The notes under the pieces are model-generated. The model worked only from the letters and a program-made list of their open reading frames with translations, was not told the DNA's origin and did no database searches. Below are positions 1 through 64,000 of a DNA stretch of 64,000 nucleotides, piece after piece (the stretch's first letter is position 1; each line of letters begins with the position of its first letter). Source of the stretch: Sedimentibacter sp. MB35-C1. Lineage in GTDB: Bacteria; Bacillota; Clostridia; Tissierellales; Sedimentibacteraceae. The stretch spans positions 3,038,001-3,102,000 of the forward strand of contig NZ_CP133188.1 in the NCBI RefSeq assembly GCF_030913635.1, written 5' to 3'. A program made the translations under genes and the position numbers.

Positions 1-80
1 CCAAATACTTTTTCACAGTATGAACCGTAAAAATAACCACCAACAACAAGAATAATAATTCCGATTAAAAATGTTGTCAT
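1..80 (-). CDS. CstA-family carrier, N-terminal fragment cut by window edge
   Basis: The minus strand reads 26 codons from an ATG at 80 to the window edge, beginning MTTFLIGIIILVVGGYF and continuing YGSYCEKVFG. A hydrophobic first helix followed by YG...EKVFG is how CstA (carbon starvation) carriers start, just ahead of their DxRxTPA motif. An AGGAGG ribosome binding site (84-89) supports the start. The gene lies downstream of the complete CstA gene on the same strand, so this would be a tandem second CstA-type carrier, probably for pyruvate or peptides. The family call rests on 26 residues. Confidence 0.55.
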   Translation of the reverse strand, partial: MTTFLIGIIILVVGGYFYGSYCEKVF

Positions 81-281
81 ACTTCCTCCTAAATATGTGT
101 ATTACATTTCAACCTTTAGTATAATGAAGAAAATTTCAAAAAAATGAAAAGGCTGATTTGTATCTAATACTAACACACATGACAAATTTCGTCAATAATT
201 TAAATTGCTATTTATTCAAAATTATGTAAAACATTTTCCTGCGCTAAATACTGCCTAAGCAGTGTAATTTAAAGCACTATA

Positions 282-318
282 ATAGGGTGCTGCAGCTATG
301 ATCTCTGCAACACCCTAT
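282..318 (-). terminator. Hairpin after cstA
   Basis: ATAGGGTG (282-289) pairs with CACCCTAT (311-318), and an inner TGCAG/CTGCA extends the stem. It lies 47 bases past the CstA stop on the minus strand. The tract that follows is only moderately T-rich. It lies between the two CstA-type genes, so it could separate their transcripts. The rest of 81-364 shows no gene. Confidence 0.5.
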
Positions 319-364
319 GCATAATAATATTATCTATTAGAATTATTAAAGATAGTTCCTATTT

Positions 365-1978
365 TTATTCAGATGTATTTTTTAACTCATCTTTTTTAAA
401 TACAATTGAGTATCCCTCTTTAGCAAGAACAACCGCAAGTACAAACAGCAGAACAGGGAATATTACCAATATATAATTTCCCGCAGCCAAATTTGACTTA
501 ATCAACAGAATTAGTGCAGTAAGTGTAACGAACAGCATAAATATCATAGGAATAGTCAGCATATGATAATTCTTGCCTGTTTTTTTGAGCCAAACTGCTA
601 TAGCAAGCAATGACAAAGCTGCTAAAAGCTGGTTAGCTGATCCGAATATAGGCCAAATCTTAGAATATCCGCCAGCAGCAAGGTATCCGCCTATCAAGAC
701 AGTTATAGCTGTTGAAACATACATATTTGACAAGACTGATTGTTTTTCGCTTTCAGGGTTATCGAAGAACTCTTGGAATATAAATCTCGCCAATCTCGTA
801 GCAGTGTCAAGACTTGTTAATGCAAATGCAGATACCGCCAATGCAACGAATGATTTTCCTACTTCAAAAGGAATGCCAAACTTAGACATAAATGTTCCTA
901 CACCACTTGAAAATACATTTACAGGCCCGCCCTTCAGCAGTTCGGTTAATTCTCCACTGGAAATATATGCAGCTGTAATGAGGGCTATTATAGCTAAAAG
1001 GCCTTCTATCAGCATCGAACCATATCCAATGAGCTTGGTGTCATTTTCATTATTTACCTGCTTGGACGTAGTACCAGAACCAACAAGTGAGTGGAATCCG
1101 GAAATAGCACCGCAGGCAACTATTACGAACAACATAGGGAACATATACTGGTTGCCTACGTAAAATCCGGTAACTGCCGGCAGTTGAATACCAGGTCTGT
1201 ATACAATAAGCCCTACTACAGCACCGGCTATCATAGCATATAACAGGAATGAATTAAGATAATCTCTCGGTTGCAGTAGAATCCATACAGGTGCCACTGA
1301 AGCAGCAAAAATATAAACCATTAAAATTAATATCCAAGTATTAACACTTAACTGCAAAGGGAACAATTGACCTAAATATACACATGTGAAAAGTAGAATA
1401 ACTCCAACAACAGTACCAATTTTCAATGAAAGTCCCTTTCGGTATACAGCATAACCAAATACTAATGCTAAAATTATAAACATTAAGGAAGAAGAAGCTG
1501 CAGCAGGAACAGAAGAAAATGTTGCCGCAACTATATTAGTGAAAGCCGCAACCACCAATATCAATGTAAGCCAGGCAAATATAGAAAATAATTGCATTCC
1601 TCTTTTTCCCATATTTGTGTGTATTACTTCACCTATAGATTTTCCTTTGTGACGAACAGAAGCATACAGTGAGCCAAAATCATGAACTCCTCCTACAAAT
1701 ATGCTTCCAATAACTATCCAAAGAAGTACAGGTACCCATCCAAATATAGCTGCCTGAATAGGACCATTTATAGGCCCAGCGCCTGCTATTGAAGCAAAAT
1801 GATGTCCTAACAATACAGCCGGTTTTGCCGGAACGTAATCTACCCCGTCATTTATTTCGTGTGCCGGTGTTTTTCTTGTTGGATCAACCCCCCATTGTTT
1901 AGCCAGCCAGGCTCCATAAGTCACATAAGCTATTACAAAAACAATAATACCAAGTAAAACTAAAAGCAATGCGTTCAT
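365..1978 (-). CDS. cstA: CstA-family pyruvate/peptide carrier
   Basis: This is a 537-residue polytopic membrane protein of the CstA family, whose characterised members import pyruvate or peptides in the cytoplasmic membrane. Visible family marks are YGAWLAKQWGVDPTRKTPA near residues 21-39, the H-H-F-A-S-I-A-G-A-G-P-I-x-G-P stretch near residues 59-73, and about 13-16 hydrophobic segments. The length fits the shorter clostridial CstA type rather than the roughly 700-residue E. coli form. The ATG at 1978 has an AAGGAGG site just upstream. A further CstA-type gene begins downstream at position 80. The substrate cannot be told from sequence. Confidence 0.9.
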   Translation of the reverse strand: MNALLLVLLGIIVFVIAYVTYGAWLAKQWGVDPTRKTPAHEINDGVDYVPAKPAVLLGHHFASIAGAGPINGPIQAAIFGWVPVLLWIVIGSIFVGGVHDFGSLYASVRHKGKSIGEVIHTNMGKRGMQLFSIFAWLTLILVVAAFTNIVAATFSSVPAAASSSLMFIILALVFGYAVYRKGLSLKIGTVVGVILLFTCVYLGQLFPLQLSVNTWILILMVYIFAASVAPVWILLQPRDYLNSFLLYAMIAGAVVGLIVYRPGIQLPAVTGFYVGNQYMFPMLFVIVACGAISGFHSLVGSGTTSKQVNNENDTKLIGYGSMLIEGLLAIIALITAAYISSGELTELLKGGPVNVFSSGVGTFMSKFGIPFEVGKSFVALAVSAFALTSLDTATRLARFIFQEFFDNPESEKQSVLSNMYVSTAITVLIGGYLAAGGYSKIWPIFGSANQLLAALSLLAIAVWLKKTGKNYHMLTIPMIFMLFVTLTALILLIKSNLAAGNYILVIFPVLLFVLAVVLAKEGYSIVFKKDELKNTSE

Positions 1979-2032
1979 ATAATAACCTCCTTTTAATTAA
2001 ATAAAACGATTGCAGATTGTTTGCATATGGAA

Positions 2033-2536
2033 TTAGAAGCTATAAACCTCCATAACCTCCTTTCCTTTTTTATTTGTTATTATTAAACCTTCATTAAGAG
2101 AGACCAATATTAATCTTATATCAGCCCAACCCTTAAATCCAAATGCGAAACCTTTATTATATTTGAATTGCTCAATTTTTTTTCTTATGTGCTCTAAATT
2201 TTCTTCATGAATTTTTTCCGTTACCATAACTCCAGTTATGGCACTTGACATGTGCTCATTAGATGGGTTTACTATTGATTCGATTGAATCTTTCAAAGAA
2301 TTTACGAATGTATTGCAGATATCTGAATTTAATTCCTTATAACATTTAATTAAACAGTACTCATTGTTTTCAAAGGCGTACACTATCGCTTTCTTTACAG
2401 CTATATACCTTTCACTTCTCAAATGGTATTCTGCAAATAAATCATATTTTAAGTCATTTATTTTATAATTTCTACAAATGTCAAAACTGTTTTGCAACTT
2501 TGTCTCGATAGCATCTAAATATTGAAAAGTCTCCAT
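2033..2536 (-). CDS. Hypothetical protein, 167 aa
   Basis: I do not recognise the family. The product is a soluble, charged, mostly alpha-helical protein of 167 residues with no signal peptide. The C-terminal part (about 130-167) has a short beta-like tail ending KKGKEVMEVYSF. It is the gene immediately upstream of cstA on the same strand with 54 bases between them, so the two may be co-transcribed. Codon use resembles the neighbours. A role in regulating or accompanying the carrier would be a guess. Confidence 0.65.
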   Translation of the reverse strand: METFQYLDAIETKLQNSFDICRNYKINDLKYDLFAEYHLRSERYIAVKKAIVYAFENNEYCLIKCYKELNSDICNTFVNSLKDSIESIVNPSNEHMSSAITGVMVTEKIHEENLEHIRKKIEQFKYNKGFAFGFKGWADIRLILVSLNEGLIITNKKGKEVMEVYSF

Positions 2537-2634
2537 TTGTGCCTCTTTTTCAAGTGATTTAGCGTTGCATTAATTGCCTTACACCTGTATTTTATCACTG
2601 TTAGCAACTTTAGTCAACGCCATTTTTTCTATTA

Positions 2635-2663
2635 TTGACATTTATTGTAAACTAAAATATAAT
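2635..2663 (+). promoter_or_regulatory. Sigma-A promoter for the 97-aa gene and arsA-like operon
   Basis: A perfect TTGACA (2635-2640) is followed after 17 bases by a perfect TATAAT (2658-2663). The predicted start of transcription is near 2670, about 47 bases before the TTG start of the 97-residue gene. Confidence 0.75.
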
Positions 2664-2716
2664 TTAGTAAATAGTATATTACAATTTGTAAAAAACACGT
2701 ATAAGGGGGCGTAAAA

Positions 2717-3010
2717 TTGAAAAATAATAACCTTAAAGAATTATTTAACAATATTAAGCTTTTCCTCCATGCCGCCACAGACGTCAGCAGTAAATCCAAA
2801 GCACTTTTAATAAAGGAATCTCATAATGAAATGGACGATTTCATTCTTCTTTGCTTTGGAGACTTGTTGGGAATACCTATTCCCACAACTTATTATTCTC
2901 TGGAACTCCTGCCCTTAATTTCAGAAGATTTAGATGGTTGGCAAAACCGAATGATCAGCAGACTATACGTTTGGCAGGAAAAATGGTCTGATTATGGCTT
3001 TGATGCTTAG
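2717..3010 (+). CDS. Small hypothetical protein paired with ArsA-like ATPase
   Basis: This 97-residue protein of unknown family starts at TTG 2717, with a GGGGG-type ribosome binding site at about 2704-2709. The first in-frame ATG lies some 37 codons in and has no such site. The product is soluble, with a helical N-terminal half and a tryptophan/tyrosine-rich end (DGWQNRMISRLYVWQEKW). It is followed after 8 bases by the ArsA/Get3-type ATPase, whose Shine-Dalgarno sequence begins at the stop codon. The two are therefore almost certainly translated together. It may be a partner or client of the ATPase, which is inference. Confidence 0.7.
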   Translation: MKNNNLKELFNNIKLFLHAATDVSSKSKALLIKESHNEMDDFILLCFGDLLGIPIPTTYYSLELLPLISEDLDGWQNRMISRLYVWQEKWSDYGFDA

Positions 3011-3018
3011 GAGGAGTT

Positions 3019-3957
3019 ATGAATAAAATTATTTTTTTCGGCGGAAAGGGAGGAGTAGGAAAAACTACTTGCAGTGCTTCATATGCAGTACACGAAGCAG
3101 GCAGCGGATTGAAAACACTGATTGTTTCAACAGATCCTGCTCACTCAACTTCAGATATTTTTGAAAAGAAGATAAATGATGAAATAACCAACATTATGCC
3201 AAATTTAGATGCACTGGAGATAAGCGGAGAAAAAGAAAGCAAGGCTTACATGGACAGTGTAAGACTTAACCTTAAGCGAGTTGTCAGCCCTGTTATTGTT
3301 AAGGAAATAAACAAGCAAATAGACGCTGCTTCCATATCTCCTGGAACCGAAGAAGCTGCTTTGTTCGATAAGATGATTGAAATTATTACCGAAAAGTCTG
3401 AAGAATACGACAGAATTATATTTGATACGGCTCCAACCGGCCATACATTAAGACTCTTGTCTCTTCCAGAACTTTTAGGCTCTTGGATTGACAGCTTGAT
3501 TGCTAAAAGAAGCAAATCAGTAAACCTTATGTCAATGGCATTAAAAGGCAAGAAAGCTTCCAAAAATGACTTGGAAAATGACGAGGTTATTAAAGTTCTG
3601 AAAAAGAGATATGACAAAGTAGCAAAAGCAAAAAAAATAATGGTAGATAACAAAATGCTGACATTTATATTTGTAATAAATGCAGAAAAACTTCCTATTG
3701 ATGAGACTGAAAAAGCTGTGAAAATTTTGGAAAAATATAATATACCCGTGGGAGGCATCATAGTTAATAAAATACTTCCTGAAGACATGGCAGACGAGTT
3801 CTGGAAAAACAAAAAAGAACAGGAAAAAAAATATTTACATGTTATTGAAGAAACTTTTAAAGACAAGGCCATACTAAAGCTTCCTCTTCAGCAGGAGGAT
3901 ATAAAATCAGATAACATAAAAATTATTGCAGATAGATTTGACAAATGTGACTTTTAA
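3019..3957 (+). CDS. ArsA/Get3-family ATPase
   Basis: This 312-residue single-domain P-loop ATPase has the deviant Walker A KGGVGKTT (residues 10-17) typical of ArsA/Get3. The switch-like STDPAHS lies near residues 37-43, and DTAPTGHTLRLL near residue 135 is the family signature. Single-domain ArsA proteins are soluble dimers that power arsenite efflux or handle tail-anchored or metal-bound clients. No arsB, arsR or arsD is present nearby, so arsenic resistance is not supported. It is preceded by a GGAGG site and directly follows the 97-residue gene. Confidence 0.85.
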   Translation: MNKIIFFGGKGGVGKTTCSASYAVHEAGSGLKTLIVSTDPAHSTSDIFEKKINDEITNIMPNLDALEISGEKESKAYMDSVRLNLKRVVSPVIVKEINKQIDAASISPGTEEAALFDKMIEIITEKSEEYDRIIFDTAPTGHTLRLLSLPELLGSWIDSLIAKRSKSVNLMSMALKGKKASKNDLENDEVIKVLKKRYDKVAKAKKIMVDNKMLTFIFVINAEKLPIDETEKAVKILEKYNIPVGGIIVNKILPEDMADEFWKNKKEQEKKYLHVIEETFKDKAILKLPLQQEDIKSDNIKIIADRFDKCDF

Positions 3958-4052
3958 AAAAATGCCGCAGGTACTTTCTTTCTCGTGATAAAATTTGTGT
4001 AATATATTGAGTAATCAACGGGGTGAGCTTTCTGATTTTGAGTACATGGAAA

Positions 4053-4564
4053 TTATGAAAATGTTTTAAAGAAAACGGCAGTGTCGGCAACTTGTACAAA
4101 CCTCTTTAATACTGCGGAAACTTCTGCACGTGTTGCTTTCCCTTGTGGGTCAAACTTATTATTATTTTTACCACTGATGACACCAGCCATTTGCATTTGC
4201 TTCACAGCGTTCTTTGCCCATGTGTTGATATTTGCACCATCTGCAAAGGTATTTTCAGCGTGTACCTTTGGCAACTTAAAGCCAATTACTTTTGCATAGT
4301 TTGCCATAATCAACGCCATCTGCTCACGGGTAATAGCACTGTCTGGTGCAAAGCTGATGGTAGAAGTTCCGTTTACAATGCGATTTTTACTTGCCCATTC
4401 CACATAGGCATATAATAGACATCAGATTTTACATCGGTGAAACTACTTTTTGTATACTTGCTTACATCTGCTTCGGCAAGTCTGCCAAGAGCCGTTACAA
4501 ACATTCCTCTTGTCATTGAGGTATTCGGTGAGAATAGCCCTGCGGTGTTTTTTGATTCATTGTT
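4053..4564 (-). pseudogene. Fragment of an S-layer-homology (SLH) protein, frameshifted
   Basis: The minus strand encodes parts of SLH repeats: N-terminal fragment with GLFSPNTSMTRGMFVTALGR (from about 4563), then SFTDVKSDVYY, then in another frame AYVEWASKN, SFAPDSAITREQMALIM, NTFADGANINTWAKNAVKQM and KFDPQGKATRAEVSAVLKRF. The two frames join at about 4411-4414, where one base appears lost between TATAT and GCCTATGTGG. The fragment begins abruptly against the stop codon of the DUF368 gene and has no start, signal peptide or complete domain set. It looks like a decayed 3' remnant of a cell-wall-anchored surface protein. Confidence 0.8.
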
Positions 4565-5371
4565 TTACCTGTTACCGGCATATCTGCCCAATGAGTATGA
4601 TAAAATAAAGCATGAAATCAGAATTATTATGTTAATCATATAGAAAAATGTCATTTCAAATCCCGGGAATATTGAAATAATTGAACCTAAAACAAGCCCG
4701 AGTATCGTATAGTACATCATGCCATACATTTTGGCAAAAAGCATTGAAATCAACTTTGCAAATAATAATACGCTAAGGATAAATCCAATACCTAAAAAGA
4801 AAAGAAACATTATCTTAAAGTTAGATATGGCTCCTATCACAAGTTCATATGCTCCTATATACATTAAAATAACAGATGCACTGACGCCAGGGATTATAGT
4901 TCCAAAGCCAATTATTAATCCATATAGGATTAAATGAACAGGCTCATTACCAGCATTCATTACAGCATTAACGGAGTTATTTCCTATATATGTAAGAACA
5001 ATTGTTAATAAAAATGATGCTATAAACGGAATCATGTATGCTTTTTTAAATCCTTTTTTATTTGCTTCTTTCACAGCAATAGGAAACGTGCCAAGCATTA
5101 AGCCTACAAATGCATATCTTGCCTCAACTTCATAATTAGCAAACAAAAATTCTATTATTCTGCTAAATGCTAAGACACCGACTACAGCTCCGATTCCAAT
5201 GGGAATAAAAAAAATTAAATTGCGTTTAAAATTTATGTTCAAATGAGCAATAAAATTAGTTATTTTATCGTAAAGCCCAAAAATAACAGCTAAAGCTCCT
5301 CCGCTCACGCCCGGAGCAATTGCTCCTGCCCCTAGGGCCATACCCTTCAAAAACCCATATATAAAGTCCAT
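4565..5371 (-). CDS. DUF368 family polytopic membrane protein
   Basis: This protein of about 268 residues has roughly eight hydrophobic segments and the DUF368 signature GAGAIAPGVSGG near its N-terminus. A second related motif, GFGTIIPGVSAS, lies in the C-terminal half and suggests an internal duplication. DUF368 members have been implicated in returning undecaprenyl phosphate across the membrane. I infer that role here from the family only. I place the start at ATG 5371, which has GGGGG spaced correctly. The upstream in-frame ATG at 5392 follows only an A-run. The stop abuts the SLH remnant. Confidence 0.8.
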   Translation of the reverse strand: MDFIYGFLKGMALGAGAIAPGVSGGALAVIFGLYDKITNFIAHLNINFKRNLIFFIPIGIGAVVGVLAFSRIIEFLFANYEVEARYAFVGLMLGTFPIAVKEANKKGFKKAYMIPFIASFLLTIVLTYIGNNSVNAVMNAGNEPVHLILYGLIIGFGTIIPGVSASVILMYIGAYELVIGAISNFKIMFLFFLGIGFILSVLLFAKLISMLFAKMYGMMYYTILGLVLGSIISIFPGFEMTFFYMINIIILISCFILSYSLGRYAGNR

Positions 5372-5465
5372 AAATTCCCCCAGCTTCTTCATCTTTTTTT
5401 TAATTATATAGAAACTCCATCATTATATCAACATTATTTTTACAAACGGTGCAAAATCTCATAAA

Positions 5466-5514
5466 AAAAAGGACAGATATTAAAACTGCCTCCAGTTAAA
5501 AATCTGCCCTTTTA
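5466..5514 (-). terminator. Imperfect hairpin terminator after rubrerythrin
   Basis: AAAAGGACAGAT (5467-5478) faces ATCTGCCCTTT (5502-5512) with an inner AACTG/CAGTT. The minus-strand read-out continues into a T-run, giving a plausible intrinsic terminator 10 bases past the rubrerythrin stop. Confidence 0.6.
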
Positions 5515-5524
5515 TTTATGTTCT

Positions 5525-6070
5525 TTAGTAATTCTCGCAGTTAATCTCATAATATCCTTGAGGATATCCGCATATAGGGCACCTCTCGGGAGCACAGTCT
5601 CCCCATACCAGATTTCCGCAAATCAGGCACACCCAAACAGTGTTGCTCTCCTTGCAGAACACCTGATTGTTCGCCATATTTTGCGCCAATTGATTAAATC
5701 TATACTGCTGGTGCCTTTCTATTACAGCTATTCCTTCAAACATATTAGCTATATCTGTATATCCTTCTGATTGGGCAACTTCAGCGTATTGCATAAATAA
5801 ATCTGTTCCTTCGTATCCTTCTGTTTCTGCCGCCTCAAACAGGCTTTGCAACACTGTAGGCATAACTCCCTGAAACATAAAACGCATCCATATATGTGCA
5901 TGCTGCTGTTCATTTCTTGCAGTCAAATCAAAAATATCTGCAATTTGTTGATATCCTTCCCTTCTGGCCATTTCACCGTCTATTCTATAACGTGTGCTTT
6001 CAATCGATTCTAGGTTATATGCATTTAGTAGATTTTTATATGTCTGGCTGTTAATAAAATCATTAACCAT
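5525..6070 (-). CDS. rbr: Rubrerythrin
   Basis: This 181-residue protein combines a ferritin-like diiron domain (about residues 1-140) with a C-terminal rubredoxin-like domain. Iron ligands are suggested by the helical ARNEQQHAHIW and IAVIERHQQYR segments, and by E residues in the first and third helices. The C-terminal CLICG (about residue 148) and CPICG (about residue 164) form the Fe(Cys)4 site. Rubrerythrins reduce hydrogen peroxide in anaerobes. The gene appears monocistronic, with an AAGGATG site upstream and a hairpin downstream. Confidence 0.9.
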   Translation of the reverse strand: MVNDFINSQTYKNLLNAYNLESIESTRYRIDGEMARREGYQQIADIFDLTARNEQQHAHIWMRFMFQGVMPTVLQSLFEAAETEGYEGTDLFMQYAEVAQSEGYTDIANMFEGIAVIERHQQYRFNQLAQNMANNQVFCKESNTVWVCLICGNLVWGDCAPERCPICGYPQGYYEINCENY

Positions 6071-6156
6071 ATGTTCACATCCTTAAATAAGTATACACTA
6101 TCTTATGTAGAAAATATTATAAGGTGTGAGAACTAAGTAAATATCACTGAGGAGCA

Positions 6157-6945
6157 TTATAAAAAATTTCTGTTAAAGCGCTGATCGAGCTTTCCATCGG
6201 CTTTTAGATTTCTATAATAATAGTCAACCATCTCTGCAGCTAAGTTGGTAGACTCATTGTAGATCTCATATAATTTTTCATTCATTTCATTGCATTCTTC
6301 AATGGGGCTATAGCTCATCAACAATCCGACCATATTTTCGTAGTTACCTGAAATCTTCAACCCCAGCATTAGAAGATTTCTCTTTACCCTGCCAGGTGCA
6401 ACAAGAAAATTCAGGCACTGTTTCATAGACTTCAACGCATCTTTTATTTCTCCCTTAGATATTTCTTTGTAAAACGATGATATTACCTCCGAATATTCGC
6501 AATCACATTTAATATGAGAGGTTGGTCTAAATAAAACAGGATTTAAATTATCTTTAAGCATGAGCACCCTGTCAAATTCCGTTTCTATGTGGCTGTGAGT
6601 AATTATCCGCCCTTCATTTTTTATTATGTACGGATGGCAATGGCTGTCAAGCACAAAATGACATATAAATCCGAATATATATGATAATGAAGCTTCATAA
6701 TCAGACGAAGCGTTTATAACATCCTTTGCATTTCCGAAAAAATCTGCGGCGATTCTTTCATGTAAATTGTGTCCTACCTTGCTTATGCGGTTTGATTTCA
6801 GCGGCTTATAATAAAACAAAATATCAGGTCCATGGAGTCCGATGTTAAACAAATCCTTATTTTTATTTATAATCTTATTAATGTCTTCATCTATCAATTT
6901 TAAGACTTCCTGTCCAAATGTGTAATGAGCATATGTAGTAGGCAT
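6157..6945 (-). CDS. Zinc-dependent phospholipase C-like protein
   Basis: This 262-residue protein belongs to the zinc-dependent phospholipase C / S1-P1-like family. Metal-binding residues are visible as YAHYTFGQ at the N-terminus, GLHGPDILFY near residue 37, GHNLHER near 60, FICHFVLDSHCHPYI near 92-106, and HSHIETEFDR near 116-125. There is no signal peptide, so an intracellular location is likely, unlike secreted toxins of the family. The start at 6945 has AAGGGTG upstream. The substrate is unknown. Confidence 0.8.
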   Translation of the reverse strand: MPTTYAHYTFGQEVLKLIDEDINKIINKNKDLFNIGLHGPDILFYYKPLKSNRISKVGHNLHERIAADFFGNAKDVINASSDYEASLSYIFGFICHFVLDSHCHPYIIKNEGRIITHSHIETEFDRVLMLKDNLNPVLFRPTSHIKCDCEYSEVISSFYKEISKGEIKDALKSMKQCLNFLVAPGRVKRNLLMLGLKISGNYENMVGLLMSYSPIEECNEMNEKLYEIYNESTNLAAEMVDYYYRNLKADGKLDQRFNRNFL

Positions 6946-7189
6946 TTTTCTTCACCCTTATATCACTTTCATATTTTCAAGCAAGTAGTTTCTCTTTCAA
7001 ATTATGGTTTTCTCCTACTTAACTTGTCAATATTATATTAATACAATTTTCTTTCTTATTCAATATTTCAGTCAAACATTTCCGCTATCAATTTCTAAAA
7101 AATTTATTCCCGCTTTTAAACGGTATTTACAACACGACAAACGTTGTTGAAATTGATTTAACAGTTTATTAGTCATAAATAAATACTTA

Positions 7190-7218
7190 TTGCTGGATTA
7201 GCGGCTCAATGGTATAAT
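7190..7218 (+). promoter_or_regulatory. Sigma-A promoter for the radical SAM gene
   Basis: TTGCTG (7190-7195), a 17-base spacer and a perfect TATAAT (7213-7218) place transcription start near 7225, about 19 bases before the ATG. It is the only clear signal in the intergenic stretch 6946-7243, which otherwise looks non-coding. Confidence 0.7.
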
Positions 7219-7243
7219 TTCTATTATTTATCAGAGGTATGCC

Positions 7244-8164
7244 ATGAACGCTAAATTAACAGACTATAAAAAACTATATGATGATTGTACGCTTTGCCCC
7301 AGGGAATGTCATGCCCGCAGAACCAACGGGCAAAAAGGATATTGTAGAGAAAACAGCAGGTTGGTAGTAGCCAGAGCTGCTCTTCACATGTGGGAGGAAC
7401 CATGTATTTCCGGTTCAAGAGGTTCGGGAACAGTATTTTTCAGCGGCTGTTCTGTAGGATGTGTTTACTGTCAGAATCATAATATTGCTGATGGTACTGC
7501 AGGTAAAATTATTACAACAGAAAGACTTTCAGAGATATTTTTAGAGCTCCAGAACAAAAAAGCACACAATATTAACCTGGTAACTCCAAGCCATTTTGTC
7601 CCCCACATTATAGAAGCTGTCAATTCCAGCCGTAAAAACGGTCTGAATATTCCTATTGTATATAATACCGGAAGTTATGAAAAACCTGATGTGTTAGGAC
7701 TGTTGGACGGAATTGCTGATATCTATCTGCCGGATTTGAAATACATGGATTCAAATATTTCTGAAAGATATTCAAACTGCAAAGACTATTTCAATTTTGC
7801 ATCCAAGTCGATTTCTGAGATGGTAAGACAAGTTGGCGAATGCGAATTTGACTCTGAAGGCATGCTGCTAAAAGGCGTAATTGTACGCCATATGATGCTA
7901 CCAGGATATCTAGAAGATTCTAAGAATATAATAAGATACTTACATGAAACTTTTGGCAGCAAAATTTATATAAGTATTATGAATCAATACACTCCGCTGA
8001 ACAATGTCAAAAAACATCCTGAGATTGACAGAAAAATAACCGATGAAGAATATAAAGATTTGATAAATTATGCTATCAGTATAGGTATTGAAAATGGTTT
8101 TTTACAAGAAGGAGAAACGCAATCCGAAAGCTTTATTCCGGAATTTAATTGCGAAGGAGTATGA
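7244..8164 (+). CDS. PflX-type radical SAM protein
   Basis: This 306-residue protein resembles the PflX group (COG1313) of putative pyruvate-formate-lyase-activating-enzyme relatives. The radical SAM cluster motif CSVGCVYC (near residues 68-75) is preceded by an extra cysteine set, CTLCPRECHARR and GYC, near residues 16-38. GSRGSGTVFFSGC is the family lead-in. The target protein is unknown, and no glycyl-radical enzyme gene is nearby, so activation of PFL is not implied. It is followed by the LD-carboxypeptidase gene 95 bases on. Start ATG 7244 has GAGG upstream. Confidence 0.8.
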   Translation: MNAKLTDYKKLYDDCTLCPRECHARRTNGQKGYCRENSRLVVARAALHMWEEPCISGSRGSGTVFFSGCSVGCVYCQNHNIADGTAGKIITTERLSEIFLELQNKKAHNINLVTPSHFVPHIIEAVNSSRKNGLNIPIVYNTGSYEKPDVLGLLDGIADIYLPDLKYMDSNISERYSNCKDYFNFASKSISEMVRQVGECEFDSEGMLLKGVIVRHMMLPGYLEDSKNIIRYLHETFGSKIYISIMNQYTPLNNVKKHPEIDRKITDEEYKDLINYAISIGIENGFLQEGETQSESFIPEFNCEGV

Positions 8165-8259
8165 TATAATCATATATTTAAACCAGCGGTTAACAAAAAT
8201 AAATTATTTTCATATACTGATATGTGATACTAATTTATTAATTCTCCGGAGGCAGAAAA

Positions 8260-9186
8260 ATGGCAATACGACCACCAATCTTGCGTGCCGGGGATACCAT
8301 CGGTGTTGTGACACTTGGTAGTCCCCGAGATGAAGCTACCATTAATGAAAGAATACAATTTCTTGAAAATCTTGGTTTTAGTGTGCTAGTTGGAGATTAT
8401 GTATACTCATCAGAGGGTTACTTGGCTGCAACACCACAGCAACGGGCTTCTGATTTAATGAGCATGTTTGAAAATCCAAATATAAGAGCTATAATTCCTG
8501 TAAGAGGCGGAACTGGAGTTAAGGATGTTATTCCTTACTTAGACTACAACCTTATTAATAGAAATCCTAAAATATTTACTGGATACAGTGATATAACGGT
8601 TTTGCTGAATGTGTTATATATATGGTCAAATCTAATTACTTTCCACAGTTTGCTTTTGATTGATTTCAGAAGCACAACTCCTGCTTATAATTTTAATCAA
8701 TTTTTTACCGCAACTTCAACACTCACATCTCCAAGATTAATGGAAAATCCGCCTGGTATTCCACTGGTAAGCAGAGTCCCCGGAAACGTAAGCGGTACCA
8801 TAGTAGGAGGAAATCTTCAATCATTTGTGGATACCCTTGGAACTCCTTACGAGGTAGATACTAAAGGCAGGATTGTGTTCATCGAAGAAACTCACGAATC
8901 AATAAGCCGTGTTTACAGGCTCGTAACCCATTTAATTCATGCAGGCAAATTCCGTGATTGTGCAGGAATAATTGTTGGTGAGTGCACAAACTGCCCGGAT
9001 GCTTACGGCAAAACATATGAAGATCTCATAAACGACGTACTGGTTCCGCTTGGAAAACCATTGATGACTAATCTCGCTTCAGGCCACGGATATTATAAAA
9101 TGACAATTCCTATAGGTGCTCACGCCAATTTAAATACTTTCGAAAACACACTGATTATAACAGAGCCTACAGTAAGCTTAACCTAA
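8260..9186 (+). CDS. LD-carboxypeptidase (peptidase S66)
   Basis: This 308-residue member of family S66 cleaves the terminal D-alanine from muropeptide tetrapeptides (or related amides) in the cytoplasm during cell-wall recycling. The nucleophile serine lies in FTGYSDIT (about residues 106-113). The catalytic glutamate is in VFIEET near residue 209. The histidine is in the SGHGYYKMTIPIGAHANL stretch near residue 275. The N-terminal half carries RGGTGVKDVIPYLD. Start ATG 8260 is preceded by CCGGAGG. Microcin-type immunity proteins share the fold, so that role cannot be excluded. Confidence 0.85.
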   Translation: MAIRPPILRAGDTIGVVTLGSPRDEATINERIQFLENLGFSVLVGDYVYSSEGYLAATPQQRASDLMSMFENPNIRAIIPVRGGTGVKDVIPYLDYNLINRNPKIFTGYSDITVLLNVLYIWSNLITFHSLLLIDFRSTTPAYNFNQFFTATSTLTSPRLMENPPGIPLVSRVPGNVSGTIVGGNLQSFVDTLGTPYEVDTKGRIVFIEETHESISRVYRLVTHLIHAGKFRDCAGIIVGECTNCPDAYGKTYEDLINDVLVPLGKPLMTNLASGHGYYKMTIPIGAHANLNTFENTLIITEPTVSLT

Positions 9187-9229
9187 AAAATGCAAAGAGA
9201 ATTAGTTGTGCTGCTATTATAAATAAAAT

Positions 9230-9259
9230 GCAGGCGGAATATTACCGGCTTCCGCCTGC
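9230..9259 (-). terminator. Terminator of the TetR gene
   Basis: GCAGGCGGAA (9230-9239) pairs perfectly with TTCCGCCTGC (9250-9259). Read on the minus strand it is followed by ATTTTATTT. It also lies downstream of the LD-carboxypeptidase gene and may act in both directions. Confidence 0.75.
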
Positions 9260-9281
9260 TCATGCACACCATAAACATAAC

Positions 9282-9932
9282 TTACTTTATTAAAAATGAA
9301 TCCGTAATATGTACAATGTATTTCATAGTTTTTTCCAAAGCATACTCAGGATCAATTTTTCCGTTTAAAACCTTCAACAGTATTCCTTCATATATCATAG
9401 TTGCCATTTCATTCATCGATTCCATATCTTCAGCTCTTATCAACCCTTCTTTGACGCACTCACTAACCAGAATCATATCTCTTTCATAAATATTATATTT
9501 TAAGAGCATCTCAGTTGTAGCATCTTCGGAATGTATTCCGAGATCGTCAGGAAATAAATTATAGTATTCCTTTACCACTTCTTTATGATCATCGTTTAAC
9601 CTTGCAAAAAATATTGAATGATATATTTCCGGATTCTTAAAAGAAAAATAGCAAAAACACTCCCATACCTTTAGAAACCTTTCTGCAGAATTGTGGGCAT
9701 TCATCAAATATTTTGGAAGAGCCGCTGTATAATCATTTAAATATTTCAGAGAAGAAAACAAAATCAAATGATCCAAATTCTTAAAGTAATTGTAAATTGT
9801 AGCACTGTTGTATCCTGCATTGCTTGCAACCTTTCTTATGGTAACATATTCAATTCCTTCATTCTTAATTATTTCATCTGTCGCATCTATAAAATACGTC
9901 ATCATCCTTTTTTTCTTAATATTTTTGTCCAT
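9282..9932 (-). CDS. TetR-family transcriptional regulator
   Basis: This regulator has about 216 residues. The N-terminal DNA-binding domain (about residues 10-55) includes EGIEYVTIRKVASNAGYN and SATIYNYFKNLDHLI, the canonical TetR helix-turn-helix followed by the YNYF signature. The C-terminal ligand domain is helical and unrecognised. I prefer ATG 9932, which has AAAGGAAAGG seven bases upstream, over ATG 9953. It is divergent from the betaine reductase operon, whose promoter carries paired palindromes. It is the natural candidate regulator of that operon, though this is inferred from position. Confidence 0.85.
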   Translation of the reverse strand: MDKNIKKKRMMTYFIDATDEIIKNEGIEYVTIRKVASNAGYNSATIYNYFKNLDHLILFSSLKYLNDYTAALPKYLMNAHNSAERFLKVWECFCYFSFKNPEIYHSIFFARLNDDHKEVVKEYYNLFPDDLGIHSEDATTEMLLKYNIYERDMILVSECVKEGLIRAEDMESMNEMATMIYEGILLKVLNGKIDPEYALEKTMKYIVHITDSFLIK

Positions 9933-9979
9933 TATGTACCTTTCCTTTGCCATTTAACTTATGTCAATTATATATTAAT

Positions 9980-10000
9980 TTATGTTCATAAACAACATAA
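9980..10000. promoter_or_regulatory. Candidate TetR autoregulatory operator
   Basis: TTATGTT (9980-9986) and AACATAA (9994-10000) form a perfect inverted repeat with a 7-base spacer, about 50 bases upstream of the TetR start. Size and position suit a TetR dimer, but the region is AT-rich and the match may be accidental. Confidence 0.3.
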
Positions 10001-10104
10001 TTTGTAATTTTATAATTACTGAGTTTTTGGATATTATTATGCGATTTTGGTTATTATTAACTTTAGTAAAATAAAAAAATCAAAAAATAGATAATATTTT
10101 AACA

Positions 10105-10141
10105 AATCATGATTGAAATATAATCATGATTATGTTATAAT
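10105..10141 (+). promoter_or_regulatory. grd operon promoter with two AATCATGATT palindromes
   Basis: TTGAAA (10113-10118), a 17-base spacer and TATAAT (10136-10141) form a good sigma-A promoter. The perfect 10-base palindrome AATCATGATT occurs twice, at 10105-10114 (overlapping the start of the -35) and 10122-10131 (inside the spacer), 17 bases apart. This arrangement suits a repressor that blocks RNA polymerase. The divergent TetR protein is the obvious candidate. Confidence 0.65.
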
Positions 10142-10184
10142 ATAAATTAATAGTTAGTAAAGGCAATATAACTATCCATTATAA

Positions 10185-10242
10185 TTGCAACTTATTTTAT
10201 TCTAGGAAGGAGTGATTAATTAGATTTAATCAATAGTTGCAA
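10185..10242 (+). promoter_or_regulatory. Leader RNA inverted repeats upstream of grdI
   Basis: In the roughly 150-base leader, TTGCAACT (10185-10192) pairs with AGTTGCAA (10235-10242). Inside it, TGATTAA pairs with TTAATCA around a small loop. The enclosed strand carries GGAAGGAGTGA, a ribosome-binding-like sequence with no useful ORF behind it. No terminator T-run follows. I could not match it to a known riboswitch. Confidence 0.35.
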
Positions 10243-10296
10243 AACTAGTAATAAAAAGGTTTGCCTAAAAACAAAAAATTGAAGGGAGTGTAATTG

Positions 10297-11622
10297 ATGA
10301 AACTCGAATTAGGTAATTTTTATGTCAAAGACATCGTCTTTGGAAGTGAAACATCCTTTAAAGACGGCCTTTTAACAATCAGTAAAGAAGAAGCATTGAA
10401 GGTTGTTAAAGAGGACGCACACATAACAGAAGCAGAATTGTACATAGCAAAACCAGGCGATAAAATCAGAATAGTACCTGTTAAGGAAGCAATCGAACCA
10501 AGGACAAGAATAGGTGGCGGTCCTGTTTTCCCTGGAGTTACAGGGGATTTAATGCAAGCAGGGAACGGAAAAACATTGGCATTAAAAAACTGCAGTGTGC
10601 TAGCTGTAGGCAAGCACTGGGGAGGATTCCAGGACGGACTTATTGATATGAGCGGTGAAGGCGCCAAGTACACCTACTATTCTCAATTGAACAACATTGT
10701 TTTAGTTGCTGATACTGATGAAGACTTCGAAAAAAATGAGCAGCAAAAGAAAAACAAAGCGCTCAGATGGGCAGGTATGAGACTTGCTGAGTATGTAGGC
10801 TCATGCGTTAAAGATTTAGTTCCTGAAGAAACAGAAGTATTTGAGCTTGATTCTATGACAAAAAGAACAGGCAATGTAAACGATTTGCCTTCTGTTGTTT
10901 TGGTTCTTCAACTTCAATCACAGATGGAAGCATTAGGCTACAATGATTTGGTATATGGATGGGACGCCAACAGAATGCTGCCTACTTTAATGCACCCAAA
11001 TGAAATTTTGGACGGAGCAGTTATTTCTGGAAGCTTTATGCCTTGTTCATCTAAATGGTCTACGTATGATATTCAAAATTTCCCTGTAATAAGAAGATTA
11101 TACAAGGAACATGGCAAAACAATTAATTTCCTTGGAATCATCACATCAAACTTAAATGTTGCAATGGAGCAAAAAGAAAGATCAGCTCTGTTTGTAGCTC
11201 AAATTGCAAAAACAATCGGTGCTGAAAGCGCTATCGTTGCAGAGGAAGGATACGGAAATCCTGATGCTGACTTCATTGCATGCATAGTTGCGCTTGAAGA
11301 TGCTGGTGTTAAGACAGTCGGCCTTACACCTGAATGCACAGGAAGAGACGGAAAATCACAGCCGTTGGTTACTCTGGATGAAAAAGCTGATGCAATCGTA
11401 TCAGCAGGAGATGTTTCTCAGTTGATTGAACTTCCTCCTATGGAAACAGTTCTTGGAGAACTGGATGCACTGAAGAGGGACGGACTTGCCGGAGGATGGG
11501 CTGTAGATGAAATTCTTGGACCATCAGTTAGAGAAGACGGTTCTATAATAATGGAAAACAATTCTATGTTCTGCGGAGACCAGGTAGTCGGATGGTCACC
11601 TAAGACAGTAAAAGAATTTTAG
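10297..11622 (+). CDS. grdI: Betaine (or sarcosine) reductase protein B, alpha/beta proprotein
   Basis: This is a 441-residue proprotein of the GrdE/GrdG/GrdI family, the pyruvoyl-containing subunit of the substrate-specific component B of glycine-type reductases. In this family, cleavage at a cysteine produces two chains and a pyruvoyl group that forms a Schiff base with the substrate amine. Cys250 in GSFMPCSSKW is the likely site. IEPRTRIGGGPVFPG and KHWGGFQDGLIDM are well conserved blocks. The ATG at 10297 is chosen over the adjacent TTG at 10294 for spacing from GGGAG. The betaine-specific name rests on the adjacent BCCT carrier, and GrdG (sarcosine) cannot be excluded. grdA, grdC and grdD are not in the window. 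Confidence 0.85.
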   Translation: MKLELGNFYVKDIVFGSETSFKDGLLTISKEEALKVVKEDAHITEAELYIAKPGDKIRIVPVKEAIEPRTRIGGGPVFPGVTGDLMQAGNGKTLALKNCSVLAVGKHWGGFQDGLIDMSGEGAKYTYYSQLNNIVLVADTDEDFEKNEQQKKNKALRWAGMRLAEYVGSCVKDLVPEETEVFELDSMTKRTGNVNDLPSVVLVLQLQSQMEALGYNDLVYGWDANRMLPTLMHPNEILDGAVISGSFMPCSSKWSTYDIQNFPVIRRLYKEHGKTINFLGIITSNLNVAMEQKERSALFVAQIAKTIGAESAIVAEEGYGNPDADFIACIVALEDAGVKTVGLTPECTGRDGKSQPLVTLDEKADAIVSAGDVSQLIELPPMETVLGELDALKRDGLAGGWAVDEILGPSVREDGSIIMENNSMFCGDQVVGWSPKTVKEF

Positions 11623-11633
11623 GGAGGTGTACA

Positions 11634-12950
11634 ATGAAAAAGGCAATTCTTTATATAAATCAGTTTTTTGGTCAGATAGGCGGAGAAGACAAGGCAGATT
11701 TCGCTCCTGAAATAAGAGAGGGACTTGTAGGTCCGGCTTTAGAGCTGCAGAAAAAATTGGGAGATGATGTAAAAGTAACCCACACAATAATTTGCGGCGA
11801 TAATTTCATGGGATCTAACACAGAGGAAGCTGTTAAAACTATCTTAGGTTTCTTAAAAGACAAAGAGTTTGACATATTCTTTGCAGGACCAGCATTTAGA
11901 GCAGGAAGGTACGGTAGTGCATGCGGTCATATAGGAAAAGCAGTTTTAAATGAGTTCAAAGTGCCTGTTATTTCTTCAATGAACGAAGAAAACCCTGGAG
12001 TTGAAATGTTCCGTAAGGATATATATATTTTCAAGGGCGGCGCTAGTGCAGCTGCAATGAGAAAAGATGTTGCGAAAATGGCAGCTTTCGGCAAGAAAAT
12101 ACTAGACGGCGAAGAGCTCTTTCCAGCAGAAAAAGAAGGATATTACGGAAGAGGTGTAAGAAGTGTAACATGGACCACCCCTCCTGTATATGCAGCTGAC
12201 AGAGCTGTTGACATGCTTATTAAAAAAGTAAACGGCGAACCATTTGCAACAGAACTTCCAATCCCACCGAAGGACACTGTTGAAATTGCTCCTCCTATTA
12301 AAGATTTATCAAAAGCAACAATAGCAATAGTTACTTCTGGTGGAATTGTGCCTGTTGATAATCCTGACAGAATACAGTCTGCTTCAGCTACAAGATGGGG
12401 AAGATACAATATTGCAGGTATGGATAAATTGGAAAGCGGCGAATTTAAAACTATACATGCTGGATTTGACCCTGAAGTTGCAAACGGAAATCCAAACGTT
12501 ATAGTACCTCTTGATGTATTGAGAGTTTATGAAAAAGAAGGAAAAATAGGAAAACTTCATGATTATTTCTATTCAACAGTCGGTACCGGAACTACTCAGG
12601 GAGAGGCTGCAAGAATGGCAAAAGAAATGATTGTTTATCTGCAAAAAGAACACGTTGACGGAGTTATAATGGTATCAACCTGAGGCACCTGTACACGTTG
12701 CGGTGCAACGATGGTAAAAGAAATAGAACGAGCAGGATTTCCTGTTGTTCAGATGTGCAATCTTGTTCCTGTTGCTAAAACAGTGGGAGCGAACAAAATA
12801 GTTCCTACATTCTCTATCCCTTACCCGCTTGGAGACCCTTCTAGAAGTAAGGAAGAGCAATGGAAAATGAGCTATCATAGAGTTGGCGTTGCTTTAGATG
12901 CTTTGACAACTGATGTTGCAGATCAAACTGTATTCAAGGTTCAAATATAA
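11634..12950 (+). CDS. grdH: Betaine reductase protein B, selenocysteine subunit
   Basis: This is a 438-residue selenoprotein of the GrdB/GrdF/GrdH family. The reading frame passes an in-frame TGA at 12681-12683 (residue 350). It continues without a gap as GTCTRCGATMVKEIERAG and on to a TAA at 12948-12950. The context VST-U-GTC-TRC is the redox-active U-x-x-C motif of protein B, and the full length equals the usual family length. Treating the TGA as a stop would remove the conserved C-terminal quarter. The protein transfers the methylamine leaving group from the Schiff base and passes the carboxymethyl group to selenoprotein A. It follows grdI by 11 bases with an AGGGAGGTG site. Confidence 0.93.
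12684..12706 (+). promoter_or_regulatory. Candidate bacterial SECIS hairpin
   Basis: Immediately 3' of the UGA codon, GCACC (12685-12689) pairs with GGTGC (12702-12706) around a 12-base loop containing GU. Position and size match bacterial selenocysteine insertion hairpins that bind SelB. No pairing energy was computed. Confidence 0.6.
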
Positions 12951-13007
12951 TTAATTTAATATGGGGATGTATTAAAATCATCCCCACTCTAAAGGTGCGG
13001 AGGAAAT

Positions 13008-14498
13008 ATGAATGATATAAATAAAAAAAATAATAAAGTGTTTTACATATCTCTCATTTTTTCAACATCAATAGTATTATGGGGAATTATAGGACAAACG
13101 AGCTTTGCCAGTGCTGCAAATTCTTTGCTGCACTTCCTTTCAAAATACTTCGGGTGGTCATACTTATTGTCAATGTTGATATTCGTAATTTTTGCTGTTG
13201 CTCTGGCATTCAGCAAGTATGGAAATATAAAACTTGGTGCTGATGACTCAAAACCCGAGTATAGTACAGCGTCATGGTTTGCCATGCTGTTTGGAGCTGG
13301 AATGGGTATTGGATTGGTATTCTGGGGTACAGCAGAACCAATATCTCATTTTGTGAAGCCTCTGGGAGATATAGCCCCCGGAAGTTTAGAGGCATCTGAC
13401 TTTGCAATAAAAACCTCTTTTATGCATTGGGGTTTTCATCCATGGGCTAATTACAGCATCATAGGTCTAGCTCTCGCTTATTTTCAGTTCAGGAAAAATA
13501 AGCCGGGACTTATCAGTAGCATATTTATTCCACTTCTAGGAGAAAAAAGGGTTCAAGGTCCAATAGGAAACCTTATAGATATTTTAGCAGTTTTTGCTAC
13601 AGTATCAGGTGTTGCAACGTCTTTGGGGCTAGGAACCTTACAGATAAACAGTGGATTAAACTATCTTTTTAACATTCCAGAAACACCAGTAGTTCAAATA
13701 ATAATAATATCAGTTATCACTGTATTGTTTATCTGGACTGCTGTAACAGGTATTGATAAAGGAATTAAGACATTGGGAGATATAAATTTATACCTTGCGT
13801 TTGGGTTGCTTTCATTGGTTATAATTGTTGGGCCAACGCTGGGAATAATAAACAACATGACTAACGGCCTGGGATTATACTTAAATGATTTCCTGAAAGA
13901 CAGCCTTGGAATAAGTGCATTCGGCGACAATTCATGGCTTGAAGGGTGGAGAATATTCTACTGGGCATGGTGGATTGCATGGGCTCCTTTTGTAGGAAGC
14001 TTTATCGCCAGAATATCAAAAGGAAGAACTATAAAAGAATTTGTAGGCGGGGTTATAGTAGCTCCGGCACTTGCATCAATAGTATGGTTTTCAGCCTTTG
14101 GAAGCCTTGGACTGAATTTAATTGATAAGGTTGGGGTTGAAGGTATTGCAGTTATGACCGAAGCTCCTGAAACAGCTTTGTTTCAAGTATTAAAATACTA
14201 TCCTCTTGGAAACATATTGTCACTAGTTACAGTTGCATTGTTATGTACATTCTTTATAACATCTGCTAACTCTGCAACATTTGTACTTGGCATGTTAACG
14301 TCTGAAGGAAATTTGAATCCAAATAGAAATAGAAAAGTTCTGTGGGGATTAATTCAGTCATTCCTTGCAACTGCATTACTGCTTTCAGGAGGATTGCAAG
14401 CGTTACAGACAGCTTCAGTCGCAGCAGCATTCCCATTTATTTTTGTAATGCTTTTTGCAATGGTTTCTCTAATGAAAGCTTTAAAAACGGAAATATAA
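13008..14498 (+). CDS. BCCT-family glycine betaine/choline/carnitine transporter
   Basis: This 496-residue, twelve-helix transporter belongs to the betaine-carnitine-choline family. Key marks are AMLFGAGMGIGLVFWGTAEP (about residues 92-111) and the tryptophan-rich RIFYWAWWIAWAPFVGSFIA near residue 315, which forms the quaternary-amine box. It begins 57 bases after grdH with a GCGGAGGAAAT site and is probably in the same transcript. The long C-terminal osmosensing tail of osmoregulatory BCCT carriers is absent, which fits catabolic uptake of betaine for reduction rather than osmoprotection. Confidence 0.92.
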   Translation: MNDINKKNNKVFYISLIFSTSIVLWGIIGQTSFASAANSLLHFLSKYFGWSYLLSMLIFVIFAVALAFSKYGNIKLGADDSKPEYSTASWFAMLFGAGMGIGLVFWGTAEPISHFVKPLGDIAPGSLEASDFAIKTSFMHWGFHPWANYSIIGLALAYFQFRKNKPGLISSIFIPLLGEKRVQGPIGNLIDILAVFATVSGVATSLGLGTLQINSGLNYLFNIPETPVVQIIIISVITVLFIWTAVTGIDKGIKTLGDINLYLAFGLLSLVIIVGPTLGIINNMTNGLGLYLNDFLKDSLGISAFGDNSWLEGWRIFYWAWWIAWAPFVGSFIARISKGRTIKEFVGGVIVAPALASIVWFSAFGSLGLNLIDKVGVEGIAVMTEAPETALFQVLKYYPLGNILSLVTVALLCTFFITSANSATFVLGMLTSEGNLNPNRNRKVLWGLIQSFLATALLLSGGLQALQTASVAAAFPFIFVMLFAMVSLMKALKTEI

Positions 14499-14532
14499 AA
14501 ATAACTAATTTAAATATAAAAACTCACCCATA

Positions 14533-14564
14533 AAAAACTCTTCCCCTAGCCAGGAAGAGTTTTT
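14533..14564. terminator. Bidirectional terminator between BCCT and ZIP genes
   Basis: AAAAACTCTTCC (14533-14544) pairs perfectly with GGAAGAGTTTTT (14553-14564) around an 8-base loop. It provides A/T tails on both strands and ends both convergent transcripts. Confidence 0.9.
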
Positions 14565-14588
14565 AACTGCATTATTACCACAAATTTC

Positions 14589-15398
14589 TTAGATAAACAA
14601 CAAGAGGCTTACAGCCATCACAGCCATTCCCCCAACAAGCCCGTATATTGCTAGATGATGCTCTCCATATTCTCTTGCTGAAGGTAGAAGTTCATCAAGA
14701 CTTATATATACCATGATTCCTGCAACTGATGCAAATATAAATCCAAACATAGCATCATTAAAAAATCTGAATAAAATCAAATACCCTATAATTGCCCCAA
14801 TCGGCTCCGATAATCCTGATAAAAATGATAGCTTAAATGCCTTTTTCCTGCTGCCCGTAGCATAAAATATAGGAACAGCAACCGCAATTCCTTCAGGTAT
14901 GTTGTGTATTGCAATCGCAAATGCAATAGGCACTCCAAGACTTGGATCATTCAGTGCAGCTGTAAATGTCGCAAGCCCTTCCGGAAAGTTATGTATACCT
15001 ATGGCAAGTGCAGTAAACATACCCATCCTCATCAAACTGGATTTATGTTCTTCACTTTCTCCGTCCATTTCTTCCACCGTATGTACTTCATGAGGATTTT
15101 CCGTTGATGGAATCAAATTATCAATAACAGCTATAATAAGAATACCGAAAAAAAATCCTCCCACAGTTGCCCAAGCACCCATTTTTACTCCCATTACTGC
15201 AATTAAAGAATCTTTTGCTTTAACAAAGATTTCAACAAATGAAACATAAATCATTACACCTGCTGAAAAACCTAATGCAACAGATAAAAATTTAGTGTTA
15301 GTCCTTTTTGTAAGCAACGAAAGTACACTTCCTATCCCTGTGGAAAGCCCGGCAAAAAGCGTCAGTAAAAAGGCAAACATAACATTAGATAGCTCCAT
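14589..15398 (-). CDS. ZIP-family divalent metal transporter (ZupT-like)
   Basis: This 269-residue protein has about eight membrane helices and both signature helices of ZIP metal importers: [10 protein letters not shown] (helix IV) and [10 protein letters not shown] (helix V), whose His/Glu residues bind Zn, Fe or Mn. A histidine/acid-rich cytoplasmic loop ([16 protein letters not shown]) lies before helix IV. It is transcribed alone from ATG 15398, with AAAGGAG upstream. Confidence 0.9.
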
Positions 15399-15537
15399 AT
15401 AATACTCCTTTCAATGTCATTTCCATACAATTAATTATACACCGAAATATCCTAATATAAACTTGTTTATAAACAGCTTTTTAATTTTTTGTTATTAATG
15501 GCAGCCAAAATACTGCAGAGCATAAAATGAACAAACA

Positions 15538-15567
15538 CACGGCATAGCCGAAACCGACTATGCCGTG
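15538..15567 (-). terminator. Hairpin ending the NifX/MinD operon
   Basis: CACGGCATAG (15538-15547) and CTATGCCGTG (15558-15567) form a perfect 10-base stem 33 bases beyond the last gene of the operon. Read on the minus strand, it runs into a moderately T-rich stretch. Confidence 0.6.
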
Positions 15568-15600
15568 CGCTGTAATCAATACTTCTTTATTGTAGGCGTA

Positions 15601-15960
15601 TTATTCGCCGCATTCATCATGATGTTGATGCTCATGGCAGACTGAACCTGTTGATTTTAATGAACCTTTAAGATATGCTTCCGTTGCTGCCTTGGCATCA
15701 CCGCTGGCACCAACAATTACTTCTATCCCTTTTTCATTAAAAATATCTATGGCTCCGCCTCCCATTCCGCCTGATATGATTACATTAATTCCCATATCAT
15801 TTAAAAAGTTTGGCAAAAATCCCGGCCTGTGTCCCGGATTTGGAATTGACTCTTCTTTTGTAATAACATCATTTTCAGTTTCAAAAATATTGAAATTTAT
15901 ACAATGTCCAAAGTGTTCTGTTACTCTTTCATTTTCGCTGGCAACTGCTATTTTTATCAT
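15601..15960 (-). CDS. NifX/NifB-C-terminal-like cofactor protein with His/Cys tail
   Basis: This protein of about 119 residues is a dinitrogenase iron-molybdenum cofactor biosynthesis domain protein (NifX/NafY/MTH1175 type). IAVASENERVTEHFGHC at the start and ISGGMGGGAIDIFNEKGI in the middle are the family hallmarks. The tail CHEHQHHDECGE is a metal-binding-looking extension. The start at ATG 15960 has AAGGAGATAAA upstream. No nitrogenase genes occur nearby, so it more likely carries an Fe-S or metal cluster for another enzyme. It is the last gene of a four-gene operon. Confidence 0.85.
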   Translation of the reverse strand: MIKIAVASENERVTEHFGHCINFNIFETENDVITKEESIPNPGHRPGFLPNFLNDMGINVIISGGMGGGAIDIFNEKGIEVIVGASGDAKAATEAYLKGSLKSTGSVCHEHQHHDECGE

Positions 15961-16037
15961 TTTTATCTCCTTTATATATATTATCTGGTAAAAGGTATTT
16001 AGCCTCAACCATTTCCTAAACTTATTTTATTCCTACT

Positions 16038-16904
16038 TCATTCGCTGTACAGCAATTCCATAGTCTTGCTGTATAAATGTTTTACAACCGTGCCGGATTT
16101 GCATTCTACATCGACAATGGTTTGGCCATTATTAACAGCCTTAACAGCTTCTGAATCATAAGGTATTCTACCTACAAACGGAATTTTGTTCTCCTTACAA
16201 AACTTTTCTATTTTTTCAGAATTTTCATAATTAATATCATATTTATTTATGCAGACTGCAACCCTTGCACCGAACTTAGCTGCGGTATTTATTATCCTTT
16301 CCATATCACTGATACCTGAAACAGAAGGCTCTGCAACTATCAGTACCATGTGAACACCGCTCAGTGATGCAATAACAGGGCACCCTATTCCAGGAGAGCC
16401 GTCTATTATTGATAATTCAGCACTAGGAGCTGCTGATCTCATTTGTTTTTTCACTTCACTTACCAGCATCCCAGAAGTACCATTTCCCATTTTTAGCTGT
16501 GCTGTTGAAAAAACTTTTTCATTTTCGGAATACAACATAAGCTCTCCGGCAACAGATGGTCTCAAGCTTACCGCATTGACAGGGCAAACAAGTTCGCAAA
16601 CACCGCAACCCTCACAAGCAAAAGGATCGACTTTATACATTTCTGTTTTAGATATGGCACTAAATCTGCAACTTCTGGCACATTTGCCACAATCAATGCA
16701 TATTTCCGGGTCTATTTCCGCTTTTGGGAGGCCATAATAATCCGTTATTTCCGGATTGGTGTTTTGTCCGGCTATAAGGTGTAAATTAGGCGCATCAACA
16801 TCGCAGTCAGCATATGATTTAGCATCGGAAAGCTTTATAAATGCACTTGCTATCGTAGTCTTTCCGGTGCCGCCTTTACCGCTGAGAATTAATAGCTGCT
16901 TCAT
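16038..16904 (-). CDS. MinD/Mrp-type ATPase with inserted two-cluster ferredoxin domain
   Basis: This 288-residue P-loop ATPase carries the deviant Walker A SGKGGTGKTT (residues 8-17) and the acidic ADCDVDAPNLHL motif. Two 4Fe-4S ferredoxin motifs are inserted at about residues 69-110 (CIDCGKCARSC and CEGCGVCELVCP). Such proteins pair an ATPase related to Fe-S scaffold carriers (Mrp/Nbp35) with ferredoxin clusters. It overlaps the preceding paralogue by 29 bases and has its own GGAGGTG site. The pair probably acts as a heterodimer. Confidence 0.88.
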   Translation of the reverse strand: MKQLLILSGKGGTGKTTIASAFIKLSDAKSYADCDVDAPNLHLIAGQNTNPEITDYYGLPKAEIDPEICIDCGKCARSCRFSAISKTEMYKVDPFACEGCGVCELVCPVNAVSLRPSVAGELMLYSENEKVFSTAQLKMGNGTSGMLVSEVKKQMRSAAPSAELSIIDGSPGIGCPVIASLSGVHMVLIVAEPSVSGISDMERIINTAAKFGARVAVCINKYDINYENSEKIEKFCKENKIPFVGRIPYDSEAVKAVNNGQTIVDVECKSGTVVKHLYSKTMELLYSE

Positions 16905-17742
16905 TTTGCACCTCCTGTGTCACTTTATCGAGCAAAGTTAAAAATAATTCTTTATATTTCTTACTTTTAAATACGGCAATTTCCGCATTTGAGTTCAGCA
17001 TTCCAAGCTCACTGTCAAATGGAATCTTGCTTAAAATTTTAATGTTATTTTCATGACAAAATCTTTCCGCGGGATTTTCTCCATCTGTACATTTATTTAA
17101 AACTGCGCCAAAAGGCTTTTTAAAAATTTTAACCAATTCATAAACCATGTTGAGATTGTGCACACCAAACAAGGTAGGTTCTGCAACTAATATGCAATAA
17201 TCCGCATCTTTGATGCTCTCCATTACACTGCATGCGCTTCCGGGCGGGCAGTCAATAAAAACATTCTTACATGAACCGAAATTGCTCTCATCAAGAAGAT
17301 CTTTTATAATAGGAATACCTGAAACTTCTCCTGTGTTCAACATCCCTGTACGCACGGTTATCTGATCGGAATTTCCTTCAAGCACTTTACCTACTGACTT
17401 GTTTTTTTCCGTCAACGCATTTTCCGGGCATAACATTGCACATCCACCGCATGAATGGCATACCTCTTCAAATACAATCAATCTGTCTCTTATATGGGCG
17501 AGCGCATTGTACTTGCAAAAATCAACACACTTACGGCATCCGTTACACAAATCATAATTAACCTGAGGAACTTTCACATAAATTCCTTTTTCCTGAACGT
17601 TATCCGGTTTCAAAAAGAGATGACCATTTGGCTCCTCTACATCGCAATCTATATATTCTGAATTACCTGATACGGCTGCCAAATTAACCGAAACTAAAGT
17701 TTTTCCCGTTCCGCCCTTACCGCTCAGAACAGCAATCTTCAT
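16876..17742 (-). CDS. MinD/Mrp-type ATPase with inserted ferredoxin domain (paralogue)
   Basis: This 288-residue paralogue of the downstream ATPase has Walker A SGKGGTGKT (residues 7-15), IDCDVEEPNGHLF, and cysteine motifs CNGCRKCVDFC and CHSCGGCAMLCP at about residues 65-100. I start it at ATG 17742, behind GGAGG. The open frame extends 58 codons further upstream into the NifX-like gene without a site. A probable client is a low-potential Fe-S or metal cofactor handled by the two NifX-like partners. Gene order on the minus strand is NifX-like, ATPase, ATPase, NifX-like. Confidence 0.88.
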   Translation of the reverse strand: MKIAVLSGKGGTGKTLVSVNLAAVSGNSEYIDCDVEEPNGHLFLKPDNVQEKGIYVKVPQVNYDLCNGCRKCVDFCKYNALAHIRDRLIVFEEVCHSCGGCAMLCPENALTEKNKSVGKVLEGNSDQITVRTGMLNTGEVSGIPIIKDLLDESNFGSCKNVFIDCPPGSACSVMESIKDADYCILVAEPTLFGVHNLNMVYELVKIFKKPFGAVLNKCTDGENPAERFCHENNIKILSKIPFDSELGMLNSNAEIAVFKSKKYKELFLTLLDKVTQEVQNEAAINSQR

Positions 17743-17743
17743 A

Positions 17744-18115
17744 TTAATTGCCTCCGTGATGTCCGTGGAATCCGGCATGTATTTCATCAAGTTGAGAAAG
17801 CTCTCCCGCAATAAATGCATCAATGTTCTCCTTTGCAGAAGAACTCCTTGTTTTAAATATTTTAATATCAGCAGCCTTAAGTACTTCAGCTGCATTTTCT
17901 CCGCATCGACGCGCAAGTACCGATTCAGCCCCGCTGTCTACTATTGCCTGAGCCGCTTTAATTCCAGCTCCTCCTGTCATAGCTGCCGCACTGTTGTCAA
18001 GAAACACAGCTTCATTTGCTTCGGTATCATAAATCATAAAGTAAGGTGCTCGGCCAAATGACACGCACTCCTCTGTTTTAATGTCTTTTTTATCTACGGG
18101 TATTGCTATTTTCAT
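17744..18115 (-). CDS. NifX-like cofactor-binding protein, first gene of operon
   Basis: This protein of about 123 residues begins MKIAIPVDKKDIKTEECVSF, with the dinitrogenase-cofactor domain motif GRAPYFMIYD and MTGGAGIKAAQAIVDSG. The C-terminus ends HAGFHGHHGGN, histidine-rich like its paralogue at the other end of the operon. The start at 18115 has GGAGG. In-frame ATGs at 18127 and 18145 lack one. One base separates its stop from the ATPase start. A likely role is carrying a metal or Fe-S cofactor. Confidence 0.85.
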   Translation of the reverse strand: MKIAIPVDKKDIKTEECVSFGRAPYFMIYDTEANEAVFLDNSAAAMTGGAGIKAAQAIVDSGAESVLARRCGENAAEVLKAADIKIFKTRSSSAKENIDAFIAGELSQLDEIHAGFHGHHGGN

Positions 18116-18216
18116 AAAAGCCTCCATTTTTTCTTTACCGCACATTTGTACATCATGTCAAATGTTAATTCAAAGTACTTATTGAACTTTTACAGCATAA
18201 AATAATCGTTGTTATC

Positions 18217-18266
18217 GACATATGTCATTTATGTTTTAATTATACTCCTTATTTGACATATGTCAA
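18217..18266 (-). promoter_or_regulatory. Promoter with two GACATATGTC operators
   Basis: On the minus strand TTGACA (18266-18261), a 16-base spacer and a perfect TATAAT (18244-18239) make a near-consensus promoter for the NifX/MinD operon. The palindrome TTGACATATGTCAA (18253-18266) covers the -35 element. A second GACATATGTC (18217-18226) lies about 6-15 bases past the predicted start of transcription. Centre-to-centre distance is 38 bases. This is a textbook repressor arrangement. Confidence 0.75.
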
Positions 18267-18341
18267 TAACATTTTAGAGGTTTCCCAAAAATTTGTTTTT
18301 ATATCTTTGCAATTTATTTAAAGTATAAATACAAAAAATTT

Positions 18342-19178
18342 TTAATAGTGCTCAATTAATATTTTCGAACCATTTTCATTAAAATATATAAAATCTCCTT
18401 CAGGATAATGCCAGACAGAGCTAACAACTCTTGGCACCCATATTTCATTGCTCTGATGATAGTCTTCAACTATTGCCGACCATGGCGCCTTCCTCTCGCT
18501 GCCGTCCATAGAGACCGATATTCTATCATTTGTTCTGAAACTGCGCCATAACCCGTCCTCATCAAATGTAAATACACCTGAAGCTGATATTCCGTAGCAA
18601 CTTATCTCTGCTTCGGCATGCGTGCTGTCGATTTCCTTCCACGTAATGAAATCTTGCAACGCTGCATTTGGGAAAATCAGACTTTCAGACAAATATGTCA
18701 CTAAGCATGCCCTATCCATTTCAGCTCCTCTCTGATCGAATAGTGTTATAATCTTTGCAATAACTCCTTTCATTCTTCCTATTCCGCAATCATAGGAATC
18801 AAGCCCCTCAAATGGAATACCATACAAATTAGAATTTATAAACGCAAAGCGCTCAGGGCGTTTTACAAAATTGCACTGAGTATGATCAATCTTTATTGTC
18901 TTAGATGGTGACATCTTAAAATTTACATTTTTATAATATGCCTTCATATAACTCATTTTAGGCTTACCAATATACCCGCATTTCTTAAAATATTTTTGTA
19001 CAGGCTCCGGAAGATTTATCATATCATTTTCAGTAAATACTTCTAATGTCTTGCTCATTGATTTAACTCTGTTTTCAATCACATTATTAAACTCTTTTTT
19101 TGTCTTTGAATACGGCATGTAAAGAAATAATATTAATAATACAATCACAAATAATCCTGATAATAGTAGATACCACAT
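18342..19178 (-). CDS. Membrane-anchored protein, DUF6544/DUF6920-like
   Basis: A protein of about 278 residues with a single N-terminal transmembrane helix (LLLSGLFVIVLLILFLY) and a soluble domain. LPEPVQKYFKKCGYIGKP near residue 55 and the C-terminal region with HQSNEIWVPRVVSSVWHYPEG recall proteins annotated DUF6544/DUF6920. The identification is moderate and no function is known to me. Start ATG 19178 has GGGGAG nine bases upstream; further upstream TTG 19208 and ATG 19199 are in frame without a site. It probably faces the outside of the cell. Confidence 0.65.
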   Translation of the reverse strand: MWYLLLSGLFVIVLLILFLYMPYSKTKKEFNNVIENRVKSMSKTLEVFTENDMINLPEPVQKYFKKCGYIGKPKMSYMKAYYKNVNFKMSPSKTIKIDHTQCNFVKRPERFAFINSNLYGIPFEGLDSYDCGIGRMKGVIAKIITLFDQRGAEMDRACLVTYLSESLIFPNAALQDFITWKEIDSTHAEAEISCYGISASGVFTFDEDGLWRSFRTNDRISVSMDGSERKAPWSAIVEDYHQSNEIWVPRVVSSVWHYPEGDFIYFNENGSKILIEHY

Positions 19179-19265
19179 ACTCTTTTTCTCCCCTTTCATA
19201 TTATCCAAATCTTTGTCTTTAAAAATACAAATGTTATTTTGCTTTGAATTACTATTTCTAAAATA

Positions 19266-20519
19266 TTATCTATTCATTTTAACAGCACGATTAAACATAA
19301 AATAACCTATTATGAACATTATTGCGATAGATGCAACCCCAGTCTTTGAATTTCCGCTGATTTGTGTGGTTAATCCCATTATAAACGCTCCGGTAAATGA
19401 TGCTCCTTTTCCAAAGATATCAAAGAAACCAAAGTACTCACTTGATTTTTCTTTAGGAATAATTTTAGCAAAATACGACCTGGAAAGAGCTTGTATTGCT
19501 CCCTGAAACATTGCCACACACACGGCCAGGAACCAAAATTCCCACGCCTTATCCAACTGAAGCGCAAATATAGTTATTAAAAAGTAGCCTATTATGCTGA
19601 CATTTATTAAATCTTTTGTCTTATATTTTTTAGAAAGTTTTCCGAACATTAGTGCAAATGGAAATGCAACAACCTGTGTCAGCAAAAGAGCAAACAGTAA
19701 ATTGTTGTCACTTATGCCCACATCTTTTCCATAGGATGTTGCCATTTCAATTATTGTATATACTCCGTCAATATAGAAAAAAAACGCCATAAGAAATATA
19801 AAAATTTCTTTTTGGTTTTTTATATCCATAAATGTATTTTTCAGTCTAACAAGTGCTTCCCGTATAGCATTCTTTTTTGTTTCCACATAATAAATTTGTC
19901 TATAATTTTTAAGCAAAGGAAAAGAAGCAGCAACCCACCACGCTGCAGTCAATATGAAAGCAAATTTTGTTGCATTTGAAGCAGTAATATAAAGTTTATC
20001 TGAAAAAAGTATAATAACCAAACTCAATGTAAAGGGAACACAACTTCCTATATACCCCCATGCATACCCAAGGGAAGAGAGCAAGTCCATTTTATCTTCA
20101 GCCGTTACATCCGGCAGCATGGAATCATAAAATATCAAACTTCCTGATATACCTATCTTTGCAATTACAAATATAAAAAGAAATACAAACCACGACGCAC
20201 TTATGGACAACGCGGCACATCCTATTGCACCAATCAAAAGGAATGCTGTAAACAAAGGTTTTTTATATCCTTTCGTGTCAGCAAGCGTTCCCAGTATAGG
20301 CCCTATTATTGCAACAATAAGCGTTGAAATTGATACTGCATATCCCCAATAAGCCGTTGAATTTGAAGCCGATATGCCGCTGCCAGTAGCAATATTCTTG
20401 AAATAAATAGGTATAATAGTCGATACGAGCAATATAAATGCGGAATTTCCCACATCATACATGATCCAATGCTTTTCCAGCGATGTTAATTTACTTTTAG
20501 AAGAAATAATGTCCCTCAC
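19266..20519 (-). CDS. MFS transporter, UMF1/Atg22-like family
   Basis: This 417-residue, twelve-helix major facilitator resembles the UMF1 (Atg22-like) group: WIMYDVGNSAFILLV at the start, GPILGTLADTKGYKKPLF in the helix 2-3 loop, and LSRSYFAKIIPKEKSSEYFGF in the centre of the second half. Substrates in bacteria are unknown. The start is uncertain. GTG 20519 opens the frame but sits directly on its GAGGTG site. An ATT at 20510 is better spaced but would be an exceptional start. Confidence 0.8.
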   Translation of the reverse strand: MRDIISSKSKLTSLEKHWIMYDVGNSAFILLVSTIIPIYFKNIATGSGISASNSTAYWGYAVSISTLIVAIIGPILGTLADTKGYKKPLFTAFLLIGAIGCAALSISASWFVFLFIFVIAKIGISGSLIFYDSMLPDVTAEDKMDLLSSLGYAWGYIGSCVPFTLSLVIILFSDKLYITASNATKFAFILTAAWWVAASFPLLKNYRQIYYVETKKNAIREALVRLKNTFMDIKNQKEIFIFLMAFFFYIDGVYTIIEMATSYGKDVGISDNNLLFALLLTQVVAFPFALMFGKLSKKYKTKDLINVSIIGYFLITIFALQLDKAWEFWFLAVCVAMFQGAIQALSRSYFAKIIPKEKSSEYFGFFDIFGKGASFTGAFIMGLTTQISGNSKTGVASIAIMFIIGYFMFNRAVKMNR

Positions 20520-20623
20520 CTCTTTATTTAGATATAATAATTATATTTCCATAATACCATATACAGCTTACTTTTCAACAAATAAAGAAGATTATTGCAT
20601 ATATATTTTGTAAATAATAAGAA

Positions 20624-20655
20624 AAATCTGCATACGCGAACTGGCATGCAGATTT
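20624..20655 (-). terminator. Hairpin after cheX
   Basis: AAATCTGCAT (20624-20633) pairs with ATGCAGATTT (20646-20655) around 12 bases. It is followed on the minus strand by TTCTTATTATTT. The remainder of 20520-20759 is AT-rich with no gene. Confidence 0.65.
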
Positions 20656-20759
20656 AATCTCAATATTTCAGAAACCGATTATAAAGTATTAAGCTTTTGT
20701 TAATATATATAAACAAGTCCTTCTTTTATATCTTATAATTGTATAATATACCAGTACTA

Positions 20760-21209
20760 TCAGTTAGCCTGATTTAACTTTATATCAAGGCAAACTCCGC
20801 CAACAGAGGTAGTTAGGCAACTTGTCTGGTGTATATCATACTCTTTGCCTTCATCAGATGAACCTTGCTTTGGCGGCAATATGTCACATTTAAGTTTATT
20901 ATCAGAAAGCATCGTAAGAACATTTCCGCTTATAATATTTGCAATTTCAGAAATCGCTGATGTAACAAACTCATCAACTGAATCCAAATCCATTCCAACC
21001 ATAATATTAACCATACTTAGTGAGGTTGATGGAGGGAACCTGTAAATAACTTCACCCTCAAGGTCTCCTGTTACTCCGATGGATATATCCAAGGAATCAT
21101 CACATACAAAATCATCTGCAGGATTATCCTCTATGTCCGAAAGATCAAGCATAAGTTTAAACACATCACGGGTTGCTTTAACAAATGAGTTGTAAAGATT
21201 AGCGCTCAT
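20760..21209 (-). CDS. CheX-like CheY-P phosphatase
   Basis: This 149-residue protein of the CheC/CheX/FliY family has the single catalytic block SEIANIISGNVL (E and N three residues apart), which dephosphorylates CheY-type receivers. GVTGDLEGEVIYRF is the preceding beta sheet motif. ATG 21209 is the start, with GGGGGTGGA upstream. It overlaps the end of the hemerythrin gene by 11 bases. No other chemotaxis gene is in the window, so its receiver partner lies elsewhere. Confidence 0.82.
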   Translation of the reverse strand: MSANLYNSFVKATRDVFKLMLDLSDIEDNPADDFVCDDSLDISIGVTGDLEGEVIYRFPPSTSLSMVNIMVGMDLDSVDEFVTSAISEIANIISGNVLTMLSDNKLKCDILPPKQGSSDEGKEYDIHQTSCLTTSVGGVCLDIKLNQAN

Positions 21210-21627
21210 TGCCGTCCACCCCCTTTTCCTTTGCGTAAGAAGCAATATTTTGGTCATCTGCTGCAACATGGTTTATGAGCCATGCCAAGAGCTTTCCTGC
21301 AAACTGCAACATTAATTTTTCATCGCACCCGCTCTTTTCATATTCTTCAGAAACACTAAGTACATAACTAACCATGTCGTCATGTATTTTTTTATGCATA
21401 TCATATCCAGGGTACTCGATGCTTCTCTGGTATCCTTCTTCAGCATTGAAATGCTCTACCACATATCCTTTCATGAATTCTAGTGTCTCATTTACTTTGC
21501 TAACTTTCTCATTCCAATCTGCAGATGATTTCACTGTCTGAATGAATAGCTCCACACGCCTGAACAGCTCCTTGTGCTGATTATCAATCAAAGGAACACC
21601 AAGTTCATATTTGTCTTTCCAAAGCAT
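21199..21627 (-). CDS. Bacteriohemerythrin
   Basis: This 142-residue four-helix oxygen-binding protein has diiron ligands in the usual order: DNQHKELF (helix A), VEHFNAEEGYQ (helix B), YPGYDMHKKIHDDM (helix C) and LINHVAADDQNIASY (helix D). It heads a two-gene unit with the CheX-like protein, suggesting oxygen sensing or protection linked to a signalling pathway, which is inferred. The start at 21627 follows AAGGGAAGG. Confidence 0.9.
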   Translation of the reverse strand: MLWKDKYELGVPLIDNQHKELFRRVELFIQTVKSSADWNEKVSKVNETLEFMKGYVVEHFNAEEGYQRSIEYPGYDMHKKIHDDMVSYVLSVSEEYEKSGCDEKLMLQFAGKLLAWLINHVAADDQNIASYAKEKGVDGNER

Positions 21628-21700
21628 AATTTTCCTTCCCTTCTCTTAGAACTTAATATAGTATATCGGCATAATTTTTAAAAATTTAATTAATAATACA

Positions 21701-21748
21701 AAATCAGAATACCTTGTGTTCTTTTTTAACATGCCGGTATTCTGATTT
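21701..21748. terminator. Terminator between surE and the hemerythrin gene
   Basis: AAATCAGAATACC (21701-21713) pairs perfectly with GGTATTCTGATTT (21736-21748). It lies 30 bases beyond the surE stop (minus strand), with a T-rich tail on that strand. Confidence 0.8.
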
Positions 21749-21777
21749 TGTTTTTACTAAAAACTCTATGCGAAGGT

Positions 21778-22554
21778 CTATTCAGCTTCAAGCGCTGTAG
21801 CCCTCTGCACCAAACCTGTACTTATCAAATGCTCCACATAATTAGAACTTTCGTAGTTGGGAGCTATAGGCGTAACTGACATATATCCTTGTTTTACATA
21901 ATCTATGTCCGAGTCCTCCTCAACATTAGATGCATCTTTCATACAAAGCGCGAAACTACTTGTTTCCTCATTTAATTTTTCTTCTTTAAAATAGAAAGGA
22001 TATTGTCCCGGCGCAGATAGCCTTGCATAAACCTCTCCCTTAAATTCATCCGGTTTACAGGAAGGAATGTTCACATTCAGTATATAATTTCTATTCATCG
22101 AAGTTTTAATATACTTCTCTAAAAAAGCACCAAGGTACATGCGGCACACATCAAAATTATTGCCGTCCAATGAAAGAGCCAGTGACGGTATCTTGTACTG
22201 GTAGCCCTCTATGGCTCCGGCTACAGTTCCTGAATATAGTACGTCACCACCGTAATTTGTACCGTTATTAATGCCGGAGAGTATAAGATCTGGTTTTTCG
22301 TCAAGCAAATTGTTAAGTGCTAAACGTACGCAGTCGGCAGGGGTGCTTCCTATGCTCCATGCACCTTTTACCTTAACCGGGAAATCATATTTCTTGACGA
22401 TTATCGGTCCATGTATGGTTATACCGTGAGACACAGCACTTCTTTGTCTGTCTGGCGCCGCCACATAAACTTCTCCGAAGTCCTTCACAATATCAGCCAA
22501 TACTTTTATTCCTTCTGAAAATATTCCGTCATCGTTGGTTAATAGAATTTTCAT
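21778..22554 (-). CDS. surE: 5'/3'-nucleotidase SurE
   Basis: This 258-residue SurE hydrolyses nucleoside monophosphates (and often polyphosphate) in the cytoplasm. The metal-binding N-terminus KILLTNDDGI, PDRQRSAVSHGITIH (residues 39-53), and SGINNGTNYGGDVLYSGTVA near residue 95 are all intact. Two adjacent ATGs occur (22557 and 22554). The second is better spaced from AGAGGTG. Confidence 0.93.
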   Translation of the reverse strand: MKILLTNDDGIFSEGIKVLADIVKDFGEVYVAAPDRQRSAVSHGITIHGPIIVKKYDFPVKVKGAWSIGSTPADCVRLALNNLLDEKPDLILSGINNGTNYGGDVLYSGTVAGAIEGYQYKIPSLALSLDGNNFDVCRMYLGAFLEKYIKTSMNRNYILNVNIPSCKPDEFKGEVYARLSAPGQYPFYFKEEKLNEETSSFALCMKDASNVEEDSDIDYVKQGYMSVTPIAPNYESSNYVEHLISTGLVQRATALEAE

Positions 22555-22700
22555 CATAATACACCTCTGTCACATATTGTAAGTAAATGCATTATATCAT
22601 GAAATACTATTATTGTAGACAAATAATTTCTAAAATTATTTTAACAGGTAAGAATAAGCAACGTCATTCATACCGATTGATAAGCTTCAAGCATTCTTTT

Positions 22701-22784
22701 TCATAATGATTCTTTGATATATTCAATCGGTACATCCATGCGAACAGCTATTTCTTCAACAGAAAGACCCGAATTAATAAGAAT
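22701..22784 (-). pseudogene. Short C-terminal gene relic
   Basis: Twenty-seven minus-strand codons, closed by TGA at 22701 and opened by a stop rather than a start, read ILINSGLSVEEIAVRMDVPI and then EYIKESL. GLSVEEIA-type repeats are common at the C-termini of PD-(D/E)XK (Rpn-type) transposase-associated nucleases and of some helix-turn-helix proteins. This looks like a leftover 3' end, but it is too short to assign firmly. Confidence 0.3.
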
Positions 22785-22811
22785 TTATGTGTTGCTAAAT
22801 CAATTCAATAA

Positions 22812-23459
22812 TTACTTTTTTATTTTATGCATAATTCTTAAGCAGCCATCTAGGTGTAACATTTGATGCCTTGAAAACGGCATTAAAAACAGTCCTGCAT
22901 ATGTTTTTTTACACCAATAATCAACGAGCCAAAAAGCATTTTCATCTGTAGAAACAACATTTAATTTTATTAAATCATTTTTCCTGACATCTTTAACCTT
23001 TAACCTTGACTCTTTAAAATTCATTTGGTTAATTAACTGATTTGTGTTTGCATAAACATCATCTACATAATGTTTTAACTGATTAATGTCTAAGGAAAGA
23101 CTAAATTGAACAAGCTGGTCTCTTTTTAGCTCGTTGCCTGTAGTTTTAATAGGGCTGCTTAATAAACTATCATATTTATTTTCAAAAAATACTTGTTTCT
23201 TACCTAAAATAAGAGTGTTAGATGTAATATCTTCAATCCTGGTTAGATGATATAAATAATATGCAATTGTTTTATCCGATTTCAGCGGCATTATGCAGTA
23301 GTCTTTTTTTTCACAGTTTGCAAATATATAATCATCAATTTCTTTTAATTCTTTGCGGAGCTGAAGTAAATTTATCTTACCCTCCTCAAATTTATCTTTA
23401 CACTTTATTTGTGATTGAAAAGTTTTAAATAAACTAGAACGTTCCTGTTTCGATTTCAT
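22812..23459 (-). CDS. DinB-like four-helix protein
   Basis: This 215-residue protein fits the DinB/YfiT-like superfamily of metal-binding four-helix bundles. Histidines suited to the metal site appear in YYLYHLTRIEDI near residue 92 and in SRHQMLHLDG near residue 200. Some relatives are thiol-dependent transferases, but the substrate is unknown. It lies third in a minus-strand set after an AraC regulator and a small cysteine-rich protein, so it may belong to that regulon. Confidence 0.65.
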   Translation of the reverse strand: MKSKQERSSLFKTFQSQIKCKDKFEEGKINLLQLRKELKEIDDYIFANCEKKDYCIMPLKSDKTIAYYLYHLTRIEDITSNTLILGKKQVFFENKYDSLLSSPIKTTGNELKRDQLVQFSLSLDINQLKHYVDDVYANTNQLINQMNFKESRLKVKDVRKNDLIKLNVVSTDENAFWLVDYWCKKTYAGLFLMPFSRHQMLHLDGCLRIMHKIKK

Positions 23460-23525
23460 TTACTCTCCTTCTATCTCATAGGTATAAATTCTGAAAATAC
23501 ATATGTAGTTTTTTTAGCAGCTATG

Positions 23526-23996
23526 CTATTTAAAAAATGACAATTCATGCACTAAAAATGATTTAATAAACACGTTGTTCTCCTGGTTAAGTGTAGGTTG
23601 GAATGCCGCATAACGGCATTTCTTGTAGCGCTCATCATCTAAACAAAAGTCATACCCCATTACACATTTCGGATTACAATCATTTGGATCTAGTAATCTT
23701 TTACATACAGACGCTTTTTTAATTTCCTTCTTCATTTTTTCGGGAAGGGTACCTAAAAAACTTTCATATTCCTCTAAATGCTGTGGATATATGCGCAATT
23801 TCACGCCTGATTTCCTACATAAAAAAGTCGCTAACGTTTTTTTGTTAAATAGATAAGAAACCGTAAATCCACTTTTAGCACTTTTGATATTGCACTTACA
23901 TCCACTTTCTAAAAGGAAGCTATTTACCTCAGATGCAAAATCTTTGTTATTATTATCTACATTTTCAAGAAAATCCTCAAATGAAACCTCTGGCAT
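23526..23996 (-). CDS. Hypothetical cysteine-containing protein in AraC cluster
   Basis: This protein of about 156 residues starts at ATG 23996 behind AAGGAGG. An upstream in-frame stretch lies inside the AraC gene and is not used. The C-terminal third has spaced cysteines (CKRLLDPNDCNPKC, GYDFC and KKCRYAAF) that could bind a metal. I do not recognise the family confidently. It follows the AraC gene by 13 bases, so co-expression is likely. Confidence 0.7.
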   Translation of the reverse strand: MPEVSFEDFLENVDNNNKDFASEVNSFLLESGCKCNIKSAKSGFTVSYLFNKKTLATFLCRKSGVKLRIYPQHLEEYESFLGTLPEKMKKEIKKASVCKRLLDPNDCNPKCVMGYDFCLDDERYKKCRYAAFQPTLNQENNVFIKSFLVHELSFFK

Positions 23997-24009
23997 TATT
24001 GTCACCTCC

Positions 24010-24858
24010 TTATTTTTTTGTAACAGGTATCCACACTTCATATTGAGCATTATTAGGGTCAGGATTTAGATAAACTTCAATATCCGGGGCATTTGCATAC
24101 TCATATCCTGAAGTAGGAAGCCATTCTGTTATAATACGCTGCTCTAACTCTTGAATTGATATATTTGTTCCGCTACCAACAAATATTGCCCAAGTAGATT
24201 CAGGCACTATGTATTCTTCTAAAGTTTCATCAATCTCAGTCGTGCTTGAAACTGCAATAAAATATTTCCACTCTTCACAATCATTGCATAAACTTACTCC
24301 CAAAAGTCCCATAGGTTGATTATTCATCATGGCAGCCAATTTAGAGATGGTACCATCCATTGCTGCTGTATGCCACATTTGCGGAACAATTGCAAAATTT
24401 TTCTCAATTTCTTTATTTAGCGGATGAGAAACTCCCACAATTCTAAATGATTCTTTTTCTTCAATTCGATAGTTCAATTCCTCTACTCCTTTAACGGTAA
24501 TTTTGAAGCTTATAGGCGGATATGATTTCATTGTTACACCATCCTTTTTTAATGATGATGGAGCTATTCCATGTATGGCTTTAAATGCACGATTAAATGC
24601 CGTTGGCGAAGAATAACCATATTTAAGTGCAACATCAATAATCTTTTCATCTTTACCTTGTAAATCAACAGCAGCTAACGACATACGCCTGCGCCTAATG
24701 TACTCTGAAAGAGGAACACCAGCCATATACGAAAACATTCTTTGAAAATGATATGTAGAACAACAAGCTATCTTCGCCGCTTGCTCATAACTGATTTCTT
24801 CTGAAATATTATCTTCGATGTAGTTTATTGCTTTGTTTAGACGCTCTATCCATTCCAT
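24010..24858 (-). CDS. AraC-family regulator with GyrI-like effector domain
   Basis: This 282-residue regulator has two AraC helix-turn-helix motifs (residues 8-107: YEQAAKIACCSTYHFQRMFS and ALKYGYSSPTAFNRAFKAIH). A C-terminal GyrI/SOUL-like small-molecule domain (about residues 125-282) ends YEVWIPVTKK. This is the Rob/BmrR-like two-domain plan seen in Firmicute drug or metabolite sensors. It is first in a likely operon with the cysteine-rich protein and the DinB-like protein. AAGGAG precedes ATG 24858. Confidence 0.88.
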   Translation of the reverse strand: MEWIERLNKAINYIEDNISEEISYEQAAKIACCSTYHFQRMFSYMAGVPLSEYIRRRRMSLAAVDLQGKDEKIIDVALKYGYSSPTAFNRAFKAIHGIAPSSLKKDGVTMKSYPPISFKITVKGVEELNYRIEEKESFRIVGVSHPLNKEIEKNFAIVPQMWHTAAMDGTISKLAAMMNNQPMGLLGVSLCNDCEEWKYFIAVSSTTEIDETLEEYIVPESTWAIFVGSGTNISIQELEQRIITEWLPTSGYEYANAPDIEVYLNPDPNNAQYEVWIPVTKK

Positions 24859-25075
24859 ATAATTTGCTCCTTATAGTTAATATAGTAGTTTATTTTACTC
24901 TTTAGTTCCTCTCTTTTAATGCATTTAAAAGAGAGCTTATTATGTTAAAAGTATGAAACATCATTCTAAAATCAAAATAAATATTAGGCTTCAAGCACTG
25001 CCGGCGAGAAAATGTCCCCTGAAATAATCTCGGCAATTGTACAGGATATCGTTATTATAATTGTATATCTTTTCC

Positions 25076-25162
25076 TCATATTTTACAACACCGGAACGTC
25101 ATAATAGACACCAGTATAATTCCAAGCAAAAATAGTACTGCCAAAAATAAAGCCATTAACAT
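25076..25162 (-). CDS. Possible 28-residue hydrophobic protein
   Basis: A short minus-strand frame encodes MLMALFLAVLFLLGIILVSI followed by MTFRCCKI and a TGA. It is a single membrane helix with a positively charged, double-cysteine end, as in many small membrane proteins. Its ribosome site (TTAGG) is weak, and the start lies in the loop of an inverted repeat. It lies downstream of the hydrogenase operon on the same strand. It could be chance. Confidence 0.3.
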   Translation of the reverse strand: MLMALFLAVLFLLGIILVSIMTFRCCKI

Positions 25163-25185
25163 CCTAATGTCTTTATTTTTGGCAG
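25138..25185. repeat. Perfect 15-base inverted repeat
   Basis: CTGCCAAAAATAAAG (25138-25152) is mirrored exactly at 25171-25185, with an 18-base loop. It could be a terminator for the hydrogenase operon (minus strand, followed by TACTATTTTTG). It also overlaps the start of the possible 28-residue ORF. The rest of 24859-25234 holds no other gene. Confidence 0.6.
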
Positions 25186-25234
25186 TTTAACTCAAAGCTA
25201 ATTATATATTATTAAATATAATTAAATGTAATAT

Positions 25235-25519
25235 TTACTTATAAAAAAAATTTATTTTATCACCTTTAACCAAAAGAATAGTCATCCACGCTATTAACCC
25301 GCAGATAACTGCGGTAAAACCTAATAAAGCATCCTTAAAACTCATTTCTAAAAAAGGCTCTCCTTCAGCAATGCAGAAAAATCCATCCACTAACCACATA
25401 AGTGAAGCTCCCCAGTACATAAAGCTAAGCGTACTGACTTTGTAAGGGTCCTTTGGCATTTGTACATACCAAACAATAGTAGCAATAATTGCAGCAAAAA
25501 ATGTAATTAATAGATACAT
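25235..25519 (-). CDS. Small membrane protein at end of hydrogenase operon
   Basis: This is a 94-residue protein with about three membrane helices (YLLITFFAAIIATIVWYVQM, a central hydrophobic segment, and LLGFTAVICGLIAWMTILLV). The family is not recognised. Two bases separate it from the 138-residue membrane gene upstream, and both follow hypE. With that gene it might anchor or receive electrons from the otherwise soluble hydrogenase, but no heme, quinone or cluster ligands are evident beyond one or two cysteines. Confidence 0.7.
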   Translation of the reverse strand: MYLLITFFAAIIATIVWYVQMPKDPYKVSTLSFMYWGASLMWLVDGFFCIAEGEPFLEMSFKDALLGFTAVICGLIAWMTILLVKGDKINFFYK

Positions 25520-25521
25520 TT

Positions 25522-25938
25522 TTACTCCTCCCCCATAGCATGCTTAAAAGCAGCTGTTGTTTTATATAAGTAATCTGATACAAGCACCATAACACTCCAT
25601 ATTGCAGTAACAAAAATCGCCATAGAAACACCTACCGTAGCAATTTCATGAAGCATAGGTGCAATATTTTCAGGGTTGTTCATTGCAGTCAAAAATGGTG
25701 GTCTGAGAACTACTTCTCCGTGCCAAATATGTTCAATGGCTAGAAGAAAAACTCCTCCCCATAAAAGATTCGTCAACCAATTTAATTTACGGCTCCATGA
25801 TAACCCTGTTTCAGTCTTGATGTCAGGAACTCCATCATCAGATTTTAAATTAATTTTTGAAATCTCTTTCTTTTTTACACTCTTTTTTATAACAGTTATG
25901 ACAACAGCTTCAGCTGCCGGCACTAAAAAACACGCCAT
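25522..25938 (-). CDS. Membrane protein of hydrogenase operon
   Basis: This 138-residue protein begins MACFLVPAAEAVVITVIKK, has a basic loop, then two membrane segments (LTNLLWGGVFLLAIEHIWHG and VSMAIFVTAIWSVMVLVSDY). Histidines in AIEHIWHGE and MLHEIATVG lie at membrane edges, where b-type heme or metal ligation is conceivable but unproved. I do not recognise the family. It starts 30 bases after hypE in the same direction. Confidence 0.7.
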   Translation of the reverse strand: MACFLVPAAEAVVITVIKKSVKKKEISKINLKSDDGVPDIKTETGLSWSRKLNWLTNLLWGGVFLLAIEHIWHGEVVLRPPFLTAMNNPENIAPMLHEIATVGVSMAIFVTAIWSVMVLVSDYLYKTTAAFKHAMGEE

Positions 25939-25968
25939 AATATCCCTCCCTTTAAGATAAATTAATAA

Positions 25969-26967
25969 TCAGCAAATTCTCGATATCATTTGATTCTCAA
26001 GTATAGCAAGTATCCGTTCCCCTCCGAGCCACGTCCTTACACATACCTTACTGTATAAATCATCAAATTTTCCAATTATTTGTGAGTTTTGGCAATCATC
26101 TAACATATTAATACAATTAAGGATTTTTGTACCAAACCCTTTTTCAACAACGAGTATCATCCTGCCCTCACAGGCAAAGTATAGGGGATCTGTACCCAGA
26201 AGTTCATGGACAGATTTAACAGCCGGTCTTATTTGTAACTTCTCCTCTTCTATTATAGCTCCAATATTATAACTGTCGGATATTTCGCAAAGCGCATTTG
26301 CAACACCTCCACGGGTAGGGTCTCGCATAAGCTTCACATGCTTAATACCATCGCCAAGAACAGAAACAATCTCTGAAAGAGGATTGCAGTCACTTGTAAA
26401 GTCTCCCTTTAAACCAAGCTCATATCTTTTAAGTAAAATTGCGGTCCCATGTTCGCCTACAGTTCCCGTAAGTATAATCTCATCACCTGATGTTATTTTT
26501 CTTGGGTTAAAAAATTTATGTACTTTTCCAATACCAGAGGTATTGATATAGATTCCGTCTGCCGACCCTTTTTCCACCACTTTAGTATCCCCAGCCACAA
26601 TTTTGACTCCGGCTTTTTTACAAATACTGCTCATAGATGAAGCAATCAAATCCAGTTTTTCAATTTCAAACCCTTCTTCTATGACAAAACCCGCACTGAG
26701 ATACAGAGGAACCGCTCCTGCCGATGTCAGATCATTGACTGTCCCGCATACGGCGAGCTTTCCGATATCTCCGCCCGGGAAAAAAATTGGCTTTACCACA
26801 AAGCTGTCTGTGGTAAACGCAAGCCGTCCTGCCTTCATTTGAAAAATAGCAGAATCTTGATATCCTGTAAGAATTTCATTGTCAAAATACTTATAAAAAA
26901 TATCCCTGATTAGATTATTTGTTAATAGGCCTCCGTCGCCGTGTCGAAGCATAATTCGTTGATTCAA
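25969..26967 (-). CDS. hypE: Hydrogenase maturation protein HypE
   Basis: This 332-residue PurM-like ATP-dependent enzyme dehydrates the carbamoyl group on its C-terminal cysteine to the cyanide ligand of the NiFe centre. The essential C-terminus RIC is present, as are HGDGG at the N-terminus, MKAGRLAFTTDSFVVKP and MRDPTRGGVANAL. The start is TTG 26967, overlapping the hypD stop by four bases, with GGAGG nine bases upstream. Partner HypF lies upstream in the same operon. Confidence 0.93.
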   Translation of the reverse strand: MNQRIMLRHGDGGLLTNNLIRDIFYKYFDNEILTGYQDSAIFQMKAGRLAFTTDSFVVKPIFFPGGDIGKLAVCGTVNDLTSAGAVPLYLSAGFVIEEGFEIEKLDLIASSMSSICKKAGVKIVAGDTKVVEKGSADGIYINTSGIGKVHKFFNPRKITSGDEIILTGTVGEHGTAILLKRYELGLKGDFTSDCNPLSEIVSVLGDGIKHVKLMRDPTRGGVANALCEISDSYNIGAIIEEEKLQIRPAVKSVHELLGTDPLYFACEGRMILVVEKGFGTKILNCINMLDDCQNSQIIGKFDDLYSKVCVRTWLGGERILAILENQMISRIC

Positions 26968-28052
26968 ACTTTATTACCTCCATATCTGTAGTACGCTGCG
27001 CATGCCCCTTCTGAAGAAACCATACATGGTCCTATAGGATGCTCAGGAGAACATTTGCGTCCAAAGTTCACACACATATCCGGCGTTTTTTCTCCTATTA
27101 GTACTTTCCCACAATCACATTGATTGAGGAAAACATTAGGACTTGATTGTATTTCAATATTAAATTTTTTTAAAGCGTCATATTCTTCAAAGTCACTGTT
27201 TATTGTAAAAGCAGAATCTATTATTATTCCAATACCTCTCCAATTTGCATCAGATATTTGAAACACTTCGTTTATAAGATGGAGAGCCAGCGTATTTCCT
27301 GCATCACATACGCATCTTTTATATGTGTTCATGAGTTGAACAGGCACTTCTCCTGTAAGCTGCCTGCATAAAATGCTTATGGATGCAATAATATCCATTG
27401 CCTCAAAGCCGCATATGACTGCGGGCATATTATAAACAGTGGTTATTGGCAAAAAAGGAGCTGTGCCAGTTATGGCAGCAACATGGCCGGGACAAAGCAT
27501 TGCATCAAAATTAACGCTGCCTTTTTCCAAAATAAATCTTATTACAGGCTCCATTCGCTTAAGTGACGTTAGCAGAAATAAATTATTAATTTTTTGTTTC
27601 CGCGCCATTTTAATTAATGCTGCGTACAAAGGTGCTGTAGTTTCAAAGCCAACCGCTGCAAATACAATATTTTCACCTTTTCGCCTTTGTGCAAGATTAA
27701 GCACATCTTCAGGTGAATAGACTGTTACCACCTTTTTCCCTAAAGTGATCTGTTCTTCCAAGTTGCCGCATGAACCGCTGACTCTCAAAAGATCTCCAAA
27801 TGAAGCTACTACAACATTTTCATAGTTTAATAGCTTTATTAGCGCATCAATATAACCTGCTTCAGTTACACATACCGGGCAGCCGGGCCCTGAAACAAGG
27901 CGGATTTTTGGAGAAAGAATTTTTTTGATTCCAAATCTGGCAATTTGATGTGTATGTGTGCCGCAAATTTCCATTATGCGAATATCTTCGGTAATAGTTT
28001 TGTTAATTTTTTCAACAGTTTTTCCAATTAACAGTTTATCTTCTTCTATCAT
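26964..28052 (-). CDS. hypD: Hydrogenase maturation protein HypD
   Basis: This 362-residue Fe-S protein, together with HypC, assembles the Fe(CN)2CO unit. The motifs ICGTHTHQI (residues 28-37), SGPGCPVCVTE (about 53-64), CPGHVAAITG and the C-terminal cysteine set ending GPCMVSSEGACAAYYRYG are intact. The start overlaps the hypC stop as ATGA. Confidence 0.95.
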   Translation of the reverse strand: MIEEDKLLIGKTVEKINKTITEDIRIMEICGTHTHQIARFGIKKILSPKIRLVSGPGCPVCVTEAGYIDALIKLLNYENVVVASFGDLLRVSGSCGNLEEQITLGKKVVTVYSPEDVLNLAQRRKGENIVFAAVGFETTAPLYAALIKMARKQKINNLFLLTSLKRMEPVIRFILEKGSVNFDAMLCPGHVAAITGTAPFLPITTVYNMPAVICGFEAMDIIASISILCRQLTGEVPVQLMNTYKRCVCDAGNTLALHLINEVFQISDANWRGIGIIIDSAFTINSDFEEYDALKKFNIEIQSSPNVFLNQCDCGKVLIGEKTPDMCVNFGRKCSPEHPIGPCMVSSEGACAAYYRYGGNKV

Positions 28053-28270
28053 TGCATACCCCTCAACATATCTTGAAGAGCATTTTTAAGAAAATTAAAA
28101 TACTCGTCGTCAATTCTATTTATAGCAAATCCTGCATGCACCATGACTTTATCACCAACTCTTGGCTTGTCGATTAACAAAATATTTACTTCTTTTCTAA
28201 CCCCCATTATATCTACCTCCGCATGGGGTTCATTAATATTGATTACTTTTGCCGGAATCGCAAGGCACAT
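28049..28270 (-). CDS. hypC: Hydrogenase assembly chaperone HypC
   Basis: This 73-residue chaperone begins MCLAIPAKVI, with the essential Cys2 that carries the iron fragment to the hydrogenase large subunit. VGDKVMVHAGFAINRID is the family core. The gene overlaps the hypF 3' end by 38 bases. Confidence 0.95.
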   Translation of the reverse strand: MCLAIPAKVININEPHAEVDIMGVRKEVNILLIDKPRVGDKVMVHAGFAINRIDDEYFNFLKNALQDMLRGMQ

Positions 28271-30539
28271 AATTATTCTCCTTCAAAATAGCACCAGCCG
28301 CCACCGCCTGTCCGAAAGAAATTCCTCCGTCATTTGATGGTGTAAGCCGATTATAATAAACGTTAAATTTCAAATTTCTAAGCTTAAATATAAGTTTTTC
28401 AAGTAAGTATGTATTTTCAAAAACTCCTCCGCTCAGCACAATATCTTTTATTGCTGTTTTTTCGTAAATTTTGCATACACATTCAGCTGTGGCTTCAACT
28501 AAGGTGTTATGAAATTTTGATGATATAATGAACTTTGGTTCTTTATTTCTAATGTCTCTTATAATATCTTTTAGAATATCTTCATATTCCAGCACAAAAC
28601 CATCTTCGGTATCATTAATTGAATATTTATAAAAGTTACAAACTTCTTTATCAGCTATGCTTTCTAATTCAATAGCAGCTTGTGCATCATAAGTTATTTG
28701 TGCTTGAAACCCGCATAGTGCTGCAACACAGTCAAAAAATCTTCCCATGCTGGAGGATTCAAAGCATTTAATTTTATTTTTAATTGCAGAATTAACCGCA
28801 TCCAAAACAAAGGGATCTATTTTGCGTAAAAATTCATGAGAATCAACACCAATAGATAATAGATAGGATGCGGCGCACCTCCACGGTTCTTTTACTGCAC
28901 TGTCGCCTCCTTGAAGCGTTACATAATTTAAATGGCCTGCCCTTTTATATTCAGATAATGAACCTACAAGGAATTCTCCTCCCCATACCGAACCATCTGT
29001 ACCCAAGCCTGTTCCATCGTATATTACGCCAATCACCTTATGCGACAATTTATTTTCAGCCATGCAGCCAGCCATGTGCGCATGATGATGCTGAACTGCT
29101 ATTTTTTCGCCTACTTGTTCCTTTGCATAACGTGTAGAAATATAATCCGGATTTAAATCGCAAGCGTAAATATCTGGATGATAATTAAACAAACTTTTAA
29201 AATGCTCAATTTGCCTGCTAAAAACTTTATACGTTTTATACTCGTTTAGATCCCCTATGTACTGGCTTGCTGTAGCAAAACCATTTTCAGTAATGCATAC
29301 AGAACATTTTTGCTCAGGTCCCACTGCCAATATCCTGTTCTTTATTTCTATATGTATTGTCAAAGGGGCGTACCCGCGCCCACATCGAACAAGCACCTCA
29401 TGCTCATCTGCAACTTTTACTACCGCATCATCCACCGGCACAATTATCTCACGATTATGCACCAAAAAGTATTCTGCAACAGCACTAAGAGTTTTTACAG
29501 CAATATCATCTTGGTAGCATATGGGAGAGCCGCTGATATTTCCGCTAGTCATAACAAGATAGTCAATTTCATCTTGAAAAAGAAGAAAATGGAGGGGTGT
29601 ATAAGGCAACATAACTCCAAGACTTTTTTGATTCGGTGCAATATCTTGAGGTAAATACTCCGGTGATTTCTTGCGCAGCAATAAGATTGGTTTCTTGCTT
29701 CCTGTTAAGATTTCTTTTTCTTTTTTTGATACCTCACAAATTCTATGAATTGATTCCATATTGCGAGCCATTATTGCCAGCGGTTTATGTGGTCTGTGTT
29801 TAAGTTTTCGAAGTTTTTGCACTACCTCTGAATCTTCTGCGTTGCAGCATAGGTGATATCCTCCTATTCCTTTCACAGCAAGAATTTTACCTTTATGAAT
29901 CAATTCCCTGGCAAGACTTATGCAATCAAGCGAATCCACCCTGTTACCTTGATCATCTAGCAGCTCCAGCATTGGCCCGCAGTCAGAGCAGCAATTTGTT
30001 TGTGCGTGAAACCGTCGGTTATCTTTAGCGCTGTATTCACCTTGGCATTGTGAACACATTTTAAACTTAGACATAGAAATGGTTTCTCTGTCATAGGGAA
30101 GGCTGTTTATAATAGAGTATCTTGGCCCGCAATCTGTACAGCTTATAAAAGGATACTTAAACCGTTTGTTGCCTAATGCGTTAAATTCTTTTAAACAGCT
30201 TTCACACACAGCTATATCAGCAGACAAAAAATTTGCTGTATTGTCATCAGCCCTGCTGGTTTTAATTGAAAAGTCAGTGTATCCACAAACTTGTTGTAAT
30301 CTCATCTGAAAATCTGCAATTACAGCATTACTAGGATACTCATTTTGAAGTATTCGAATAAACTCTTTGATACTTCCTTCATTTCCCTCAACGTCTACTA
30401 TAACTTTTGAGCCATGGTTTTCAACCCATCCTTTGAGCTGAAGCCCTTCTGCAGTTCTGTATACAAAAGGGCGAAATCCAACCCCTTGTACAATTCCTGC
30501 CAGAGTTATAACGTACCTTTTTATATTATTCAAAGACAT
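28233..30539 (-). CDS. hypF: Carbamoyltransferase HypF
   Basis: This protein of about 768 residues has the complete HypF layout: acylphosphatase domain (GIVQGVGFRPFVYR near residue 15), two zinc fingers (CESCLKEF, CTDCGPRYS, CSQCQGEYS, CCSDCGPML between about 105 and 180), a YrdC-like carbamoyl-adenylate domain (about 200-380) and a C-terminal Kae1-like domain with HHHAHMAGCMAE and YDGTGLGTDG. It makes the carbamoyl group that HypE converts to cyanide. I start it at ATG 30539, overlapping the HypA-like gene by 14 bases. Upstream in-frame ATGs lie deeper in that gene. Confidence 0.93.
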   Translation of the reverse strand: MSLNNIKRYVITLAGIVQGVGFRPFVYRTAEGLQLKGWVENHGSKVIVDVEGNEGSIKEFIRILQNEYPSNAVIADFQMRLQQVCGYTDFSIKTSRADDNTANFLSADIAVCESCLKEFNALGNKRFKYPFISCTDCGPRYSIINSLPYDRETISMSKFKMCSQCQGEYSAKDNRRFHAQTNCCSDCGPMLELLDDQGNRVDSLDCISLARELIHKGKILAVKGIGGYHLCCNAEDSEVVQKLRKLKHRPHKPLAIMARNMESIHRICEVSKKEKEILTGSKKPILLLRKKSPEYLPQDIAPNQKSLGVMLPYTPLHFLLFQDEIDYLVMTSGNISGSPICYQDDIAVKTLSAVAEYFLVHNREIIVPVDDAVVKVADEHEVLVRCGRGYAPLTIHIEIKNRILAVGPEQKCSVCITENGFATASQYIGDLNEYKTYKVFSRQIEHFKSLFNYHPDIYACDLNPDYISTRYAKEQVGEKIAVQHHHAHMAGCMAENKLSHKVIGVIYDGTGLGTDGSVWGGEFLVGSLSEYKRAGHLNYVTLQGGDSAVKEPWRCAASYLLSIGVDSHEFLRKIDPFVLDAVNSAIKNKIKCFESSSMGRFFDCVAALCGFQAQITYDAQAAIELESIADKEVCNFYKYSINDTEDGFVLEYEDILKDIIRDIRNKEPKFIISSKFHNTLVEATAECVCKIYEKTAIKDIVLSGGVFENTYLLEKLIFKLRNLKFNVYYNRLTPSNDGGISFGQAVAAGAILKENNYVPCDSGKSNQY

Positions 30540-30783
30540 CCCCATCAATATTTTTAATAATAGCCGTAAGTTTTTCATAAGGTTTATGCTCAACATTTAT
30601 GACTGTCCATTCACCAAACATAACACTGTCACGATCTTTCAAATGAGATAAAAGATGTGGTCCTTCAATATGGCTGCCTTCATCAACTTCAATATTTATT
30701 TCATTTATTTTAACAATTCCATTTTGTTCGCAAAGAGTAATAATAGATTGATATATTTTTTCTATCAAGTGTGTATCATGCAT
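30526..30783 (-). CDS. HypA-like protein lacking the zinc ribbon
   Basis: This 85-residue protein begins MHDTHLIEKIYQSIITLCEQ, recalling the HypA nickel-binding start MHE and the alpha/beta N-terminal domain. Full HypA proteins have about 113-140 residues with two CxxC motifs binding zinc. Here neither motif is present; the only cysteine is in TLCEQNG. The operon position between protease and hypF supports a nickel-insertion role. I start it at ATG 30783, because the TTG two codons earlier would precede the family start. HypB is not encoded anywhere in the window. Confidence 0.7.
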   Translation of the reverse strand: MHDTHLIEKIYQSIITLCEQNGIVKINEINIEVDEGSHIEGPHLLSHLKDRDSVMFGEWTVINVEHKPYEKLTAIIKNIDGDVFE

Positions 30784-31240
30784 TGTCAATTTCCTCCTTT
30801 ATATTTAAAATTGTTGTTAAAACAATATTGCAAATCTTATCAAATGATTTTTGAAGCGGTTCGCTTAGCTCAAATCCAAAGCCTATTTCAGCTGCTTCAA
30901 TACCAATTAAATAACCTTGTGATTTCGGATGATACAAGTCAATTAAGTCAAAAAGGCTGAATTCGTGTTGTGTACGTAACCTTCGGCGATTTTTTAATGC
31001 GTAACTGAGAAGCATTATATCAACACTGCCAGGTTCTTTTTCCTGTGTCATAGCATCAATTATAATTAAAAAATCCTCAGGCTTAATTTCATCAAAACAA
31101 CATTGAAAATCTGTTTCTCCAACTAATGAATCAATACCACGCGTGCTGAGATTATCTTGAATAGCACCAACAACCTTTGATCCTATTCCATCGTCACGCA
31201 TAACACAGCTTCCAATACCTATCACAAACATCCGTTTCAT
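30776..31240 (-). CDS. Hydrogenase maturation endopeptidase
   Basis: This 154-residue protease of the HyaD/HycI family removes the C-terminal peptide from the large subunit once nickel is inserted. Nickel-sensing residues are in GIGSCVMRDDGIGSKV (residues 8-23), the aspartate in IIDAMTQEKEPG, and the histidine in RTQHEFSLFDLI. It overlaps the large-subunit stop as ATGA. The large subunit ends in a 15-residue extension after its last motif, which is its expected substrate. Confidence 0.9.
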   Translation of the reverse strand: MKRMFVIGIGSCVMRDDGIGSKVVGAIQDNLSTRGIDSLVGETDFQCCFDEIKPEDFLIIIDAMTQEKEPGSVDIMLLSYALKNRRRLRTQHEFSLFDLIDLYHPKSQGYLIGIEAAEIGFGFELSEPLQKSFDKICNIVLTTILNIKEEIDNA

Positions 31241-32646
31241 GGCACTACCTTCATAGTTTTAATTAAACTACCATTTGTATAAACGTGAGTAGCACAAGAA
31301 ACACATGGGTCAAAGGAGCGTATAATTCTTCCAATCTCTACCGGAGAGTCTGTGTTCTGTATTATTGTACCAATCAACGCCTTTTCTCCAGGGCCAGGTA
31401 AATTATCTTCACTTCTCGTTGAAAGATTCCATGCAGATGGAGTGATAATCTGATAAAGCGATATTACGCTGTTTTCAATTTTCATCCAATGACCCAAAGC
31501 CCCTCGCGTAGTGTCAATCAAACCTGCACCTTTAGCATTCTCAGGGACTTCATATTCTTTTTGAACAGAAATTCCTGGAATAACGTTATTAAGAAGCGTA
31601 AGAATAATATCTGCTATTTTTGCGGCTTCAAGAACTCTGGCCAAAGTTCTGTCCATTGTAGATATTCCGTTTCTGTATTCGCCGCAAAGCCACATTCTTG
31701 CCAACGGCCCAACCTCATAAGGAAGTCCTCTATACCTTGGAGCTTTCACCCACGAGTATGCATCAATTTTATCCATATCAGGTTCAGGAATTGTTTGATA
31801 TGGCGTATAAGTATCTTCGTTTGCTATGTACCATGATGAGTAAATATTTTCAGTAATTTCTGCCGGATTAAGTTCCACAATCTTGCCTCCGCTGTACGCT
31901 AAAGGATTAACATAAAGAGTTCCAAGCTTTTCATATTCATTAAAACAGCCAAAACTGAGAAGATTTCCGTAACCTCGTCCAATTCTAAAATACTCTTCAT
32001 AGTATTCAGCAATGGTATAAGCATCGGGTATCATTTTATTGCAGATAAATTCTCTAATATTTTGCAGAAGAGATCGTAACTGCAATATTTTCTCCTGCGT
32101 TGCCTGCGATGTAATTCCGCCGATAAAAACTCCATGGTTATGCGGAGCTTTTCCTCCTAAAACAGCCAGCATTTCATGCGCATTTCTGCTATACACGAGA
32201 GAATCAAAATAATGCTGTACAATTAAATCATTTTTTTGTTTTGGCAACCTAAAGTCATTGTGGTTAGTTTCAAAAAGCGTATTGCCTTCAGGCAGCTTTA
32301 TAAAATCAGGTGCCGTGTACTGATAAAAATGTCTTATGTGGTTTTGAAGAAATTCGCATCCATGAATTATATCTCTCAAATATCTGCCCTGTTGAGAAGG
32401 AATAATACCAAAAGCATCCTCCAGCGCCAGAGTTGATGCCATTGAATGAGCAGCTGAACAAATACCGCATATTCTTTGAGTAAAATATACGGCATCAAAG
32501 GGGCTTCTCCCCTCCAGCATTTTTTCAAAGCCCCTGAAAAGCAAACCTTCTGTTTTTGCATCTGTTACAGTATTATTGCCAATGATCGCATCGATTTCCA
32601 TAAACCCGCTAATTCGGGTAACAGGACTAATTTTTACTCTCTTCAT
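31237..32646 (-). CDS. NiFe hydrogenase large subunit
   Basis: This catalytic subunit of about 469 residues has the N-terminal motif TQRICGICSAAHSMAS (L1) and the C-terminal SFDPCVSCATH (L2), together supplying the four nickel-binding cysteines. A 15-residue extension follows the histidine and would be removed by the protease next door. FRGFEKMLEGRSPFDA before L1 resembles uptake-type (group 1/2) enzymes. The start is ATG 32646, with AGGAGAG upstream. The longer open frame overlaps the small-subunit gene and lacks a site. No Tat-signal partner exists, so the enzyme is cytoplasmic. Confidence 0.93.
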   Translation of the reverse strand: MKRVKISPVTRISGFMEIDAIIGNNTVTDAKTEGLLFRGFEKMLEGRSPFDAVYFTQRICGICSAAHSMASTLALEDAFGIIPSQQGRYLRDIIHGCEFLQNHIRHFYQYTAPDFIKLPEGNTLFETNHNDFRLPKQKNDLIVQHYFDSLVYSRNAHEMLAVLGGKAPHNHGVFIGGITSQATQEKILQLRSLLQNIREFICNKMIPDAYTIAEYYEEYFRIGRGYGNLLSFGCFNEYEKLGTLYVNPLAYSGGKIVELNPAEITENIYSSWYIANEDTYTPYQTIPEPDMDKIDAYSWVKAPRYRGLPYEVGPLARMWLCGEYRNGISTMDRTLARVLEAAKIADIILTLLNNVIPGISVQKEYEVPENAKGAGLIDTTRGALGHWMKIENSVISLYQIITPSAWNLSTRSEDNLPGPGEKALIGTIIQNTDSPVEIGRIIRSFDPCVSCATHVYTNGSLIKTMKVVP

Positions 32647-32659
32647 TTTTTCAGCTCTC

Positions 32660-33547
32660 CTATGTAGTATCGTAACTAATAAATGGTTCCATTTTATCAG
32701 GAAACCCAAACATGGCACAGCCAATGCAAGGACTATCATCCTCAATAGGCCAGTTTACACCCTCATTCCACTTTCTGACGGGGCAGTCAACTCTTGTGAC
32801 CGGACCTCTGCATCCAATCTTAAACATGCAGGTTTTTTCTCCAAGTTTCGATGCAAAAATCCCGCTGTCAAAATATTTTCTCCTTGGACATATATCATGA
32901 ATTAACGTGCTATAAAGCATAATCGGACGTTGCCTGCTATCCAATTCCGGTTCTCCAAAAAGCATTATGTAAGCAAGTGTTCCCATAAACCAGTCAGGGT
33001 GACATGGACAACCCGGAAGCTTTATAACCTTTTTGTTTAGTAAGCTTTGAATGCCCACACATTGAGCCGGATTTGGCCTTGCCGCAGAAATACCTCCGTC
33101 GGAAGCACATGTACCCACAGCTATAACATAAGCAGCCTTTTCCCCAAATTTTTTAATTGCGTCATATGCAGTTACAGGCTGGCCTCTCCACCTTCCGATA
33201 ATATTGTACAATCCGTTATTCTTCGTCGAAACAGCGCCCTCAACAGCTAATATGTAGTCGTCATCGATAACACTAAACAATTTTTCCATGGCGTCTTCAC
33301 CTTCAGCTGCCATTAGACTATTGTCATAAATAAAATTTACCATTTGAGTGGCCAGACTTTTAAAATCCGGGTTTGCCCCATCCAGAAGGGAAATAATATT
33401 TCCTGAACATCCTGTAAGCTCAAACCATATTAAATTTCTTTTTTTTATTTTATTTTGTTTAACAGAATCTATTACTTTATGAACAAGCAAAGATGTCGTC
33501 TCTAACCTAGTGTAAAAATTCGGACAAATACTAATTTTTTCATTCAT
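32660..33547 (-). CDS. NiFe hydrogenase small subunit
   Basis: This 295-residue iron-sulfur subunit carries electrons from the NiFe site. It lacks a Tat signal and C-terminal membrane helix, so it is soluble. The proximal-cluster motif, normally CxxC, reads ELTGCSGN: Leu44 replaces the first cysteine and only Cys47 remains. Other ligand candidates are VGTCASDG, LPGCPCHPDW, HDICPRRKYF, KTCMFKIGCRG, VDCPVRKWN and PCIGCAMFGFPD. It overlaps the cytochrome b5-like gene upstream as ATGA. The substitution suggests a different fourth ligand, as known in some other hydrogenase groups. Confidence 0.92.
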   Translation of the reverse strand: MNEKISICPNFYTRLETTSLLVHKVIDSVKQNKIKKRNLIWFELTGCSGNIISLLDGANPDFKSLATQMVNFIYDNSLMAAEGEDAMEKLFSVIDDDYILAVEGAVSTKNNGLYNIIGRWRGQPVTAYDAIKKFGEKAAYVIAVGTCASDGGISAARPNPAQCVGIQSLLNKKVIKLPGCPCHPDWFMGTLAYIMLFGEPELDSRQRPIMLYSTLIHDICPRRKYFDSGIFASKLGEKTCMFKIGCRGPVTRVDCPVRKWNEGVNWPIEDDSPCIGCAMFGFPDKMEPFISYDTT

Positions 33548-33978
33548 TCTACCATCTTCCCAACCACCTTCAATTTATTTAGAACCGGCTGACCTGCGTG
33601 ACATGAAGCAAACTGATTGGTTACGTCAGTACCGGCCGAAAGTCCAAAATGAGTCGCTCCTCCCCAAGCCGCATTATTCGTTATATCATATACAACGCCA
33701 TTTACTGCCACATACGCCGGATTTCCGTTCCTGCCGTTATATGTTGATAGTTCAGCTTCCGTAAATATTCTGGTTGTATCTGGTTGTAAAATATTAGTAC
33801 TATCACTATCCTCCAGACCTTGAACCAGAGTGGTAATATTGGATATATTTTTGCGCAGGCGATTTAAAAGCTTATTTTTAGCGCAAGAATTTGGGGTTAT
33901 ATATAAACAATCGATTATGTCATTTATTTCATTTAAATTATCGTTTATTAAATTTATCAAAATTTCACTATTTTTCAT
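33544..33978 (-). CDS. Cytochrome b5-like heme-binding protein, first gene of hydrogenase operon
   Basis: This protein of about 144 residues has a charged helical N-terminal half (1-65) and a C-terminal cytochrome b5-type domain. FTEAELSTYNGRNGNPAYVA opens the domain, followed by VYDIT. The two probable heme histidines lie in GATHFGLSAG and FASCHAGQPV. There is no signal peptide or membrane helix. As the first gene, overlapping the small subunit start, it probably serves as electron partner of the hydrogenase. ATG 33978 has AAGGAG upstream. Confidence 0.82.
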   Translation of the reverse strand: MKNSEILINLINDNLNEINDIIDCLYITPNSCAKNKLLNRLRKNISNITTLVQGLEDSDSTNILQPDTTRIFTEAELSTYNGRNGNPAYVAVNGVVYDITNNAAWGGATHFGLSAGTDVTNQFASCHAGQPVLNKLKVVGKMVE

Positions 33979-34132
33979 GTATAATCTCCTTATATGCTTA
34001 TTCAAAATTAGTACATTATATTCTATATAAATTTAAATGTGTTTGTGGCAATTGCCCTTTCCGTTTTACCGCAGATGATATCATTAAGAGTGAAATTCTT
34101 GTTTAAATAATTCAGGTTTCCTAAATATAAAA

Positions 34133-34158
34133 AACAACCTCTCAATTGAAGGGTTGTT
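34133..34158. repeat. Short hairpin upstream of hydrogenase operon
   Basis: AACAACC (34133-34139) pairs with GGTTGTT (34152-34158). It stands just before the stronger terminator of the ABC operon and may be an auxiliary hairpin. Confidence 0.4.
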
Positions 34159-34177
34159 CTAAGCTAAATAGTTGAAC

Positions 34178-34213
34178 AAAAAGACTGTCCTTCTTTATTT
34201 AGACAGTCTTTTT
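34178..34213 (-). terminator. Terminator of the Ynj-like operon
   Basis: AAAAAGACTGTC (34178-34189) pairs perfectly with GACAGTCTTTTT (34202-34213) around 12 bases. It is followed on the minus strand by TTTTTGTTC, 33 bases beyond the ATPase stop. It separates the long ABC operon from the hydrogenase operon. Confidence 0.85.
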
Positions 34214-34245
34214 TATGTTAGTACAAGGCGATTAAATTATAAATC

Positions 34246-35013
34246 TTACGTTATGCTAACTATTTTATCAGAAAACACAATTTTTCCGTCATCTAGCAAT
34301 ATTATGTCCCCAAGAAAATTGTTCACCGCACTTACATTTGTTTTTTTGCACAAATTCTCAGGCGATTCTGTTAACACTATTTCACCATCAAACATAAAAG
34401 CTATTTTGTCGCTCATTAAAAATGCATCTTCTTTGTCGTGGGTGATCATAACAATGGTTGTATTAAATTTCTTATGTATTTTTAAAATAAAATCACGAAT
34501 ATAAATTTTCAGATTATTGTCAAGACCTGTGAAGGGTTCATCTAAGAGCAGTACCTTTGGTTCAACAGCCACTGCCCTCATTAAAGCCACCATTTGCTGC
34601 TGACCGCCTGAAAGCTGTGAAGGATATTTGTTTAAATGTCCATTCATATTAAAAAAGTCCATTAATTCATCTGTCTTTTTATCAATACGGCTTTGGCTTA
34701 ATTTCTTCATCTTCATTCCAAACTGAATATTATCCTGCACACTTAAGTGAGGAAACAGTTTATTTGATTGATGAACCATAACAATCTGCCTTTTTTCCAT
34801 GGGCACATGATTTATAGCGTTATTGTCCAATATAACCCTGCCGCTGTCAGGGGCAATAGCTCCTGTGATTACCCTCAGTGCAGTTGTCTTGCCTGCTCCG
34901 CTGGGCCCTAATATGGAAAACAACTGTCCTTTTTCAATATTTAAGTTGATATTTTTTAAAAGTTTATTTTTTCCTATAGAATAATTTATATTTTCTAAAG
35001 CTAAAAAGCTCAT
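34246..35013 (-). CDS. YnjD-like ABC transporter ATPase
   Basis: This 255-residue nucleotide-binding subunit has Walker A GPSGAGKTT (residues 37-45), the signature LSGGQQQMVALMRAV, Walker B VLLLDEPFTGLD, and the switch histidine in MITHDKEDAF. It is the last of a nine-gene minus-strand operon and overlaps the permease stop by four bases. By itself it resembles spermidine/iron-type ATPases. The neighbouring YnjB-like binding protein places it in the uncharacterised YnjBCD transporter group. Confidence 0.9.
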   Translation of the reverse strand: MSFLALENINYSIGKNKLLKNINLNIEKGQLFSILGPSGAGKTTALRVITGAIAPDSGRVILDNNAINHVPMEKRQIVMVHQSNKLFPHLSVQDNIQFGMKMKKLSQSRIDKKTDELMDFFNMNGHLNKYPSQLSGGQQQMVALMRAVAVEPKVLLLDEPFTGLDNNLKIYIRDFILKIHKKFNTTIVMITHDKEDAFLMSDKIAFMFDGEIVLTESPENLCKKTNVSAVNNFLGDIILLDDGKIVFSDKIVSIT

Positions 35014-35792
35014 AGTATTTTTCCTTTGTTAAATGATTTTTCAATTAGCGAACATAGTGCCATTACTATTATACCATACAATATGTACATTAAAGTATAC
35101 ACTGATGAAATGTTTCTGTCAGAACCTGTAATGTAAGGTGTCATTATCATGGAGAAATTTACAAACCTTGAATCTCCTATGAAGAAATTTATAAAGTACT
35201 GTGAATACGAAATTATAAATGCCATAATAAAGCTTGTAACATAACCCTTTAAATAAATTGGCACATTGATTAAATAAAAAGACTTCCACCTTGAAGCACC
35301 CAGACCTCTGGCTATGTGCTCCTGCTCAATTCCCCAAACTTCATAGCATGAATAAACTATTTTAAAGGAATAAGGCAGAGAAAAATATATGTGAAGCAAT
35401 ATTACTATGAGTCCACTGCATCCGGAAAATAAGCTAAGAAACATTTTATGGCTTCCAATGCATACGCTGACAACAGGTAGAAGCATTGGAAGGTAAAACA
35501 AGCTTTCAAGCTGAATTTTATATTTAAAATCCGTTGTTATAAAAAATCTAGAAAGCATTATGCTTAAAATCAAAGAAATAAATGCTACCTGCAATGAATA
35601 CACCACTGACTTTAATGCAATTATACAGTCTTGAGAATTAAAAAAATATGCAAAACCTCTTATTGTAAAATTTTGCGGAAGCAGATTTTCAGCTCCCCAA
35701 CTTGAAAAAAACGACCATAAAATCATTGATACAAGAGGTAACAAAAGAAATATCATAATAACAATAAATATAATTTTATTTAATATTTTCAT
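35010..35792 (-). CDS. ABC permease, C-terminal half of a YnjC-like pair
   Basis: This 260-residue protein has six predicted helices and the permease EAA loop around RGLGASRWKSFYLINVPIYL, which docks to the ATPase. In E. coli YnjC both permease halves are in one polypeptide; here they are two genes overlapping by four bases. The substrate is not known. Confidence 0.85.
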   Translation of the reverse strand: MKILNKIIFIVIMIFLLLPLVSMILWSFFSSWGAENLLPQNFTIRGFAYFFNSQDCIIALKSVVYSLQVAFISLILSIMLSRFFITTDFKYKIQLESLFYLPMLLPVVSVCIGSHKMFLSLFSGCSGLIVILLHIYFSLPYSFKIVYSCYEVWGIEQEHIARGLGASRWKSFYLINVPIYLKGYVTSFIMAFIISYSQYFINFFIGDSRFVNFSMIMTPYITGSDRNISSVYTLMYILYGIIVMALCSLIEKSFNKGKIL

Positions 35793-36652
35793 ATTGCACC
35801 TTCATTCTCACTTTTTAAAAGCCTGTAGTATAAAACACAAAGCAATAAAGAAATTGCTATCATAACCATGTTCATTGTCATGCCGTAGGCACGGTATGTC
35901 ATATCCGGATTTATATAATTATTATATACAAGCACTCCCATTGAAGGAGGATTTGATGGTCCTAAAAAATAAAAACCTTCGTATGCAAATAAATTATAAT
36001 TAAATACAACTAAAGCAGAAGAAAGTATTGCTCTTTTGCAAAGGGGCAGTAAAATTTTTCTTACATACATAATATTTGTACAGCCAAGGTTTCTTGCAGC
36101 TTCCTTATATGCATCATCGGTTTTTAACAATATGGGATAAACAGAAAGTGCAATAAATGGAACTCCTTTAAACACATTGAGCAAAATAACGGCCAATCCC
36201 TTTGAATTATAAATAATATTTAAATTTTTTATTTCAAACCCCAAAAATTGAAACATGTGAAACAAAAGTCCTTTATCGCTGTATGTATTGTAAATTAAAA
36301 CCGCTGCAGCAACATAAGACAAAAAAATCGGAAACCTGTATGAAACATTTACAAATGAATTTTTTGATTTAGCAACAACATATCCTAAATATGTGCCAAA
36401 CACAGCCGACAACAAAGCTGATGTTAAAGCAACAAAAATACTGTACAAAAAACTACTCACAAATATCTTGTCCGTAAAAAGATTTGCATAGTATTTAAAG
36501 GTTAATTCATTTAAAAAAAGCTCAGGAATTAAACCTAAGCTTTCCTTTAAAGTATTTATTAGAACATATGCTGTAATGGAAAACACAATTAAAAATGAAG
36601 GCATTACTAAAATTGTGTTACTTATTTTATTGTTCTCCAAAAAGAACCACAT
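35789..36652 (-). CDS. ABC permease, N-terminal half of a YnjC-like pair
   Basis: This 287-residue protein has about six helices and an EAA-type loop (DDAYKEAARNLGCTNIMYVR) for ATPase contact. It overlaps the binding-protein gene by 26 bases upstream and the second permease by four bases downstream. That arrangement argues for tight stoichiometric production of the transporter. Confidence 0.87.
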   Translation of the reverse strand: MWFFLENNKISNTILVMPSFLIVFSITAYVLINTLKESLGLIPELFLNELTFKYYANLFTDKIFVSSFLYSIFVALTSALLSAVFGTYLGYVVAKSKNSFVNVSYRFPIFLSYVAAAVLIYNTYSDKGLLFHMFQFLGFEIKNLNIIYNSKGLAVILLNVFKGVPFIALSVYPILLKTDDAYKEAARNLGCTNIMYVRKILLPLCKRAILSSALVVFNYNLFAYEGFYFLGPSNPPSMGVLVYNNYINPDMTYRAYGMTMNMVMIAISLLLCVLYYRLLKSENEGAI

Positions 36653-37823
36653 CCTCCCAAACTTTTTCTATAATGTTTACCAAATCAGCTTTTAATTCAG
36701 GTTGCTTGTGATCGGACAGTTCATCATAGGCTAAAATACTATTTTTATATTGCTCTGAAGGTGTTAATGATTCATCAAGACTTTTTTGTTCATCTTCACT
36801 TAAGTTATCATATTCTAAAACCGGAAGGTCTCCCCATCCGCTCAAATCTGCTTTTGATATTTGCATTTCCGGAGAAAGCGCAGCTTCAATTAGCTTCATG
36901 GAATTTTCAACATGTGGTGCATTAGCTGCTATTGCCAGATAATGAGTATTGAAAGGTGTTCCATTTTCCCACACAAATGTTTCTGTGCTTTCGCTCCAGC
37001 TCTTGTCCATCACTTTACTCAATGCTTTGTTTGCATTGTAATCCATTGCTATATAAATTTCCTTATCCTGATATAAGCCGTCAAGCTGAGCAGAATCCTT
37101 TGGATATGTTTTTCCTTCCTTCCAAAGATATGGTTTTATTTCATTCAAATAGTTCATTGCAGGCATTACAGCTTCTTTAACTGTTTCATAATCTGCTGGA
37201 AGATCCTTAACATTTTCATAGCCTACAATATCGTATATAACAGTTCGTACAAAAGCAGAACCCACAAAATCAGTAGCTTCAGGATACGTGAATGCACCCG
37301 GATTATTTATAAGCATCTCTTTTAGCTCTTGAGAATTTTCTGGTGGTTCAGGCAACAGTTCCTTGTCATGAACAAAAACAAACTGAGCTTTTCCCCAAGG
37401 CGCTTCGTATCCTTCTGTTGGATATCCGAAATCCACAGTTGCCTCAGGTCCTTTTAAATCCACATATTTTTGCGCGTTTTCTATTTTATCCAAAAATGGC
37501 CCGTACAATAAATCATACTGTTTAGCATAATAAAAATTTTCTCCGTTAATCCATATAACATCAATAGAGCCATTGTTGCTGTAATTTTTCTCATTAGTAA
37601 GCTTCATTAAAATTTCATCAATATTCATTGGAACACGAACGACTTCAACACCGTAGTTCTCCAATGCATATGGCGCCAGTTTGCTGTCAATCCATTCATT
37701 GACTCTCTGATCACCGCCCCAACCGTATATGGTTACTGTATTATCTTCTTTGGGCCTATTAGCAAATATTGCTCCTAAAATAATAAACACTATTAATCCA
37801 ATTATTATTATTTTATTTCTCAT
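36627..37823 (-). CDS. YnjB-like ABC substrate-binding protein
   Basis: This 398-residue extracellular binding protein has an N-terminal hydrophobic anchor (IIIIGLIVFIILGAIFA) but no lipobox cysteine, unusual for a Gram-positive binding protein. The GSIDVIWINGENFYYAKQYD block followed by LLYGPF (about residues 85-110) is characteristic of YnjB (COG4134). ITIYGWGG-like VTIYGWGGDQRVNEWI lies at the start. The substrate is unknown for the whole family. It overlaps the phosphatidyltransferase gene by 11 bases. Confidence 0.85.
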   Translation of the reverse strand: MRNKIIIIGLIVFIILGAIFANRPKEDNTVTIYGWGGDQRVNEWIDSKLAPYALENYGVEVVRVPMNIDEILMKLTNEKNYSNNGSIDVIWINGENFYYAKQYDLLYGPFLDKIENAQKYVDLKGPEATVDFGYPTEGYEAPWGKAQFVFVHDKELLPEPPENSQELKEMLINNPGAFTYPEATDFVGSAFVRTVIYDIVGYENVKDLPADYETVKEAVMPAMNYLNEIKPYLWKEGKTYPKDSAQLDGLYQDKEIYIAMDYNANKALSKVMDKSWSESTETFVWENGTPFNTHYLAIAANAPHVENSMKLIEAALSPEMQISKADLSGWGDLPVLEYDNLSEDEQKSLDESLTPSEQYKNSILAYDELSDHKQPELKADLVNIIEKVWEDVVLFGEQ

Positions 37824-38412
37824 GAATTTCCTCCAACGCTTTTATAGCTTCTATAAGTCTTTGTATTGCAGTAAACAATACCAATCCGGCATATATAAAT
37901 GCTATTTCTTTCATAAAGGAATTTAATATCATCATAACAGTAAACATTATAAATCCTTCAGTTCTTTCCATGAGGCCTGCCTGATAGCGAAAGCTTTTCT
38001 TCCCATTGTTCGTCATCAACATGCCTGAAGTTAAAAATACTGACATTGAAAGAACTATTGCACAAGTCAGACAGAGAAATGCAAAGGTAGATTCTTGGTG
38101 CTTAAGTGCAAACACAACTATAAAAGTTAGTTCAACCACTCTGTCAAAACAAATATCCAACAACGTTCCGGATTTAGTAATTAAATTCATTTTTCTTGCC
38201 ATTGCCCCGTCTACAGCATCTAAAAATCCTGAAAACCACAACAGTATTATTGCTGCAAGAATGTTATTAAAATAATACATTATGCTTGCTAAGATTCCCA
38301 CAACCAAAGCAATGCATGTGACTTGTGTGGGTTTAAACTTTGAATTAATAAAAAACTTCGATGTTATGTCAAAATATTTATCTAAATATTTTCTGCCATA
38401 TGTGTCAAGCAT
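37813..38412 (-). CDS. CDP-alcohol phosphatidyltransferase (YnjF-like)
   Basis: This 199-residue membrane enzyme contains the complete catalytic motif D-x2-D-G-x2-A-R-x8-G-x3-D-x3-D in the stretch DAVDGAMARK ... SGTLLDICFD (about residues 65-90), with four to six helices. It should transfer a phosphatidyl or related group from a CDP-alcohol to an unknown acceptor. E. coli ynjF is the corresponding gene beside ynjBCDE. It overlaps both neighbours by about 8-11 bases. Confidence 0.87.
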   Translation of the reverse strand: MLDTYGRKYLDKYFDITSKFFINSKFKPTQVTCIALVVGILASIMYYFNNILAAIILLWFSGFLDAVDGAMARKMNLITKSGTLLDICFDRVVELTFIVVFALKHQESTFAFLCLTCAIVLSMSVFLTSGMLMTNNGKKSFRYQAGLMERTEGFIMFTVMMILNSFMKEIAFIYAGLVLFTAIQRLIEAIKALEEIHEK

Positions 38413-39196
38413 TGCCTTGCTCCTTCTTAATAAAACTTACCGCATTAAATCTATTCACCCAAGACGATGAGGATTCCGTTTCAAACAACAGCTCAAGTAC
38501 GTGTTTAGAATCGTAGGAGTTTTGTTTAAAAGTATCCCTGCATGAAGCGCAATAAGTAACTATCTTTTTTGAAGGTGCTTGTGATGCGCGAAGTTCAAAA
38601 AGCTTTTTGCCCTTTTCAGGATACAGTGCCATAAGCATATTTTTCTTGCCGCAGCAAACTGTATTTTCCCTGTTGTTTTTAAATTCCAGCACTTCAACTC
38701 CAAGTTTATTTAAAATATTTCTAACATGCTCCGCTGCCTCTATGTCATTGACTATTGGACAGGGATCATGAAGTGAATAAGCTTCGCCTTTCAAAATATT
38801 GTATTTTTCCTGTGGGAAAATTTCATCTATTATTGCCCATGCTGAATGCACATTGACTTCTTTGTATTCTGACAGTGTTACAAAACAGTTTGGGCACAGT
38901 GTGTATATGTTTTTTACTTTGTTTTCTTCAAACAATTTGTGCAGATTATCTTCTATTTTTTTATAGCCATCGCCATTATATATATGCTTTGACGGCTTAC
39001 CGCAGCAATATGTGCTGTAAGCAAGTCCGGGCACTTTCTTTTTAAGAAGGTTATACGATTTCTCGGTTATTTCTTTTCCAAGAGATAAAACAGCACAGCC
39101 GGGCCAAAAAATATCCCGGCCCGGTTGTATATTAGCAAATATTTTACTATAGCTCATCAATTGATGATTTTTAACAATTAATTCTCTGTAGTTCAT
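38405..39196 (-). CDS. CCG-domain Fe-S redox protein (HdrB/GlpC-like)
   Basis: This 263-residue protein has two cysteine-rich CCG domains of the heterodisulfide reductase B type: WPGCA, TYCCGKPS and LCPNC in the first half, then HDPCPI, VCCGKKN and TYCASC in the second. Such domains bind unusual noncubane 4Fe-4S clusters and handle thiols or disulfides. It is soluble. Within this cluster it could couple sulfur chemistry at a lipid or transported substrate to redox carriers, which is speculation. It overlaps the downstream phosphatidyltransferase by eight bases. Confidence 0.83.
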   Translation of the reverse strand: MNYRELIVKNHQLMSYSKIFANIQPGRDIFWPGCAVLSLGKEITEKSYNLLKKKVPGLAYSTYCCGKPSKHIYNGDGYKKIEDNLHKLFEENKVKNIYTLCPNCFVTLSEYKEVNVHSAWAIIDEIFPQEKYNILKGEAYSLHDPCPIVNDIEAAEHVRNILNKLGVEVLEFKNNRENTVCCGKKNMLMALYPEKGKKLFELRASQAPSKKIVTYCASCRDTFKQNSYDSKHVLELLFETESSSSWVNRFNAVSFIKKEQGNA

Positions 39197-39199
39197 AGT

Positions 39200-39916
39200 T
39201 TATAGTTCTTTCGTTTTATTTTGTCTGTCATTGTATAAATGTTTCACTAAAATAACTAAAATACTCAGTGCAAACAATATTAACAGGGCAGTTACAAACA
39301 TTTGCGCCCCACCTGTAAGCATTCCACCAACGTAGGAATAAATTATTGTTGCAGGCAGCTGTCCTATACCTGTCGCTACAAAAAACGGTATGAAACCTAT
39401 TGATGTAAGTCCTGCTGCATAACTTATGTAGTCAAAGGATATAAAAGGAAGCAACCTACAAATTATTATGGTGTGTTTCCCGTACTTATCAAAAAATCCA
39501 TCCACACTTTCAAGAGCAAACTTACTCGTAATTTTTTCAACTGCATCTCGTCCCAATATTCTTGCTATATAAAAGCACAGCGCTGCTCCTGCCATTGAAC
39601 TGGTCCAAGATAAAATTGCACCCTGCCACCATCCGAATACTGCTGCATTGGCAAATGTTATCAAAAACGCAGGCAACGGCGCTGCCAATGATTGAAACAT
39701 CATCAGAAAAAATGATACAACAGCAGCATAGACACCAAAGGACCTTACATATCCAATTATCATGTCAACGCTCATAGAGCTGAAAAGCATGAAAAGCCAG
39801 TTAATTTTAGATTTAACCTCTGGTATCAATAAATAAGATATCACAACTAATGCCAATATTGCAATAAGTATATATTTAATTATTCTTTTGTTTTTTAACG
39901 ATGTATTACTGTTCAT
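39200..39916 (-). CDS. TVP38/TMEM64 (DedA-superfamily) membrane protein
   Basis: This 238-residue protein has about six helices and the TVP38/DedA core, FANAAVFGWWQGAILSWTSS near residue 85 and RLLPFISFDYISYAAGLTSI near residue 155. E. coli YdjX and YdjZ are the corresponding pair at the ynj locus. Related DedA proteins move lipid carriers across membranes. Four bases separate it from the CCG gene. Confidence 0.87.
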   Translation of the reverse strand: MNSNTSLKNKRIIKYILIAILALVVISYLLIPEVKSKINWLFMLFSSMSVDMIIGYVRSFGVYAAVVSFFLMMFQSLAAPLPAFLITFANAAVFGWWQGAILSWTSSMAGAALCFYIARILGRDAVEKITSKFALESVDGFFDKYGKHTIIICRLLPFISFDYISYAAGLTSIGFIPFFVATGIGQLPATIIYSYVGGMLTGGAQMFVTALLILFALSILVILVKHLYNDRQNKTKEL

Positions 39917-39927
39917 ATTCCACCTAA

Positions 39928-40860
39928 TTATTTTTCTAATTCGTTAACTGCACTCCATCTGTAAAAAGATTCATCATAGTTGTATGAGTTTTCAAAACCG
40001 GCCATTTCCAGAACAAGCTGCATATATGCAGATCTAATTCCAGCTGTACAGTATGTAACAATTTTATCATCTTTGCTTAATCCTGCATCTGCAAATATTT
40101 TTGTAATATCCTCGTTGGATTTTAAAGTGCCGTCTTCCTTAAATAAGTCTGTATATTTAATATGGATAGCTCCCGGTAAATATCCGCCATTTGCTTCTCC
40201 GTAAAGAACCTCCCCTTCGTATTCTTCATCTGCACGAACATCAACAACCTTATAACTGTCATAATCAGCGGCTAATGCATCTGTATTTATATTGTGTGCA
40301 TTATTGATTTCAGAAACAACAACTTCCGCAGGAACAGGTTCTGCTGCCCCTTTTACTATATTTAATTCCGCATCACTTAAAGAAGCAAATCCGCCGTCAA
40401 CCATTTTTACATTTTCGAAACCCGCAGCTATTAATTCCCAAGCTATTCTTCCTTCATCTCCCCAGCCTTTCTGCGCTGCTCCAAATATAATTATTTCTTT
40501 ATCCTTGCTTATTCCAAGATTGCTCAGTGTTTCGCTTAATGTAGCAGGTTCAAGAATTGTCCCCCACATTGGGTCTCCCGGTTTTCCTTCCACATCAGCT
40601 AGCGTTTGCCAAACAACTGCAATTGCACCTTCAACAGTACCTTCTTTTGCAGCATCTGCACCTCTTGCATCAATTAACAATACATTATCTTTGCCTGAAG
40701 CTGATTTAACATATTCAGCGTTAACCAGATATTTTCCTTCAAAAGCTGAGCCTTCATTTGAATCAACAGGTTCTGTGACTTCAGGCTGCTCATTAGCAGC
40801 ACATCCGGCTACAACCATACTTAACACTAAAATTAATACTAGAATCCTTGAAATTTTCAT
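39928..40860 (-). CDS. Lipoprotein with two rhodanese domains (YnjE-like)
   Basis: A secreted protein of 310 residues whose lipobox VAGC sits after a hydrophobic signal, so it is lipid-anchored outside the membrane. Two rhodanese domains follow. The second has an active-site cysteine loop YCTAGIRSAY (Cys271 of this reading). The first has the loop IFGAAQKGWGDEG without cysteine and is probably structural. Start ATG 40860 suits the AGGAGAG site better than ATG 40866. It would transfer sulfane sulfur outside the cell or at the membrane face. Confidence 0.87.
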   Translation of the reverse strand: MKISRILVLILVLSMVVAGCAANEQPEVTEPVDSNEGSAFEGKYLVNAEYVKSASGKDNVLLIDARGADAAKEGTVEGAIAVVWQTLADVEGKPGDPMWGTILEPATLSETLSNLGISKDKEIIIFGAAQKGWGDEGRIAWELIAAGFENVKMVDGGFASLSDAELNIVKGAAEPVPAEVVVSEINNAHNINTDALAADYDSYKVVDVRADEEYEGEVLYGEANGGYLPGAIHIKYTDLFKEDGTLKSNEDITKIFADAGLSKDDKIVTYCTAGIRSAYMQLVLEMAGFENSYNYDESFYRWSAVNELEK

Positions 40861-40906
40861 TTTCATTCTCTCCTATTGTTTTTTATATTAACATTTCTCA
40901 TGTTAA

Positions 40907-41581
40907 TTACTCATTATTGTTCACAATTTCAGATTTTAAGTTGAAAATTTTCTTTGGAAGTATAATAAGTGCACATAAGGCAACTAATAAAAAACTAGAA
41001 TATAATACTATTTTATCCATTGCCATCGAACTGTAAGCCAACGCTCCAAAGCAAGTGTATATAAATGTGCCTGGCACCATAAAAATCAATGAATACCAAA
41101 AATATGTGTTAAACCTTATGTCCGTAATCCCGTAGACGTAATTTTGCAAATTAAACGGAAACAATGGAATCAATCTGCTTATAATTAATATTGTGTTGCC
41201 GTGTTCCTTAATGTAACTATCAAGTTTTGACATACGTTCGTTTTTCTCAGACATTTTCTTTACAGAATCCCTGCCTATGTATCTGCCTATTAAAAAAGAC
41301 AAAGAAACTCCTATTGTTGATCCAATAACCACATAGACAGTACCCCAAAATGCCCCAAATATTATTCCCGCCAACACTGTTATTGGAAGTCCGGGAACAA
41401 ATAAAACAGTGGCTAAAGCAAACATTACAATAAACACACAAGGTGCCATAATACCAAATGATTTAATGTACAGCTTAAGCTCATTAATGTTATCAAAACT
41501 GAAAAAATCATATATTTTATATTGCTTAATTACAATTATTAATACTAAAAAAGTAAGTATTATAAAAATTTTTTTCTTCAT
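40907..41581 (-). CDS. TVP38/TMEM64 (DedA-superfamily) membrane protein, first gene
   Basis: This protein of about 224 residues and six helices has VLAGIIFGAFWGTVYVVIGS and RLIPLFPFNLQNYVYGITDI, the same core as its paralogue 1 kb downstream. It heads the nine-gene minus-strand operon. ATG 41581 is preferred because it is spaced six bases from AAAGGT. Earlier in-frame ATGs are not. Confidence 0.87.
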   Translation of the reverse strand: MKKKIFIILTFLVLIIVIKQYKIYDFFSFDNINELKLYIKSFGIMAPCVFIVMFALATVLFVPGLPITVLAGIIFGAFWGTVYVVIGSTIGVSLSFLIGRYIGRDSVKKMSEKNERMSKLDSYIKEHGNTILIISRLIPLFPFNLQNYVYGITDIRFNTYFWYSLIFMVPGTFIYTCFGALAYSSMAMDKIVLYSSFLLVALCALIILPKKIFNLKSEIVNNNE

Positions 41582-41812
41582 TATCATACCTTTAATTAAT
41601 AAATTATCAAAGTCTATCACTTATATTAACACAATTAGACAGTTAATTCTAATAATATAAATTCATATGAAATAGGCAGTATAGAAGTTTTTTTTATATT
41701 AATACTATAAATACCATTACAATAATTTTAATTATTTAGATAAAATTGGAACCATATAAAAGTTTGGAAATATTTTTTATTTTTTTATAACTTTTATTCA
41801 TGGTTACTTCGC

Positions 41813-41841
41813 TTGACTTAACATTTATTAACTGTTAGTAT
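41813..41841 (+). promoter_or_regulatory. Promoter of the divergent rhodanese gene
   Basis: TTGACT (41813-41818), a 17-base spacer and TAGTAT (41836-41841) lie in the 295-base divergent interval. TTAAC occurs three times around it (41818-41822, 41828-41832, 41843-41847), perhaps for a regulator. No full Rex-type site is present. Confidence 0.55.
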
Positions 41842-41876
41842 TTTAACGCTATAAAAAAACTATTTGGAGGCTAAAA

Positions 41877-42959
41877 ATGAATAAAAGGTATATATCTCTG
41901 TTTCTTGCTCTTATACTAGTGGTAAGTGTATTTTCAGGATGCAGCCAAGAACAGAAGGACTCAACCGATGAACCTACAACTGACAAACCTGCTGAAGAGG
42001 AACAATTAGAAGAAGTAGAAGCTGTTGATGTAGAAAAAGTTTTCGTTACACCACAATGGTTGCAAAGTGTAATAGGTGGAAATCAAAATGAATCAGATAA
42101 TTATATTATTTTGGAAGCTAGTTGGGGAACTGTTGATGACAGCCCTGATTACAATACAGGCCATATACCCGGCGCTGTACATGTAGACATATCAAGTATC
42201 GAAGGTGAACCATATTGGAATATTAAAACTCCCGAAGAAGTTGCGCAGGCAATGCTTGACCTTGGAATTACAAAAGATAGGACAGTAATTCTTTACGGTG
42301 CTGATGTTTCTGGAACTGCAAGAGTTGCGTATGCTTACCTTTGGGCAGGAGTAGAAAACGTTAAAGTTTTAGACGGCGGTCTGGATGCGTGGACAAATGC
42401 CGGATATGAATTAGAAACATTTGCAAACACTGCAACACCCGCAACAGACTTTGGAGCAACCGTTCCGGTACATCCGGAATACTGGACATCAATTGAAGAT
42501 GCCGCAAAAAAAGTAAGTGAAGATCCTAATTTCCGTTTGGTAAGCATTCGTTCATATGAAGAATTCAAAGGGGAAACAAGTGGCTATTCATACATTGACA
42601 AAGCCGGCGAACCAAAAGGCGCCGTTTGGGGAAAAGCAGGAAGCGATCCTTATCACATGGAAGATTACACCCATGAAGACGGAACTTGCATAACAATGGA
42701 TGAAATGAAAGAACTATGGGAAGGCCTAGATTTTACTTTAGATAACCACCTTGCTTTTTACTGCGGAACAGGCTGGCGAGCATCAATTCCGTTCTTGATT
42801 ATGTATGAAAACGGATATACAAATATTAGTGTATTTGATGGCGGATGGTATCAATGGCAAATGAATGATGAACTTCCAGTACAACTTAATGATCCAAATG
42901 CCGGTGAAGTAGTCTACACAACGGTAGGTGAACTTCCTAATGATAAAGCAGCGAAATAA
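41877..42959 (+). CDS. Second lipoprotein with two rhodanese domains
   Basis: This 360-residue secreted protein has lipobox FSGC at about residue 21, an acidic linker, and two rhodanese domains. The second carries an active-site loop FYCGTGWRASIPF (Cys296). The first has ILYGADVSGTARVAY without cysteine. It resembles the minus-strand rhodanese across the intergenic region but is more acidic and has a tryptophan in the loop, so the acceptor may differ. TTGGAGG precedes ATG 41877. Confidence 0.88.
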   Translation: MNKRYISLFLALILVVSVFSGCSQEQKDSTDEPTTDKPAEEEQLEEVEAVDVEKVFVTPQWLQSVIGGNQNESDNYIILEASWGTVDDSPDYNTGHIPGAVHVDISSIEGEPYWNIKTPEEVAQAMLDLGITKDRTVILYGADVSGTARVAYAYLWAGVENVKVLDGGLDAWTNAGYELETFANTATPATDFGATVPVHPEYWTSIEDAAKKVSEDPNFRLVSIRSYEEFKGETSGYSYIDKAGEPKGAVWGKAGSDPYHMEDYTHEDGTCITMDEMKELWEGLDFTLDNHLAFYCGTGWRASIPFLIMYENGYTNISVFDGGWYQWQMNDELPVQLNDPNAGEVVYTTVGELPNDKAAK

Positions 42960-43374
42960 AATTTATTATATATTAATATTTTTGTTCGGCGCATTAGAAA
43001 TTGCTGCAGTTATTGGAGCATACGCAGCTCATTACTACACCAAAACTCGCATGGGTATGCTGCGCCACGTTGTTTATCTAAATGGAAAATGGGAAAGACT
43101 AGTAAATATTCCTGCAATGAAATGGATTGCATTGGTAATCGTAGTTATTCTCATAATCTTTGCATGCATTCTTTATAAAAAACAAAGGAAGAATTCCATA
43201 ACTGTGAAAGTAGCAGCCATAATAACTACAGCCATAAGTTTATGGACAGTATACTACTTGCTGTTTTACAATACGGTGATTCATCGTGCCTATTATATTG
43301 TAAGTATGTGCTTCATAGTAATGACCCTATTTCAGCATATTTTATACTATTGCCTTTATCAAATCAAAAATTAA
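42940..43374 (+). CDS. Four-helix membrane protein of unknown family
   Basis: This 144-residue protein has about four hydrophobic segments (IYYILIFLFGALEIAAVIGA, a central WIALVIVVILIIFACILY, and two near the C-terminus). An extracellular-like loop rich in R, H and K follows the first. I do not recognise a family. It overlaps the rhodanese stop by 20 bases, so the two are translationally linked. ATG 42940 is spaced well from AGGTG. GTG 42928 is also in frame. Confidence 0.65.
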   Translation: MIKQRNKIYYILIFLFGALEIAAVIGAYAAHYYTKTRMGMLRHVVYLNGKWERLVNIPAMKWIALVIVVILIIFACILYKKQRKNSITVKVAAIITTAISLWTVYYLLFYNTVIHRAYYIVSMCFIVMTLFQHILYYCLYQIKN

Positions 43375-43397
43375 ATCGATTAATAAATTAACTGGCA

Positions 43398-43432
43398 AAA
43401 ATGAGACGTTCGGTGCATGAACGTCTCATTTT
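43398..43432. terminator. Bidirectional terminator
   Basis: AAAATGAGACGTTC (43398-43411) pairs perfectly with GAACGTCTCATTTT (43419-43432) around a 7-base loop, with A/T tails on both sides. It ends the rhodanese and AraC transcripts. Confidence 0.92.
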
Positions 43433-43464
43433 TATGCTAATTTATAAACTCTATCTCTCGCAAT

Positions 43465-44322
43465 CTATTTTTTCTTAACAGGAATCCAAATTTCACTGTA
43501 GTAATTTTCATCCTTAACTCCATTTAGATAATCCTCAGAATTTGTATACATTTCAACGTCGAGGCCTGCTGCAATTTCATAATCTCTACAGTTAGGTAGC
43601 CATTCCGAATAAATTTTATTGTTCACATCCTGTAAGGATTTTGGCATTGCACCTGTGCATGGAAAAACAGCCCAAGTGTACTTTGGAATAGTTTTTGTTA
43701 TAACCCCCTCTGGCAATTCTTCAGCTTCATTAAAACTGTCTGCAATCATATATTCAAATTCATCTGAGCCCATGCTCTCATCTATGCATATACCGTACAT
43801 TCCACATACTTGATTTTTCTTTCCCTCTTGATAATACTCTGCCCAAAACTTAGGAATTTCTGCAACTGCACCTTCATACTTAAACATCTTTGATACACCC
43901 CTAACAACAAAAGAATCTTTTTCAACAATTTTGTAATCCATAACATAACCGCCTTCCAATGAAAATTTGATTTTTAGAGGAGCAAATGATTTAATCATTG
44001 CTCCGTCTTTACGAACAGAAGTAGGTGTGACACCATGAAATCTGGTAAATGCTTTTGTGAAGCTGTCCGGTGAATCATATCCGTATTTCATTGCAATATC
44101 AATTATTTTATTGTCAGTGGAAACAAGCTCACTGCCGGCAAGTGTAAGCCTGCGCTTTCTTATATACTCTCCAACTGTAAAGCCGCAGAGCATTGCAAAT
44201 CCCTTTTGAAAATAGAAGAGAGACATAAACGCTTTTTTCGCAACATCCTCCACAGTTATTTCTTCTGTAATATTCTCCTCAATATAGCTTACAACTTCAC
44301 TTATTTCTTCAATCCAACCCAT
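43465..44322 (-). CDS. AraC-family regulator with GyrI-like effector domain
   Basis: This 285-residue regulator has AraC helix-turn-helix motifs (VEDVAKKAFMSLFYFQKGFA and AMKYGYDSPDSFTKAFTRFH, within residues 20-105). The C-terminal effector domain ends YYSEIWIPVKKK. It resembles the AraC protein at 24 kb (same ending and architecture). Its target is not evident. AGGAG precedes ATG 44322. Confidence 0.88.
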   Translation of the reverse strand: MGWIEEISEVVSYIEENITEEITVEDVAKKAFMSLFYFQKGFAMLCGFTVGEYIRKRRLTLAGSELVSTDNKIIDIAMKYGYDSPDSFTKAFTRFHGVTPTSVRKDGAMIKSFAPLKIKFSLEGGYVMDYKIVEKDSFVVRGVSKMFKYEGAVAEIPKFWAEYYQEGKKNQVCGMYGICIDESMGSDEFEYMIADSFNEAEELPEGVITKTIPKYTWAVFPCTGAMPKSLQDVNNKIYSEWLPNCRDYEIAAGLDVEMYTNSEDYLNGVKDENYYSEIWIPVKKK

Positions 44323-44415
44323 ATCATCACTCCTGCTTACTAATATAGATTAACTCTTTTTAAATGGCTATGCCCGACTTTTTGTGTTATCTTTTGTCTA
44401 ATATAAAAAATAATA

Positions 44416-44958
44416 TTAAACTACTCTTCTCAGTTCTCCTGTTACAGAGTTAATTACAAGTCCATACAGCTTTATATCCTTCGGTATAAGAGGGTGATTG
44501 CGAATCATATCCACAGATTTCTTAATAGAAAAATCCAAGTCCATAAAACCACCCAGCCATGAATCAAAATCAACACCAAAATATTTAATCATATCAATAT
44601 TTTCATTTGTTATGCCACGCTCTCTCATTTTTTCTATCATTTTTTTGCTATCTGTATATCTAGCACCGCAATCCGTGTGGCCAATTATCAAAATTTCCCT
44701 CACATTTAATTCATAAATACCTATGAGAAGACTTCTCATTGCACTTCCAAAAGGATGTGAAACGACTCCTCCTGCATTTTGAATTATTTTTGCATCACCA
44801 TTTTTAAGTCCCAGGGCCGAAGGCAGTAATTTAGTTAATCTCGTATCCATACAGGAAACTATGGCAACTTTTTTGTCTGGATATTTGCTTGTTACATACT
44901 TTTCATACTCTTTATTTTCTACGAAAGCCCTATTAAACTGCAACATTTCGTCAATCAT
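44416..44958 (-). CDS. Beta-carbonic anhydrase family protein
   Basis: This 180-residue protein has the beta-class zinc site: SCMDTRL (Cys35, Asp37, Arg39) and IGHTDCGARY (His and Cys near residues 93 and 96). It hydrates CO2 to bicarbonate. It matches the shorter clostridial group of the family, lacking the longer C-terminal arm of plant-type enzymes. GGAGGATGAG lies before ATG 44958. Confidence 0.88.
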   Translation of the reverse strand: MIDEMLQFNRAFVENKEYEKYVTSKYPDKKVAIVSCMDTRLTKLLPSALGLKNGDAKIIQNAGGVVSHPFGSAMRSLLIGIYELNVREILIIGHTDCGARYTDSKKMIEKMRERGITNENIDMIKYFGVDFDSWLGGFMDLDFSIKKSVDMIRNHPLIPKDIKLYGLVINSVTGELRRVV

Positions 44959-45044
44959 AACTCATCCTCCAACTCTTACTAATTTTCTTTAAATTGGTCA
45001 TTTATTTTTTTAAAGTGAAGCTCACAATACGGACTCCTTAATTA

Positions 45045-45500
45045 CTAATTAACACAGAATATTTTTAATTCGACCTCATCTTCATCAGACCTGCCTGTCT
45101 CCTTAAAACCTAGTTTCTTGTATAGATTATACGCCTGTAAATTACGAGGCTTGCATGTTAACAGCACAATATCCGACTTGCCAAATGGTTTTTCTCGAAT
45201 AAGCTCTAACAAGCACCTCATGGCATTTTCTCCGTATCCTTTTCCCTGCTCTGATTCGTCAATCATCATGTGCCATATATTATATGTTTCTTCATCATAG
45301 TCATATATGAGCATAACATATCCAACCATTTTTTCAGCATTGTATATGCCGAATGGAATACATTGAGCATAGTAAACATAAGCTTGAGCCAGGCTGCGAA
45401 TAGGATGAGAAACGTAATCTTCCTGTCCTTTACCTAATTTTAAATTAAAGCACTCTATAAAATTTGATTCATCAATTCTTTTCAATGTAATGTTATTCAT
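45045..45500 (-). CDS. GNAT acetyltransferase, polyamine-type
   Basis: This 151-residue GNAT enzyme has the acetyl-CoA loop ESEQGKGYGENAMRCLLELI and the C-terminal NLQAYNLYKKLGFKETG. Its layout is close to BltD/PaiA-type spermine/spermidine acetyltransferases. The substrate is inferred only. CGGAGG precedes ATG 45500. Two tiny overlapping ORFs precede it in the leader. Confidence 0.85.
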   Translation of the reverse strand: MNNITLKRIDESNFIECFNLKLGKGQEDYVSHPIRSLAQAYVYYAQCIPFGIYNAEKMVGYVMLIYDYDEETYNIWHMMIDESEQGKGYGENAMRCLLELIREKPFGKSDIVLLTCKPRNLQAYNLYKKLGFKETGRSDEDEVELKIFCVN

Positions 45501-45526
45501 AATTCCTCCGTTCTTAATTAAGAGGG

Positions 45527-45583
45527 TTAGATAGAGTTAACCCTCCATCTCAATATATCAATCACTATATAAATTATCTTCAT
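45527..45583 (-). CDS. Possible 18-residue leader peptide
   Basis: This frame encodes MKIIYIVIDILRWRVNSI and ends just before the GNAT ribosome site. A strong AAAGGAG lies nine bases before the ATG. The stop lies inside a hairpin (GAGGGTTA 45522-45529 with TAACCCTC 45538-45545), which is compatible with translation-coupled control of the acetyltransferase. No comparison was possible. Confidence 0.3.
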   Translation of the reverse strand: MKIIYIVIDILRWRVNSI

Positions 45584-45653
45584 AATGAACATCTCCTTTC
45601 AAAAATTGATATCTATATAAATACAAGTCTCCTTGTAACACTTTAATTTTCAT
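45558..45653 (-). CDS. Possible 31-residue upstream ORF
   Basis: This frame begins MKIKVLQGDLYLYRYQFLK, has an AGGTGA site seven bases before ATG 45653, and overlaps the 18-residue ORF in another frame. The two consecutive strong ribosome sites suggest a leader with coupled translation, but AT-rich DNA yields such frames by chance. Confidence 0.3.
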   Translation of the reverse strand: MKIKVLQGDLYLYRYQFLKGDVHYEDNLYSD

Positions 45654-45710
45654 GTATTAATCACCTTTTTCATATTCAGGTTCTTTTATGTAATTTCGTA
45701 AGCTTCATAG

Positions 45711-47054
45711 CTATAATTTATATTCTTTAATCTTATATCTTATAGATCTTTCACTTATTCCAAGACTGTTAGCAGTCCATTTTCTATTCTGCCTGTTATT
45801 TTTCAAGGCAAATTCTATCGCCTTTTTCTCTATGTCCTCCAACGTCTCCCCTTCGTATATTTTTATATAATTATCACTTACATTATCATTTATTCTTATC
45901 ATCTTATGATTATTAAAATTCAAAGAATCAACGCCAATGTATTCATCTCCGCATAGTAAGACTGCCCTTTGAATAATATTTTCAAGTTCTCTTACATTCC
46001 CTAAGTATTCATAGTTCTTAAGTTGATTCATAGCATCATCTGTTATGCCTTTGATCTCTTTGTTATATGAAATTCTGTACTTATCAATGAAGTGAGGAAC
46101 CAATAAATCAAGGTCTTCAATCCTTTCCCTAAGAGGAGGAGCAACAATATTTATTACATTAATTCTGTAATACAAATCTTCTCTGAAGTTCCCTGACTTT
46201 ATCTCTTCTTCTAGATTACGATTAGTTGAACATATAATTCTGACATCTACAGGGTAATTCTTCTCATCACCTATATGTCTTATTTCCTTTTCTTGAATAA
46301 ACCTAAGGAGTTTAGATTGCAGCTTAATATTCATTTCTCCTATTTCATCTAAAAACAGTGTGCCTTTTTCAGCTTTCCTGATTAAACCGATATCATCCTT
46401 AGTAGCTCCTGTAAATGATCCTTTTTTATATCCAAACAATTCACTCTCCAAAAGCTCATTTGGCATCGCAGCACAGTTTATTGCTATAAAAGGTTTGCCT
46501 GCCCTGTTGCTGCTACTATGTATTGTCTGAGCTATTAATTCTTTGCCGGTTCCGCTTTCACCTGTTATCAGGACTGTTGCGTCAGTATCTTTTATTTTAT
46601 CCACTATGCTTTTAATATCCAGAATTGCTTTTGATTCTCCGATAGGTGTTTTCCGCAAGTGTCCTTGCAATAAGTCCAGTTCTTTTTTTAGGTTCAGTTT
46701 TTCAGCTGCTGTATTGAGCAAAATTAAAAGCTGATCGTTGTCTATTGGCTTTGTAATAAAGTAATATGCCCCGGATTTTATAGCTTTAATTGAGTTCTCA
46801 ATTGTTGAATAGGCCGTCATGATAATTACTACAGCGTTTGGATCCACAGCAAGCAACTCGTCCATAAGAATGAGACCGCTGCCTTCTGACAGTCTTAAAT
46901 CCAGCAATACTAAGCTGATTTTTTCCTCTATGAATATCCTCTTTGCATCACTGACGTTGTCGCTTGTGTATACATGGTAGCTGTCTTCAAGGAGAAATTT
47001 TAGAGCTCGCAATATATTATTTTCATCGTCAACTATCAATATTTTAGTCTTCAT
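45711..47054 (-). CDS. Sigma-54-dependent NtrC-family response regulator
   Basis: A 447-residue regulator with a receiver domain (residues 1-120: DDENN, phosphoacceptor Asp in SLVLLDLRLSEG), an AAA+ domain (GESGTGKELIAQTIH; the sigma-54 contact loop reads GSFTGA rather than GAFTGA; LFLDEIGEM Walker B) and a Fis-type helix-turn-helix (KWTANSLGISERSIRYKIKE). It overlaps the upstream kinase gene. The nearest sigma-54 promoter lies before gltS at 52.3 kb, so that operon is the probable target. Confidence 0.92.
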   Translation of the reverse strand: MKTKILIVDDENNILRALKFLLEDSYHVYTSDNVSDAKRIFIEEKISLVLLDLRLSEGSGLILMDELLAVDPNAVVIIMTAYSTIENSIKAIKSGAYYFITKPIDNDQLLILLNTAAEKLNLKKELDLLQGHLRKTPIGESKAILDIKSIVDKIKDTDATVLITGESGTGKELIAQTIHSSSNRAGKPFIAINCAAMPNELLESELFGYKKGSFTGATKDDIGLIRKAEKGTLFLDEIGEMNIKLQSKLLRFIQEKEIRHIGDEKNYPVDVRIICSTNRNLEEEIKSGNFREDLYYRINVINIVAPPLRERIEDLDLLVPHFIDKYRISYNKEIKGITDDAMNQLKNYEYLGNVRELENIIQRAVLLCGDEYIGVDSLNFNNHKMIRINDNVSDNYIKIYEGETLEDIEKKAIEFALKNNRQNRKWTANSLGISERSIRYKIKEYKL

Positions 47055-48630
47055 TTTTTACTCCCATCCTTACTGTTAAAAATACAAATAACCCGCTGGT
47101 CTTCTTATTATTTCCAGCTACAATTTTTCCTCCGTTTTCTTCCACAAGTTTTTTAACAATAAACATACCTACACCATTTCCATTATCTTTTGTGGTATAA
47201 AACGGTTCAAATATATAGTCTAAGGACTCATCATCCATCCCACATCCATTGTCTACAATCTCAATATTTACATTTTTGCCATCAACATATCCATTTATTT
47301 TTATAGTTGGATTCTCAGTACCAATAAGTGCATCCTTACTGTTTAGAATAATATTTATAATAGTTTGCTTAAAGTGACTTAAATCAAACTCAATATAAAT
47401 ATCCTCAGGGATTTTCAAATCTATATTAATATCTCTAATTTGCAATTTAATAAATTTAATAGCATTTTCTAATTCGTTTTTAAGATTCAATACTTTAATT
47501 TGCGGTTTTCTCGGAGAAGTGTACTCCATAAACTCTTTAATCAGATCATCTATTCTGTCTATTTCTTCAGGAATATCTTCTGCAGCTGCAAGCATAAATT
47601 CCTTATTATCCATTTTATTCTTCATTTGAGTTGTATAAATTTTTATTGATGTTAAAGGGTTTCTAATTTCATGCGCAAGAGAGGATATTATTTTATCCAT
47701 AAATTGAAGCTTGTCATAATTTCTCAGCTCATTTATAAGGAGTTTTTCCTCTCTGGTTTTTTCTTCTATTATTCTGTTTAGCTTCCTGTTAATCAATTGA
47801 ACGCTGAGAACTATTAATGAAAGTATAAATAAAAAAAATAAAAGCATTTTAATTTTCATTTCAGTTTCTTTACTTGTATTTTTTATAGGTGTCCCGAACC
47901 ACTTCCTGTGTAATACATCATACATACCATTATTTTGTATTTCATCTAATCCTTCATTCAGCTTTCTTAATAATTGTGGATTGTCCTTTGAAACCGCCAT
48001 AGAATACTTTTGCTCATTAAGCTTCTGCCCAACAATTTTAATCTGGTCAATCCAGTTGTTTTCCTTGCAAATATAATTAACAGTAAGGGTATTTCCAACC
48101 ATGGCTTCTACCTCACCGTTAATTAGGGCCTCAGTTGCCTCCTCCATGGTATCATACTGAATTATTGTTATATCTTTAATCATGCTCAATTCAAGATATA
48201 CAATATCCTCCCTCAGTACAGACACAACTTTGTTTACAAGGTTAGAATTATCATTAATCGAGTAATTATTATTCCTTACAAAAACTGATTGGGAATTAAG
48301 GAGTAGAGAGTCTGTAAAATTAAACCTGGCCCTCCTATCGTCAGATTCTTTCATACCCTGGATAATATCTGCCTGGTTTCTTTCTATGGAATAAAAGGCA
48401 TCCTCCCATTTCATCGGCATAAATTCAAACTCCATGCCTGTTACAAGACTTATCGCTTTAAGCAAATCTACGTTAAATCCTTTGTAAATACCGTCGCTGT
48501 CCAAAAACTCATAAGGGGGAAATTGGATATCTCCGGCTACTCTAAAAGTATCTGTATCTGAGAAGCCGTAGGCAATGGCTGTATTCATAAAAAGTATCAA
48601 TATAAGTAAAACAGTAGCTTTTTTAATCAT
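47044..48630 (-). CDS. Sensor histidine kinase with extracellular amino-acid-binding domain
   Basis: This protein of about 528 residues has a signal peptide (KATVLLILILFMNTAIAYGF), a periplasmic-type solute-binding domain (SBP_bac_3, about residues 30-255), one transmembrane helix (near 270-288), and a HisKA domain with SSLAHEIRNPLTSI. An HATPase domain follows (IILNSKDAL, VDNGCGMDDES, GVGMFIVKKL). The solute-binding sensor suggests direct sensing of an amino acid, plausibly glutamate or histidine given the neighbours. I start it at ATG 48630, with AGGGT upstream. Confidence 0.9.
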   Translation of the reverse strand: MIKKATVLLILILFMNTAIAYGFSDTDTFRVAGDIQFPPYEFLDSDGIYKGFNVDLLKAISLVTGMEFEFMPMKWEDAFYSIERNQADIIQGMKESDDRRARFNFTDSLLLNSQSVFVRNNNYSINDNSNLVNKVVSVLREDIVYLELSMIKDITIIQYDTMEEATEALINGEVEAMVGNTLTVNYICKENNWIDQIKIVGQKLNEQKYSMAVSKDNPQLLRKLNEGLDEIQNNGMYDVLHRKWFGTPIKNTSKETEMKIKMLLFFLFILSLIVLSVQLINRKLNRIIEEKTREEKLLINELRNYDKLQFMDKIISSLAHEIRNPLTSIKIYTTQMKNKMDNKEFMLAAAEDIPEEIDRIDDLIKEFMEYTSPRKPQIKVLNLKNELENAIKFIKLQIRDINIDLKIPEDIYIEFDLSHFKQTIINIILNSKDALIGTENPTIKINGYVDGKNVNIEIVDNGCGMDDESLDYIFEPFYTTKDNGNGVGMFIVKKLVEENGGKIVAGNNKKTSGLFVFLTVRMGVKNED

Positions 48631-48724
48631 TTTATCTACCCTTCTAAACATGTGTACCAGTAGTTTCTATATTACCACACGAAGTTAATCAATTCTACAA
48701 AAAATGTTTTCCAACAAGAAAATA

Positions 48725-48751
48725 ATACCTCTGTCAATTTAACAGAGGTAT
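48725..48751 (-). terminator. Terminator after hutD
   Basis: ATACCTCTGT (48725-48734) pairs with ACAGAGGTAT (48742-48751) around 7 bases, followed on the minus strand by TATTATTTTCTTG. It separates the catabolic operon from the kinase-regulator pair. Confidence 0.75.
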
Positions 48752-48762
48752 CTTCTATCTCT

Positions 48763-49341
48763 TTACTTACCTGTTGCAAATTCAGTAATAATTACAGGTA
48801 ACTTAGCGTTTAAAATTTTTACTTTGTCTTCATTATCAGTTTCTATAATGTATAATGAAAATCCATCTACTTTCCTTTTGCCACCATGCTCTGGCAGCTC
48901 TAAAGTAAACTCATTTACAGAGAAGAATGTTACAACTTCTGATTTTTTAAGAAGATATTCTTCCTTCTCGTTAAGTATTTGCATTTTAGAAAGAAATCCG
49001 CTTTTTACAATGAAATTATAATCTCTGCAGTCCAGAGTATTCTTTGAAAAAGTGTTCCATGATCCGTCGAAGTATTCAACATCGTATTTTCTGAGGCTTC
49101 TGTCATAAAGTCTGCTGTGCTTCAAGCTAAGCTCTCCATTTAAGGGCAGAATATATCTCTGGTATCCGGTAAAATCCGAAAATGTAGATTCTGTTGAAGT
49201 AAAGGTTGCAGATGAAATTCTCCACAAAAAATCCTTATTAGAAAACACAGAATCATACGGATAAATTGCCAGCTGTGTAGTTTCTCCGCCGGCCCATTTT
49301 GTGGTCACAAAGTTTTCCTTTTTAATAATTTTTTCTTTCAT
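48763..49341 (-). CDS. hutD: HutD-family protein
   Basis: This 192-residue cupin-like protein has KWAGGETTQLAIYP near residue 15 and WRISSATFTSTESTFSDFTG (residues 42-61), which are HutD marks. HutD proteins accompany histidine utilisation genes and are thought to act as governors of formiminoglutamate or related intermediates. The gene follows the cyclodeaminase by 42 bases and fits a histidine/formiminoglutamate operon. Confidence 0.85.
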   Translation of the reverse strand: MKEKIIKKENFVTTKWAGGETTQLAIYPYDSVFSNKDFLWRISSATFTSTESTFSDFTGYQRYILPLNGELSLKHSRLYDRSLRKYDVEYFDGSWNTFSKNTLDCRDYNFIVKSGFLSKMQILNEKEEYLLKKSEVVTFFSVNEFTLELPEHGGKRKVDGFSLYIIETDNEDKVKILNAKLPVIITEFATGK

Positions 49342-49383
49342 TCCTTCACCCTCTCAAAAGTTAATTTAATACTCATCGAAAGC

Positions 49384-49947
49384 CTAATATATTTTAAGTT
49401 CCTTTATCACTCTATTGAACTCTTCTAGTTTCTCTTCGTCCTTAACCAGCGGAAGGTTAGCCTCAATGTTTATTAAGCATCCATTGGTTCCTATCTTCGC
49501 CATCTCACGTCCGATTACTATGTCGGAATTACAGTTTGGATTAGTCTTGCCTTCCAGCTCTGCTCCAATATCGTAAATCCTTCGGCAAAGTTTTGCATTT
49601 TCCATTGGAGCAGTAGCTCCAACTACTCCTGCATCAGCGATTGCTTTTTTCCTTATTTCTTTTTCTTCTTCAGTTCCTTTAGGAAGCTTGTACGCATTGA
49701 TTATAACACCATACGCATTGGCATCATCCACTATCCCGGCCAACAGCTTTTCTCTTAATTCTTCAAGCTCCTTCGCATACTCCAATTGGCTTTCAGAAGA
49801 TATTCCAAAATCCTTCTTTGTGGACAGCTTGCAAACCATCCCTATAAGTCCACAGGCTAAAGCTCCAGATAAGGCTGAGGCACTGCCTCCTCCAACTGTA
49901 ACGTCATCTGTATCTAAAATCAGCTCTAATACACTTTTATAGTCCAT
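49384..49947 (-). CDS. fchA: Formiminotetrahydrofolate cyclodeaminase
   Basis: A protein of about 187 residues with VGGGSASALSGALACGLIGM near residue 16 and the closing NPNCNSDIVIGREMAKIGTN. It releases ammonia from 5-formiminotetrahydrofolate to give methenyl-THF. It is the partner of the formiminotransferase just upstream (96 bases). The ATG 49947 has AGGAG. The longer frame has no site. Here the two activities are separate genes rather than the fused mammalian form. Confidence 0.92.
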   Translation of the reverse strand: MDYKSVLELILDTDDVTVGGGSASALSGALACGLIGMVCKLSTKKDFGISSESQLEYAKELEELREKLLAGIVDDANAYGVIINAYKLPKGTEEEKEIRKKAIADAGVVGATAPMENAKLCRRIYDIGAELEGKTNPNCNSDIVIGREMAKIGTNGCLINIEANLPLVKDEEKLEEFNRVIKELKIY

Positions 49948-50043
49948 GCTTTTCTCCTCTTTTCTTTCTACTAAATTAATACTATAAGGGCTCGCAAAAT
50001 GCAAGCCCAAAAGTTTTATAATTTTATAAAATATGCAAATTAT

Positions 50044-50943
50044 TTATTGCTCGTCCAGCAATCTCTTTTCCAATATTTGATCAATGCTAAAGTTTTCTAT
50101 CTGCAAGTAATACTCAGCAACATCAAGAAGAGATTTCATAGGTATAGTTCCGATTACTTCGCTGCCAACTACATTCACACCATATCTTCTCGCTTCCATC
50201 TTTATCATTTCAAAGGCTTGATATACAGCTGACTTTTCATAGTTTACAAGGTTCATTGAAACCTGTGTTTGATTTCTTTCTTCAAGCTTAAGTCCTATAG
50301 CCTTTACATATCTAAGTCCGCCACCTAAATGTCTTACTTTTTTTGCAATTTTATCTGCGACTTCAACATTTGGTGTATCCAAGTTTACATTGAATGCCAC
50401 GAGAGGAACTCTCGCTCCTACGGCAGTAGCACCGCTTTTTGAATTCATTTCTTGAGGCCCGAAGTCCGGCTTCCATTTATCTTCTTTAATTTTTTCAAAG
50501 AAACCTTCATATTGTCCTTTTCTTACAGATGCAAGATTTCTTCTATCTTCCTTTGTGCATGCATCCTCATACAGGTACACAGGTATCCCCCAGCTTCCAA
50601 GCTCAGCTCCTACCTCTTTAGCTGTTTCAATACAATCACCAATAGTCACATTAGAAACCGGAGTAAAAGGAATAACATCTGTAGCTCCCATTCTTGGATG
50701 AGCGCCTTCATGCTTTGTCATATCAATAAGTTCCGCTGCTTTTCTCGCTGTATTAATTGCAGCCTCCTTAATCTTTTCCGGTGATCCAATCATTGTTAAA
50801 ACTGTTCTGTTGTGATCTTTGTCAGATGAGTAATCTAAAATTGTAATACCTTCAATTTTTCTTGCCTCATCAACAATTTTTTCAACTAAAGCTTCATCTC
50901 TTCCTTCACTAAAGTTTGGCACACATTCCATTAATTTTCTCAT
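50044..50943 (-). CDS. ftcD: Glutamate formimidoyltransferase
   Basis: This 299-residue enzyme transfers the formimino group of formiminoglutamate to tetrahydrofolate, freeing glutamate. CVPNFSEGRD begins it, and the conserved HEGAHPRMGATDVIPFTP (residues 79-96) and NLDTPNVEVADKIAK are present. It is 18 bases from gltS. Histidase, urocanase and imidazolonepropionase genes are not in the window, so formiminoglutamate must come from elsewhere. Confidence 0.93.
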   Translation of the reverse strand: MRKLMECVPNFSEGRDEALVEKIVDEARKIEGITILDYSSDKDHNRTVLTMIGSPEKIKEAAINTARKAAELIDMTKHEGAHPRMGATDVIPFTPVSNVTIGDCIETAKEVGAELGSWGIPVYLYEDACTKEDRRNLASVRKGQYEGFFEKIKEDKWKPDFGPQEMNSKSGATAVGARVPLVAFNVNLDTPNVEVADKIAKKVRHLGGGLRYVKAIGLKLEERNQTQVSMNLVNYEKSAVYQAFEMIKMEARRYGVNVVGSEVIGTIPMKSLLDVAEYYLQIENFSIDQILEKRLLDEQ

Positions 50944-50961
50944 AATAACCTCTCTTTGATT

Positions 50962-52200
50962 TTACATTAAATTTTCCACAAAGGTTTTAATAAACCAAAT
51001 TGTTTGTGGCTGATAAATTATATCTACTAAGAATGCTCCGACTATTGGAACAATCATCATTGCCTTTCTGCTCATACCGTATTTCTCATTAACAGCTGTC
51101 ATATTAACTATTGCTGAAGGAGTAGCTCCTAATCCGTGTCCAGCAAGACCTGATACCATAACTGCAGCATCGTAGTTCTTCCCAAGGATTCTGAATACTA
51201 CGAAATATCCAAACAGCGATACAAGCAGTACTTGTGAGAATACAACTACAAATACTCCGCCTATCAATCCTGATAGCTCCCAGAGCTTTAAAGTCATTAA
51301 TGCCAGTGATAAGTATAAGTTAAGCATTACATTTCCAATTTCATCAACCAGAGTAAAGTCGAATCTATATAAATTTGCTTTTTCGTTAATATTTCTAAGA
51401 ATTACGGCTACAAACATTGCACCTACATATGTTGGGAATCCCATGTTTATCAATTTACTTATCCAACCGGCAATAATAGAACCAAATGCCATGCAGACTA
51501 AAATAGCTGCCACATTTTTAATTATATCAAGTGAACTAAGTTTATTCCCAGAACTTGCATTTATATCTGTAACAGAGGTATCGAAACTTGAATCATCCTC
51601 AGGCTTAAGGTTATACTTAACAATAAGTCTTCTACCCAGCGGCCCACCTATAAGGACTGCTGATATCAGACCGAAAGTTGCTGCTGCAGCTCCTACCAGC
51701 GGCGCAGCTTCATATCCCATTTCAGAAAATGTATTTCCGTAAGAAAGCGCTGCTCCGTGTCCCCCGATCATAGAAATAGCACTGGATAACAAAGCATACG
51801 GAGCTTCCAAACCAATTACCTTGGATATAGCAATGCCCATTGTATTTTGCAATATTGAAACCACACCTGCAATAAGCCAGTACACAACAAGTAATTTACC
51901 GCCCTTAACAAGCAGCTTATAGCTTGCTCCAAGACCTACTGTTGTAAAGAAAGCTAACATAAATGCATTTTGGAACATGTTGTCAAAGCTAAAAGCAAAA
52001 GTTCCGGTCAAATGTCCAAGCCACGTAATAAACATAAATATGAATCCACCGATTACAGGTGCCGGGATACAGTATTTGTCTAATAATTTAACTTTATTCT
52101 TGACAAAATATCCCAAAAGTAATAATGCCGCAGCAAATGCCAAAGTAACTGTTGAATCAACGCTAATTGATATAAGTCCTTCAATTAATTCAAACTTCAT
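50962..52200 (-). CDS. gltS: Sodium/glutamate symporter GltS
   Basis: This 412-residue, ten-to-twelve-helix Na+-coupled glutamate carrier of the GltS family has SAISMIGGHGAALSYGNTFS near residue 140 and SGLAGHGLGATPSAIVNMTA near residue 350. These are the two re-entrant loops of the inverted repeat. It is the first gene of the operon that continues with ftcD, fchA and hutD. AAGGAGG precedes ATG 52200. Confidence 0.92.
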   Translation of the reverse strand: MKFELIEGLISISVDSTVTLAFAAALLLLGYFVKNKVKLLDKYCIPAPVIGGFIFMFITWLGHLTGTFAFSFDNMFQNAFMLAFFTTVGLGASYKLLVKGGKLLVVYWLIAGVVSILQNTMGIAISKVIGLEAPYALLSSAISMIGGHGAALSYGNTFSEMGYEAAPLVGAAAATFGLISAVLIGGPLGRRLIVKYNLKPEDDSSFDTSVTDINASSGNKLSSLDIIKNVAAILVCMAFGSIIAGWISKLINMGFPTYVGAMFVAVILRNINEKANLYRFDFTLVDEIGNVMLNLYLSLALMTLKLWELSGLIGGVFVVVFSQVLLVSLFGYFVVFRILGKNYDAAVMVSGLAGHGLGATPSAIVNMTAVNEKYGMSRKAMMIVPIVGAFLVDIIYQPQTIWFIKTFVENLM

Positions 52201-52285
52201 AATATCCTCCTTTTAGTTATCATATAGATTCGGGCTAACGATTTCATTCGTCACTTCTTTCACCCATACTTTCTCTATAATAATT

Positions 52286-52302
52286 AGCAAAATACAGGCC
52301 AA
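52286..52302 (-). promoter_or_regulatory. Sigma-54 promoter for gltS-ftcD-fchA-hutD
   Basis: On the minus strand TTGGCCTG-TATT-TTGCT has GG and GC separated by exactly 10 bases, the invariant sigma-54 spacing. The -24 GG lies at about 52299 and the -12 GC at about 52287. The predicted start near 52276 leaves a 75-base leader. An NtrC-type activator is encoded 5 kb downstream. Confidence 0.75.
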
Positions 52303-52314
52303 CTTTTTTGTGTT

Positions 52315-52336
52315 CTGAAAAACCTCTATTTTTCAG
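52315..52336 (-). promoter_or_regulatory. Candidate upstream activator site
   Basis: CTGAAAAA (52315-52322) and TTTTTCAG (52329-52336) are a perfect inverted repeat with a 6-base spacer, about 40-60 bases upstream of the predicted sigma-54 start. This is the sort of position used by NtrC-family dimers. No T-run follows, so it is less likely to be a terminator. Confidence 0.45.
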
Positions 52337-52382
52337 TTAGTTTAAATATTTAGAAAATATAATTCGCTTAATTTCAGGCAAA

Positions 52383-52427
52383 AAATACCCTGCAAAATTT
52401 GCACAGTGCAAATTTTGCAGGGTATTT
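52383..52427. repeat. Perfect 22-base inverted repeat with one-base centre
   Basis: Two 22-base arms (52383-52404 and 52406-52427, starting AAATACCCTGCAAAATTTGC) meet at a single A at 52405. It lies just beyond the LytTR gene. As RNA it would form a very long hairpin, probably part of a terminator; as DNA it could be a cruciform or operator. Confidence 0.85.
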
Positions 52428-52434
52428 GTATGAA

Positions 52435-52468
52435 AACAGGCATAGAAGGTTCGGTTTCTATGCCTGTT
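52435..52468 (-). terminator. Second hairpin at the end of the LytTR gene
   Basis: AACAGGCATAGAA (52435-52447) pairs perfectly with TTCTATGCCTGTT (52456-52468) around 8 bases. It overlaps the stop codon of the LytTR regulator gene. With the long palindrome next to it, it probably terminates the operon. Confidence 0.7.
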
Positions 52469-53198
52469 AAAAATCAAGTATTCTTTTTAATTCTTTAACC
52501 CTATTCCGGCTTACAGTAATATTCATATCTTGTATCTTTATTAGATATGCACCATTAAACCATGCCGTCACTTCCGTAATTTCATTTATATTAACAATAT
52601 AATTTCTATGGCATCTGAAAAATTTTGAAGGGTCAAGCTTGCTCTCTAACTTTGTAAGAGATTGATTATACAGGTAATCCTTTTCCTTTATACGCAAAAA
52701 TACCTCTCTATCTTTTGCGTATGCAAACATCAAATCCGACTGTTCGAAAAAAATATATTTTTCATCAATTTTATATGCAATCCTGTTATTATTTGCGGAT
52801 TCTGTATTAGATTCATGCTCCTTGGCTTCCACCGTTTGAATCATCCTTTTTACAAGGTCAAGTTTTTTTCTTACATCTTTTTCTGAAATTGGTTTGAGGA
52901 TGTAGCCAACCGCATTAACCTTGAAAGCATCTAATGCATAATTGTCATATGCTGTAACATAAACTATGTATGGCGGGTCTTGCATCTCCTTAATAATCTT
53001 TCCAATTTCAATACCGTCCATACCTGGCATCTCTATATCCAACAAAAGAACATCTGGTTTGTTATTAGTGAGCATTTTCAACACCTGAGTTCCATTGTTA
53101 ACAGGCGGCATAACGTTAAAGTCTTGAATTTTTGAGACAATGTAAGTTAGTTCTTCACGTACATGCTCTTCGTCATCAGCTATCAAGATATTAATCAT
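52467..53198 (-). CDS. LytTR-family response regulator
   Basis: This 243-residue protein has a receiver domain (IADDEEHV, VLLLDIEMPGMDGIEIG, VTAYDNYAL) and a C-terminal LytTR DNA-binding domain (FFRCHRNYIVNINEI, VSRNRVKELKRIL). It overlaps the kinase gene by eight bases, and GGAGGCC precedes ATG 53198. LytTR regulators bind direct repeats upstream of targets, and the tctCBA genes just upstream in the operon are candidate targets. Confidence 0.92.
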   Translation of the reverse strand: MINILIADDEEHVREELTYIVSKIQDFNVMPPVNNGTQVLKMLTNNKPDVLLLDIEMPGMDGIEIGKIIKEMQDPPYIVYVTAYDNYALDAFKVNAVGYILKPISEKDVRKKLDLVKRMIQTVEAKEHESNTESANNNRIAYKIDEKYIFFEQSDLMFAYAKDREVFLRIKEKDYLYNQSLTKLESKLDPSKFFRCHRNYIVNINEITEVTAWFNGAYLIKIQDMNITVSRNRVKELKRILDF

Positions 53199-54831
53199 TT
53201 TTGGCCTCCTCCCCTACTGTATGAATAGGAATTTCAATAACGACATTTGCACCGTTATTATTTGAAATATCAAATATATAGCCATTACCATATATACTTT
53301 TCAATCTCGAATTAATATTGTTCAATCCAATTCTTGCATCTTTTGTTATCATATGTTCTCTAAAATTCCCTATAATTTCACTGTTAAATCCCCGTCCATT
53401 GTCCGTAACGTTTACAATAAGACGTTCTGCTGCAATTTTTGCTGAGATTTTAATCTCAAGCATATGATTCTCGCTCTCCATCATACCATGAATTATTGAA
53501 TTTTCCACAAGAGGCTGTATTGCAAAAGTAGGGAATAAAACATCATATACTTCTTCCTGTACATTTATAGATAAATTAATTCTATCTCCAAATCTAGCTT
53601 CCTGTAAATCCATATATGATTTAATAAGCTTCAGTTCTTCAATAAAAGGAATCATATCCCCTCGCTCACTAAGACTTCTTCGATAAAAATCAGCCAGATC
53701 GATTATAAGATCTTGGGCTTTTTTCGGGTTCATTCGCACCATGGTTTTAATAACATTAAGAGTATTGTATAGAAAATGAGGATTTACTTGAGCTTTCAAT
53801 GCATTGTACTCTGACTTAATCAAAAGCTTTTCCTGATCGTATATTATTGAGTTCTGAATCTGAAGGCTCAGCAACCCAGCGATACCTTCTATCATTTTAA
53901 TATCTGTCGGTACGATTTCATTAGTAGGCTTATAAAAATGTAATTCTCCTGTTATTTCGTCATTGAGCCACAAAGGAGCCCTAATAATTGAAAAATCCTG
54001 GTAATGATTGATTTCCGACCCCTTGTCCCATTGACTTGAAACAATATGACTATCGGTAGAAAACTTATGTCCTGTATATGTAACTTCACCGCTGACACTT
54101 ACAAGAGCTACAGCTGGTATGCCAACATAGTCATATATAATCTGAGCAATCTTCTCCATGCTTTCTTTTGTGCATCCTTCCTTCAAAAATATCAAAGTAC
54201 GCTTTGCTATTTCCAAGGATTTTTCAGCATAGTTGGCACCTGTTAGGTTCTGGTTGTACTGAATGTCCTTGATTAATGATATCAACATCACAGCACCGAT
54301 TGGGTTAATGATAATCAAATTTATACCTACCATTGAAAAATACACACCAGATAGTATTCTGGGCTGCAAAGAAAAAAGAATCATAAAAAGATTTATCAAT
54401 TCTATTGACAAGGCCCATAAATAAACCATATATAGTTTTACTTTCCTTTTTTTATGCACTTCAAAGAAAAGTCCTCCTGCCAACCCAGCCAACAGAATTG
54501 TCAAAGCATCAGGTGCAATAGTAGCATTCTCAACGGTCAGGCGAAACAAAGCTCCGATGATACCGGAAATAGCCCCTACCATTACGCCGCCAATCATTCC
54601 ACCTGCCAAAGGCCCTATGAAGCTGCTATGAATTTTAATACCGCTAAAGACTTCCATTGCAGTTACCGTTCCAAGCATGGTTAACCCACCGAAGAAAACA
54701 CCTATTAATGCCTTTTCTTTTGTGGCAGCTATTTTCAGAATTGTACGCTTAAAACTTTTCAACTTGATTATTGGATATGCAGCTAATGAAATCAATGCTA
54801 CTATCATTAAGTTTTCAATAATTCTTTCCAC
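53191..54831 (-). CDS. LytS-type sensor histidine kinase
   Basis: This protein of about 546 residues has a 5TM-type membrane domain (5TMR-LYT; ALIGVFFGGLTMLGTVTAME, SSFIGPLAGGMIGGVMVGAI), a GAF-like segment (residues about 210-335), and a His_kinase domain with LKAQVNPHFLYNTLNVI. It ends in an ATPase domain (VENSIIHGM, VTDNGRGFN, GLNNINSRL). I prefer GTG 54831, spaced from AAAGGTGG; GTG 54840 is also possible. It may sense a carboxylate, by analogy to pyruvate-sensing relatives. Confidence 0.9.
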   Translation of the reverse strand: MERIIENLMIVALISLAAYPIIKLKSFKRTILKIAATKEKALIGVFFGGLTMLGTVTAMEVFSGIKIHSSFIGPLAGGMIGGVMVGAISGIIGALFRLTVENATIAPDALTILLAGLAGGLFFEVHKKRKVKLYMVYLWALSIELINLFMILFSLQPRILSGVYFSMVGINLIIINPIGAVMLISLIKDIQYNQNLTGANYAEKSLEIAKRTLIFLKEGCTKESMEKIAQIIYDYVGIPAVALVSVSGEVTYTGHKFSTDSHIVSSQWDKGSEINHYQDFSIIRAPLWLNDEITGELHFYKPTNEIVPTDIKMIEGIAGLLSLQIQNSIIYDQEKLLIKSEYNALKAQVNPHFLYNTLNVIKTMVRMNPKKAQDLIIDLADFYRRSLSERGDMIPFIEELKLIKSYMDLQEARFGDRINLSINVQEEVYDVLFPTFAIQPLVENSIIHGMMESENHMLEIKISAKIAAERLIVNVTDNGRGFNSEIIGNFREHMITKDARIGLNNINSRLKSIYGNGYIFDISNNNGANVVIEIPIHTVGEEAKND

Positions 54832-54917
54832 GACTGCCACCTTTCTTGAAGTGAAATATCTGCATTCATTGGTTTAACTATATCACAGGTATTATTATAA
54901 ATCAATATTTGGAGTCG

Positions 54918-54955
54918 GGCTGCAATGACTCTCCTGTCTATTTATAATTGCAGCC
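54918..54955 (-). repeat. Inverted repeat overlapping the end of the RraA-like gene
   Basis: GGCTGCAAT (54918-54926) pairs with ATTGCAGCC (54947-54955), enclosing the stop codon of the RraA-like gene. It may attenuate readthrough into the lytS-like gene. No T-run is evident. Confidence 0.45.
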
Positions 54956-55615
54956 TATTTCTTTAAGCTTTTCATCTACCCAAGGACGGTCGTAAATACC
55001 GTCATTTTGTATCAATTCCAGCAATTTCGCTTCTTTTTCCTCCAGTTGTTTTACCGCTTTTAGAATAGCCGGCGCTTCTGAAGGGTTTATTGCAATCACC
55101 CCGTCTCTATCTCCAACAACTATGTCCCCTGGATTAATAATTTTCCCGCCTACTACTACCGGAACATTAATCTCCCCCGGGCCATTTTTATAAGGTCCAT
55201 TAGGCGTACAGCCTCTTGAAAAAACAGGGAAATCCATCTTTCCAATAGCATCTGCATCTCTGACGCAACCATCCACCACAATCCCCGCAATACCTCTGCT
55301 TCGGCAATATGATGCCATCAATTCACCTAGAATTGCGCGCTCTTTGCCACCGCCGGCATCAATAACGATAATATCACCTGGTTTGGCAAGGTCCATCGCT
55401 TTGTGAAAGTACAAATTGTCACCTGCCGGCACACGTATCGTATAAGCCGTACCGCAAAGGCTTAATCCATTCATTGAATTAATGTCAGCGTCAATGGCAG
55501 AAAGTCGATTCATACAATCTCCAATATTAGCCACAGGAATTCCTCGAAATGCTTCTACCAACTCTTTTGGCGGGCGCTGAAACTCCATAATTATTTGATT
55601 CCCTACATTATTCAT
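54938..55615 (-). CDS. RraA-like aldolase/decarboxylase
   Basis: This protein of about 225 residues is of the RraA / HMG aldolase family. IGDCMNRLSAID near residue 32, GDNLYFHKAMDLAKPGDIIV, GELMASYCRSRGIAGIVVDG and CVRDAD form the substrate and metal site (Arg, Asp). Members split 4-hydroxy-4-methyl-2-oxoglutarate or decarboxylate oxaloacetate. It follows tctA in the same operon, so it probably processes the imported carboxylate. Start ATG 55615 is behind AAGGAG. Confidence 0.87.
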   Translation of the reverse strand: MNNVGNQIIMEFQRPPKELVEAFRGIPVANIGDCMNRLSAIDADINSMNGLSLCGTAYTIRVPAGDNLYFHKAMDLAKPGDIIVIDAGGGKERAILGELMASYCRSRGIAGIVVDGCVRDADAIGKMDFPVFSRGCTPNGPYKNGPGEINVPVVVGGKIINPGDIVVGDRDGVIAINPSEAPAILKAVKQLEEKEAKLLELIQNDGIYDRPWVDEKLKEIGCNYK

Positions 55616-57161
55616 TTTCGGCTCCTTGATAATTATCCTCTTCCGCTTCACCGGTAATAAAGCCATTTTTTATTTTTTCCCTTTTTCTATGATTTGCAAT
55701 GACTGGCGAAACTACAGCCAACACGATCATCAACATTAGTACAACACAAATTGGTCTTCCCAGCAAATAAGGTATTAGGGATCCCTTTGCCATAACCATG
55801 CTTCTTCTCAAACTGCTTTCAGCCAATGGGCCTAAAATCATAGCCAACACTACAGGTGCAGGATGAAATCCTGTTTTCTTCATAGCATAACCTATTAGAC
55901 CAAACACCAACATTACGTATACATCAAACATGCGGTTATTGATTGCGTATGAACCAACAATGGAGAAAATAACTATACTTGGAAGCAGTATTACCAAAGG
56001 TACATTTGTAACCTTAACTATATGCTTAGCTGATAAAAGTCCCAGAATTCCCATTAGGATGTTTGCAAATATTAATCCAATAATTACTGAGTAAGTTATA
56101 GTGGCATGCGTCGTGAAGAGTTCTCTGCCAGGCACGAGGCCTTGAATCATCAGGCCGCCAAGAAGAACTGCCGCAACAGCACTTCCCGGTATTCCCAAAA
56201 CAAGCAGAGGAATAAGTGCTCCACCGGTAACTGCATTGTTTGCAGCTTCTGGAGCCGCAACACCTTCAATGCACCCCTTACCAAACTTTTCCGGATTCTT
56301 TGACAGTCTTTTTGCTTCATTGTATCCGACCCATGATGCAATATCTCCACCTGCTCCAGGCAACATTCCTACGAATAATCCAATCAGTGAGGAAATACCT
56401 ATTGTTGGAAGTATCTGTTTGAGAGTTTTCCACGAAGGAAGTACCTTTCCCTCTATTTCACCTATCTTCACCTTTTTCTTATCTTTGATTACTTCAAGCT
56501 GTGTCAACACCTGTGAAAGGGAAAAGAGACCTATCATTGCCGGAACAAGAGCTATGCCTGACTCAAGATTTGTTAATCCAAATGTAAAACGGGGAAATCC
56601 GGTCAGCATATCCGTTCCTATCAAACCTATTATGAGTCCAAAAACACCTGATAAAAGCCCTTTCACTATTGAATCTGTAGCCAGACTGGCAATGATTGTC
56701 AGCCCAAAGACAGCTATAAGGAAATATTCGGGATTACTGAATTTTAATGAAACCAAAGACAACGGAGGAGCTAAAAACAATAATGCAAATCCACTTACAA
56801 CACCTCCTATCATAGAAGAAACAGTAGAAACACCTATAGCTTCCAATCCTCTTCCCTGCTTTGTCAGTTGATAGCCGTCAAGTGCCGTGGCAGCCGAAGA
56901 AGGTGTTCCCGGTGTATGAAGCAAAATAGCTGATATAGATCCGCCGTATATTGCCGAAGTATATATGGCTGTCAGCATAACAAGTCCCGGAACGGCTCCC
57001 ATGCTAAAAGTCAGAGGAATCAGCAGAGCTACAGCCATAGTAGCACTTAGTCCGGGCAGTGCTCCTACAATCATACCTGCAACAACTCCTGTGATCAATC
57101 CTATAATTGTAGTTGGTTCTAATAGTTGTATCATTACATCCATAATTATATTAGACGTCAT
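55608..57161 (-). CDS. tctA: Tripartite tricarboxylate transporter, large membrane subunit
   Basis: This 517-residue TctA-family protein has about twelve helices. GALPGLSATMAVALLIPLTF near residue 33 and GGSISAILLHTPGTPSSAAT near residue 73 are hallmarks of the family. It is the main permease subunit, with TctB upstream (15 bases) and TctC beyond. The substrate is a di- or tricarboxylate, not determinable here. Confidence 0.93.
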   Translation of the reverse strand: MTSNIIMDVMIQLLEPTTIIGLITGVVAGMIVGALPGLSATMAVALLIPLTFSMGAVPGLVMLTAIYTSAIYGGSISAILLHTPGTPSSAATALDGYQLTKQGRGLEAIGVSTVSSMIGGVVSGFALLFLAPPLSLVSLKFSNPEYFLIAVFGLTIIASLATDSIVKGLLSGVFGLIIGLIGTDMLTGFPRFTFGLTNLESGIALVPAMIGLFSLSQVLTQLEVIKDKKKVKIGEIEGKVLPSWKTLKQILPTIGISSLIGLFVGMLPGAGGDIASWVGYNEAKRLSKNPEKFGKGCIEGVAAPEAANNAVTGGALIPLLVLGIPGSAVAAVLLGGLMIQGLVPGRELFTTHATITYSVIIGLIFANILMGILGLLSAKHIVKVTNVPLVILLPSIVIFSIVGSYAINNRMFDVYVMLVFGLIGYAMKKTGFHPAPVVLAMILGPLAESSLRRSMVMAKGSLIPYLLGRPICVVLMLMIVLAVVSPVIANHRKREKIKNGFITGEAEEDNYQGAENE

Positions 57162-57176
57162 ATTAATCTTCCTTTC

Positions 57177-57605
57177 TTAAAATAGCAATCCTTGCGGCAA
57201 AGGCACATTGAGCTGAGCAACAAAAATGAAATATATAAAAATGTTTAAGGCTACTACAGTAACTCCAATTTTAATTACAGACCGCACTTTGTTTACAAGC
57301 ATGAATGCTATTATGAATAACGCCGTAGCCGTAAAAAAACCAGTAACATTCATTAAAACTATATAAGTAATTATCAACCCTAAGCCTATCCACATTTCTT
57401 TATTGCCAAACGAAGGATTTTTTTCCTCGCTATTATTAATCTTCCTTCCATTAAATACTAGCATCAATCCTAGCACTCCGAACAAAACTGATAATGCTTT
57501 AGGAAATAATGAACTTTGAGCTGGCAAATTTCCCGTCATACTGAAAAGCAAAATGGAAAATGCTATAATTGCAAGCCCTGAAAAAAAATCTATCCTATTC
57601 TTCAT
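57177..57605 (-). CDS. tctB: Tripartite tricarboxylate transporter, small membrane subunit
   Basis: This 142-residue protein has four helices of the TctB type, with ALSVLFGVLGLMLVFNGR and ATALFIIAFMLVNKVRS. It is the short partner of TctA and lies between tctA and tctC as usual. AGGAGATTTTT precedes ATG 57605. Confidence 0.9.
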   Translation of the reverse strand: MKNRIDFFSGLAIIAFSILLFSMTGNLPAQSSLFPKALSVLFGVLGLMLVFNGRKINNSEEKNPSFGNKEMWIGLGLIITYIVLMNVTGFFTATALFIIAFMLVNKVRSVIKIGVTVVALNIFIYFIFVAQLNVPLPQGLLF

Positions 57606-57667
57606 AAAAATCTCCTATTTGTTATGGGGTTCTTCATATTGAAAAACCCCAAGTTTGTTTAACACTC

Positions 57668-58678
57668 TTACCACTCAAGTACATCTTTTATTTCGATGAT
57701 ATTTTTCTCGTCTTCCTCTAAAAACTCTCGATACTCATCTCCTGAAATCGGATATACCATATATCCCAATTCTTCAATTTTCTTAATTTGTTCAGGATTG
57801 TTTAAAGCTTTTTCAAAAGCATCTATTACAATTTTAACTTTTTCTTCATCTACACCCTTTGCAAAAGATAATCCTCTAGCAGAAAATGTTACAATCTCAG
57901 GCAATCCTGCCTCATTTAAAGTTGGAACATCAGGCAAAAATTGACTTCTGTCAGGCGCCATTACAGCCAACGCGCGAAGTTCACCGTTCTTGACAGCTGT
58001 TGCTACACTTCCTACATTATCAAAATATACATCCACGTGACCGCCTATAACTGCCGCAAGCATCTCGCTTGTCCCACCTTGATGAACCGGTACAAAGTTC
58101 GTTCCAACTGCATCGTTAATTCTAAGTTGTGCAATGTGGTCATCCCCTGCATAACCTGTCGTAGTTGCAGTTACATCATTTTCTTTTGCATAAGCAATTA
58201 AATCCTCAATAGTTTCAAATCTTTCATCATCAGCTCTAACTGCAATTGCTCCATAATCCAATACATGATTAGAAATAAGTTCAAAATCATCAAGGCTGTT
58301 ATCTCTTCCAAATTCAGGGTTCAAATAACCAGTCATCAGGTTTGGAGTGTTTATATACCCGATAGTATATCCATCTTTTTCAGCATTTAAAAACTCTGTC
58401 CATCCTGTCCAGCCTCCGCCACCAGGCTTATTGATAACATTCAATGGCACTCCAAGTTCAGCTTCAACATATGGCAATAAAATTCTTGCAGCTATATCTG
58501 TATTACCTCCCGCCGAGAAAGATACAATAACGTTAATCGGCTTGTTTGGGTAGCCCTCCTCAACAGTGCCTTCAGCATCGCCAGAAGTTTCAACATCTGC
58601 ACCTCCATCGTTTGCTCCGCAGCCAACAACAAACAACGTAAGCATCAAAACTAATAAAATTGAAATAAACCTTTTCAT
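57668..58678 (-). CDS. tctC: Tripartite tricarboxylate transporter, binding lipoprotein
   Basis: A protein of about 336 residues with signal peptide and lipobox VVGC, then the Bug/TctC fold: GYPNKPINVIVSFSAGGNTD (near residue 46) and NVINKPGGGGWTGWTEFLNA. It captures the carboxylate outside the membrane for TctAB. ATG 58678 has GGAGGAG. It is first in the operon tctC-tctB-tctA-rraA-lytS-lytTR. Confidence 0.93.
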   Translation of the reverse strand: MKRFISILLVLMLTLFVVGCGANDGGADVETSGDAEGTVEEGYPNKPINVIVSFSAGGNTDIAARILLPYVEAELGVPLNVINKPGGGGWTGWTEFLNAEKDGYTIGYINTPNLMTGYLNPEFGRDNSLDDFELISNHVLDYGAIAVRADDERFETIEDLIAYAKENDVTATTTGYAGDDHIAQLRINDAVGTNFVPVHQGGTSEMLAAVIGGHVDVYFDNVGSVATAVKNGELRALAVMAPDRSQFLPDVPTLNEAGLPEIVTFSARGLSFAKGVDEEKVKIVIDAFEKALNNPEQIKKIEELGYMVYPISGDEYREFLEEDEKNIIEIKDVLEW

Positions 58679-58814
58679 ATTACTCCTCCTAAAATCTTCA
58701 ATTAATTTACATAAGTATAGCACTATAACCAAAAACGTAGTTAATTTAATTGACCATGAGCATTATTTCTCTACAAGCGGTATTAATTAACCTACCAATG
58801 ACATAATAATTTCC

Positions 58815-58837
58815 TTACAAGTAACATTACTGGTAAT
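58815..58837. promoter_or_regulatory. Paired TTAC..GTAA palindromes in the tctC-blaI interval
   Basis: TTACAAGTAA (58815-58824) and ATTACTGGTAAT (58826-58837) are perfect palindromes 12 bases apart. They also read as a direct repeat AC..GTAA. They sit between the divergent tctC and BlaI-type genes and could serve the LytTR regulator or another factor. Confidence 0.35.
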
Positions 58838-58853
58838 AAAAAGAAATTTATAC

Positions 58854-58883
58854 TTGACAATTTCCACACTACACTTGTAGTGT
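58854..58883 (+). promoter_or_regulatory. BlaI-type operator and promoter
   Basis: TTGACA (58854-58859) is followed by the perfect palindrome ACACTACA-CT-TGTAGTGT (58866-58883). It contains the TACA..TGTA core recognised by BlaI/MecI repressors. The operator lies between the -35 and the ribosome site (TGGAGGTGG), so repressor binding would block its own operon. The -10 is not clear-cut. Confidence 0.8.
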
Positions 58884-58896
58884 TGGAGGTGGTAGA

Positions 58897-59289
58897 ATGA
58901 ATAAGCAAATAAATATATCTGATTCAGAATGGAAGGTTATGTGTGTGCTTTGGGAGAAACATCCACTGATGTCCAGCCAAATAATTCAAAGACTAGAAGC
59001 GAATAATTGGAAACCTAACACAATTCATACGCTTCTAAGCAGATTGGAGAACAAAAAGATCATAGGGGTAGAAAAAAAATCGAGATTTAAGGAATACTAT
59101 CCCCTTGTGTCCAGAGAAGAATGCCAGATTATAGAAACAAAATCTTTTATAAAAAAAGTATACGACGGGTCAATTAAGATGTTTTTATCAAGCTATATTA
59201 ATCAGGATAATTTATCACAAGATGATATAGAGTACTTAAAAAAATTAATTGAAGAAAAAGAACTAAATAGGAGCAAGAAAAATGATTAA
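58897..59289 (+). CDS. BlaI/MecI-family repressor
   Basis: This 130-residue winged-helix repressor has ISDSEWKVMCVLWEKHPLMS and NTIHTLLSRLENKKIIGVEK, the family's DNA-binding region (residues 5-65), then a dimerisation domain. Such repressors are released by proteolysis by the linked membrane protease. TTGGAGGTGG precedes the ATG, and the operator is just upstream. It overlaps the M56 gene by eight bases. Confidence 0.92.
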   Translation: MNKQINISDSEWKVMCVLWEKHPLMSSQIIQRLEANNWKPNTIHTLLSRLENKKIIGVEKKSRFKEYYPLVSREECQIIETKSFIKKVYDGSIKMFLSSYINQDNLSQDDIEYLKKLIEEKELNRSKKND

Positions 59290-60904
59290 TATATTATTTA
59301 AAGAAATATTTCTTGCTTCTATTATAGGGAGTATATTATTTGCCTTTATTTCTTGTATGAAACAGCTTTTAAAAAAGCTATTAGACGTTACCAGTTCTTA
59401 TAGACTTTGGTTTTTAATGATACTGTGTCTTCTGATACCCTTTATACCCGTTAATGCACCAGATTTTATAAAATATAACACCCCTAAAGCTGCAGAAGCA
59501 CCTGTTGACAATATTGTGAAGAACATTAATGCAATTGAAATTGTTCAATTAGCTAAAGATAATATTAACAAGAATGCTTATGATAAAGAAATAGTGCTAG
59601 GGGATAAAACCAACTTTGATATTAACGTTTATGCTTCAATATGGCTATGCGGCGTGATGGTATATCTTATTTATATGTGTGCTGTTAATTATAAAATAAG
59701 AAAAATGATTGCAGAATCTAAACAAGATTTAGATTCTGATACTTTAAATGTATTTAATAAATGCAAACATAAGATGGGAATAAAAAAGGAAATCACTATT
59801 GCGTCTATTGAAGCTATTGAGCAGCCATGTATTTACGGCTTTTTCAAACCTGTTGTTTTATTATCGAATAAATGTCTGGTAAAATTATCTCTTAGTCAAA
59901 AAGAATATATCTGTATACATGAGCTGTCACATTATTTAAGAAAGGATAATTTGACTAATTGGCTGTTAATTGCTCTGAGAATAGTATATTGGTTTAATCC
60001 AATTATCGGATATGCAATTAATAGAATGAAAGAAGACTGTGAATTAGTCTGTGATGCTCTAACATTATCATATATTAATTATAATGAACATCAAAAATAT
60101 GCAATGACAATAATAGATTTGTTAGATTCAGCGTTAAAAACTAGATATGTATTAACAACAGTGTCAATTATTAATGGAAGAAAGAGAATAGAAAGGAGAA
60201 TTAACATGATCTATGATTTTAAAAATCCAACAAAATTAAAGAGATTTGCCAGTTGTCTAGTAGCTTTTTTAATAGCCGGCGTGAGTATCACAACAATATA
60301 TGCTTTTAATAATGCTGAAAATAATTTTGAAGATGCAGTTGAAAGCAATATAACTAATGAGAGCAATGCTGATAAAAGCACCCAGGAAATGACTTTTACA
60401 TGGCCTGTTCCGAGCTATAAAACAATTACATCAAATTATGGATTAAGATCCCGCTCGGTTTATTGTACAGAAGAAATCGATGGGAAAGAAAATATTGTAT
60501 ATGAAGAATGTGAAATTGGTAATATAAAAATATTGGCACCTAAAATAGAACAAGATACATTAGATAACAGAGTTGCTTTTCACAATGGGATCGACATACA
60601 AGCACCAATTGATGAAAAAATTGTTGCATCTGAAAACGGGACGATTTTATACAGCGGATTTGATAACGAATACGGCAAAACGATAATTATAAACCATGAA
60701 GAAGAAAACTACTCTATATATGCTCATTGCAATAAATTACTAGTAAAAGAGGGCGAAGTTATAACTAAGGGACAAGAAATAGCTAAGTCAGGATCTACAG
60801 GCCAATCTACAGGGCCTCATGTTCATTTCAGTATTGTTATGGATAATAAAATAAAGAATCCAATGGAATATTTGAATGTTGAAAATCTTTCTGAAGAGAA
60901 TTAA
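59282..60904 (+). CDS. M56 membrane protease fused to M23 peptidase domain
   Basis: This 540-residue protein has four N-terminal membrane helices and a cytoplasmic zinc protease motif HELSHYLRKDN (near residue 213), as in BlaR1/MecR1. The extracellular part is not the usual penicillin-binding sensor. After a helix near residue 325, an M23 (LytM-like) domain occupies about 420-535: NGIDIQAPIDEKI (the expected first His is replaced), ENGTILYSGFDNEYGKTIII, YSIYAHCNKL and GPHVHFSI. It would sense or bind peptidoglycan instead of beta-lactam. The first metal-ligand position reads N-G-I-D, so catalysis is doubtful. Confidence 0.87.
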   Translation: MINILFKEIFLASIIGSILFAFISCMKQLLKKLLDVTSSYRLWFLMILCLLIPFIPVNAPDFIKYNTPKAAEAPVDNIVKNINAIEIVQLAKDNINKNAYDKEIVLGDKTNFDINVYASIWLCGVMVYLIYMCAVNYKIRKMIAESKQDLDSDTLNVFNKCKHKMGIKKEITIASIEAIEQPCIYGFFKPVVLLSNKCLVKLSLSQKEYICIHELSHYLRKDNLTNWLLIALRIVYWFNPIIGYAINRMKEDCELVCDALTLSYINYNEHQKYAMTIIDLLDSALKTRYVLTTVSIINGRKRIERRINMIYDFKNPTKLKRFASCLVAFLIAGVSITTIYAFNNAENNFEDAVESNITNESNADKSTQEMTFTWPVPSYKTITSNYGLRSRSVYCTEEIDGKENIVYEECEIGNIKILAPKIEQDTLDNRVAFHNGIDIQAPIDEKIVASENGTILYSGFDNEYGKTIIINHEEENYSIYAHCNKLLVKEGEVITKGQEIAKSGSTGQSTGPHVHFSIVMDNKIKNPMEYLNVENLSEEN

Positions 60905-61031
60905 ACTTCTATAATTGAAACAAAGACAGTTATTTATATAAAAAAGCATATATAAATACAGATTACATACCGCAAAAAGTAAATTTCAATATATCTTTAC
61001 AATACAGTGGTTCTAATTTTTTAATAAAAAG

Positions 61032-61074
61032 CGGCAAAGCTTGCAGCCCATTAAATAGACCTAAAGCTTTGCCG
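61032..61074. terminator. Hairpin between the M56-M23 and AraC genes
   Basis: CGGCAAAGCTT (61032-61042) pairs with AAGCTTTGCCG (61064-61074) around 21 bases. The minus-strand side is followed by CTTTTTATT. It sits between convergent genes and could end both. Confidence 0.7.
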
Positions 61075-61192
61075 TAATTAATTTCATAATTTCTTTTTTG
61101 GATTTTTCATCTAATATCTCACTTGAAAAAGCTGCAGCAATAAATAAAGATATTTCCTCGTTTTTATGATTTCTGATTCTTGATTCATGAAT
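61061..61192 (-). pseudogene. C-terminal gene relic after AraC
   Basis: An open minus-strand frame preceded by a stop reads HESRIRNHKNEEISLFIAAA, then FSSEILDEKSKKEIMKLITA and KL, ending TAG at 61061. The composition looks protein-like, yet there is no start codon or ribosome site, so it looks like the 3' end of a lost gene. Its last codons form part of the terminator hairpin. Confidence 0.35.
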
Positions 61193-61213
61193 ATATTAAA
61201 TTAAAGGAAATAT

Positions 61214-62089
61214 CTACGAAATGATTGGAACCCATACCTCAATTCTACTATTCCCTTTCTCATCCATTTTTTCACCATATCGAATGAAATCCACTCGCGC
61301 TTTATCATTGAGTTGGCAATTCGACTGTGGAATCCATTCCTTATAAATGTAGTCCATGACTGACTGCATAGAATCCTTTACTTTTCCCTTATAGATAAAA
61401 ACAACATATTTGCCTGCCGGTATTTCCAACACACTCATATCCAAAGCTACTCCTTCGGGCTCACTTACCTCCACTGCAGCGTAATAATCAAAAGCTAGAT
61501 TCTCCTCTTTAAACATGGAATTGTTAGAATAGTCGTTGACCCCCACAACAAAATCTAAATCTATCCTATTTTTAATCCTACTCTTTTCTTTGTGCAACTT
61601 GTTCCATAGTCTCGGAATCACAAAAAAGCCTTTTTTTGTATTTGCCTTAAATCCCACAAGATAAGTTTCTTCTTTTGTAATCATTTCAATATCCATAATT
61701 CGGTCTCCCTTTAAATTTTTAAGGTTTCCACTCACTTCAAATTTCAACTGAATCGGATTAAACTGGTTTTTGCGACGATATTTTTGCGGAGTCTGTTTAT
61801 ACATACTTTTGAATGCAAGCGTAAATGCCTGTTGCGATTCATACCCAGCATCCAAGGCAATTTGAATTATCTGTTTATCTGTAAAAATCAATTTTTTTGC
61901 TGCTTCTGTTAATTGTCTGCGTTTAATATATTGGTGTAGTGTTATACCAACTAACCCTGTAAACATACGATGCAAATGATATTGCGAATATCCCACTGCA
62001 TACGCAAGACTTTCCAAGTTTATTCCTTCGGTAATATGTTCTTCTATATAGTCAATTAAAAATTTGATCACCTGTTTATTATTATCCAT
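61214..62089 (-). CDS. AraC-family regulator with effector domain
   Basis: A protein of about 291 residues with AraC helix-turn-helix motifs (LESLAYAVGYSQYHLHRMFT and ALDAGYESQQAFTLAFKSMY, residues 20-105) and a GyrI-like C-terminal domain (about 128-291) ending RIEVWVPIIS. It is the third such regulator in the window. I start it at ATG 62089, behind GGGAGGTGA; the longer frame lacks a site. Its target is unknown. Confidence 0.87.
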   Translation of the reverse strand: MDNNKQVIKFLIDYIEEHITEGINLESLAYAVGYSQYHLHRMFTGLVGITLHQYIKRRQLTEAAKKLIFTDKQIIQIALDAGYESQQAFTLAFKSMYKQTPQKYRRKNQFNPIQLKFEVSGNLKNLKGDRIMDIEMITKEETYLVGFKANTKKGFFVIPRLWNKLHKEKSRIKNRIDLDFVVGVNDYSNNSMFKEENLAFDYYAAVEVSEPEGVALDMSVLEIPAGKYVVFIYKGKVKDSMQSVMDYIYKEWIPQSNCQLNDKARVDFIRYGEKMDEKGNSRIEVWVPIIS

Positions 62090-62238
62090 GAGTATCACCT
62101 CCCCATTTATAGAATACCAGCACAAGCTACTTATTTTTTCATATTTCTTGCTATGCATATATATTTTTTCTCACATATGATTTTATCAATCTTTTCTTCT
62201 AAAAGCAAAAATTCTAATGGGTTAGATTATTATCAAGT

Positions 62239-62257
62239 CTCGGCAACGCTCGCCGAG
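62239..62257. repeat. Small GC-rich hairpin
   Basis: CTCGGC (62239-62244) and GCCGAG (62252-62257) pair around 7 bases, 26 bases beyond the MazG-glycosylase stop on the minus strand. It may act as a weak terminator. Confidence 0.35.
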
Positions 62258-62282
62258 GCACTGAGGTAGATGGGCATTTTGG

Positions 62283-63347
62283 TCACCTCTTTTTACAATA
62301 GTCTGAAACAATACAGCGCTGACATTTTGGAGTAGCTGTGCAAATTTCGCCAAATCCGGTAGCACAGTAACTCCAGATAATAGAATCAATTTCTGCCATG
62401 GTTATATGAAGGACATTACTTATTTCCTCCATAATATCTGCAACCTCTTGCTTTGTAGCAATGGGAGATTGGCAAATCCCCATTCTGTTCGAACCAAGAA
62501 AGCGGCAAATGTGGATATCAGGTTTTGCTCCATCAATCCCAACATTGCGTAAATATTCCCAAGCTAAAGCGGTACCGATATAGGCTAGCTTATATATCCC
62601 GGAAGATAAATCAGCTACGATTTTAATGGCGGGCTTTGAGGTAACATAAGCGTCTAAAGAGTGGTATTCCTTTTCTATTTGCTGTAACATGCAAATATTT
62701 TTTGCAAGATTGTTCATTTGATTGGCAGTACATCGGCTTCCGCATTTTAGCATTTTAATTCCTTTTATAAAATAATCGGAATTATGTTTCAGAATTTCAT
62801 CACAATCATAGTCAAAAAACAAATTATCTATTTCTTTTAGATGTTGCTCCACTCGTTGCCATTGAACTTGCGCGCTTAGTTGAGAGTAAATAAGCCCACG
62901 CAAATGTTCTTGAAAAGTAAAAACTCTTCCATTTCTTCGCTCAGCCACATAGTTTGGGAATGAATTCGAATGCAAAAGATTATTTCGCAAAAGATATTTA
63001 CGCATTGTGAGAAGAAATGAGTAGTCTTTTTCTTCATATACCTCTTTCAATAGTATTTTCTCCTTGAATCCCCCACGCTTATCCGCCTTTTCTTGGCGGA
63101 TTGTTTCCAGCTGCTCTATGGAAAAACCCCTTGCTTTTATGATTGCACGCATTACCTCAAGCATATCGGCAAGTTCTTCGATGTCCTTGCTTTCTTGATA
63201 TTCGGCGAGTTCCTCGTTTAGCTTTTCATCAAGCATCTTTATGTATTGTTCATCAGATAAAATTTCCGTGTTATAAGCCTTGCCGTCAGCTTTTATTATC
63301 TTGGGGATTTTATCACGAACTAATTTGTTGTAAACTTTAGTACTCAT
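62283..63347 (-). CDS. MazG-like pyrophosphohydrolase fused to endonuclease III-like glycosylase
   Basis: This 354-residue protein has two parts. Residues 1-95 look like a MazG/phosphoribosyl-ATP-pyrophosphohydrolase-type domain: NKLVRDKIPKII, NEELAEYQESKDIEELADML with the E..E..D pattern that binds Mg. Residues about 110-354 resemble HhH-GPD DNA glycosylases: ISAQVQWQ-like LSAQVQWQRVEQ, a hairpin-like IYKLAYIGTALAWEYL, PDIHICRFLG with the catalytic-type aspartate, and C-terminal CTATPKCQRCIVSDYC that matches an Fe-S cluster loop (x5-x2-x5; endonuclease III has x6-x2-x5). The fusion would sanitise nucleotides and repair DNA. AGGAGGATAAAAG precedes ATG 63347. Confidence 0.78.
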   Translation of the reverse strand: MSTKVYNKLVRDKIPKIIKADGKAYNTEILSDEQYIKMLDEKLNEELAEYQESKDIEELADMLEVMRAIIKARGFSIEQLETIRQEKADKRGGFKEKILLKEVYEEKDYSFLLTMRKYLLRNNLLHSNSFPNYVAERRNGRVFTFQEHLRGLIYSQLSAQVQWQRVEQHLKEIDNLFFDYDCDEILKHNSDYFIKGIKMLKCGSRCTANQMNNLAKNICMLQQIEKEYHSLDAYVTSKPAIKIVADLSSGIYKLAYIGTALAWEYLRNVGIDGAKPDIHICRFLGSNRMGICQSPIATKQEVADIMEEISNVLHITMAEIDSIIWSYCATGFGEICTATPKCQRCIVSDYCKKR

Positions 63348-64000
63348 CTTTTATCCTCCTCTATTTTACAGTCCAAAATTTTGCAAATTTTTTTCTTAAA
63401 ATTGGTAGCACATATCCTACTTTCCCATTTGAGTATTTGAAGCAGAATGTCACATCTTTTTTTCTTTAAAATCTTAGCAATGAGCAATTTAAAAACTTTT
63501 TGTAGCTTTCAGATATTTGATGCCCATATAACAATAAATCTTCACCCACTGGCAGAGGATTGATGTTATCACTTTCTGTCGTCTTAACACAATTGTGACA
63601 ATGTTATATATAATAATATCAAATTTTTGTAATTTCTCAAGAGGAAAACGCTAAATAGCGAACACTCAAAATATCGTTGTTTAGTATTTTAAAAATTCAC
63701 ATCATAATAAAGAAACCAACTGTAGGTTTCTTTTGTATTATCCAATATTCTATCTCTATATGACAGATCCTTGCTCTTTGTTTGATTTTTGTAGTTCCGC
63801 AACTCATTAACGTGATTTGATTAGACAAAAATAGTGTGTAAAAATCGACTGGTTCCTTGTCCAAAGATTATTCTTTTTCATCAAAATCAATTTTATCCAA
63901 AATAAATCATCATTTAGAATGTGAGTAAATGTTGTTTTCTCTATTTTAATATGATTTGTACTGACACCTTAATCACATAATCCTCACTATTATTTACTGC
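63348..64000. other. Long intergenic region at the window end
   Basis: No convincing gene is visible in these 653 bases. A minus-strand frame without a start at 63466-63603 reads HCHNCVKTTESDNINPLPVG onwards and may be a gene relic. AAGAAACC (63711-63718) pairs with GGTTTCTT (63726-63733) followed by T-rich DNA, a possible terminator of a gene beyond the window. The remainder is AT-rich. Confidence 0.45.

Follow-up and report, generated by a model that had tools for sequence, protein, structure and literature searches.

The ydjX-ydjY-ydjZ-ynjA-B-C-D-E group of Escherichia coli K-12 has ynjF lying convergent to it, and of 5426 complete E. coli genomes, 5337 contain a homologue covering at least 80% of the locus. 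Activation by FNR (anaerobic expression) is listed for the locus (PMC3688515) and FNR binding has been recorded at ydjX (PMC2690998); ydjX is among the uncharacterised genes in a paper on transporters from 2024, one from 2022 terms YnjBCD an uncharacterized transport system, and the literature searched yielded no paper giving the locus a function. A related group of genes lies in the 64,000-nucleotide stretch of Sedimentibacter sp. MB35-C1 DNA analysed here ("the window" denotes this whole stretch), and it can be set beside the E. coli locus and beside a second kind of system. The latter is typified by ArsS, the radical-SAM enzyme of arsenosugar biosynthesis.

Eleven genes and their E. coli relatives

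An initial annotation of this DNA reported nine minus-strand genes with a divergent rhodanese/membrane-protein pair, and stated that E. coli groups their homologues. An ORF check of the window confirms all eleven reading frames, and the grouping is that of K-12 just described. The nine minus-strand genes span 34246-41620, six of them overlapping and the remaining gaps being 3-40 bp; the divergent pair (41877-42959 and 42928-43374) is on the plus strand. Pfam and NCBIfam calls are an ABC ATPase, two BPD permeases, a substrate-binding protein (SBP; SBP_bac_8/PRK11622), CDP-OH_P_transf, CCG, two VTT/TVP38 proteins and two two-domain rhodaneses. Another species of the genus (L057) has the identical eleven genes in identical order. 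The features are as follows, with percentages for the best window-E. coli protein pairs:

34246..35013, minus: ABC transporter ATPase, YnjD-like (PF00005, 125 bits; 33% to YnjD)
35010..35792, minus: ABC permease 2, corresponding to the C-terminal half of YnjC (PF00528, 23.4 bits, under the cut-off of 26.4)
35789..36652, minus: ABC permease 1, corresponding to the N-terminal half of YnjC (PF00528, 49 bits)
36627..37823, minus: YnjB-family SBP (NF008633/PRK11622, 377 bits, cut-off 203; 30% to YnjB over 366 aa)
37813..38412, minus: CDP-alcohol phosphatidyltransferase, YnjF-like (PF01066, 55 bits; 24% to YnjF)
38405..39196, minus: HdrB-like CCG protein (PF02754, 57 bits, two stretches; NF045663, 133 bits, cut-off 530)
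39200..39916, minus: TVP38/VTT membrane protein TVPa, YdjZ-like (PF09335, 88 bits; 55% to YdjZ over 231 aa)
39928..40866, minus: two-domain rhodanese lipoprotein A (PF00581, two stretches; lipobox VAGC; loop CTAGIR)
40907..41620, minus: TVP38/VTT membrane protein TVPb, YdjX-like (PF09335, 107 bits; 34% to YdjX)
41621..41876, no strand: A+T-rich intergenic region, the divergence point of two transcription units (read from the sequence)
41877..42959, plus: rhodanese B, the closer YnjE counterpart (PF00581, 100 bits; 41% to YnjE over 285 aa)
42928..43374, plus: small membrane protein (no Pfam match; kept in L057)

The ATPase has a Walker A motif (GPSGAGKT) and an ABC signature (LSGGQ), and the permeases align to separate parts of the single YnjC chain: permease 1 to residues 36-238, permease 2 to residues 362-501. 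The CDP transferase motif DxxDGxxAR..G..D..D is intact at residue 65 (the same strict pattern, applied to E. coli YnjF, finds no match); the top NCBIfam match of this protein is archaetidylinositol phosphate synthase, at 97 bits and thus under the cut-off of 180. Two complete CCG motifs, at residues 34 and 146, are present in the HdrB-like protein, which aligns to residues 420-639 of the NF045663 model, that is, to its C-terminal part. The PDB relatives of rhodanese A are thiosulfate/3-mercaptopyruvate sulfurtransferases and YnjE. Rhodanese B has the active loop CGTGWR, the same as YnjE, and an N-terminal segment ending in FSGC, a loose lipobox that the strict lipobox pattern does not match. 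TVPb may really start a few codons further downstream; promoter-like matches in 41621..41876 do not exceed in number those in shuffles. Homology to the E. coli locus is borne out by the YnjB-family SBP, by TVPa and by the loop of rhodanese B: judged by sequence, the operon and its divergent pair are the clostridial counterpart of ydjXYZ-ynjABCDEF.

What might the SBP bind? Clustering with a spermidine or iron family, which the initial annotation named as the outcome that would count against it, is not seen: in an NCBIfam search the YnjB family alone reached E 0.001, with no spermidine or iron match at family level. A PDB profile search gave weak local matches, the best being an unnamed clostridial SBP (4edp, E 6e-8), with polyamine-binding proteins at E about 4e-4. 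The AlphaFold2 model (mean pLDDT 92.1) shares the general SBP fold with PotD, FutA and AfuA (spermidine, iron, hexose-phosphate; Foldseek query TM 0.52-0.67 among the 50 matches listed), but identity to proteins of these types is 12-20%, and the predicted fold indicates no single ligand class. A motif scan found no lipobox in the window SBP, which lacks, unlike nearly all its relatives, the lipobox Cys whose column is at least 90% conserved in SBP alignments.

Recurrence of the gene set and two alternative partners

The wider set consists of 82 loci of at least 14 kb with a YnjB-type gene, 79 of them distinct once three duplicates are removed. The partner genes are not scattered without co-occurrence, the other outcome that would have told against the initial annotation: at least one of TVP38, rhodanese, CCG and flavin reductase is present in 73 of the 82. 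The sole comparison set, five ArsS loci separate from clusters of this kind, has no TVP38, rhodanese or CCG. On this comparison, the grouping of the transporter with TVP38, rhodanese and CCG is unlikely to be due to chance. It recurs in several phyla, as had been proposed, and because it does so the notion of a single pathway, in which import is tied to sulfur/redox proteins and to the chemistry of membrane lipids, holds as an inference.

Among the 79 distinct loci, TVP38 occurs in 56, the CDP transferase in 40, CCG in 38 and rhodanese in 31; nucleoside hydrolase occurs in 28, kinase in 26, and proteins of the TIGR04283 and TIGR04282 types in 25 and 24. The CDP transferase is never found alongside nucleoside hydrolase (0 of 79) and is found alongside TIGR04282 in only two. 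The transporter has two alternative partners: the CDP transferase, as in the window and in E. coli, or a module of nucleoside hydrolase, kinase, TIGR04282 and TIGR04283. The choice between them requires at least nine changes on an SBP tree of 113 rows, and well-supported branches force 4-5 of these; independent-pair tests on this tree, which are underpowered, give about three pairs in the expected direction and 0-1 against. Flavoproteins of disulfide-reductase type (Pyr_redox_2 and dimerisation domain) are present in 23 of the 82 loci.

The ArsS connection and a proposed pathway

Of 150 genomes of the host's order, 35 have TIGR04282, and these divide into 23 with YnjB and 12 with ArsS, none having both or neither over cut-off. 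The TIGR04282 loci of the 12 ArsS genomes contain TIGR04283 (12), CCG (11), rhodanese (10), TVP38 (9) and kinase (6), and no YnjB; the module, with TVP38, rhodanese and CCG, is thus also found transporter-free in ArsS genomes. One of their kinases is a true MTR kinase (TIGR01767, 378 bits, cut-off 275), and in several genomes TIGR04282 and kinase are fused into one protein. In a sample of 378 genomes from the wider phylum YnjB and ArsS never occur together, but the split of TIGR04282 genomes between them fails: of 23, five have YnjB, seven ArsS and 11 neither, with other radical-SAM-type genes, mostly weak matches, at seven of those 11 loci; 24 of the 29 YnjB genomes have no TIGR04282. As for the window's own genome, its best ArsS match is 56 bits (cut-off 300), TIGR04282 has no match there, and the window cluster includes no TIGR04283 gene.

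The reading that we prefer, at a probability of about 40%, is that of a single import-driven pathway, the counterpart of those starting with an adenosylating ArsS-type radical-SAM enzyme. It builds on what was observed: the genes, their co-occurrence, the existence of two alternative modules, and the fact that ArsS genomes share the module, TVP38, rhodanese and CCG. YnjBCD would import a small molecule carrying a modified pentose; a 5'-deoxy-5'-substituted nucleoside or ribose derivative is the likeliest kind, and it may plausibly be an organoarsenical. In the variant of the window and E. coli, the CDP-alcohol phosphatidyltransferase would couple this molecule or its product to phospholipid; in the other, nucleoside hydrolase, MTR-kinase-like kinase, TIGR04282 and TIGR04283 would convert the import into a riboside. 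(The two variants might import different molecules, since the CDP variant is without nucleoside hydrolase.) Membrane passage of the conjugate, or of its lipid, may be the task of the TVP38 proteins, and the exported rhodaneses, with the cytosolic CCG or flavin disulfide reductase, might supply and remove sulfane sulfur or reduce an As/S centre. We infer the substrate, its arsenic, the order of steps, the direction of TVP38 transport and the part played by the rhodaneses.

How do arsenic genes bear on this? In the host's order, matches of the type of the arsenite methyltransferase ArsM, counted from 168 bits upward, occur in 13 of 31 YnjB genomes, in 10 of the 12 with ArsS and in 11 of the remaining 107 (8, 2 and 7 if only those over the curated cut-off are counted). 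The enrichment in YnjB genomes has a family-stratified permutation p of 0.003 with ArsS genomes excluded; 18 of the 31 are without an ArsM match. ArsM lies within 30 kb of a YnjB or TIGR04282 locus in four of 13 genomes having both (0.33 expected), a limit picked after the distances had been seen and with three of the four matches under cut-off; for ArsS genomes the count is two of 10 (P = 0.09). In G026 a rhodanese, TVP38, CCG and rhodanese stand directly upstream of arsR-arsD-arsA-acr3-arsC-arsM on the same strand, and the L042 cluster adjoins an ArsR-type regulator, an ArsP_1 permease and arsR-arsD-arsA-acr3. Across the 113 loci L032-L144, ars transport genes are found in only two (L042, L144) and the ArsR-type regulator and ArsP_1 permease beside the cluster in a third (L041), which is not clearly in excess of the estimated chance level. 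The genome that contains the window encodes an ArsM (291 bits, cut-off 263); on a circular contig it would lie about 0.75 Mb away from the cluster. Arsenic methylation is not known from E. coli K-12.

In its boldest form, which we consider unlikely, the proposal would make a core operon of anaerobically growing E. coli, together with the clostridial equivalent, an import-driven organoarsenical pathway: uptake through YnjBCD of foreign arsenic-bearing nucleosides or sugars would replace the ArsS step, the phosphatidyltransferase would make arsenolipid-type conjugates, and TVP38 proteins would place or export them. The tie to the ArsS/TIGR04282/TIGR04283 set suggests specific molecules to try as substrates and a lipid to seek as product, and the partner genes in related bacteria give a conserved cluster its first testable functional direction.

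Alternatives and likeness to known systems

The transporter might instead serve salvage of non-arsenical 5'-deoxy- or 5'-thio-nucleosides (5'-deoxyadenosine, 5'-methylthioadenosine or similar), the modules recycling or disposing of the modified ribose and arsenic being incidental. This is possible, if doubtful. Some loci consist of ABC genes and nucleoside hydrolase alone (e.g., L067, L074, L232), the hydrolase alignment retains Asp residues that we take to be catalytic, and a true MTR kinase can fill the kinase slot. Two Rhodobacterales plasmids, moreover, carry PRK11622-family ABC genes (SBPs 275 and 291 bits) adjoining annotated nucleoside hydrolase, DHA kinase, tagatose-bisphosphate aldolase and aldehyde dehydrogenase, one of them also a sugar isomerase--a set that fits the logic of dismantling a modified sugar. 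However, both of these SBPs sit on a very long branch of the SBP tree, MTA/SAH nucleosidase does not follow the variants among the 31 YnjB genomes, and salvage leaves rhodanese, CCG, TVP38, the ArsS link and the CDP variant unaccounted for.

The initial annotation, whose homology, conservation and single pathway stand, suggested import of a sulfur- or selenium-containing molecule; taken as a supply of nutrient or cofactor in which the rhodaneses act as sulfur carriers, this part was not confirmed and we judge it distinctly unlikely. Rhodaneses and disulfide-reductase-type proteins do belong to the cluster, the CCG protein is related to a model (NF045663) with "near Sec" in its name, and a reductase related to TIGR03169 (Nterm_to_SelD; 270 bits, cut-off 310) occurs in 15 of the 82 loci. 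YedE (8 of 82), TusA (8 of 82) and a "selenium metabolism" LysR (11 of 82) can be added as neighbours of the cluster, but YedE and TusA are confined to the same eight loci, mostly those with the LysR. SelD is over cut-off in 135 of the 150 genomes of the host's order, so nearly universal that selenium use cannot discriminate there. PMC10215317 describes a YnjE preparation without apparent thiosulfate:GSH activity. The gene set shared with ArsS, the kinase and the glycosyltransferases would be left unexplained; the evidence points instead to the ArsS/TIGR04282/TIGR04283 (arsenosugar-type) set, which the initial annotation did not mention. Least probable, and by our estimate a long shot, is envelope repair or detoxification directed at reactive electrophiles, thiol or chlorine stress, with the transporter retrieving a membrane-lipid head group: the disulfide-reductase-type flavoproteins, the proteins of AhpD/CMD type that E. 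coli has and that lie close to the cluster on plasmids, a fusion of TVP38 and reductase carried by a Klebsiella plasmid, and the finding that BaeR overexpression weakly induces ynjA and ynjB (PMC2731931) would suit it, but nucleoside hydrolase, kinase, TIGR04282/04283 and ArsS have no place in it.

With the E. coli locus the window shares a YnjB-family SBP, a YnjC/D-type ABC transporter, two TVP38 proteins, a CDP-alcohol phosphatidyltransferase and an exported rhodanese with the CGTGWR loop. Of the two, E. coli has YdjY and the AhpD-like YnjA (neither with a match at E 1 among the eleven window proteins) and one long permease; its YnjE has three rhodanese domains, according to the title of a cited paper. 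The window, for its part, has the CCG protein, two permeases and two rhodaneses. The CCG protein, in turn, is without the flavin and dicluster parts of NF045663 (pyridine nucleotide-disulfide oxidoreductase/dicluster-binding protein). Compared with ArsS/TIGR04282/TIGR04283 loci, the window lacks ArsS but includes an ABC importer, and the CDP transferase replaces kinase, TIGR04282 and TIGR04283; TVP38, rhodanese lipoprotein and CCG protein are common to both, and some of those loci carry YdjY- and AhpD-type genes, families of the E. coli locus.

The window operon and its E. coli counterpart

As the initial annotation described, reading the ORFs gives nine genes on the minus strand, from 41620 to 34246; a second rhodanese (rhodanese B) diverges from them together with a gene for a small membrane protein.

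Genes of the window operon by family assignment, all on the minus strand
First: YdjX-type TVP38
Second: rhodanese lipoprotein A
Third: YdjZ-type TVP38 (TVPa)
Fourth: CCG protein
Fifth: CDP-alcohol phosphatidyltransferase
Sixth: YnjB-family substrate-binding protein (SBP)
Seventh and eighth: two permeases
Ninth, final: ATPase

Overlaps of 4-26 bases join the final six genes. Motif scanning finds intact motifs in the ATPase, the CDP transferase, both rhodaneses and both CCG domains; the binding protein does without the lipobox Cys, which alignments show to be at least 90% conserved among its relatives. In a promoter and terminator scan, matches did not rise above those of shuffles.

The E. coli grouping is present in K-12 (ydjX-ydjY-ydjZ-ynjA-B-C-D-E, with ynjF convergent), and pairwise sequence comparison supports a gene-by-gene correspondence with the window, strongest for TVPa and YdjZ (55% over 231 aa) and for rhodanese B and YnjE (41% over 285 aa, the active-site loop CGTGWR being common to both). 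The predicted structure of the binding protein (mean pLDDT 92.1) is an ordinary SBP fold; the Foldseek relatives listed for it, which include PotD, FutA and AfuA-type proteins at 12-20% identity, are general SBP relatives only. The predicted structure names no ligand, and assigning one on this basis was rejected.

The surroundings deserve a word. Directly downstream, 28233-34005 (minus strand) reads, from its translations, as a probable [NiFe] hydrogenase gene set, with a cytochrome b5-domain protein (Pfam). Adjoining the divergent pair, 43465-44958 (minus strand) encodes an AraC-type regulator with a GyrI-like/Cass2 ligand domain and a second protein that we take to be beta-carbonic-anhydrase-like; relatives of these genes occupy the same position in L057, the locus from a second species of the genus. 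Glycine/sarcosine/betaine reductase component B genes lie at 10294-12721 and 13008-14498 (both plus strand); a SECIS_4 element immediately after the latter ORF marks a selenoprotein, and a BCCT betaine-type transporter follows.

Recurrence of the cluster in two variants

Within the window's order, 31 of 150 genomes score over cut-off for the YnjB family (NF008633/PRK11622). ("YnjB genomes" and "ArsS genomes" refer only to genomes whose match passes the curated cut-off; weaker YnjB matches, at E up to 0.001, go uncounted in 14 further genomes, three of them ArsS genomes with 18-23 bits.) Stretches around these genes and a few weaker hits gave 33 loci; 80 more are the best 80 of at least 577 relatives from a scan of named genomes, and come from Clostridia, Bacilli, Eggerthellaceae, Rubrobacter, Spirochaetota and Desulfobacterota among others. 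Loci were annotated by clustering and by comparison with the proteins of the window and of E. coli, family identities coming through representatives; 82 of 115 were kept (at least 14 kb, SBP family gene present, E. coli locus excluded), 79 distinct and three duplicates.

The claim that the combination is conserved holds up in this neighborhood search across genomes: TVP38 (56 of the 79 distinct loci, drawn in part from the best 80 of at least 577 relatives), CDP transferase (40), CCG protein (38) and rhodanese (31) recur beside the YnjB-type gene. Then come nucleoside hydrolase (28), APH-type kinase (26), TIGR04283-type (25) and TIGR04282-type (24) proteins, a disulfide-reductase-type flavoprotein (23) and a TIGR03169-like reductase (15). 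Of 5426 complete E. coli genomes, 5337 have 80% or more of the E. coli locus.

Relatives also occur in 75 records of a plasmid collection, some evidently chromosomes. A Fusobacteriota plasmid holds TVP38, rhodaneses, flavoprotein, ABC and CDP transferase genes in a single row; a Klebsiella IncR plasmid carries a fusion of TVP38 with a MerA-like reductase, next to YnjBCD and the CDP transferase. (Among Enterobacteriaceae plasmids L220 and L221, the cluster with the TVP38-reductase fusion is carried on an IncR plasmid; on the IncC plasmid, L221, the gene row ends at IS26 after the binding protein.) The Rhodobacterales plasmids L227 and L228 pair a distant PRK11622-family ABC with a nucleoside hydrolase, a DHA-type kinase, a tagatose-bisphosphate-type aldolase and an aldehyde dehydrogenase, L227 adding an isomerase weakly like sulfoquinovose isomerase: possibly a catabolic operon for a modified nucleoside. 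Selenocysteine in the CCG gene of locus L040 was rejected, the break being a frame shift with no in-frame UGA; the split CCG gene of L047 likewise lies in two frames.

What accompanies the importer takes two forms. CDP transferase and nucleoside hydrolase share a locus in none of the 79 (drawn in part from the best 80 of at least 577 relatives), and CDP transferase occurs with TIGR04282, TIGR04283 or kinase in two, L039 and L040; Fisher p values for gene pairs across the 82 loci carry no kinship correction. The window's genus holds both forms, each in two species (CDP: window and L057; hydrolase: L050 and L051). On a tree of 113 SBPs, those shorter than 330 aa left out, the state changes at least 9 times, 4-5 changes being forced by starred branches, and the window SBP falls in a CDP clade inside a mostly hydrolase-type group. 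In an independent-pairs test about 3 pairs agree with the expectation and 0-1 disagree, too small a number to reach significance. MTA/SAH nucleosidase, tried as a marker of the variants, is present in 20 of 31 YnjB genomes and gives no clean split. A kinase profile search of the PDB returned weak spectinomycin/aminoglycoside-type kinase matches only.

TIGR04282, ArsS and arsenic genes

TIGR04282 matches occur in 35 of the order's 150 genomes (34 over cut-off), and ArsS (TIGR04167) scores over cut-off in 12. Every one of the 35 is, by the over-cut-off definition, either a YnjB genome (23) or an ArsS genome (12), and none is both. The TIGR04282 loci of the 12 ArsS genomes contain TIGR04283 in 12, CCG in 11, rhodanese in 10, TVP38 in 9, kinase in 6, nucleoside hydrolase in 2 and YnjB in 0. 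Seven of the 12 stretches include ArsS itself; in the other five genomes it lies apart from the TIGR04282 locus, with no TVP38, rhodanese, CCG or glycosyltransferase genes around it. The L175 kinase qualifies as a genuine 5-methylthioribose kinase (378 bits; cut-off 275), and in several genomes kinase and TIGR04282 form a single protein; in family f4 (e.g., L177, L184, L236) such APH-type fusions occur in both ArsS and YnjB genomes.

Does the either-or rule hold more widely? A phylum sample of 378 genomes has 29 with YnjB, 9 with ArsS and 0 with both, and its 23 TIGR04282 genomes divide into 5 with YnjB, 7 with ArsS and 11 with neither. The strict rule is thereby weakened; the YnjB-TIGR04282 association is weak but persists (Fisher p = 0.02). 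The 7 ArsS-TIGR04282 loci hold TVP38 (4), rhodanese (3) and CCG (1). Of the 11 loci with neither, a weakly BioB-like radical-SAM-type protein occurs in four and an ArsS-like one in three, L212 has the whole module with importer and radical-SAM gene absent from view, and three are unexplained. (In the TIGR04282/TIGR04283-type loci L210, L211, L213, L219 and L214-L216, the source enzyme is seemingly weakly BioB-like or another radical-SAM type, and some also hold an MprF-like flippase domain protein; these may be further pathways of the same logic.)

Arsenic genes speak on both sides. ArsM-type matches (above a clean score gap, 168 to 76 bits) occur in 34 of the 150 genomes: 13 of 31 YnjB, 10 of 12 ArsS and 11 of 107 other genomes. 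Of these matches, 17 are over the curated cut-off. Permutation within GTDB families gives p = 0.006 for YnjB and ArsM in all genomes, 0.003 without ArsS genomes; at the curated cut-off the counts are 8/31, 2/12 and 7/107 (YnjB against the 107, Fisher p = 0.006). Of the 13 genomes that have ArsM as well as the cluster, 4 (G026, G032, G116, G076) have the two no more than 30 kb apart, against 0.33 expected; for ArsS genomes the count is 2 of 10 (P = 0.09). Both figures assume uniform placement, and the limit was picked afterwards. In G026 (L238, L195) two rhodaneses, TVP38 and CCG stand just upstream, on one strand, of arsR-arsD-arsA-acr3-arsC-arsM; this genuine linkage is one of six ArsM loci taken as control, which are accordingly not a clean negative control. 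An ArsR-type regulator and ArsP_1 permease adjoin the cluster in L042 and L041, L042 also having arsR-D-A-acr3, and ars genes share the stretch with ArsS-type loci L176, L204, L205 and L215. Against an arsenic link, ars genes are rare in the 113 loci L032-L144 (L042, L144, and the regulator and permease of L041), and the window genome's own ArsM is about 0.75 Mb from the cluster. Selenium, which the initial annotation had proposed alongside sulfur, was rejected as a discriminator: with SelD over cut-off in 135 of 150 genomes, the test has no power.

A proposed route and the known systems

In arsenosugar biosynthesis, ArsS is a radical-SAM enzyme that adenosylates arsenic (PMC12159101); arsenosugar chemistry beyond this step is general background. 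From a nucleoside of that kind to a riboside, a natural route would lead through nucleoside hydrolase, MTR-type kinase, CofC-like TIGR04282 and glycosyltransferase TIGR04283. A transporter standing where ArsS is missing may import a compound of the same sort, and the CDP transferase could then provide an alternative conjugation, to phospholipid. We infer each step of this scheme.

In E. coli, FNR binds at ydjX (PMC2690998), and an FNR regulon table includes ydjXYZ-ynjABCD and ynjE, the latter termed directly activated (PMC3688515); YnjE is credited with no apparent thiosulfate:GSH activity, its substrate being called unclear (PMC10215317). Among the papers listed in the literature searches, none gives the ydj/ynj locus a function or ties it to ArsS. 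ArsS loci hold an AhpD-type TIGR04169 gene (L177; 157 bits, cut-off 120) and a YdjY-type gene (L202), so that more of the gene families known from the E. coli cluster recur in these loci; the kinship of YnjA itself with the TIGR04169 protein goes no further than the broad CMD family.
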